The notes under the pieces: model-generated
Seen by the model: only the letters and a program-made list of their open reading frames with translations
Told to the model about the DNA's origin: nothing
Database searches by the model: none
IMG/VR virus record: IMGVR_UViG_3300005577_000087
Coordinates: 1 to 23,431 of that record
Reading direction: 5' to 3' (one strand)
Length of the DNA: 23,431 nucleotides
Source of the DNA: a virus
Made by a program: the position numbers and the translations under genes
Shown here: positions 1 through 23,431 of the stretch, piece after piece
Layout of the letters: each line of letters begins with the position of its first letter
How positions within the stretch are numbered: position 1 is the first letter of the stretch

Positions 1-90
1 CGGAAGCAGCACGAGCGCGATGAACTTCAGCGTGTCGTACCACTTGTTGCTGAGCAGGTGATCCTGCGCCGGCTTGGTGGGCTCAGTCAT
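1..90 (-). CDS. Phage holin, N-terminal part (cut by window edge)
   Basis: Only the first 30 codons are in the window. The product begins MTEPTKPAQDHLLSNKWYDT, followed by LKFIALVLLP, which is the start of a hydrophobic segment. A short polar N-terminus, then LLSNKxYDxLKxxAL and a membrane helix is the pattern of a large family of small actinophage holins, which form the inner-membrane lesion that releases or activates the endolysin. The ATG at 90-88 overlaps the TGA of the preceding gene (ATGA), and AGGAG sits about 6 bases upstream, so it is translationally coupled. It is the last visible gene of the lysis/membrane cassette. The holin call rests on family resemblance and position, since most of the protein is outside the window. 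Confidence 0.7.
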   Translation of the reverse strand, partial: MTEPTKPAQDHLLSNKWYDTLKFIALVLLP

Positions 91-416
91 TTTGTTCTCC
101 TTAGTTTTCGGTGGCTCTTATAGTTTGCGCCGATCATCACTGCCGTCATCAGCGCACTGGCGATGGCGATGAAGGTAAAACAGATCACGTCTACCCAGAA
201 CTGAATCAAGATGTTCTTGGGTCGCCAGTAGGCGAATAGACATGACACGTCCAGGGCGACTGCCAATGATATCGCATACGTCATCAAAACTCGCCCAATC
301 AATGACCGACGCCAAGGAAAGAACGAGTAGACGAACGGAAACGACGTTGCACTGACAGCCGCCACAATCAGGACAGCGCGCAGAATTTGGATGAGGGTGT
401 GAATATCATGCGTCAT
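87..416 (-). CDS. Small integral membrane protein of the lysis cassette
   Basis: A 109-residue protein with three hydrophobic stretches: about residues 8-30 (ILRAVLIVAAVSATSFPFVY), 44-63 (LMTYAISLAVALDVSCLFAY) and 73-95 (FWVDVICFTFIAIASALMTA). A basic tail follows (KSHRKLRRTK), which by the positive-inside rule would be cytoplasmic. I recognise the general type, small membrane proteins found beside holins in actinophages, but know of no proven function. It could be a second holin, an antiholin or a spanin-like accessory. Its ATG overlaps the stop of the upstream gene (ATGA at 413-416) and its stop overlaps the holin start, so three genes form one coupled unit. Confidence 0.7.
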   Translation of the reverse strand: MTHDIHTLIQILRAVLIVAAVSATSFPFVYSFFPWRRSLIGRVLMTYAISLAVALDVSCLFAYWRPKNILIQFWVDVICFTFIAIASALMTAVMIGANYKSHRKLRRTK

Positions 417-619
417 TGCGCGTCTCTTTCTGGGGGATGTCCTCGCATGATGGTGTAAATATCGCTCGCGAAGTGGTTCCTTTCACGAGTACGCTTGAGC
501 TTCCCCGCAACTTCGTACACCTCGATGTTGCGAGCCTGAGTACGGGCGAGATTCTCCTCAGCATCGCGGAGAGCCTCACGTGATTCGCCGTTCGTCCTAC
601 GCATCCATGGCAGACGCAT
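413..619 (-). CDS. Small charged helical protein of the lysis cassette
   Basis: A 68-residue soluble, strongly charged and predicted helical protein. Its middle runs ALRDAEENLARTQARN and its later part has ERNHFASDIYTIM. Short proteins with an ERNHFA-like motif are common just upstream of phage membrane/holin genes in actinophages, but their role is unknown to me. The frame stays open upstream to 814, inside the preceding membrane-protein gene. I chose the ATG at 619 because AGGGGA lies about 7 bases before it. A second ATG at 604 is possible but has a poorer ribosome site. The gene overlaps the previous stop (597) by 23 bases and the next start by 4. Confidence 0.65.
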   Translation of the reverse strand: MRLPWMRRTNGESREALRDAEENLARTQARNIEVYEVAGKLKRTRERNHFASDIYTIMRGHPPERDAQ

Positions 620-896
620 CTGCGTCCCCTGATTCGCGGATCTTGGCGCTCGCTTTGCCCATGGCGAGAATAAAATCGTGCGTAGTTTTTGCCAGCTCCA
701 GAAGCTCATTGGTCTGAGCATCAGCGATTCCACGGGCAGTGCGTTCGGCTTCATAGGCTTTTCTCCACCGTTCTGCTTCGTCCGTTTTGTCTTTAAGGAC
801 TCGTCGAGGTACAAGCATGCCCGTCAGAATCATCAAGACGACCAATGCCAGAAGTGCCCCTGTTGAGAGATCAGATAACGCAATATCACCAAGCAT
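597..896 (-). CDS. One-TM holin-like membrane protein with helical tail
   Basis: A 99-residue protein. Residues 12-28 form a single hydrophobic segment (GALLALVVLMILTGMLV) followed by basic PRRVLKDK. The rest is a charged, probably coiled-coil helix (DEAERWRKAYEAERTARG). One N-terminal TM with a cytoplasmic helical tail is typical of small phage membrane proteins near lysis genes, and some are annotated as holins. An in-frame GTG at 902 exists, but AAGGAG lies directly against it and 5 bases before the ATG at 896, so 896 is the better start. It follows the Gp37-like tail gene (stop at 906) and begins the membrane cassette. A holin or holin partner is plausible but unproven. Confidence 0.65.
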   Translation of the reverse strand: MLGDIALSDLSTGALLALVVLMILTGMLVPRRVLKDKTDEAERWRKAYEAERTARGIADAQTNELLELAKTTHDFILAMGKASAKIRESGDADASAMDA

Positions 897-905
897 GGGC
901 ACTCC

Positions 906-2012
906 TTAAGCGACGACTGACAAGGTTGGATAGGCCTTCTTTCCCGAAACGTCCACAGAACGAACGTATTCGATGACACGAGCAGCCTGCGCAACATCGT
1001 CGTCGGCACGCAACTCGATGATGTCTCCCAAGTTGTAGTGGGTTCCGTAAACGTACTTGAGTTGTGGAACCAGCTGTCCGTCAGTCATGTGGACGTAGTT
1101 GTTGTTGGCCAAGGCATCGACAGCCTTCTGATTCAAGATGTTCGTCAAATCCGTGGCTGTGTAGTCCGTTGCGTTGACGTCCGTAGCCTCTACCATCATG
1201 GTCCGGCGTTTGAAGCCGACATCGGTAGGAGTGAACCCGGGGGCATAAGCAACACCCATGCTGCTCTGTGCCGTCATACCGTTTGCAACGGCGTACGCCA
1301 CAGTCTTGTAGCCAGCGATCGACCGAAGTTTGTTGGCATCGGTGAACGAATCCATCGCTTCCGAGAATATAACCGGGTCGTTCGTGGACTGGCTGGTCGT
1401 GCGATCCAAACCCTTGTAGGTCTGGAAGAGAAGCGGAGCAGTTCCCGCAAATATGTCCGTGCAGCGAAGCCAGAACCCGACGTTGTCCAAATCGGCGACT
1501 GCTTTGACCGCGTCATAGACGTTTCCGTTCTGAACAGCGACGGTGATGCTGGTACCACCAGCTGGAGTCCCAATCGTCAGATTAGGAATCAACTCCAACG
1601 TGCCTGCTGTACCAGCGAGAACCGCAGTGGTAGACATCGCACCACCAGGCGTGCACATTTGTGACACAATCGCGCTGGCAATTGCAGCTGCAGATCCAGT
1701 GAGCATGAAACTATCACTGTCGGTATGCCAGGTGAAACGACACATTCGCTGCGTGAGGAATCCCGTGAGGGTTTGCCCCGTAGCTTTCGTTACCTTCTTC
1801 TCGGTGTCGATCGTATCGATCAACATGATGTCGTCGGAATCGGGTGTGTAGAGGAACGTGCCTTCGCTGATCAGTTTCGAATTCGGACTGCCGTCAGGAT
1901 ATGTGAGCGTCACGTCTCCTGCGGCGTTGTATCGCTCTGTCCAAATCACCGAAGTGAACTCGTCGATGGGGCTTTCTTTTACGAAGGTGTCGTCTAGAGT
2001 GTAAATATCCAC
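906..2012 (-). CDS. Gp37-like minor tail protein (tail hub/baseplate)
   Basis: A 368-residue protein starting MDIYTLDDTFVKESPIDEF and resembling the Siphovirus ReqiPepy6 Gp37-like family, which follows the distal tail protein in many actinophages. It is the likely counterpart of the tail-associated lysin (Tal) or hub that caps the tail below Dit. Supporting features are the N-terminal 'YNAAGDVTLTYPDG' and 'GTFLYTPDSDD' segments (beta-rich, as in hub domains) and a C-terminal segment with 'YGTHYNLGDIIELRAD', typical of hub proteins. No peptidase or glycosidase motif is visible. The start is GTG at 2012-2010, overlapping the TAG of Dit by one base, with GGAGG about 7 bases upstream inside the last codons of Dit. 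It probably acts at the tail tip. Confidence 0.8.
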   Translation of the reverse strand: MDIYTLDDTFVKESPIDEFTSVIWTERYNAAGDVTLTYPDGSPNSKLISEGTFLYTPDSDDIMLIDTIDTEKKVTKATGQTLTGFLTQRMCRFTWHTDSDSFMLTGSAAAIASAIVSQMCTPGGAMSTTAVLAGTAGTLELIPNLTIGTPAGGTSITVAVQNGNVYDAVKAVADLDNVGFWLRCTDIFAGTAPLLFQTYKGLDRTTSQSTNDPVIFSEAMDSFTDANKLRSIAGYKTVAYAVANGMTAQSSMGVAYAPGFTPTDVGFKRRTMMVEATDVNATDYTATDLTNILNQKAVDALANNNYVHMTDGQLVPQLKYVYGTHYNLGDIIELRADDDVAQAARVIEYVRSVDVSGKKAYPTLSVVA

Positions 2013-2869
2013 TAAAGACCTCCGTATCTAGCGATGTACGTCATCGACCAATCTTGCCCCGGATCCGCAGCTAGGACTTGGAATTCGTTGATGCCCTCGT
2101 CCAACGTCGGCCAGTTACTGCCGTCAGCCAACTTGCCTAGCAGACTTGAGCTGCTGCCCGACGGAAGAGGGATCTCGTCGATGTACTTGTCGCCCTGCGA
2201 CGTGCCAAATTCGAGCGAATGTGTGCTGTCGACCGTCGTACCAGTGACGATCAGAATGGTGATGTCGGGGTTAGTGTTGACGAGGCGGACCTCGCCTGTG
2301 GCACTTGGGTTGGCGGTGTTGGCCGCAACACGCAAGACGAAACCAGCAGGCAAAGTCCCCTCGTAGTCGATGCTGGTGAAGCTGTTACTGCCGAACGCGA
2401 GTGTCGTGCCTTGTATGTTCGAAGGTTGCGTAGCAACGAACGCTGCGTCAGGACAGATGATGGAGACCTGGTACTCAGCATCTTTATCCCACAAATTCGG
2501 CTCGCAGGATTCCACATACCCTGTGATCTCCACTTGAGCCATATGCGTACTTGTGAACCGAAGCGTCACTTCGTTCTTCGGCATGAAGTAGCGATATAGA
2601 ACCTGGCGAAGTTGTTCGATCGTCTGACTCGACCAGTCTGGATTCAGAAGGAGTGTCAGTACAATGTTGCGCTTGCCTGTGTTGCTTCCGTTGTAGAACT
2701 CGCCGTCGACCGATCCATACTGATCTGTGTTGACCGTCGCATTGACGGGCCCCAAGCCATCGATTTTCTTGATCTGGATCGGATCTGTTTCCTCGGTCCC
2801 ATCCGTGACCGGAAGAGGCGAGTTGGTTACTCGAGGCGTGAACACTTCCAATTGAGTAATCAACTGCAT
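2012..2869 (-). CDS. Distal tail protein (Dit) / siphovirus tail component
   Basis: A 285-residue protein directly after the tape measure. That position and the length fit the distal tail (Dit) family, hexameric rings joining the tail tube to the tip. The N-terminal part has ITQLEVFTPRVTNSPLPVTD and 'IQIKKIDGLGPVNATV', the usual beta-strand opening of these proteins. The middle part ('IVLTLLLNPDWSSQTIEQLR', then 'RYFMPKNEVTLRF') is the typical belt domain with an R-Y-x3-K turn. The C-terminal half is beta-rich, consistent with a galectin-like extension. The start is ATG at 2869, with AGAAGGG just upstream and 14 bases between it and the tape-measure stop. The last codons (YGGL) double as the ribosome site for the next gene. 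Confidence 0.85.
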   Translation of the reverse strand: MQLITQLEVFTPRVTNSPLPVTDGTEETDPIQIKKIDGLGPVNATVNTDQYGSVDGEFYNGSNTGKRNIVLTLLLNPDWSSQTIEQLRQVLYRYFMPKNEVTLRFTSTHMAQVEITGYVESCEPNLWDKDAEYQVSIICPDAAFVATQPSNIQGTTLAFGSNSFTSIDYEGTLPAGFVLRVAANTANPSATGEVRLVNTNPDITILIVTGTTVDSTHSLEFGTSQGDKYIDEIPLPSGSSSSLLGKLADGSNWPTLDEGINEFQVLAADPGQDWSMTYIARYGGL

Positions 2870-2883
2870 GACCCTTCTATGAC

Positions 2884-5800
2884 TTAGAGACCAAGTGCAG
2901 ATTTGGCTTGGCTCAGCTGGTTCTTCGTCCGACGATAGATCTCGACTTCGGACAAAGATTCGGGCGAAGTGTTGTATTGCTTGAACGTGATGTCACGAAC
3001 GCCGGCCATCGGGTTGACCTGATCCGCGGTTGCGGCAGCCTCTTGCGTCTGCGAAATGGAGCTCGCCTGGGCAAGACCCGTCGATGGGTTAATGGGCGGC
3101 GGAATCATCATCGCACCAATCTTCGACGCATCGCTTTGGACCTTGGACAGGTCAAGCACGGGCGTGATGACGGGCTGGACATTGATAACGCCGTTGATGG
3201 CGTCCGGAACGGAGCCGATCGTCGACTTGATGTTCTCGAGCGCACTCTTGGTAACCTTCGCCAAATTGTCGTCGATGAAGTGTTGACCGTTCTTGACACC
3301 GAAACCGATACCCTCAGAAATCGGCTCACCGATCTCCTTGGCGAACAGCTTCGAAGGCGAGTTGATGTGCAGGACGCCGGCAACTTTACTCAGCGCACCC
3401 TTGGCCGCACCAACCAACGAAGTACCGATCTTCCAGGCGCTTTGACCAATGCCCTTGACGATGCCTTCGATGATGTCGACACCGATCTGAACACACTTCT
3501 CGATGATCTGTGGCTCGTAAACCTTGATGGCTTGATCGAGACCATCGAGGAAGTCCAGAATGGCTTGGCCGGCAGCGAGAACCAGGTTCGTCGACTGCTT
3601 GGCCAGACCCGTGATGAACTTCCCGAGTGCTGCAGCACCAGCGTTGACGATGTTCGTCGCGTTTCTACCCAGTCCGGTAACGAAGTGGATAATCGCGTTT
3701 GCGCCGGCGGTAACTACTCGACTGAGATTGTTACCAACCGCCGTGATGAACGTCGTGATGATGCTGAAGACCTGGTTCGTGACCTTGGTGATGTTATTCG
3801 CAATTCCCTTGAGGAACTGCGTGAGAACACCCAAACCCGCCGCGACAATAGACGGCGCTTTCTTCGCCAGAGCATCCAGGAACTTCACGACAATGTCGGC
3901 GACCTGGTTGGTGACATTGACGATGTTGTTCTTGATGCCCGACAGCAAATCGGTCAGAAGCTGGAGACCAGCCGCTACCACATCTGGAGCATTGTCGGTC
4001 AGGAACTTGAGGAAGGCCTGCAGAACCGCACCAAGTGCGTCCGCAACCTGCGGCGCATCCAGAATGATCGCAGCGGCAATCGAAGCGATGATGGTGCTGA
4101 ACGCGGCAACGATCGAAGGACCGTTATCGCCGATGACCTTGAGGATGTTGATGAATCCCTCGGCGAACGCTTCTGCGATGCTGGGGATTTCCTCGACTAT
4201 GGCTTGGATGGCCAGAATCAGGACAGCAATGCCCTTGGCTCCGAGATCTCCCAGGACACCGAGACCAGCAGCCAGAGCGGCCACACCCGTCCCAGCGAGG
4301 AGAACGCCTGTACCCAACGCCACAGCTGCGACAGCCATGGCAGCGAGACCCAGTGAGGCACCTTCTGCCAAATATCCCGCGGCGACAAGTAGGCCCAAAG
4401 CGACCGCAGTCGTTCCTAGACCCTTAGCAAGGTTTCCCCAGCTCTCGTTACCGAGTTTGTCGATTACCGGTACCAGAATTGCCAGAGCACCCGAGACGGT
4501 GAGCAAAGCTGCTGCACCTGGGAGAGCTCCACGCATGAGGAACATCGCACCGGCGAGGACACCTAGCGATACGGCAATGGAACCGAGACCCTTACCGAGT
4601 GTTCCGAACGAGAGGCTCGCCATCGCGACGATAGCCTTCTGAATCAGCTGTAGAGCACCAGCCACGATGATGAGCCCTGCAGCTTGCACTGCTAGGCCCT
4701 TGGGCATCACACGCATGCCGGCAGCGATTGCTACCAACGCGAGAGCAACTCCACCCAACCCCCGACCGAGTTGTTTCCAGTCAAGCTTGGAGAAGTCGTT
4801 GACTGCGAAATATAGCGCGTTCAGTGCGCCGGCAAGAAGCACGAGAGCAGCCGCTTGAGCGACCATACCCTTCGGCATCACTCGCATAGCAACTGCGATG
4901 GCCAACAGCGCTGTAACAACGCCGATGAGACCCTTGATCAGATCTCCCCAACTCATCAGGGAGAACAGCTTGACTGCGCCAGCCAGAATGTTCATAGCTA
5001 CCGCAATTGCCATAATTCCGACACCCGCGGAAATCATACTCCCGGAGTTTTTCGAAATTATGAGAGTTGCTGCTGATATGCCAGCCAGCAGCACACTGAC
5101 TCCAGTCAACCCCTTCTTGAGCTCGTCCCAGCTCATACTCGCCATGACCTTTACGGCCGCAGCAAGGATCAGAATGGACGTAGCCAAGAGATTGAGCGAA
5201 GCTGCCGCCAGTGGAAGCTTGACGAATCCCGCTCCACTAGTGACCTTGGTCAAGACAGCCATGGCTCCGAGGAGTTCCCCGAATCCGACAGCCATCGCCT
5301 TGAGTGACTTGGTGAGTGCCTCGGAATTGACCAGCGACAAGGCCACCACAGACGCTGTGAGAAGCGCAATGGCACCCGCGATGAGCAACAGAGACTTGGC
5401 CTTGATCTGGGTTTGCATGGCCTTCAAAGACCCCGTCAAGGTTTCGAAGGTCTCCCCGATCTTGCCAAATATGCCCTTTCCGATGTCGATGTTGATGCCA
5501 CCGGAGAGGAATTTCTTCACCAGGAGCAGAATGCCCCCGAGAAGAGCGGTGTTGATGACGTCTAGAACGTGGTTGAAGTCGCCGTTCTTCATGGCGTTGG
5601 CAATGTTCTGCCCAAGTGCCCCAAACAGCGCAACTACGCCGTCCAAAGCCGGCTTTACTTCTTGTGCCAGCTCCTTGACGAATCCACTGATACCACTGCC
5701 CAGGTTCGAGAGCAGTTCCTTAAGCGGCTCGAGGCGTTGCTGCACTCGATCGAGCGTTCCGGTAACACCGTCCGCATCCTTCTTGCGGAATCCGGAGAAC

Positions 5801-7392
5801 AACGCCGCAATCGCGGACCCAATTGCCTTGAGTGCGATAATCGGCTCGGCAGCGAAGAACGCAACCTTGTTGAACCAGATCTCGAGCGCATCGCCCTTCT
5901 TGAGCGCCTGATCGAGAGCCACAAGCCAATCGGAGACGGGCTTGATCAACTTGAAGAAGCCACCACCCACCCCGGAAAACTGGGCGAGAAGACTACCGAA
6001 GACAGTTACGATGCCCTTGACTACTTGACGACCGATATCGATGGCTGCGAACACGCCAGCGAATACCGTTTTGATTCCCTGCAGAGTTGCCTTGCTGGGA
6101 ACCAACATCTTCATCAAGTTGTCGAACTGCGTCGAGAACCGAAGCAGGTCTTGCGCCGTCTTCGGTGGGAAGATCTCTCGGAACCCAGCCTTAACGGCAC
6201 CAAGTACTGCACCCAAAGCATGAATACCTTGAGTGAAGCCGTCGATGACCTTGGTGCGAGCGCCGAGCTTGGACGCGGCATTGAGCAGATCCGCCAAGTG
6301 GTTGACAGGACCAGTCAGGGCTTTCTCGGCGGCGTTGTGGACCTTGGTGAACAGATCCGTCGCCTGGTTGATGTCGCCAAATATAGCTTTGAAGACGTTG
6401 GCCCACGCGGAAGCGACTTCTTCCTTCAGAGCATCAGTCAGCTGACTGATGGTCTTGATCTTGGTGGCAGCACCAACAGCAGTTTTGCCGAGCTTGAGGA
6501 TCGATTGGGCCTCTTGATCGGTGAAGCCCATAGCCTTGAGCTGTGCAGCACTCAGATCTCCCGTGAACTGCGACAGAGTCTCAGTCAGGATCTTGGAAGT
6601 GATCCAGCCCTCTTGCAGCGACTCGCGGAAGCTGCCGTCCTTCTTGATCATCTTGTCGACAGCGACGCCGTGTGCCTCGGCTGTCTTGATCAAAGCGTTC
6701 TGAAAGACCTTGCCGCCCAGTCCGGCATTGACCACCGAGTTCCAGTCCTGCAACTTGACCGAGCCAGCAGCGATAGCCTGCGACAGCTGGTACATCGCCG
6801 TCGAGGCTTGATCCGCGCTCGAGCCCGAAAGAGCTGCCAGGTTGGAAATACCCTTGATCGAGGAGACCGAGGTCTTCAGATCCACGCCGGCCGCAGTGAA
6901 CGTACCGATGTTCTTCGCCATGTCGGCGAAACTGAACACTGTCTGGTTGGCGTACGTGTTCAGCTGGTCCAAGTACTTAGTGACCGTCTGAAGAGTTGTG
7001 CCGCTACCGGAGGTATTGGCGAGAATGGTCTGAACTGCGTTGATCTGAGTCGTGTAGTTCTGGAGACCAGCCTTGATGGGGTCAATCGTGAAGGCTGAAA
7101 CGACTCGTTCGCCGGCGAGGACTGCCTGGTGAACTACAGTGGCGAAAGCAATGAGACCGGCAGTCTTCCAAGCATTGAAGTGGCCGCTGGACTTGTCAAC
7201 TTCGCTATTGACGTTGCCCATGCTGAACTTGTTAGCAGAAGCCTGAACCTCGTCGAGGCCGTTCTTCTTGGATATGCCGAAGTTGACAGCATCCTTGAGC
7301 TTCTGCAGCATACCCAGAGCAACCGAAGCTGCTTGTGTGAAGCCCCGATTTTCTAGCTCCAACTGGATTACGCGATCTTCAACAGTCGCCAT
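2884..7392 (-). CDS. Tape measure protein
   Basis: A 1502-residue protein, by far the longest gene here and located between the tail proteins and Dit, as expected for the protein that sets tail length and is threaded through the tube lumen. At about 1.5 angstrom per residue it predicts a tail near 225 nm. Residues about 690-1045 are tandem hydrophobic repeats, and residues about 1130-1290 are a second repeat family. The tail end carries INSPSKLFAKEIGEPI (about residues 1337-1352), a motif widely conserved near tape-measure C-termini. No lysozyme, peptidase or zinc motif is visible. The start is ATG at 7392, overlapping the preceding TAA (TAATG). Only a weak purine stretch precedes it, so translation is probably coupled to the gp10-like gene. 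Confidence 0.95.
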   Translation of the reverse strand: MATVEDRVIQLELENRGFTQAASVALGMLQKLKDAVNFGISKKNGLDEVQASANKFSMGNVNSEVDKSSGHFNAWKTAGLIAFATVVHQAVLAGERVVSAFTIDPIKAGLQNYTTQINAVQTILANTSGSGTTLQTVTKYLDQLNTYANQTVFSFADMAKNIGTFTAAGVDLKTSVSSIKGISNLAALSGSSADQASTAMYQLSQAIAAGSVKLQDWNSVVNAGLGGKVFQNALIKTAEAHGVAVDKMIKKDGSFRESLQEGWITSKILTETLSQFTGDLSAAQLKAMGFTDQEAQSILKLGKTAVGAATKIKTISQLTDALKEEVASAWANVFKAIFGDINQATDLFTKVHNAAEKALTGPVNHLADLLNAASKLGARTKVIDGFTQGIHALGAVLGAVKAGFREIFPPKTAQDLLRFSTQFDNLMKMLVPSKATLQGIKTVFAGVFAAIDIGRQVVKGIVTVFGSLLAQFSGVGGGFFKLIKPVSDWLVALDQALKKGDALEIWFNKVAFFAAEPIIALKAIGSAIAALFSGFRKKDADGVTGTLDRVQQRLEPLKELLSNLGSGISGFVKELAQEVKPALDGVVALFGALGQNIANAMKNGDFNHVLDVINTALLGGILLLVKKFLSGGINIDIGKGIFGKIGETFETLTGSLKAMQTQIKAKSLLLIAGAIALLTASVVALSLVNSEALTKSLKAMAVGFGELLGAMAVLTKVTSGAGFVKLPLAAASLNLLATSILILAAAVKVMASMSWDELKKGLTGVSVLLAGISAATLIISKNSGSMISAGVGIMAIAVAMNILAGAVKLFSLMSWGDLIKGLIGVVTALLAIAVAMRVMPKGMVAQAAALVLLAGALNALYFAVNDFSKLDWKQLGRGLGGVALALVAIAAGMRVMPKGLAVQAAGLIIVAGALQLIQKAIVAMASLSFGTLGKGLGSIAVSLGVLAGAMFLMRGALPGAAALLTVSGALAILVPVIDKLGNESWGNLAKGLGTTAVALGLLVAAGYLAEGASLGLAAMAVAAVALGTGVLLAGTGVAALAAGLGVLGDLGAKGIAVLILAIQAIVEEIPSIAEAFAEGFINILKVIGDNGPSIVAAFSTIIASIAAAIILDAPQVADALGAVLQAFLKFLTDNAPDVVAAGLQLLTDLLSGIKNNIVNVTNQVADIVVKFLDALAKKAPSIVAAGLGVLTQFLKGIANNITKVTNQVFSIITTFITAVGNNLSRVVTAGANAIIHFVTGLGRNATNIVNAGAAALGKFITGLAKQSTNLVLAAGQAILDFLDGLDQAIKVYEPQIIEKCVQIGVDIIEGIVKGIGQSAWKIGTSLVGAAKGALSKVAGVLHINSPSKLFAKEIGEPISEGIGFGVKNGQHFIDDNLAKVTKSALENIKSTIGSVPDAINGVINVQPVITPVLDLSKVQSDASKIGAMMIPPPINPSTGLAQASSISQTQEAAATADQVNPMAGVRDITFKQYNTSPESLSEVEIYRRTKNQLSQAKSALGL
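3525..4000 (-). repeat. Second repeat family in the tape measure C-terminal half
   Basis: Residues about 1130-1290 hold five diverged blocks of about 22 residues with the pattern (V/I)-V-x-A-G-x-x-x-(L/I)-x-x-(F/L)-(L/V)-x-G-(I/L). Examples are DVVAAGLQLLTDLLSGI, SIVAAGLGVLTQFLKGI, RVVTAGANAIIHFVTGL, NIVNAGAAALGKFITGL and NLVLAAGQAILDFLDGL. The linkers differ in length. These amphipathic helices are unlike the upstream hydrophobic repeats, so the protein has two independent repeat systems. Confidence 0.65.
4390..5330 (-). repeat. Tandem ~57-residue hydrophobic repeats in the tape measure
   Basis: At least five in-frame units share the pattern (S/D)W-x-x-L-x-(K/R)-G-L-x-G followed by a hydrophobic, Ala/Leu/Val-rich helix, often with RVMPKG and AGAL. 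The aromatic residue opening each unit falls at residues 755 (SWDELKKGL), 815 (SWGDLIKGL), 872 (DWKQLGRGL), 929 (SFGTLGKGL) and 985 (SWGNLAKGL). The spacing is 60, 57, 57 and 56 residues. A more degenerate unit (SEALTKSLKAM) precedes them. Such repeats are a common way for tape measures to change tail length by unit duplication, and the hydrophobic helices may insert into the host membrane. Confidence 0.75.
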
Positions 7393-7769
7393 TACTTATT
7401 CACCGCCTTCCACACTTCGTCGGCTATTTGCTGGAACAGTGGTCTGATCACGGGGTTGATGTAGTCTCTCCCTTGTACGAAACCGCCGGTACCGGTCCCG
7501 TGTCCGTATTGGATCAGGATGGCAATCGGTCGCCCATCTACCACGTGCGAGTTGTGAAATATGATTGCGTGATGGCCGTGCTTATGCACGATCTCGTAGT
7601 ACCACGAGTGCGCAGTCTCCCCGGTATCCGTGGGAGTAGCACTGGCCAACAACGCAACACCTTTTGCGCCATACTCATCGAGTATTTTGAAGGCTTCCTC
7701 ATCTTTTATTCTGCGCAGGAAGGCTTCCGTCTTGTTGAAGGAGCCTTTGGACTTAAATATGATCGCCAT
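7392..7769 (-). CDS. HK97 gp10-like neck/tail-completion family protein
   Basis: A 125-residue protein with the HK97 gp10-like signature: 'SATPTDTGETAHSWYYEI' at about residues 43-60, then 'IIFHNSHVVDGRPIAILIQY' and GHGTGTGGFVQGRDYINP. Members normally sit in the head-tail joining cluster between the head-closure and tail-terminator genes and help complete the neck or tail. Here the gene is displaced, lying between the polyglycine tail gene and the tape measure, about 4.6 kb from the other neck genes. The start is ATG at 7769 with TTAGGAGGAG upstream. Its TAA overlaps the tape-measure ATG (TAATG). Family assignment is firm from the motifs, but the exact structural position in this virion is inferred. 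Confidence 0.8.
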   Translation of the reverse strand: MAIIFKSKGSFNKTEAFLRRIKDEEAFKILDEYGAKGVALLASATPTDTGETAHSWYYEIVHKHGHHAIIFHNSHVVDGRPIAILIQYGHGTGTGGFVQGRDYINPVIRPLFQQIADEVWKAVNK

Positions 7770-7783
7770 TGACTCCTCCTAAC

Positions 7784-8860
7784 TCAGATGAGCTTGTAGA
7801 CGCGGATTAGGACCATTCCTGCTGCGCCGGCGTATCCGGGGGTACATTTTGTGGGGTTGTCGTCGAAGGTGCCATAGTCGACACCGCCTTTACCACCCGA
7901 ACCCCCAGCGCCCGGCAACTGTCCATCCGAGCCTTCTGTGCCTCCATTGAGAGGTCCACCACCGCGGCCGTTACCGGTGAAATTCGTTCCAGTAAGGAGG
8001 TCAAGGTTCGCGCCAGCTCCACCCCCACCTCCGCCACCTCCGAAGACGTAAGAGGTACCGGGCCGGTAATCCGTCGGAAACGCCTCAGGCCAAGAACCAT
8101 TACCGCCTCCGTTCATAAGACCAGTTCCGTCGCCACCGCGACCGCCAACAAGATTGAGGATTTGACTCATGTCGGAGTAATATGACGAACCTGAGCCACC
8201 GCCTCCACCGCCTCCACCAGAACCAATGAAGTTCGAGTAGTAATCGGTCGTGGCACTCGTGCCGTCGGTTCTGGGTGCGCCAGATTGACCGCCCGTACCT
8301 CCGCTACCAGCTCCGTCGAAGCCTGTACCACCGGCACCAGCGAATTCGTTTGAAGCAGCGGATCCCGCGGCTCCAAAGTCATTACCAGCTCCTGCGCCAG
8401 CTCCACCTCCACCACCGATCTTGGTGCTGGTTGCGTTTCCACCGGGTGCGCCTTTGCCGCCTCCATATGCGGTGTAGCCCGCAAAAGACGAATCGTTTCC
8501 AGTGGTTCCGAAAGCAGTACGAGCACCACCCGCGACGGATTCAGCGACAACAACTGGATTGCTGGCAGAAAGGCTGGCTAGCGAAAGTGCGAACACGGCT
8601 CTAATGCCGCCAGCTCCGCCTCCTCCGCCTCCTCCACCTCCGTGACGATGTGATGTAGGAAGACCAGGTTCAGCCGATTGACCCCAACCCATTCCTCCAC
8701 CACCGCCGGAGCCACCTCCACCTACAATCCAGGCGTCGTAGGTGTCGTATCCTGCAGCGAGGTACTGTGCGATGGTGAAATCGCCACTCTCTTTGAATGG
8801 CACCCACAAACTGAGCTGAGTTTGCTCAACTGTGGAAGTGCTACCGAACAACAGTCTCAC
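7784..8860 (-). CDS. Glycine-rich minor tail protein / adhesin-like
   Basis: A 358-residue protein. The N-terminal part (about residues 1-45) ends FTIAQYLAAGYDTYDAWIVG, and the rest is dominated by runs of four to nine glycines separated by short loops (for example at residues about 48-55, 74-82 and 214-222). It closes with a conserved-looking GYAGAAGMVLIRVYKLI. Polyglycine sandwich domains of this type occur in phage tail-tip adhesins, such as the S16 gp38 type, where glycine runs form packed polyglycine-II helices and the loops between them contact the receptor. Glycine-rich minor tail proteins are also frequent in actinophages. The start is GTG at 8860 with AGAGGAG upstream. It follows the collagen-repeat protein (stop 8872), suggesting they act together at the tail tip or along the tail. 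Confidence 0.8.
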   Translation of the reverse strand: MRLLFGSTSTVEQTQLSLWVPFKESGDFTIAQYLAAGYDTYDAWIVGGGGSGGGGGMGWGQSAEPGLPTSHRHGGGGGGGGGAGGIRAVFALSLASLSASNPVVVAESVAGGARTAFGTTGNDSSFAGYTAYGGGKGAPGGNATSTKIGGGGGAGAGAGNDFGAAGSAASNEFAGAGGTGFDGAGSGGTGGQSGAPRTDGTSATTDYYSNFIGSGGGGGGGGSGSSYYSDMSQILNLVGGRGGDGTGLMNGGGNGSWPEAFPTDYRPGTSYVFGGGGGGGGAGANLDLLTGTNFTGNGRGGGPLNGGTEGSDGQLPGAGGSGGKGGVDYGTFDDNPTKCTPGYAGAAGMVLIRVYKLI

Positions 8861-8871
8861 AATTTCTCCTC

Positions 8872-9528
8872 TCAGGTCGGTCCGGCGTCGTAAACGGCAC
8901 AGTAACCGAGGCTAGCGGTATCAGCAGCGTTTCCGCCCTGAACTCGAGCAACACCGATGAACGCGGTGTATGTGCCTGCAGCGAGAAGAGCATCTCGAGC
9001 GGCGTTGACCGAACTACGACCCGGACCACCGGTATTTGCTGGATTACCGTATTTCTGTGTCGAGCCATCGCTAGCCAGGTTTACGGCTCCAGTGAGCGTT
9101 GCTGTTGATCCAGAAACGTACATCGGATATACAGCATCGTCTCGGGCTGCTGTCGCGGCTGGAGTGAAGTTCGCATTCACCTCGATACGTATTCTGCGTT
9201 GCGCCGCAAGTGTGAACGTCACTTTGACAACGGGAAGAAGAAATATAGATGTCGTCGACAACGTGACGGTGTCTGTACTGGCACTTTTCGAACTCCCAAG
9301 AAACTTACCCATGGTGAGGTCTGCATCTGCGCCTGCTGGGCCTGTAGCTCCAGTAGCTCCAGTAGCTCCTGTGGCGCCGGTATCTCCTTTGACCAAACCG
9401 GCATCTACAGTTGATCCGTCGTGGCGAGTCAGGATCAGATGACCGCTGCCATCGACAGTCGCATCGACGATAGTTGCGTCTTCGATCGCTTGTTCACGCG
9501 CAGCGGTGAATCCGGTAATCGTTGCCAC
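8872..9528 (-). CDS. Collagen-repeat minor tail protein
   Basis: A 218-residue protein. The N-terminus MATITGFTAAREQAIEDATI, then VDATVDGSGHLILTRHDGST, is a head common to many actinophage minor tail proteins. A short collagen-like stretch of G-A-T triplets with GPAG follows at about residues 47-67. The C-terminal domain (about 70-218) is beta-rich and ends LGYCAVYDAGPT, probably a trimeric fibre or receptor-binding domain. The start is GTG at 9528 with TTAGGAGGACAC in front, 8 bases from the stop of the third tail-tube paralogue. Placement between the tube paralogues and the polyglycine protein suggests a tail decoration or fibre. Receptor binding is inference. Confidence 0.8.
   Translation of the reverse strand: MATITGFTAAREQAIEDATIVDATVDGSGHLILTRHDGSTVDAGLVKGDTGATGATGATGATGPAGADADLTMGKFLGSSKSASTDTVTLSTTSIFLLPVVKVTFTLAAQRRIRIEVNANFTPAATAARDDAVYPMYVSGSTATLTGAVNLASDGSTQKYGNPANTGGPGRSSVNAARDALLAAGTYTAFIGVARVQGGNAADTASLGYCAVYDAGPT
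9343..9378 (-). repeat. 9-bp tandem repeat encoding collagen-like Gly-Ala-Thr triplets
   Basis: Four near-identical 9-base units are visible (plus-strand form agtagctcc, with tgtagctcc and tgtggcgcc as variants). Each encodes Gly-Ala-Thr or a Gly-Pro variant on the minus strand. Such units readily expand or contract by slippage and would change fibre length in steps of one collagen triplet. Confidence 0.7.
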
Positions 9529-9536
9529 GTGTCCTC

Positions 9537-10235
9537 CTAATCGCTGCTAAGCGTGTACGAATCCGCGTCAATATAGACTGCGGTGGGCCAAGTGAGTTGC
9601 CAAGTAGTGTCGTCGAGCCACACCACTGCTTCGTCAGGACCAATTGCTGTCCATGTTCCGTCTCCGTGGTTGAACACACGAAGAACAGTCATGGTTAGCA
9701 GAAGTTCAAGGAAATAGCCGAACGAAGGCAGTTGAGCAGCATCCGTATCGGTGCCGTAAAGCACATCTTCGAAAGCTGAAACGACGTTATCCGGAATAAG
9801 CGACAAGTCGAGTATGAAGTGAGCTGTCGGCTTAATTCCAGGATACTCGACGGGAACAGTCACGAATTTCCATGAGAATCCCGCCGGAGCAATACTATTC
9901 GTTTCAGTTTTCCATGCCACATCAGATGGCTCTGCGCGGCAATTATAGACGAGATGGATCTGATTGTTTTCTCGGTACGAAAAACCAAACGATCTCGTGT
10001 AGTCCGAGAATTCATCGGGATATGTGAATGCGTCGACGCCAAGAAGGAAATCTCCGACGAATTGTGGGGTCAAATATTTGACGCCATCCAAATATACCGA
10101 ATCGCCTGTCAGTGCATCAGGATTCTCAGTTACGGAGGTAACTCCACTCCACGCAACTGCTCCGGTGGGCAAATATATCACGCACCGATCTATTCCTGCG
10201 CTGTAGTTGTTCTGATCCCAAGTCAGTTTTGACAT
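9537..10235 (-). CDS. Third tail-tube-type protein with distinct C-terminal module
   Basis: A 232-residue paralogue of the two upstream tail-tube proteins. Shared landmarks are MSKLTWDQ, GIDRCVIYLPTGAVAWSG, VYLDGVKYL, FTYPDEF, FGFSYREN, IHLVYNC and KPTAHFILD. It lacks the long insert before FGFSYR and carries a C-terminal extension (about residues 187-232) with 'GDGTWTAIGPDEAVVWLDD' and WPTAVYIDADSYTLSSD, a separate beta module of the kind appended to phage tail proteins. The frame is open upstream to 10436, but the ATG at 10235 gives the conserved MSKLTWDQ start and overlaps the previous stop as TAATG. It could be a minority tube subunit, a tube-end ring or an adaptor for the fibres that follow. 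Confidence 0.75.
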   Translation of the reverse strand: MSKLTWDQNNYSAGIDRCVIYLPTGAVAWSGVTSVTENPDALTGDSVYLDGVKYLTPQFVGDFLLGVDAFTYPDEFSDYTRSFGFSYRENNQIHLVYNCRAEPSDVAWKTETNSIAPAGFSWKFVTVPVEYPGIKPTAHFILDLSLIPDNVVSAFEDVLYGTDTDAAQLPSFGYFLELLLTMTVLRVFNHGDGTWTAIGPDEAVVWLDDTTWQLTWPTAVYIDADSYTLSSD

Positions 10236-10891
10236 TACGACCCCAATAGAGTCGCGATTACCGTCTCCTGAGTTGGAAGTTGCGCGTTGATCTCGAGATC
10301 GTCTGCGAGATCGTTGCCGTACAACAGCGTCTCCAAGTTTGCGAGAGCAGTAGGATCCGCTTTGGTGGAGTCGACAACAAAGTGAGCGGTGGGCTTGTAT
10401 CCTGTGGCCTGAGGTGGTACAGAATTGATCTCCCAAGACAAATCCGTGGGGTCTGCTGTAGTGCTGAGAGTCTTGTTGGCTCTCGAAGTGGGAGAAGCAA
10501 TACAGTTGTACACGAGATGGAGTTTGTAACCGTAGGCCATGCCATCCGTGTCATTCCCGATCAACGTTCGGTAAGAGAACCCGAATCTGGCTCGAGGTTG
10601 CTGTGTTGCGATGAGTCCCGGGGCGAGAGACACGTTTCCGTCGCAGGGATTGAAATCCTCCGGAGCAGAAAACGCGGCAATGGTTGCCTTGTAGTCCTCA
10701 CTCGCAACGACGTCTAGATACTTGACGCCATCGAGATAAATCGGAGTGGTTTCACCACCCAGAGGACTTTCGTCCACCGAAACTAGACCGCTCCAAGATA
10801 CGCCGATCTTTGTTCGGGGGTAGAGAACGCCACGGTCGACTCCTGCTTCGACCAGACGAGTACCTACCTGATCCCAAAGAAGCTTTGTCAT
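10235..10891 (-). CDS. Second tail-tube-type protein (paralogue without Ig domain)
   Basis: A 218-residue protein homologous along its whole length to the first tail-tube protein: 'MTKLLWDQVGTRLVEAGVDR', GVLYPRTKIGVSWSGL, IYLDGVKYLD, FGFSYRTLIGNDTDGMAYGY, KLHLVYNC, YKPTAHFVVDST and LETLLYG. It stops at the end of the tube domain, so the Ig-like C-terminal domain of the first copy is absent. The start is ATG at 10891 with AAAGGAGG upstream, 12 bases after the chaperone stop. The next paralogue overlaps its stop. Its composition (about 53 % GC on sampled lines) is lower than that of the first copy (about 63 %). Expression level and role in the tail are unknown. Confidence 0.75.
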   Translation of the reverse strand: MTKLLWDQVGTRLVEAGVDRGVLYPRTKIGVSWSGLVSVDESPLGGETTPIYLDGVKYLDVVASEDYKATIAAFSAPEDFNPCDGNVSLAPGLIATQQPRARFGFSYRTLIGNDTDGMAYGYKLHLVYNCIASPTSRANKTLSTTADPTDLSWEINSVPPQATGYKPTAHFVVDSTKADPTALANLETLLYGNDLADDLEINAQLPTQETVIATLLGS

Positions 10892-10903
10892 GCTCGCCTC
10901 CTT

Positions 10904-11449
10904 TCATCCTCGAGTGTTGAATTCTTTCCGCCGTCGCTCATTCAGTTCTCGACGCCGTTCTGCAGCGGTAGCCTTGTCTACCTTCTCGGGCTTGGAGTTC
11001 TTGATGCTGCAAATCTTGACCAGCGTCAACAAACGGTTGAGATGCCATCGCTCAACCGGTTCGAACGGAATGCTGAACGTGGACAACCAGAAGTAGATCA
11101 GCTCTGAAGTGATCGTCTCAGACGTCTTCGGGGCTTTCTTCATCTCGTTAAACCAAGTAGCAGTCATTGGATCTTGTATGTAGTTGTTTACCTCTGTTAA
11201 GTTGTCAGGAGTCAGTCTGGAGAAAACCTCCGGAGGAAAGTCCGAGGTCAAAACCATAAGTTTGATGTAGTCAAGCGTTTCCTCTGTAGTTTTCTTTGCT
11301 TCAGAAAGAAACGGCTTCTTGTATTTCGACTCCCATTTTGACACCGAGACAAGAGAATGCTCTAGGTCCAGTATGATGTCCCCTACCGTGACGAACTCCG
11401 AGGTAGATTCATCGTAAGCTTCGTCTCCTGGGACTATTAACCTGAGCAT
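10904..11449 (-). CDS. Tail assembly chaperone (Gp15-like)
   Basis: A 181-residue, mostly helical protein beginning 'MLRLIVPGDEAYDESTSEF' and ending with a basic helix AAERRRELNERRRKEFNTRG. This resembles the Gp15-type tail assembly chaperones of siphoviruses of Gram-positive hosts. Such proteins bind the tape measure and deliver tube subunits. The ATG at 11449 has GGAGG 8 bases upstream. The same frame is open for 135 bases further up, inside the tube gene, but lacks a comparable start. Many phages make a second chaperone by -1 frameshifting. I see no classical slippery heptamer near the end and no separate downstream chaperone frame, so this appears to be a single-ORF chaperone. Position after the major tail protein fits. 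Confidence 0.75.
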   Translation of the reverse strand: MLRLIVPGDEAYDESTSEFVTVGDIILDLEHSLVSVSKWESKYKKPFLSEAKKTTEETLDYIKLMVLTSDFPPEVFSRLTPDNLTEVNNYIQDPMTATWFNEMKKAPKTSETITSELIYFWLSTFSIPFEPVERWHLNRLLTLVKICSIKNSKPEKVDKATAAERRRELNERRRKEFNTRG

Positions 11450-11480
11450 TCTCTCGCCTCCATCAGTTTGTCGGGCTCGA

Positions 11481-11672
11481 CTAGTAGTCGAATGCCCAGT
11501 CGGTGTCGCCCTCGAGGATGTATCCGGACTGCGCCACGGCCTCGACCACTGCGGTCTGACCAGCGGTGAGCGCGGGCTGAGCACCCGAGGCCTTGTTGAC
11601 GCCGTTGACCTTCCACTGGACGCCAGTGACCGCCGGCAGAGTGACCACGTGGGTACCCGAGTCGTAGGTCGG
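11481..11672 (-). other. Ig-like surface domain of the tail tube protein
   Basis: This region encodes the last 63 residues of the tube protein. Its order of landmarks is V-V-T-(L/I)-P, T-G-V, a short K-containing strand, L-T-A-G, A-G-x-T, V-x-A-V, S-G-Y, and a final W-(A/S)-F. The same order is seen at the C-terminus of the major capsid protein. Confidence 0.65.
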
Positions 11673-12359
11673 CTGGTTCGCCGCGGTGTTCAGGTTGACG
11701 TTGGTCGACGTGCCCTCGAAGAGCGCGATCACCTGGTCCGGCGTGGGCAGCTGCGGGCTGGTGCTCGACGTGCCGTACAGCAGATCCTCGAGCTGGCTCA
11801 GCAGCGTGCCGTCGACCTCGGTCGAATCGATCGTCAGCGTGGAGGTCGGCTTGTGGCCGGTCACCGGTACTGGCGTGGTTGAGATCGTCCAGCTGAAGTT
11901 CAGCGCCTCCGGCGAGTCGTTGACCGTCGCGTGCGCCTGCTCCGAGGGAGCTGCCTGGCAGCCGTACACCAGGTGCAGCTTGTAGCCGTAGGCCGTTCCC
12001 TCCTGGTCGTTGCCCTTGAGGGTGCGGTACGACAAGCCGAACACACCGCGGTCCTGCTGACCAACGGTCACACCCGGCGTGGGCGTGGCCTTGCCGTCGA
12101 ACTGCTCGAACTCCTTCGGGTACGTGAAGGCCTCGATGGTGCCGTCGAACTGCTCCGCCGAGATCAGGTTCACGTAAACCTGGTTGTCCGCGTACTGCTT
12201 GTTGGACTCGGCGCCCGAGGGCGACTCGGTGACGGTCGTCAGACCGTTCCAGGCCACGCCATCGTCGTAGACGCCATCGGTGGGGATGTAGAGAACGCCG
12301 TGGTCGACACCGGTCTCGTACTCACGCTCCCCGATGTTGTCCCAAGTGAGCTGGGTCAT
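11481..12359 (-). CDS. Major tail tube protein with C-terminal Ig-like domain
   Basis: A 292-residue protein beginning MTQLTWDNIGEREYETGVDH and containing VAWNGLTTVTESPSGAES, FGLSYRTLKGNDQEGTAYGY, KLHLVYGCQAAPS and LEDLLYGT. These are landmarks of an actinophage tail-tube family. Residues about 230-292 form an Ig-like domain (VVTLPAVTGVQWKVNG, SGYILEGDTDWAFDY), probably displayed on the tail surface. It is the best candidate for the abundant tube subunit because it follows the tail terminator, precedes the chaperone and has markedly GC-rich codon use like the capsid gene. The start is ATG at 12359 with AGAAGGGAAGAAGC upstream. Two diverged copies follow downstream. Confidence 0.85.
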   Translation of the reverse strand: MTQLTWDNIGEREYETGVDHGVLYIPTDGVYDDGVAWNGLTTVTESPSGAESNKQYADNQVYVNLISAEQFDGTIEAFTYPKEFEQFDGKATPTPGVTVGQQDRGVFGLSYRTLKGNDQEGTAYGYKLHLVYGCQAAPSEQAHATVNDSPEALNFSWTISTTPVPVTGHKPTSTLTIDSTEVDGTLLSQLEDLLYGTSSTSPQLPTPDQVIALFEGTSTNVNLNTAANQPTYDSGTHVVTLPAVTGVQWKVNGVNKASGAQPALTAGQTAVVEAVAQSGYILEGDTDWAFDY

Positions 12360-12371
12360 GCTTCTTCCCTT

Positions 12372-12668
12372 CTAGAAGAACACAGTGAACACATCGTGGT
12401 TGAGATCGTCTGCCGCAAAGAAACGATTGAACGTACTCATCGGCAGTTCTGCGATCTTTGCTGGGATCGCACTGTCGGGATCTCGATCGACAACCATCAC
12501 CTGATAACGCCTGGTGATTCGATGCGGCGAGTTATCAGCGAACTTCGTGTCTGCATAATCGCGTTGATAGACTATGCAGGGGTACTGAAGCGCCACATTC
12601 GATGGTGGTTGGAAATATACGTTGGACGTGATGGCCTTAAGGACCTGGTGCAGTTCCGACCGGTCCAT
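12372..12668 (-). CDS. Tail terminator protein
   Basis: A 98-residue protein: MDRSELHQVLKAITSNVYFQ, then PPSNVALQYPCIVYQRDYAD and the R-R-Y-Q-V-M-V-V-D-R-D-P-D strand. A conserved YPCIVYQ-type strand and a following RYQVMVVDRDPDS, with the size and place just before the tail-tube gene, match tail terminator proteins, which cap the finished tube and dock it to the head. An in-frame GTG at 12677 is available, but the GGGAGG ribosome site overlaps that codon and is 8 bases before the ATG at 12668, so 12668 is preferred. It overlaps the end of the preceding connector gene by 32 bases. Confidence 0.75.
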   Translation of the reverse strand: MDRSELHQVLKAITSNVYFQPPSNVALQYPCIVYQRDYADTKFADNSPHRITRRYQVMVVDRDPDSAIPAKIAELPMSTFNRFFAADDLNHDVFTVFF

Positions 12669-12981
12669 TGTAGACACCTCCCAACTGGAGAATCAGACGA
12701 GGACGCTGCACTTCCACAACGTCCACCGACCAAAGAACTCCGTTCCATCGGATATAGCGCATCTTCATGAAGTTTTCGCTGGCGTAAGCGTCCGCGACGA
12801 TGCTGATCGAGTTGTTTACGGAGAGATCGTTGTTCAGAGATTGTCCCTCCGACATCCGACGCGTGTTCCGAAGAACGTCACCGAAATATACTTTCTCGAT
12901 GATGTTATCGACCCACACGCCGGAGTCGGGGGGACTTTCTACGGTCTCATCCGCATAGCCGACTTCACCGTAGAATCTCAT
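12637..12981 (-). CDS. Head-closure / head-tail connector protein
   Basis: A 114-residue beta-rich protein (MRFYGEVGYADETVESPPDS at the start; 'MKMRYIRWNGVLWSVDVVEV' and 'RPRLILQLGGVYNG' toward the end). The small beta-barrel size, the 'I-x-x-V-Y-F-G-D-V-L-R-N-T-R-R' segment and the site between the capsid and tail terminator genes agree with head-closure (neck) proteins of siphoviruses. The ATG at 12981 follows the capsid stop by 14 bases. I see no good Shine-Dalgarno sequence before it, so re-initiation by ribosomes finishing the capsid gene is likely. The family call is by motif style and position. Confidence 0.65.
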   Translation of the reverse strand: MRFYGEVGYADETVESPPDSGVWVDNIIEKVYFGDVLRNTRRMSEGQSLNNDLSVNNSISIVADAYASENFMKMRYIRWNGVLWSVDVVEVQRPRLILQLGGVYNGPVGTAPGP

Positions 12982-12995
12982 CGCGGTCGGTCAGA

Positions 12996-13205
12996 TCAGG
13001 CCGGCCGCGTGAACGACCACTGGTCCTGCTGGTCCGACTCGAAGTAGTAGCCGGAAGCGGGAACCGCGATGACGTTCAGCGTGTCTCCAGCCGCGAGAGC
13101 GGTCTGGGCGCCGGCGGTGAGAGTGGCGCTGGTGTCGGCGTTCTTGTAGACCACGCCCGTCTGGGTCGGGATCGTCACCACGCCGGTGGACTCGACGAAG
13201 GTCGG
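12996..13205 (-). other. Ig-like surface domain of the major capsid protein
   Basis: This region encodes the last 69 residues of the capsid protein: VVTIPTQTGVVYKNADTS, LTAGAQTALAAGDTLNVIAV, then PASGYYFES and QWSF. The order of these elements matches the tail tube C-terminal domain. In HK97-fold capsids such appended domains usually project from the outer surface. Confidence 0.65.
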
Positions 13206-14303
13206 CTCGGTGATCGGGTCGACCAGGGTGTCGGACGAGGACTCCAGGTGGACGACCAGCGCCGAACGGATCTTGGTCAGAGCGCCCGAAGCACGGCCCT
13301 CGTAGAGGTACTTGTACTGGTTGTAGTCGATGTCGAAGAAGTCGAAGAAGGTCGTCTCCCCGCCACGGTCGGTGCCGACCGTGTAGTCGCTCAGGTTGAC
13401 GATGATCCCGAACAGGTCGGTCTCGTCCTCCATGACCTCGACGTCGACGATGTCTGCGACGCCCATCTCGGCGGCCAGGTCGGCCCGGGTCCGGTAGAGA
13501 CGCCGGCCCAGCGAGTCGCGGAGCAGGAGCAGATCGGTGACGTTCGGCAGCGTGGTGTAGAGCGTCGGCGAACCGCTGCCCTTGTAGAACCGCTGCGCCT
13601 TGACGAGCTCGTCCATCAGCTTCGTCAGAGCGGTCGTGCTGCCGTCGCCTTTGGTGACGTTGATGTGAGCGGCGTACAGCTCGTGGTCGTTCAGGATCGA
13701 GCGGATGCCGAGACCGTCCTGTGCACCCATGGGGTCCTTGACCTTGTCCTCGTCGCCGACATCGCGGCCGTCGCCGATGAGGATCGCGCGCGCGACTTCC
13801 TCGCGCAGCATCAGCTGCATCTCGCCCTTCATCCAGGCCACCACGTCGAAGTCGGTGATGTCCAGGATGTCGTCGCGGTCGAGCTTCTGCTTCTTGTAGA
13901 TCGTGGTCGGGCCGGTGGTCCGCTTGGAGACGCTGAAGAACTCTTCCTTCTTCAGGTTCCCCTTGATGTAGCCCTTCGCCCGCGCCTCCTCCATGGTGAT
14001 GTCGGCGGTCAGCGACTTGATCCGGCTGAAGGGCGTCTTGCGGGTGCCGTTGATGACTCCCTGCACCCACGCCATCCGTCGCGAATCGAACTGCGGCGTC
14101 GCGTCGACGGACTTGGGGTCCGGGAACAGGACGTCGATGTTGTCGATGTTGTGCTTCAGGGCGTAGCCCTCGACCGCAGCCTTCAGCGAGCCGCAGTTGA
14201 CGGCGTCCTGAACGATCTGCTTCATGTCGTCGTGGCTCAGAGACCGACGCTCGGCCGTCTTGGTGTCGCCACCGTCGTTCTGATCGAAGACGTTACGGGT
14301 CAT
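12996..14303 (-). CDS. Major capsid protein from an internal in-frame start
   Basis: Within the protease fusion, the ATG at 14303 (residue 252 of the fusion, sequence MTRNVFDQNDGG) is preceded by AAGGAAGG with a 7-base spacer. That site is as good as those of the normal genes and is unlikely to arise by chance exactly at the scaffold-capsid junction. It would yield a 435-residue protein containing the capsid fold and the C-terminal Ig-like domain without protease or scaffold. I infer that most capsid subunits come from this start while a minority are made as fusion protein that supplies protease and scaffold. The capsid domain call rests on context and size; the internal start is seen directly. 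Confidence 0.65.
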   Translation of the reverse strand: MTRNVFDQNDGGDTKTAERRSLSHDDMKQIVQDAVNCGSLKAAVEGYALKHNIDNIDVLFPDPKSVDATPQFDSRRMAWVQGVINGTRKTPFSRIKSLTADITMEEARAKGYIKGNLKKEEFFSVSKRTTGPTTIYKKQKLDRDDILDITDFDVVAWMKGEMQLMLREEVARAILIGDGRDVGDEDKVKDPMGAQDGLGIRSILNDHELYAAHINVTKGDGSTTALTKLMDELVKAQRFYKGSGSPTLYTTLPNVTDLLLLRDSLGRRLYRTRADLAAEMGVADIVDVEVMEDETDLFGIIVNLSDYTVGTDRGGETTFFDFFDIDYNQYKYLYEGRASGALTKIRSALVVHLESSSDTLVDPITEPTFVESTGVVTIPTQTGVVYKNADTSATLTAGAQTALAAGDTLNVIAVPASGYYFESDQQDQWSFTRPA

Positions 14304-15056
14304 TTCCGTTCCTTCCTTGTGTTCGAGGTCGCCCTCGTCCTTCTTGTCGGAGTGAGAGGAGCTGGCGCCCTCGATGGCGGCACCTACCATGTACTGAACG
14401 ACCTGCTTCTGTGCGTCGTTCATGGAGTCGTAGATCTCCTGAACGGTGGGATTCTCAGCGGAGTGTTCGACCGCCTCTTCCTCCGTCTTGGAGTCTTCGA
14501 CCTTGTCCGTGTCGTCCTCGGTGGACTCTTCGGATTTGTCCTCGACCTTGTCGTCGGGGACGGTCTCGTCGGTCTTGGACTGCTCGGGCTTGTCCTCGTG
14601 CTCGATGACCAGACCGGTGTAGATGATGGCTTCGCCCTCGATCTCATCGACACTGCCATCGGCGTGACGCACCGCGACCTGATCGATGAACGCGCCGGGA
14701 TTGGCGCCGGCCAGAACGAGGCTGACCTCGCGAATGAAGCCGTGGTAGACCTGCTTGGCCTTCTCGACCAAACCGTTTGCGTAGATCGAAAGGCGAGTGA
14801 TGTCCTTGTGTTGGACAAGGATGTCGGCGTTCTTGCCCTGCGGCGTGCTGTTGAAGTACGCGTAGCCGTAGACGCCATCCGGACGAGCCTCCAGGTCCAC
14901 GTGACCCAGAACGTTGTCTGGGCTGTCGTGACCGTGCTGCCAGACCAGAGGAACCGTCTGCCCATCCATGTGCTGGAACGCTTCGGGCTTGATGGTCCGT
15001 CCGTCGGTGCACTTGAGGTCAGCCCGGGTCACGTAGCCGCTGAAATCAGCTCCCAT
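12996..15056 (-). CDS. Fused prohead protease-scaffold-major capsid protein
   Basis: A 686-residue polyprotein. Residues 1-150 are an HK97-type (S78) prohead protease: VWQHGHDSP with His41/His43, LSIYANG with the probable nucleophile Ser90, and REVSLVLAGANPGA at 109-122. Residues about 150-250 are an acidic linker plus a helical delta/scaffold-like stretch (PTVQEIYDSMNDAQKQVVQY). Residues about 252-610 are the major capsid protein, and 618-686 an Ig-like domain. Expected processing removes protease and scaffold during maturation. I chose ATG 15056 over the upstream GTG 15077 because the AAGGAG ribosome site lies between them. It overlaps the portal stop by 11 bases. A strong internal start occurs at 14303. 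GC content is visibly higher than in the flanking genes. Confidence 0.9.
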   Translation of the reverse strand: MGADFSGYVTRADLKCTDGRTIKPEAFQHMDGQTVPLVWQHGHDSPDNVLGHVDLEARPDGVYGYAYFNSTPQGKNADILVQHKDITRLSIYANGLVEKAKQVYHGFIREVSLVLAGANPGAFIDQVAVRHADGSVDEIEGEAIIYTGLVIEHEDKPEQSKTDETVPDDKVEDKSEESTEDDTDKVEDSKTEEEAVEHSAENPTVQEIYDSMNDAQKQVVQYMVGAAIEGASSSHSDKKDEGDLEHKEGTEMTRNVFDQNDGGDTKTAERRSLSHDDMKQIVQDAVNCGSLKAAVEGYALKHNIDNIDVLFPDPKSVDATPQFDSRRMAWVQGVINGTRKTPFSRIKSLTADITMEEARAKGYIKGNLKKEEFFSVSKRTTGPTTIYKKQKLDRDDILDITDFDVVAWMKGEMQLMLREEVARAILIGDGRDVGDEDKVKDPMGAQDGLGIRSILNDHELYAAHINVTKGDGSTTALTKLMDELVKAQRFYKGSGSPTLYTTLPNVTDLLLLRDSLGRRLYRTRADLAAEMGVADIVDVEVMEDETDLFGIIVNLSDYTVGTDRGGETTFFDFFDIDYNQYKYLYEGRASGALTKIRSALVVHLESSSDTLVDPITEPTFVESTGVVTIPTQTGVVYKNADTSATLTAGAQTALAAGDTLNVIAVPASGYYFESDQQDQWSFTRPA
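14311..14318 (-). promoter_or_regulatory. Internal Shine-Dalgarno sequence for the capsid protein
   Basis: AAGGAAGG is read on the minus strand, 7 bases before the in-frame ATG at 14303 inside the protease-capsid fusion gene. It decides the proposed second start. Confidence 0.65.
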
Positions 15057-16320
15057 TTTGACTGTCTCCTTCCGCACTTGTCGGTGCCTGCCCCGACGGA
15101 GCTGGCGGGTTCTGTGTTTGGTTTGGATTTGGTTGTGGCATGTTGCTGTTCATGAGCTTGTCGGCATTTGGATCCTTCGACGGGACCATTCCCATCGCAC
15201 CTCGAAGCTCATTCGGCGTAACAATTTCGTTCCGCGAAAGTTTGTCCGCAATGGTTGCCAAACCATTATCCCCGCCGATGGGAACCAACTTGAACGGATC
15301 ACGGAAGTACATGATCGACTGTCCCTGCGTTCGCGCCGTCTTGGTCAAGAAGGTGCGTCGCATGGCCTCGACGATGGCCTGGAGAATCGGCTCGACCGTC
15401 CGGTTGTAGTAGTTGAGCATCGTCGCTTCGTCAGCGGTTCCGTTCATGACTTCTTCGGTGATGCCCAGCTGGCTGTACAACAACGCAGTCAGATACTGAA
15501 CCTGGCTCAACAGATTGTTCTCGGCTGGTCGGTTCAGCTGCGTGATCTTTTCGGTTCCGTCAGCATAAGCAATGCCGTACTTGCTTCCGCTGAGTTGGAA
15601 CTCGATGTCCTTGCGGCGTTGTTCAGCTTGCTGCCTACGGCTTTCGGACTTGACGACGTACGGAAGCTGGATGATCAGATCGAGTTTGCCCGAGCCGGAC
15701 TGTTCGTCAACGGCGTCGAGGATGTTTAGCTTCCGAATCAGTCGCTGAAGAGTCGAACTCTTCTCGTTCATCACCAAGTACAACGGGTTCTCGACGATGG
15801 CGACGGACTTCTTCTCCAGAGTGATCTGCTCTCGCAGTCCAGTCCGCTCGTTGTACAGCTCGACTCGAACGTGATACGGATACCAGCTGACGATCTTGCC
15901 GACTCGCATCGTCTGGATGTCGAAACTGGTGCTTTCCGCTGGATTGATCGTCGTATCTACCGGAACAACAGCGATGACGCCCTGATCGAGAAGCGTCAGA
16001 ACCGTGTCGATCTTGAACGCCAATGCGGATTGATCGACATTCGCTTCGACCGTAAGACAATTATGCAAACCATCTCTGATGACGCCGCTGAATCGATCTT
16101 GATCGTCCAGACGAACGTGTTTCAGATCCATGATGCCTGCGTCGATGGCGATGCGAGTAAGAACCGAGGAGACGATCGATCGCTCGTTCGAATAGTGAAC
16201 CCGGTTTCGGTCAGGTCGAGTGCTCGTGACTGTTCCGTAGGCACCAGTGAAGACTTCTTCTGGTTCCTGTCGAGTGAACGCATTCCATGCGTGCTTCAAC
16301 CGCGAACCGAGTGTTGCCAT
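15046..16320 (-). CDS. Portal protein (HK97 family)
   Basis: A 424-residue portal protein, forming the dodecameric ring at the capsid vertex through which DNA enters and leaves. Typical family landmarks are 'NERSIVSSVLTRIAIDAG' near residues 44-61, VSWYPYHVRVELYNERTG mid-protein, the 'YLTALLYSQLGITEEVMNGT' stem/wing helix region, and 'LSRNEIVTPNELRGAMGM' near the C-terminus. The C-terminal tail is Pro/Gln/Asn-rich and low-complexity. It lies directly after the large terminase and overlaps the protease-capsid gene by 11 bases. The ATG at 16320 has a strong GAGGAGGTGA site. Length is normal for the family. Confidence 0.92.
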   Translation of the reverse strand: MATLGSRLKHAWNAFTRQEPEEVFTGAYGTVTSTRPDRNRVHYSNERSIVSSVLTRIAIDAGIMDLKHVRLDDQDRFSGVIRDGLHNCLTVEANVDQSALAFKIDTVLTLLDQGVIAVVPVDTTINPAESTSFDIQTMRVGKIVSWYPYHVRVELYNERTGLREQITLEKKSVAIVENPLYLVMNEKSSTLQRLIRKLNILDAVDEQSGSGKLDLIIQLPYVVKSESRRQQAEQRRKDIEFQLSGSKYGIAYADGTEKITQLNRPAENNLLSQVQYLTALLYSQLGITEEVMNGTADEATMLNYYNRTVEPILQAIVEAMRRTFLTKTARTQGQSIMYFRDPFKLVPIGGDNGLATIADKLSRNEIVTPNELRGAMGMVPSKDPNADKLMNSNMPQPNPNQTQNPPAPSGQAPTSAEGDSQNGS

Positions 16321-16333
16321 GTGTCACCTCCTC

Positions 16334-18079
16334 TCACTCGAATGCCTCCTTGTTGAGTTTGTACGCGACGTAGGCGTCCATCAATGCGGACACGTTGTCG
16401 ATCTTCTCTTCCTGTCGCTTCTTTAGAAGCTTGCGGTTCCCGTTTGTGTCCTCCAGTGTGATCGCATTGCCCATAGCGAACGTCATCAACCCTTGATCGA
16501 AGATGAGCATTCGCTCCTCGCTGAGCTTCTTCAACTCACCGAGAGGAACAGACTCGGTCTTTGCCCCCTGGATTACCTTCTCGATGCCATATGGACCGTT
16601 CTCAGCTTCCCAGCGAGTCACGAATTCTTTGGCGTTATAGGGGTCGTAGCCTAGAGTACGAACGTCGTACTCGGATTGCTCAATGAAGGCATCCAAATCG
16701 TCGTAGACTTCCATCATGTCGAGAACGGTTCCCTCGAGGACGTGCAAACTGCCCTCGTTGATGAACTCGTCGTACTTATGGCGCATGGCGCCAGGCAAAC
16801 GCATGAGAGTCAACGATGTGATGTAGCTTCGAGTCTTGATTCCAAACTTCTCACCGTCGAGTGGGAAGAGGAGCGTGAACGCACAGAAGTCATCACCCTG
16901 CGAAAGGTCGGCACCAAGCGAACAAGGCAGTCGCCAGAAGTCTCGCGGACGATGCGGAAGAGTTTCCTCATAAGTGAAGAAGTAGGTGTAACCCTCCATA
17001 GGGATACCGAACCGTTTCGCAAGGATGTCGTTCCTTGCAGCTGGCGCTTTTTCGGCTCTTTCGACATCTAGTTGATATGTCTCGTAAGAAACTGTCAACC
17101 CTATGTTCGGATTCGCCTTTGGCCACATGGCAGGATCGGCAACTTCTTCGATTTCGTCCAGCTTGTAATGCCAGATCGAAACATGTGGTGCATAGTACTC
17201 GCCTTTGAGGATGTCAGCGAGTTCCATTTTGATTGTGTCGCCTGAACCGTTACGAACAGTTCCCTCTGAAGAGATGGCAACGATCAAGTAGTCTTCGAGT
17301 TTGGACGCGCCTTGCTCGACCGCACCAACTACATCTTCACGAAGGTCGCCAGAGAGCCATTCGTCGATCGTTGAAACCTTAGGACGCAAGCCTTGCAGCT
17401 TGTTGATGGCCATTGGCCGAATCTCAAGCAGAGATCCAGTCAAGAAGTTCTCGATCCCCTTTTTGGTCGACGCTAACTTCTGACGCAACCACTTAGCGCC
17501 AGTAGTATTCTGCATCGAGCCTTCGGTGAGGAACTTGAACAGCGGTCCACGCGCGCGCGTGATAGCCGTCCGAATAGGTGACATCACTTCGTCTGCTTGT
17601 TTCATTGTTGGCGCGGTGGTGATTTGGTGTGTCGTCGAAGTGTCGACATTCAAGAAGTAGCTTTGGATGAACGAAGCGTACATCGACTTCGCTGCGCCAC
17701 GAGCGACAATCAAATACTGCTTCGTAACTAGACGCTTTTTTATCGTCTTCTTAACGTAACGTCCACCATGATTGTCTTTCGACGGTTGATAGACACTGCG
17801 TTCAACGAAGTAATACCAGCCGAAAATCTGTTCGGCCCAGAGTTTGAATGACGGAAGCAGATGCACATCGCTACCGTCTGTTAGCGTAAGCTCGTTCTCA
17901 CAGTAGAGTATGAAACCGTCCACTGCTTTGTCGTCGTAGAAGAAGTTTGGGTTGGCAATGAGCGCATCGATCCGGTTCATCTCCATTGCGATTTCACGGT
18001 TGACCGGAATCTCGCCTCGGAGTACCGCGTCGCGGAATTCGCCGTAGTATCTCGGCGTCGCCGTATTCGACAGGCCCAT
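16334..18079 (-). CDS. Terminase large subunit (DNA packaging ATPase/nuclease)
   Basis: A 581-residue protein, the motor that packages and cuts phage DNA. The ATPase domain has a Walker A-like VARGAAKSM at residues 125-133 and a Walker B-like VSTIDEW at 235-241 with the catalytic Glu240. The coupling region includes 'EDYLIVAISSEGT'. The nuclease domain begins with SLGADLSQGDDFCAF (Asp391 as probable metal ligand) and includes GYDPYNAKEFVTRWE. This arrangement matches HK97-type large terminases. The ATG at 18079 has AAAGAGGTGAGC upstream and is 12 bases after the preceding stop. The packaging ATPase is separated from the small subunit by about 5 kb of lysin, connector and fibre genes. Confidence 0.95.
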   Translation of the reverse strand: MGLSNTATPRYYGEFRDAVLRGEIPVNREIAMEMNRIDALIANPNFFYDDKAVDGFILYCENELTLTDGSDVHLLPSFKLWAEQIFGWYYFVERSVYQPSKDNHGGRYVKKTIKKRLVTKQYLIVARGAAKSMYASFIQSYFLNVDTSTTHQITTAPTMKQADEVMSPIRTAITRARGPLFKFLTEGSMQNTTGAKWLRQKLASTKKGIENFLTGSLLEIRPMAINKLQGLRPKVSTIDEWLSGDLREDVVGAVEQGASKLEDYLIVAISSEGTVRNGSGDTIKMELADILKGEYYAPHVSIWHYKLDEIEEVADPAMWPKANPNIGLTVSYETYQLDVERAEKAPAARNDILAKRFGIPMEGYTYFFTYEETLPHRPRDFWRLPCSLGADLSQGDDFCAFTLLFPLDGEKFGIKTRSYITSLTLMRLPGAMRHKYDEFINEGSLHVLEGTVLDMMEVYDDLDAFIEQSEYDVRTLGYDPYNAKEFVTRWEAENGPYGIEKVIQGAKTESVPLGELKKLSEERMLIFDQGLMTFAMGNAITLEDTNGNRKLLKKRQEEKIDNVSALMDAYVAYKLNKEAFE

Positions 18080-18091
18080 TGCTCACCTCTT

Positions 18092-18949
18092 TCAGCCAGC
18101 TATGACTGCGGCACCCACCTTCATGGCGGCTTTGGCAGCGAGCTTTGGTAGATGTTGACGACCGAGTCGCTTCAGCTCTTCCTCGATCAGCTTCTGTGCG
18201 TCACTCTTCGGTTTGGTGTTGAGACGCTTGAACTCCGCCTCGAGACCGAGTCGCTTGTTGAGGGACTTCAGTTCCTCGTTGCTGAGTGCGCTGACGCCCG
18301 ACCGACGAGCCTTCTGGTGCGACGTCTTAGCGGCCGCGGCGTCTGGATGCGTAGGATGACCGGAGCCCGGCCGATCCTTTCGGACGCCCCACTTCATGCC
18401 CTTTACGCCGTGATGCTCGAGAATGTTGTCGATGACGTCGCTCATGGCCATGTCTGGCTCTAGTGTCATGTTGACCTCGAGTTCGAACGTAGGACCGGCG
18501 TAGTTCTCGGTCCACACGGCGATCTTGTCGAAGCTTACCCAGTTGATTCCCGGGTAATCTCGATTGTCAGGTTTCGCCGGAGTGGCCGGAAAGCCGAGGG
18601 TAAGGTGTGGCGTCCACTCGGGGAATTGCGTCGCCGAGTCGTAAGCCGTCTTGATGTTGTTGTCCTTCAACAGATAGGACCGGAAGTCCTTGACGCGCTT
18701 TAGATCCCACGCGTCGCTGAAGAAGAGAACATCAGCGTCTTCTGGACCGAGCAAACCGCGGCGGTCGACATCGAGTCCGAACCGCGTGAGAGAAGTCTCT
18801 GCTGCGTGCTCGGTGTAGTTGACGATCTGATCGATGTTTGCTGGGTTTGATCCGAGGAACAGAATCGTTAGATGCGGAATCTTCTCGCTTGAGACTTTCC
18901 ACACCGGATCGTCTTCTCTCGGAATTGCGACAATAGCTACTCCTGCCAT
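18092..18949 (-). CDS. 2H-phosphoesterase-like protein fused to a GVKGMKWGVR head motif
   Basis: A 285-residue two-part protein. Residues 1-165 resemble 2H phosphoesterases (LigT/CPDase fold), with two H-x-T motifs, PHLTILF (His26, Thr28) and PHLTLGF (His115, Thr117), about 90 residues apart, the usual separation. Family members open 2',3'-cyclic phosphates or cleave cyclic nucleotides. Residues 179-190 are HHGVKGMKWGVR, a motif widespread in phage head-gene products. It is followed by LSNEELKSLNKRLGLEAEF and a basic helical tail. Directly upstream of the large terminase, it is probably a virion or head-assembly protein carrying an enzyme. ATG 18949 is chosen over GTG 18964 because GAGGAGG lies between them. 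Substrate is unknown. Confidence 0.75.
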   Translation of the reverse strand: MAGVAIVAIPREDDPVWKVSSEKIPHLTILFLGSNPANIDQIVNYTEHAAETSLTRFGLDVDRRGLLGPEDADVLFFSDAWDLKRVKDFRSYLLKDNNIKTAYDSATQFPEWTPHLTLGFPATPAKPDNRDYPGINWVSFDKIAVWTENYAGPTFELEVNMTLEPDMAMSDVIDNILEHHGVKGMKWGVRKDRPGSGHPTHPDAAAAKTSHQKARRSGVSALSNEELKSLNKRLGLEAEFKRLNTKPKSDAQKLIEEELKRLGRQHLPKLAAKAAMKVGAAVIAG

Positions 18950-18960
18950 GAAACCTCCTC

Positions 18961-20439
18961 TCACGTGGCAAAGTACTCGACGAGCACTCCGTAGGTTTGC
19001 GCCGAAGTCGGAGCGGCAGCACCAACTGTAATCGGCGTGGTGGTATCTGACGAAGCAGCAGTAGCGTGAATTGTGCCCATCGCTGCTGGGCCGCCAGAGA
19101 AATAATGGGTTGACGCTGGACTACTATCGACTGCAGAACTCGCATCGAAACTAGAAACGTCTGTCGAAGGATTTCGTTGTGAGTAATGAAGGCAGAACAA
19201 CGATCCAACTTGTGTCGGCGTAGCCGTAGCTTCTGCGGTCGATGTGTTGTTTAGCACTGCGGCCACAAGAGGCGGCGTATTCGCAGCGTTCTCTATCGCT
19301 CCAACCCACGTTCCACAAGGACCATTGCTGCTGAACGTCCAGGTGATGGTGACCGATGTTGTGACGTCAGAGCCGGTGTCATTATACCAACCCCATACAC
19401 CTTGTCTTTGTGTTAGATCGAAATCTTGGATCGTGGTCCACGTGTGACTGTCGCTATCTGAAATTGCTAGATCGTCACCAGTCTGACCAGCCTGCCAACA
19501 TGCGTGCACGATTCCCCACGCTCCAGTCGGAATCGTTACCGAAACGGTATGCATCGCAGTAGGACTGGAAATACTTTCAGCAATCGTCGAAAGATAATCG
19601 ACAACCGCAGCACTGAGTGTGATTTCGTCCAAAGGCGGACCGCTAATCCCACCAGCCACAACCCACGAAGTTCCGTCGAATCCTGCCATTGGATGACTTG
19701 TCCAGGACGAACCGTCCCATACCTTGGCATCATGTGGATTCCACGAGGTTCCATCCCAGACTTTCGGTTTTCCCGAACGACCGAGAGAGAAATCGAAACT
19801 CGGTGGATCCGCAGACATGGTCCACGGCCCGCTACGCGAAGCCTCAGTTCCTCCTCCAGCAAGATCCACGAATGGCTCAGCGAGACCGCCGGCTTCGGGA
19901 AAATGCACGAAGAACTGAGGACCAGCATCGAGAATCGCTTTTGAGCTCCGGAGGAAAATTGCCTCGATCTCTGCGTTGCTCAACTTCGACGTCCAAGCAG
20001 CGAGAAGGGCCATGTCGCCCTCCATGCCATTGGCGAACTCGTCTCCGATGGAGAAACGATTCATGTTCTGATAGTTCGCACGTGTCCCATTCATGAAACT
20101 ATGCGACCAGGTCAGTACGCCAGACTCGGAATACGTGGCAACGTGAGATTCAGGCGCCACATCCCCTTCCATCTTCGCGGTAATCAGCCAGTACCAATGC
20201 GAGGACGAAATATCGAGGAAATCGGTTGACTGCTTGAAGTTGTTCCACAAACTTCCGTCGAAATATAGGTTCACCTGTGCGAAGTTCTCGGGCTGATAGG
20301 CGTACCACAGATTTGAATCCTTGCCAGGAAGGTTCTGGAACAAGCACGCGACAGTGTACGGAGCACTTGGGAGCGTTGGACAACCGGGCGAGAATATGCT
20401 CAGGTGCTCAGCGAAATCAGTGCTTCCGTGAAGGCTCAT
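18961..20439 (-). CDS. LamG-like minor tail/fibre protein
   Basis: A 492-residue protein. Residues about 10-165 look like a concanavalin/LamG jelly-roll: 'YTVACLFQNLPGKDSN' opening, 'HWYWLITAKMEGD' central strands, 'FSIGDEFANGMEGDMALLA' and a closing AAWTSKLSNAEIEAIF. Residues 224-261 hold three short repeats of the type (K-V-W/G-F)-D-G-(T/S)-S-W. Residues about 265-492 are another beta-rich domain ending YGVLVEYFAT. Such modules occur in actinophage minor tail proteins that bind cell-surface glycans. The frame is open up to 20565, but the ATG at 20439 overlaps the stop of the preceding fibre gene (ATGA). That coupling suggests the two proteins form one complex. Confidence 0.75.
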   Translation of the reverse strand: MSLHGSTDFAEHLSIFSPGCPTLPSAPYTVACLFQNLPGKDSNLWYAYQPENFAQVNLYFDGSLWNNFKQSTDFLDISSSHWYWLITAKMEGDVAPESHVATYSESGVLTWSHSFMNGTRANYQNMNRFSIGDEFANGMEGDMALLAAWTSKLSNAEIEAIFLRSSKAILDAGPQFFVHFPEAGGLAEPFVDLAGGGTEASRSGPWTMSADPPSFDFSLGRSGKPKVWDGTSWNPHDAKVWDGSSWTSHPMAGFDGTSWVVAGGISGPPLDEITLSAAVVDYLSTIAESISSPTAMHTVSVTIPTGAWGIVHACWQAGQTGDDLAISDSDSHTWTTIQDFDLTQRQGVWGWYNDTGSDVTTSVTITWTFSSNGPCGTWVGAIENAANTPPLVAAVLNNTSTAEATATPTQVGSLFCLHYSQRNPSTDVSSFDASSAVDSSPASTHYFSGGPAAMGTIHATAASSDTTTPITVGAAAPTSAQTYGVLVEYFAT

Positions 20440-20987
20440 GAGCTCGTGTCGATCCAGACATCTCCGACGGCAGGGCCGGACGGAGCGGTGGTTGCGACGG
20501 TGATGGTGGGTCCGGTGTAGTCGGCGCCGTCTGCTCCGGCAGGACCGACGAGAGAGGCAAGCCACTCAGACTCAGTACCACTGAATCCATCGGACATTGC
20601 GATCTCGTACGCGGATTGTCCATCCGTGCCAGGAGCTCCAGGACTTCCCGGGGCACCAGGAGTACCTGGGTCACCTTGGTCTCCCTTCGGACCAACGAGA
20701 GAAGCCAGCCATTCTGCTTGTGTGCCGACGAATCCGCCGTCTACAGCTAGCTGATAAGACGACTCTCCCGCTGGCCCTTGGACCCCATCGATGACAGCCT
20801 GCGCGATCAATGCGCCGACGCCTGTTTCATCGATGAAGTAGTGAAGTGTTGTCCAAGACTGAACACCGTCGCCAATCTTGAACTTGTTCGTGTCGATCTC
20901 GACGCCGATCTCGCCTGGAAGAAGGATGGGATTCTTGGTCACCCAATCCGCAGCGGTGTCTCGCCGATGTTCGATGCGCCACGCCAT
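20436..20987 (-). CDS. Mtd-N / collagen-like fibre protein
   Basis: A 183-residue protein. Residues 1-50 (MAWRIEHRRDTAADWVTKNP; ILLPGEIGVEIDTNKFKIGD) match the N-terminal beta-prism domain seen in major tropism determinant-type and other phage fibre proteins. Two copies of a 24-residue unit follow (SYQLAVDGGFVGTQAEWLAS and AYEIAMSDGFSGTESEWLAS, each leading into LVGP), separated by collagen-like G-x-y triplets (GDQGDPGTPGAPGSPGAPG). It ends 'TAPSGPAVGDVWIDTSS', a segment that in related fibres usually leads into a further C-terminal domain. Here it stops and the LamG-like gene begins with a 4-base overlap. ATG 20987 has TAGGAGGGCAGC upstream. Confidence 0.75.
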   Translation of the reverse strand: MAWRIEHRRDTAADWVTKNPILLPGEIGVEIDTNKFKIGDGVQSWTTLHYFIDETGVGALIAQAVIDGVQGPAGESSYQLAVDGGFVGTQAEWLASLVGPKGDQGDPGTPGAPGSPGAPGTDGQSAYEIAMSDGFSGTESEWLASLVGPAGADGADYTGPTITVATTAPSGPAVGDVWIDTSS

Positions 20988-20996
20988 GCTGCCCTC

Positions 20997-21398
20997 CTAG
21001 GCCGAACCGCCGTCGATGATTACGTCGTCGGGTGGAGGCTCCATTGTGGGATCCACCCAGGCCGTCTCCTCTCGATACACGTTGAGACGCCACTCGAGTT
21101 CTTCGATTTGTCGTTCCATGGACTCGATTGTGAATGACGTCGCTGGCGGATCGAAGAGAAGACGGACCCGAAGCGTGACGTATGTCTTTACTGCGTTCAG
21201 ACGAGGGTCACTGCCGAGGAAATCCGACCACACGGCCGCGCTGTCCTCGATTGCGAAGCCGGCCTCCGGGCCGATCCCCAATTGGTTGAGCGTGAAGAAG
21301 ACCGAGTTGATGTGCATGATCACGTCTGGATCAAACGCGGTGTAATCAGCGTCGAGGCCGATGTTCTTCTTCGTACTATCGAGAATGCTGTCGGTCAT
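20997..21398 (-). CDS. Head-tail connector, gp6-like
   Basis: A 133-residue mostly helical protein: MTDSILDSTKKNIGLDADYT, 'FDPDVIMHINSVFFTLNQLG', 'LNAVKTYVTLRVRLLFDPP' and 'MERQIEELEWRLNVYREET'. The pattern (helix with HINSVF-x-x-LNQLG, then K-x-Y-V-x-L-x-V-x-x-L-F-D-P-P) is that of gp6-like connector (adaptor) proteins binding under the portal. In most siphoviruses this gene follows the capsid gene. Here it lies about 6 kb upstream of it, between the endolysin and the fibre genes. The ATG at 21398 has the strongest ribosome site in the window, AAAGGAGGTGA, set in a possible hairpin loop. Confidence 0.7.
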   Translation of the reverse strand: MTDSILDSTKKNIGLDADYTAFDPDVIMHINSVFFTLNQLGIGPEAGFAIEDSAAVWSDFLGSDPRLNAVKTYVTLRVRLLFDPPATSFTIESMERQIEELEWRLNVYREETAWVDPTMEPPPDDVIIDGGSA

Positions 21399-21420
21399 AG
21401 GGTCACCTCCTTTAGTGACT
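21396..21420 (-). promoter_or_regulatory. Strong Shine-Dalgarno in a possible small hairpin
   Basis: On the minus strand GTCAC (21419-21415) and GTGAC (21406-21402) can pair as a 5-bp stem with the 8-base loop TAAAGGAG, so the ribosome site of the gp6-like gene lies in the loop and descending stem. AAAGGAGGTGA is a near-full anti-16S match. The structure may present or modulate the site, but a stem this short could be fortuitous. Confidence 0.3.
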
Positions 21421-21434
21421 CGGCTGGATTGGTG

Positions 21435-22580
21435 TTACTGCATCACCGGACCGGGCTGGTTCGTCGTGGTCGGAGTGCCGTGAACGTTGATGTCGACGTC
21501 GACCACATTCTTGGCGAGAGCATCAGCGACGATCGCGCCGATCTCTGCGGCCGAGAGACCGGTCTTCTCGGCGATGGCAGTGAGCGCGGCTTCCTGGCCA
21601 GCCAGCTGCTGGTAGACCGAGTTCGTCACGAAGCCCTTGTAGTCGCCGGCCATGTCGGCAGCGGTGTACATGCTGTTCGGCTGGCCTGACAGCACCATCA
21701 GAACCGCACGCGGCAGATTCTCTTTGATGGCGACATCGATGTGATGAGCAAGATTGGACTGCATGTTGTCCAAGTAGGACTTGGTTTCGGCATCCACGAT
21801 TGAAAGATCCTCCGTTTGAGGTTTGGTGGCGTGGTCGAGGTGTGAACCCATGCGCGTGCCCTTGAGGACGATGTTCTGATCCGCGGCACCGCCGAGCATG
21901 TGGTTCAGGTCCTGCCAGATGATCGACTGGAGGAACCTCGCATCTGCCCCGATGTAGTCGAGCAGGAATTTGATGGCGTAGTTGACTTGGCTTGGGGTTG
22001 GAGCCCAGAGATCCCACACGCTGTTCGCGGGATATGGCGCATTCACCAGCTTGTCGTCGGAGCTGAAGAAGCTTGCGCCTTCGGGAATCCAGTAGTGCTT
22101 GATTCGACCGCTGCGAGCCAACTGTCGTGCGCACGCGAGAGGCCCGTAGAACTTATCTGCGACGTACTCGCCGCCCCAGATCTTGTTCGTGCGATCGAAA
22201 TATGCATCGATGCCAGACTGCATACTCGACGTGTATCCCGTGTCGAGATTTAGACTGATCGTTGCGCCAGGCGAAAGACCTCGTGAACGCCAGAACTTCA
22301 GCGTTACCGGAGCATCTTGCTCAGCGGCCGGCGCACCTTCTTTGATGCGGTCGACATACCACTCGTCGTTGGCCATGAAATCCTGACCACTCTGGATGAT
22401 CGCGTTGATCTCACCCGGCTGGCAGAGCTTCTTGGCATTCTTGGCATACGACGAATGATTTGGATCCGTGGCAGCGGCAGCGGAGTAACGGACCTGGAAT
22501 CTCGACCCAGCCTTGTAGGCTGCGACTGGATCGACACGACTCGCCGAATCAATTCCGATGGTCCCGGTCGCCATGCTCAT
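21435..22580 (-). CDS. Glycoside-hydrolase-like endolysin (DUF1906/Rv2525c-type)
   Basis: A 381-residue protein. Residues about 5-235 resemble the DUF1906 (Rv2525c-like glycoside-hydrolase-like) TIM-barrel domain: GTIGIDSASRVDPVAAYKAG and FQVRYSAAA at the first strands, 'GLSPGATISLNLDTGY' with an acidic strand end (Asp), 'IDAYFDRTNKIWGGEYVADK' and YGPLACARQLARSGRIKHYW. The later part has QSIIWQDLNHMLGGAADQN and a C-terminal helical region (TGLSAAEIGAIVADALAK). Such proteins serve as actinophage lysin A or cell-wall hydrolases. No signal peptide is visible, so a holin would be needed. The gene sits between the HNH and the head genes, far from the holins at the left end. ATG 22580 has AAGGGAG upstream. 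Confidence 0.7.
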   Translation of the reverse strand: MSMATGTIGIDSASRVDPVAAYKAGSRFQVRYSAAAATDPNHSSYAKNAKKLCQPGEINAIIQSGQDFMANDEWYVDRIKEGAPAAEQDAPVTLKFWRSRGLSPGATISLNLDTGYTSSMQSGIDAYFDRTNKIWGGEYVADKFYGPLACARQLARSGRIKHYWIPEGASFFSSDDKLVNAPYPANSVWDLWAPTPSQVNYAIKFLLDYIGADARFLQSIIWQDLNHMLGGAADQNIVLKGTRMGSHLDHATKPQTEDLSIVDAETKSYLDNMQSNLAHHIDVAIKENLPRAVLMVLSGQPNSMYTAADMAGDYKGFVTNSVYQQLAGQEAALTAIAEKTGLSAAEIGAIVADALAKNVVDVDINVHGTPTTTNQPGPVMQ

Positions 22581-22600
22581 GAATCACTCCCTTCTTTTGA

Positions 22601-23014
22601 TCACCACAGTTTAGTGTCGCCCGGACGTCTCGGTTCGCGAGGAATCGCGAGCTGACTTTCGTCTCCGTAGTGGATGGCGTTGTGTGTTCTGTGTGTGGTC
22701 GAGATTAGGTACTCGGGATCTAAGATGTATTCCTCTCCGTTGACGATGTCGGCAGCAACCATCGGGTTCATGTGATGGATGTAGATCCTGTCATGGATCT
22801 CGTAGCCGGGAATACCCAAATCACAGCCCTCGTCTCGAACTATGATCCGGTCACGAATGCTCCGCCACTCGCGTGAAGTGTAAAATCCCTGGTTGATGTA
22901 TCGATCGAAACCGAAAGTCGACCGACCAACCTCTCCTCGAAGAGCAAGATAGCGATACCGCTCTTCGAAGGTCCTCAGTTGTCTCAACTCGCTATAGGAT
23001 CTAATACTTCTCAT
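22601..23014 (-). CDS. HNH endonuclease
   Basis: A 137-residue protein with an HNH core: 'REWRSIRDRIIVRDEGCDLG' leads into the first beta strand, IYIHHMNPMVAADI holds the first histidine pair and Asn, and LISTTHRTHNAIHYGD holds the final Asn/His. HNH proteins of this size next to terminase genes assist terminase-mediated cutting of packaged DNA in HK97-like phages. The frame is open up to 23062, but the ATG at 23014 (MRSIRSYSELRQL) is preferred because GGGGGC lies about 8 bases before it. It overlaps the stop of the small terminase by 14 bases, which suggests joint expression. A free-standing homing function is possible but less likely given this coupling. Confidence 0.85.
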   Translation of the reverse strand: MRSIRSYSELRQLRTFEERYRYLALRGEVGRSTFGFDRYINQGFYTSREWRSIRDRIIVRDEGCDLGIPGYEIHDRIYIHHMNPMVAADIVNGEEYILDPEYLISTTHRTHNAIHYGDESQLAIPREPRRPGDTKLW

Positions 23015-23423
23015 CTTCATCGCCCCCAATGGGGTCCTGACCGGAGTACGCACGCATGGCATCGAGTGCCTGACCGTACAACTCCTCCACGCGAGCGGCG
23101 GAACGCATTGCTTCGGCCTTAGCGGCCATCAAGATGTTCTCGTTCTTGAGTCTTTCTTGCTCAAGACTCTCTCGAGTCGAGCCAAGCTTGAGGAAATGGC
23201 TGATTACCTGTGACGAAGCGGTGCCATTGAGAATCTGCTGCTCTGCCAGGTCAACCGCGGCGCTAATCAGCTGCTGTTCGCGGCCTTCAAGGGTCGTGGC
23301 AGGCGGCCTACGATTTTTCTTTGGATCCTTTGGTCGTCTTTCGCTAGCCATTCTGCCCCCTTTCCGAGCCTTCTCAGCCCCTTCAAGATCACTTTTGTTC
23401 TCAGCTTTTTTCCCGCGGGGCAT
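23001..23423 (-). CDS. Probable terminase small subunit
   Basis: A 140-residue charged helical protein: a basic, low-complexity N-terminus (MPRGKKAENK; then KDPKKNRRPPATTLEGRE) is followed by 'QQLISAAVDLAEQQILNGTA', SSQVISHFLKLGSTRESLEQ and a coiled helix with MRSAARVEELYGQALDAMRA. A TASSQVIxHFLKLGSTRExLEQE block occurs in proteins beside HNH and terminase genes of actinophages, often labelled terminase small subunit or hypothetical. DNA recognition for packaging start is the inferred role. The ATG at 23423 has only a weak site (GGTAAAAA). A second ATG at 23351 has AAAGGGGG upstream and would remove the first 24 residues, so the start is uncertain. Confidence 0.6.
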   Translation of the reverse strand: MPRGKKAENKSDLEGAEKARKGGRMASERRPKDPKKNRRPPATTLEGREQQLISAAVDLAEQQILNGTASSQVISHFLKLGSTRESLEQERLKNENILMAAKAEAMRSAARVEELYGQALDAMRAYSGQDPIGGDEDEKY

Positions 23424-23431
23424 TTTTTACC

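Follow-up and report, generated by a model that had tools for sequence, protein, structure and literature searches.

We show that the window, a 23,431-nucleotide stretch of viral DNA (positions 1 to 23,431 of IMG/VR virus record IMGVR_UViG_3300005577_000087), encodes three paralogous tail tube proteins in one gene cluster, and we consider it probable that one of them, A, is the ordinary abundant tube subunit, with the other two, B and C, serving as low-copy tube-fold mounts for fibres. The three ORFs were confirmed at 11481..12359 (A, 292 aa), 10235..10891 (B) and 9537..10235 (C), together on the minus strand, as are all features given below. Pairwise BLASTP aligned A with B at 45% identity over 222 aa (E 7e-66), A with C at 34% (E 1e-34) and B with C at 35% (E 3e-33), a similarity far above chance that marks the three as paralogues, and each matches phrog_2645 ‘major tail protein’ over the tube core (E 4.5e-109, 1.7e-83 and 5.3e-49 for A, B and C, respectively). 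The initial annotation had recognized the cluster from ordered landmarks common to the three proteins, and both observations hold, the landmarks coinciding with or adjoining columns that are invariant when the three proteins are aligned. The different C-terminal ends that it described were likewise found: A continues for 77 residues, B ends with the core and C carries a GDGTW...YTLSS module. What it had called an Ig-like domain in A is a C-terminal decoration domain (11484..11714) from a family that is shared with the end of the capsid fusion, given that a profile of 55 A tails matches the capsid end in the window (E 2e-16); a direct two-sequence BLASTP of these ends, and a Pfam search with the A extension, returned no match.

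Both B and C are predicted to have the tail tube fold, the absence of which from the second and third proteins would have told against the initial annotation. The single-chain model of B (pLDDT 94.4) resembles a tail tube protein with Z 12.1 over 162 residues, and that of C (pLDDT 85.2) resembles the YSD1 major tail protein with Z 9.1 over 124 residues, the top rows of the fold search with C being tube or Hcp proteins; a PDB sequence search with a profile of the tube family gave nothing useful. DSR2-bound tube proteins were also among the fold matches. B retains the conserved loops, and C, a shortened form, lacks two loops present in 70 of 70 A rows. This loss, which is suggestive at most, may free one face of C.

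Between A and B lies a gene of 181 codons (10904..11449), to which the initial annotation assigned the role of tail assembly chaperone. By its conserved position after A alone it is a candidate chaperone; its family match is to phrog_4338 of ‘unknown function’, and a PDB search with its profile produced no convincing match (best E 0.18). The gap of 12 nt between this gene and B is too short for a second frame there. We also considered read-through of the middle-gene stop into B, and rejected it because the shared frame seen in the window (coordinates worked out by hand) is not conserved in Rima, DizzyRudy or Count.

Extra copies of the tube gene, which the initial annotation implied to be rare, are in fact common: our search found 480 tube matches in 243 phage records, two copies flanking the same middle gene are the norm in this phage group, and sets of three are seen repeatedly in phages of Microbacterium and Arthrobacter, single-copy relatives also being found. 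In a tree built with the quick version of the search, all A copies fall on one side of a branch, the side with one copy per locus (70 rows, SH-aLRT 99), and the relatives of B form a clade of 19 rows (SH-aLRT 95). Mean pairwise identity over 91 locus pairs is 64% for A, 50% for B and 42% for C, with A exceeding C in all 91 pairs, so that by this measure B and C evolve faster than A. Some members of the B clade carry extensions of 199–593 aa, and domain matches show that in some relatives of B the tube part runs straight on into minor-tail domains: Linda gp18 combines a tube (residues 1–221) with a minor tail protein (residues 234–636, E 7.8e-74), and L055 joins a tube to a minor-tail domain (E 6.7e-15), its extension giving a sub-threshold match to CBM_4_9 and no other carbohydrate-binding match.

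The extra copies co-occur with inserts of fibre and enzyme genes that separate the middle gene from the pair formed by the gp10-like and tape measure genes. In the window, C is followed directly by a collagen-like tail fibre gene (8872..9528; matches to phrog_9116 tail protein and to tail fibres) and then by a gene for a glycine-rich protein (7784..8860; no family match in phrog and Pfam searches), and the cassette is bordered downstream by a gp10-like tail completion gene (7392..7769; phrog_5, E 9.7e-8), beyond which lies the tape measure gene (2884..7392; TIGR02675, E 2.1e-9). Among the 62 loci having both a middle gene and a gp10-like gene, 54 have a tube copy after the middle gene; in 48 of these 54 the last tube copy is separated from gp10 by 500 nt or more, in four the insert lies between copies 2 and 3, and in two (L053 and L054) the place is taken by a plug-bearing gene hidden by the ORF caller. 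In the eight loci lacking such a copy, the middle gene and the gp10-like gene are adjacent in seven. Gene families represented in the cassettes are tail fibres, GDSL lipases and GH46.

In particular, we have identified a module of ~46 aa at the C terminus of C (9540..9677), here termed a type-1 socket, and an N-terminal segment of ~44 aa in the adjoining fibre (9397..9528), the type-1 plug, which is the sole match of the plug profile in the window. No domain was recognized in the socket by Pfam and NCBIfam, and a PDB sequence search with the plug profile gave nothing useful. The iterated socket profile has 49 matches, all within tube copies, and the plug profile matches directly downstream of tube copies. 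Counting non-redundant loci, type-1 socket and plug occur together in 31, a socket alone in nine, a plug alone in none and neither in 36; where both partners of a non-redundant pair could be typed, the types agree in 39 of 39 (31 of type 1, eight of type 2, none mixed). Of 20 complete phage genomes, 14 have a type-1 plug, with 17 of 17 matches inside the cassette, and the other six also lack a type-1 socket. The pairing has exceptions: for nine of 40 non-redundant type-1 sockets no plug was detected in the next gene, although L089 and L090 have it in the second gene downstream of the socket and the N terminus of L058-type genes looks like a divergent version of it. After four of the 12 type-2 sockets comes gp10 and not a fibre, in L029 a plug-2 gene comes after an A copy, and Qui and Makai, both of which have type-1 sockets, give weaker matches to plug 2. 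Tests of socket against plug corrected for the tree were not significant, with just one and two independent pairs; since the socket and plug sequences lie side by side in the genome, one recombination can move them together, and the pairing may be due in part to shared descent.

The initial annotation had offered a mixed tube, special rings at the tube ends and an adaptor for the downstream fibre genes as three ways to account for the copies, and these do not fare equally. Strong codon bias within the window is confined to the protease–major capsid fusion gene (12996..15077; phrog_3270, E 8.2e-230), our reference for codon optimization, at 0.45, and to A, at 0.48, with B at 0.02 and C at 0.05; CAI is 0.70 for A (z 34), 0.26 for B and 0.20 for C, and in 51 of 51 loci A is more strongly optimized than both the second copy and the last one. 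Since A shares this capsid-like bias, a sign of high expression, and B and C lack it, B and C are probably low-copy and not half of a mixed tube. A tube in which all three supply many wall subunits, for example in alternating or segmental rings, would accord with the predicted fold of B and C, with the loops of B and with the clustering on one strand; considering the codon usage, the faster evolution of B and C and the existence of single-copy relatives, we find it rather improbable. The G+C content of A, which exceeds that of its neighbours, could instead point to recent horizontal acquisition, as proposed for the first copy in cluster DJ Gordonia phages (PMC12859696). We hold this to be extremely unlikely here, since A is the copy retained in single-copy relatives and A copies share one side of a branch, and since the capsid fusion gene has the same GC3 rise in the same genomes (in Petito 0.79, against 0.82 for A), expression explains the higher GC of A.

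Rings without a fibre role, in which B and/or C would act as initiators or connectors like T4 gp54, Afp5 or the middle protein of DT57C, are unlikely in our judgement: they leave the cassette linkage and the minor-tail fusions unexplained, and relatives with the same gene order (L005, L068, L069, L070, L086, L087 and L088) have no such copy, although the loops lost from C fit such a role and DT57C has a dedicated middle-protein ring between tube and Dit (PMC10713586). Special end rings as such may exist, and they could also serve as mounts. It is very unlikely that B and C are decaying duplicates or decoys outside the virion, for instance against tube-sensing defences; their fast evolution, the DSR2-bound proteins among the fold matches and the reduction of the middle copy of Makai to a 98-aa fragment would suit such proteins, but reading frames are intact across the group, and order, sockets and plugs are conserved. 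By comparison, the adaptor role is well supported by the cassette linkage, the socket–plug pairing, the minor-tail fusions and the recurrence of the design in another tube family.

This recurrence is seen in Rhodococcus phage Weasels2, whose tube family, phrog_4574, is unrelated, and Peregrin also repeats the arrangement, one of its plug genes (gp69) having no preceding tube copy. Tube-fold relatives are found in special structural baseplate rings as the tube initiators T4 gp54 and Afp5; to our knowledge, these are not fibre mounts paired with the N terminus of a neighbouring gene product. Rhodococcus cluster CB phages encode two or three major tail subunits that are related to one another, and the paper describing them leaves it open whether all are present in virions (PMC13313380); as in our loci, the extra copies there adjoin fibre or enzyme genes, the canonical copy lying close to the gene for the tape measure, but the tube family is the unrelated phrog_4574. 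A second major tail protein has been reported in cluster DJ Gordonia phages (PMC12859696, PMC11749222, PMC10652937), in the order tube, unknown-function gene and second tube copy (PMC12859696), which is the order found here, and Petito (PMC11749222) is our locus L080, of the same family; the accessible parts of these accounts leave the function of the second copy open and, unlike the present analysis, draw no tie to downstream fibres, socket or plug. A literature search short of full texts found no described function for extra tube copies. In TpeX of the 936 lactococcal phages, an extended tube form bears a host-binding part (PMC6669499), but TpeX and SPP1 gp17.1* (PMC9022992) are described as frameshift extensions of one tube gene, whereas B and C are separate paralogous genes with their own tube domain and the fibre encoded next door. 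LtfC of the siphovirus DT57C, a dodecameric collar protein, forms a dedicated ring that aids lateral fibre attachment (PMC10713586).

Finally, we suggest that A is made in large amounts as the subunit of the tube wall, and that B and C arose by old duplications, kept the tube fold and would be made in small amounts, each entering the virion as one ring or just a few subunits, within the tail or on it, to which host-binding proteins attach. The fibre encoded next door would be held by C, the plug docking to the socket, and B may be a second mount or a spacer. Some relatives of B carry a fused adhesin; the role of B is the least certain, since B of the window has neither socket nor fused adhesin. 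Whether actinobacterial siphoviruses have repeatedly turned tube duplicates into modular mounts, with the tube fold joining the tail and the C terminus acting as an interchangeable socket for display of any fibre, esterase or glycosidase that bears the matching plug, we judge an even question. At least two socket–plug types occur in this family, L030 and L058 suggest a third pairing, and the same arrangement is seen in a tube family unrelated to this one. Many actinobacteriophages have extra major tail genes, whose role or virion presence is stated to be open in two recent papers (PMC12859696, PMC13313380); mounts of this kind, if real, would explain the extra tube genes of many related phages. 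This reading offers an expression-based reason for a GC difference previously taken as horizontal transfer, the pairing points to the attachment sites of adhesins and wall enzymes, and annotators could tell which tube gene encodes the bulk subunit and which ones encode mounts.

In the window, a 23,431-base virus record from IMG/VR, genes A (11481–12359), B (10235–10891) and C (9537–10235), all on the minus strand, are ORFs with the limits given by the initial annotation, and their paralogy is real: pairwise alignments gave 45% identity for A–B (E 7e-66), 34% for A–C (E 1e-34) and 35% for B–C (E 3e-33), and the family match for all three is the major tail protein phrog_2645. AlphaFold2 models, with alignments built from the window and IMG/VR relatives, reached a pLDDT of 94.4 for B and 85.2 for C. 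In structure, B comes closest to tail tube proteins (8xkn: Z 12.1, 2.9 Å, 162 residues) and C to the tail proteins of YSD1 and JBD30 (Z 9.1 and 8.9), the Foldseek list for C consisting almost entirely of tube or Hcp proteins, none with an E-value below 0.001. Since both models have tube-like matches, the proposal that the second and third proteins share the tube fold stands, and by sequence and predicted fold they are members of the major tail protein family. The middle gene between A and B (10904–11449, minus strand), a candidate tail assembly chaperone, consists of one frame and leaves no space for another ahead of B; none of this cluster's genes is a proven tail assembly chaperone, as is likewise stated for cluster DJ in the available text of PMC12859696. 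A domain of about 70 aa (11484–11714 in A) ends both A and the capsid–protease fusion (12996–15077) in the window and most loci of the group, and capsid and tail tube thus seem to have one surface decoration in common.

The supposed rarity of extra tube copies was not borne out. Per query, tblastn matched 480 places in 243 phage records, mostly phages of Arthrobacter, Gordonia and Streptomyces, and the usual order among the annotated records examined is tube, middle gene, second tube. The annotations of Microbacterium phages DizzyRudy, Count, Camille and Damascus list three copies, and by sequence Arthrobacter phage Linda has three as well, its middle one being annotated as a minor tail protein; Lactococcus phages 1706 and P078 and Bifidobacterium phages BitterVaud1 and D_HF4_2 have a single copy. 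Across 92 sequences, many incomplete and including the window and a slice of it, copy matches numbered three in 20, two in 54 and one in 18, those of Makai taking in a 98-aa fragment. In locus L030 (13131–14465) about 213 residues of open frame precede the third copy on its N-terminal side, and the tube domain may thus form the C-terminus of a longer protein. The available text of PMC10652937, PMC11749222, PMC12859696 and PMC13313380, all of which mention such copies, gives no function for them.

In a quick IQ-TREE analysis of 149 non-redundant cores (from 180), a branch with SH-aLRT 99 separates the copies preceding the middle gene (70 rows) from all others, and B belongs to a 19-row clade (support 95) that also holds second copies from DizzyRudy, Camille, Damascus, Count and further phages; it follows that the duplications are old. 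C, on a long branch, is weakly placed. Over 91 locus pairs, mean identity fell from 64% among A copies to 50% among second copies and 42% among third copies. Two segments, of 21–22 and 15–17 residues in all 70 A rows, are shortened in C to 6 and 5; both are shortened in the third copies of L030, L052, L055, L058, L059, L063, L064 and L072, and the first alone in those of L002, L003 and L075. Every locus with a shortened third copy also contributes a second copy to the B clade, where the first segment has 22 residues in 19/19 and the second 10–11 in 5/19; second copies of two-copy loci lack the shortening. We read the loop shortening as a putative specialisation of C, in which one stacking face would perhaps have been lost.

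Strong codon optimisation in the window is limited to the capsid fusion (bias 0.45, GC3 0.88) and A (0.48, 0.90), and B (0.02, 0.56) and C (0.05, 0.49) resemble the fibre genes. CAI against an in-frame capsid reference was 0.70 for A (z 34), 0.26 for B and 0.20 for C (z 0), and A exceeded the second and last copies (means 0.68, 0.36 and 0.33) in all 51 loci in which two or more tube copies and a long capsid gene were found. Since A is codon-optimised and the extra copies are not, codon usage favours A as the bulk subunit, a role that on this evidence B and C do not fill. The available text of PMC12859696 takes the GC difference between copies as horizontal transfer; codon usage tied to expression offers another reading, because the GC of the capsid fusion gene rises as that of A does in Petito and Duffington, which share the two-copy arrangement.

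C ends in a module of about 46 aa (the socket), whose profile matched tube copies only and never A. The following fibre gene begins MATITGFTAAREQAIED..., and this N-terminus of about 44 aa (the plug) recurs directly 3' of tube copies. Among 95 post-middle rows (tube copies that follow the middle gene), 39 have socket and plug, 9 the socket alone, 1 the plug alone and 40 neither, six being left out because the downstream sequence was too short; profile searches found neither in any of 90 A rows. The association in non-redundant rows (31, 9, 0 and 36, respectively) has a Fisher p of 1.8e-13, uncorrected for descent. The type-1 plug occurs in 14 of 20 complete phage records, the same 14 that have the type-1 socket, and is confined to the cassette of fibre and enzyme genes upstream of the gp10-like tail completion gene. 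A second socket (SELI...GDLYR...LPESRL...) accompanies a second plug (YDxYPAVDExFxFPPEVR), and pairs typed at both ends were 31 of type 1, 8 of type 2 and none mixed; the third copy of Linda, whose end seems related by eye and was missed by the profile, is also followed by a type-2 plug. As socket and plug sequences adjoin on the DNA, joint transfer of neighbours could mimic co-adaptation; the three plug matches within the cassette of Breylor17, and the plug confined to the second gene in Kardashian and Scap1, count against linkage alone. Makai gp19 (L079 8283–8579), a 98-aa gene with a repeated DPxDPGFF-like tail, retains no more than a piece of a tube copy and directly precedes a minor tail gene whose plug is partial.

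A post-middle copy is carried by 54 of the 62 loci spanning the middle and gp10-like genes; at least 500 nt separate the last copy from the gp10-like gene in 48 of these 54, and in four (L015, L016, L018 and L073) the insert separates copies 2 and 3. In the other two, L053 and L054, a long ORF masks a plug-bearing gene of 319 aa. Where the post-middle copy is absent, the middle and gp10-like genes are adjacent in 7/8 loci, the remaining one (L088) having an amidase between them. One of these seven, L020, has a second tube copy with its plug-bearing gene 3' of the tape measure gene (9085–11308), as if the two had moved as one unit. Matches of 48 chosen cassette genes, from the loci and the window, include tail fibre families, glycine-rich domains, GDSL lipases, Mtd_N and GH46 glycosidase. 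The window's gp10-like gene (phrog_5, 7392–7769) immediately precedes the tape measure gene and is not in the neck cluster; Rhodococcus phage Weasels2 also has a phrog_5 gene (gp84), right behind the tube gene that is close to the tape measure gene. A second fibre region (18961–20987), upstream of the terminase gene, is separate from the tube cassette; in it, 20436–20987 matches many tail fibre families and the overlapping ORF 18961–20565 none.

Some second copies extend past the tube core (Linda, 679 aa; L055, 787 aa; DizzyRudy, 586 aa; and others). Linda gp18 matches phrog_2645 at 1–221 and the minor tail protein phrog_14138 at 234–636 (E 7.8e-74), which the L055 copy also matches (E 6.7e-15); family searches gave no match for the extensions of DizzyRudy and Camille. 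Weasels2 offers an independent case: its tube family is phrog_4574, and its tube proteins did not match the tube profile of the A/B/C family. Its canonical tube gene, gp83, adjoins the tail completion and tape measure genes. The extra copies gp70 and gp72 have short additional C-termini, with YDSFY and YDSY as their last residues, and 18–20 nt behind them lie an esterase gene and a fibre-like gene, respectively; the bodies of these two are unlike, but their N-terminal ~41 residues can be aligned (E 2e-5); comparison of the next gene, gp74, with gp71 gave E 4e-8. CAI was 0.67 for gp83 and 0.41 and 0.50 for the extra copies, portal and other genes also being high in this phage. Peregrin has the same arrangement with one extra tube copy, and its gp69 is a plug gene with no preceding tube copy. 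B and C most probably serve as low-copy mounts with a tube fold that carry the host-binding proteins encoded next to them.

What the first reader, a model, noticed from the sequence alone, without database searches (positions are those of the whole stretch)
18092..18949. 2H phosphoesterase fused to a phage head motif: a possible virion-carried cyclic-nucleotide or RNA phosphodiesterase
The protein has two H-x-T motifs (residues 26-28 and 115-117) at normal 2H spacing and, after a short linker, the head-associated HHGVKGMKWGVR motif followed by a helical basic tail. 2H enzymes include T4 Acb1, which destroys CBASS signalling nucleotides, and enzymes acting on 2',3'-cyclic ends of tRNA. Coupling such a domain to a motif found in capsid-gene products, directly upstream of the terminase, suggests an enzyme packaged in the capsid and injected with the DNA, giving protection before any phage gene is expressed. 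The domains are read from sequence; packaging and anti-defence activity are inference.
Basis: partly seen in the sequence, partly recalled or inferred. Interest (0 to 1): 0.8.

Follow-up and report, generated by a model that had tools for sequence, protein, structure and literature searches.

The report
Phage enzyme with capsid-loading tag
A soil phage gene fuses a nucleotide- or RNA-cutting enzyme (2H phosphoesterase) to a short peptide tag that recurs on up to nine neighbouring, strongly basic head-block proteins in related phages, so the enzyme is probably carried inside the virus particle and delivered with its DNA, although neither step has been shown by experiment.

Summary
AlphaFold gives a confident 2H fold (pLDDT about 96 over residues 1-160; VIA Z up to 12.9 to cyclic phosphodiesterases/LigT, 8.5 to Acb1). 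Both HxT motifs are invariant in 44 homologues down to 25% identity, so an active enzyme is very likely. It is not an Acb1 by the Pfam Acb1 model. The GVKGMKWGVR motif is Pfam DUF7211. In 11 phage genomes all 54 copies lie between the gene just before terL and the portal gene, mostly at protein N-termini, on proteins that are otherwise largely unrelated but 98% net basic (untagged neighbours 15%). The syntenic protein of Lactococcus phage 1706 is annotated 'structural protein'. The same 2H domain is fused instead to MuF/protease or portal in phages that lack the tag. Best reading: a virion cargo enzyme loaded by a T4-CTS-like tag, probably injected to destroy a nucleotide signal or process RNA ends. 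Packaging is well supported indirectly; injection and substrate are inference. Iyer et al. 2017 already proposed injected 2H-MuF and 2H-portal effectors; the tag-based route is the new part.

The parts
18092..18949 (-). complete gene: 2H phosphoesterase plus DUF7211 tag plus basic helical tail, 285 aa
18470..18949 (-). 2H phosphoesterase domain, residues 1-160
   Evidence: AlphaFold pLDDT about 96; PDB matches
18866..18874 (-). first catalytic motif H26-L-T28
   Evidence: H26 and T28 invariant in 44 homologues
18599..18607 (-). second catalytic motif H115-L-T117
   Evidence: H115 and T117 invariant
18368..18439 (-). DUF7211 tag (PF23847), residues 171-194, core HHGVKGMKWGVR; candidate capsid-loading peptide
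   Evidence: predicted disordered alone (pLDDT under 50 at 180-196)
18095..18361 (-). basic helical tail, residues 197-285
16334..18079 (-). terminase large subunit, next gene downstream
   Evidence: phrog_9 E 6.6e-112
15046..16320 (-). portal protein
   Evidence: phrog_12 E 1.1e-38
12996..15077 (-). head maturation protease, probably a protease/major capsid fusion
   Evidence: phrog_3270 E 8e-230; same-position genes annotated as protease-capsid fusions
20997..21398 (-). connector / virion structural protein (likely counterpart of Lactococcus phage 1706 orf6)
   Evidence: PF24829 E 6.3e-40; phrog_4247 E 3.9e-53

Best explanation
A virion-cargo enzyme. The DUF7211 tag and basic tail bring the protein into the prohead beside the DNA-packaging machinery; the acidic N-terminal 2H domain rides along and is released into the host with the phage DNA, where its HxT/HxT site cuts a small nucleotide or processes RNA ends at the start of infection. 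Most likely targets are defence nucleotides or 2',3'-cyclic / 2'-5' linked RNA ends. Shown here by computation: 2H fold, invariant catalytic tetrad, tag, genome position, alternative fusion to MuF or portal. Inferred: packaging (about 0.75), injection (about 0.55), use against a host nucleotide signal or RNA-damage defence (about 0.45).
For: Fold: Foldseek E 1.8e-6 to Arabidopsis CPDase; VIA Z 12.9 CPDase, 12.7 YjcG, 12.5 LigT, 11.7 rotavirus VP3 PDE, 9.2 poxvirus cGAMP PDE, 8.5 Acb1. Catalytic residues invariant in 44 homologues. Head coupling: 52 of 52 untruncated tagged relatives have terL downstream, 44 within 100 nt; the same 2H domain is in Microbacterium/Arthrobacter/Curtobacterium capsid maturation protease or MuF fusions and in the Hendrix portal, and the four such phages tested carry no tag. 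Tag: 54 of 54 places in 11 genomes lie in the block from the gene before terL to portal, 8.4% of the bases. With the tag masked, 107 of 118 within-genome protein pairs show no similarity. Tagged proteins: median +6.9 charges per 100 aa, 98% positive, against -2.9 and 15% in untagged neighbours; the basicity does not come from the tag. Phage 1706 orf7, same position, two tags, is annotated 'structural protein'. Precedent: T4 internal proteins are loaded by a 10-residue N-terminal CTS (PMC9026906).
Against: No virion proteomics for any 2H/tag protein could be read. The basis of the 1706 'structural protein' label (Garneau 2008) could not be checked, and 1706 orf7 has no 2H domain. In this protein the tag is internal, not N-terminal. 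No substrate evidence. Tag statistics come from related phages and are not independent.
Confidence: 0.55

Rival explanations
1. The tagged proteins are prohead core, scaffold or terminase-portal assembly factors. They work only in the producing cell, and the 2H domain is a late-expressed enzyme tethered to the assembly site that is not delivered.
For: Tagged genes cluster at terL-portal and the tagged gene before terL is found even in phages with one tagged protein (Annihilus gp6, 131 aa) and in Firmicutes prophages, as for an assembly role. Tagged proteins are basic.
Against: Repeated acquisition of enzymes (2H, GNAT, a papain-fold/glutamine-deamidase-like domain) and of 2H onto MuF or portal is easier to explain by delivery than by assembly.
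Confidence: 0.25
2. Injected RNase or RNA-end enzyme that attacks or repairs host RNA (Usb1-like or LigT-like) rather than a cleaver of defence nucleotides. This is a substrate variant of the best explanation and overlaps with it.
For: Closest folds are CPDase, LigT/ThpR and Usb1 (Z 12-12.9); Iyer et al. 2017 favoured an RNase role for 2H fused to MuF or portal.
Against: Fold closeness does not set substrate: rotavirus VP3 2',5'-PDE (Z 11.7) and cGAMP PDE (Z 9.2) share it.
Confidence: 0.35
3. An Acb1 orthologue that disables CBASS.
For: Acb1 shares the 2H fold and HxT/HxT site (VIA Z 8.5; PMC9117128).
Against: No Acb1 Pfam match in 44 homologues against 2.7e-60 for T4 57B; profile comparison aligns only 30 residues around the second HxT.
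Confidence: 0.07

Closest known systems
2H domains fused to MuF or portal in phage polyvalent proteins (Iyer et al. 2017, PMC5512222)
   Same: 2H domain coupled to a head protein; proposed injection; proposed action on RNA or nucleotide signals
   Different: here the head module is a DUF7211 tag with a basic tail encoded just before terL, not MuF or portal
T4 internal proteins and Alt with the capsid targeting sequence (PMC9026906)
   Same: short peptide shared by several otherwise different, basic, head-internal proteins; several cargoes per phage
   Different: DUF7211 is about 24 residues, can be internal or repeated, no cleavage site shown; different phage lineage; loading untested
Acb1 (T4 gene 57B), anti-CBASS nuclease
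   Same: 2H fold and HxT/HxT tetrad
   Different: not matched by the Acb1 family model; T4 Acb1 carries no head tag
LigT/ThpR RNA 2',3'-cyclic phosphodiesterase and Arabidopsis CPDase
   Same: closest solved folds (Z 12.5 and 12.9); Pfam LigT_PEase / 2_5_RNA_ligase2 superfamily
   Different: 13-14% identity, cellular enzymes without head tag; TIGR02258 equivalog score 18.9 against cut-off 65.7
Rotavirus VP3 C-terminal 2',5'-phosphodiesterase
   Same: compact 2H domain that is part of a virion protein and destroys a host defence nucleotide; Z 11.7, TM up to 0.66 by target
   Different: eukaryotic RNA virus; 15-18% identity; substrate here unknown

Membership tests
2H phosphoesterase superfamily | two HxT motifs, conserved | tested here: met
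2H phosphoesterase superfamily | bilobal 2H alpha/beta fold | tested here: met
   model pLDDT about 96 for residues 1-160; Z 12-12.9 to many 2H structures
2H phosphoesterase superfamily | phosphodiesterase activity dependent on both His | not testable with these tools
   needs purified protein
Acb1 (PF23474) | match to family model | tested here: not met
   no match at E 0.01 in any of 44 members; T4 57B control 2.7e-60
Acb1 (PF23474) | cleavage of CBASS cyclic nucleotides | not testable with these tools
   needs enzyme assay
ThpR/LigT equivalog (TIGR02258) | score over the curated cut-off of 65.7 bits | tested here: not met
   18.9 bits
DUF7211 (PF23847) | score over the gathering cut-off of 27 bits | tested here: met
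   48.5 bits; 52.4 bits in the six-frame search of the record
Capsid targeting sequence (T4 CTS-like) | shared short peptide on several otherwise unrelated proteins of the head block | tested here: met
Capsid targeting sequence (T4 CTS-like) | N-terminal position | tested here: inconclusive
   N-terminal in most tagged proteins but internal, residues 171-194, in this one
Capsid targeting sequence (T4 CTS-like) | peptide is needed and enough for loading into the head | not testable with these tools
   needs deletion and fusion tests
Phage polyvalent/injected effector | fusion of an enzyme domain to a head module, encoded among packaging genes | tested here: met
Phage polyvalent/injected effector | protein present in virions and delivered to the cell | not testable with these tools
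   needs virion MS and a translocation assay

The most novel reading that the evidence does not exclude
DUF7211 (HxGVKGMKWGVR) is a general capsid-loading signal of a large lineage of Gram-positive phages (1706-like, with fused protease-capsid gene). It marks banks of one to nine basic cargo proteins and enzymes, the 2H phosphodiesterase among them, that are carried in the head and delivered at infection, as a counterpart of T4's CTS in siphophages.
Probability: 0.5. Interest if true: 0.8.

Novelty: new variant of a known kind. Interest (0 to 1): 0.62.

Why it matters
If right, an unnamed 24-residue motif becomes a sequence handle for reading out the injected cargo of hundreds of sequenced Gram-positive phages, many of them isolated on culturable laboratory strains. 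It would make protein delivery by siphophages directly testable and would give a tag for loading chosen proteins into phage heads. The 2H enzyme would be a case of protection or host takeover that is in place before any phage gene is expressed.

Tried and rejected
Acb1 membership: rejected as a family assignment. ThpR equivalog: below cut-off. PADLOC: no match. PDB by sequence: no significant 2H match, only 1vdx at E 1.1 with the profile, so the fold rests on structure prediction and Pfam profiles. Bacterial genomes: no 2H relative found with the alignment or the protein, only tag proteins in Firmicutes and other gut MAGs; the scans use few peptide patterns, so this is weak. Literature: 'GMKWG' finds no phage paper and DUF7211 none. 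Garneau 2008 and the ReqiPepy6 paper are not held. The domain found beside the tag in longer relatives (alignment A2) has helices plus four strands and no clear PDB match, best Z 6.6; I suspected a MuF-C/BECR-like RNase but found nothing for it. The mycobacteriophage A10ZJ24 gp48 paper concerns a metallophosphoesterase, unrelated. The window has no tRNA or Rfam element.

Full report
Observation. The gene runs on the minus strand from an ATG at 18949 to a stop at 18092 (285 aa), with AGAGGAGG in front of the ATG. Pfam sees weak LigT/2'-5' RNA ligase matches, just below cut-off for this single protein, and a strong DUF7211 match; across 44 homologues 41 match the 2'-5' RNA ligase superfamily, best 2.1e-9. 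The window is a 23.4-kb virus record from IMG/VR, a fragment.

Fold and active site. AlphaFold on an alignment of 44 homologues gives pLDDT about 96 over residues 1-160 and under 50 over the tag. The domain matches 2H enzymes: Arabidopsis cyclic phosphodiesterase (Foldseek 1.8e-6; Z 12.9), YjcG 12.7, LigT 12.5, Usb1 12.3, rotavirus VP3 PDE 11.7, poxvirus cGAMP PDE 9.2, Acb1 8.5. Seventeen of 160 columns are invariant, among them H26, T28, H115 and T117 (chance about 9e-5). A catalytically competent 2H phosphoesterase is the only good reading.

Relatives and architecture. In 54 IMG/VR loci the 2H domain stands with one to three copies of the tag (one lineage has it as HHGVKGQKWGVRR), sometimes with further domains between tags, including a GNAT acetyltransferase (L023). 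In 52 of 52 untruncated cases terL lies downstream, in 44 within 100 nt. TerL is about 77-87% identical to the window's, the 2H domain only 49-64% and the tail after the tag about 21%. In named phages the same gene sits before terL in Streptomyces Bingvirus, Gordonia Deejayvirinae and Rhodococcus ReqiPepy6, annotated as phosphoesterase, RNA ligase or unknown. In Microbacterium, Arthrobacter and Curtobacterium phages the same 2H domain (33-36% identical in the five IMG/VR cases measured) is instead inside capsid maturation protease / MuF fusions, and in phage Hendrix it is at the end of a portal protein. Four phages of this second kind contain no DUF7211 at all. One enzyme domain joined to three different head modules is the strongest argument that the head is where it has to be.

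The tag. A whole-genome scan of 11 tagged phages finds 54 DUF7211 places. All lie between the gene just before terL and the portal gene, a block that is 8.4% of the bases (gene tables). Most tags are at residues 6-25 of their protein, in runs of up to nine genes, e.g. DDFLAHYGVKGMKWGV. With the tag masked, 107 of 118 within-genome pairs are not similar. Tagged proteins are strongly basic: median +6.9 per 100 aa and 98% positive, against -2.9 and 15% for 124 untagged neighbours (Mann-Whitney p 1e-18, not corrected for relatedness), and stay so with the tag masked. This protein fits the pattern as an acidic enzyme on a basic tag-tail. Firmicutes prophages show tagged proteins flanking a terL of the same kind. 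Lactococcus phage 1706 orf7, directly before terL, has two tags, no 2H, and is annotated 'structural protein'; from memory that label came from a virion proteome, but the paper is not held.

Mechanism. I take the tag as a capsid-loading peptide analogous to the T4 CTS, which targets basic internal proteins and can carry foreign cargo (PMC9026906). The tag would bind a prohead component during assembly, the basic tail would stay with the DNA, and the 2H domain would be delivered on infection. Shown: fold, catalytic residues, tag, position, charge, alternative head fusions. Inferred: packaging, injection, substrate. Whether it destroys a defence nucleotide or acts on RNA ends cannot be decided from fold; it is not an Acb1 by family model and lies nearer the LigT/CPDase group.

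Known or new. Iyer et al. 2017 reported 2H fused to MuF and portal in phages and proposed both the RNase and the anti-nucleotide reading (PMC5512222), so the idea of a virion 2H effector is not new. I found no description of the DUF7211 motif or of its restriction to the terL-portal block, within a library that lacks most subscription papers. I therefore call it a new variant of a known kind, with the tag as the more interesting part.

Noticed in passing
L093:11669-13213 (Gordonia phage Mossy gp17): Two tags, a GNAT acetyltransferase and a weak papain-fold/glutamine deamidase match (E 6.6e-5): a likely multi-domain cargo effector.
   Followed up: partly
L023:3365-4882: Tag, GNAT acetyltransferase, 2H and a second tag in one protein.
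   Followed up: partly
L067:4130-4618 and relatives in L016, L019, L021, L042, L052, L053, L058, L066, L085: Recurrent domain of about 160 aa next to the tag with an invariant His (RVxHAD); helices plus four strands, no clear PDB match.
   Followed up: yes
L021, L050, L066, L067, L085 (N-terminal or internal parts): Recurrent segment IEQWHAACLIHLHxGxPTSKSxCKLPVKTPNGALNRNGVHAAAAALAGARSPL in tagged proteins; it looks like a separate domain.
   Followed up: no
L100, L101, L103, L104, L105, L107: Firmicutes and other gut prophage-like contigs with tagged proteins around a terL of about 581 aa; L103 uses a GQKWGVR variant.
   Followed up: partly
window 9537-10436, 10235-10891, 11481-12359 (minus): Three ORFs with shared sequence (e.g. 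GVDRGVLY / GVDHGVLY, FSYRTL / LSYRTL), probably duplicated major-tail-type genes; related phages also have two or three major tail genes.
   Followed up: no
window 18961-20565 (minus): 534-aa protein with no Pfam or PHROG match between the 2H gene and tail-fibre-like genes; possibly a receptor-binding protein. In many relatives the 2H gene follows the connector directly.
   Followed up: no
window 7784-8860 (minus): Very glycine-rich 358-aa protein in the tail region, no Pfam match.
   Followed up: no
L017:1501-2535 and L018: 2H protein whose tag reads HHGVKGQKWGVRR (Met to Gln), so GMKWG searches miss a variant lineage.
   Followed up: partly
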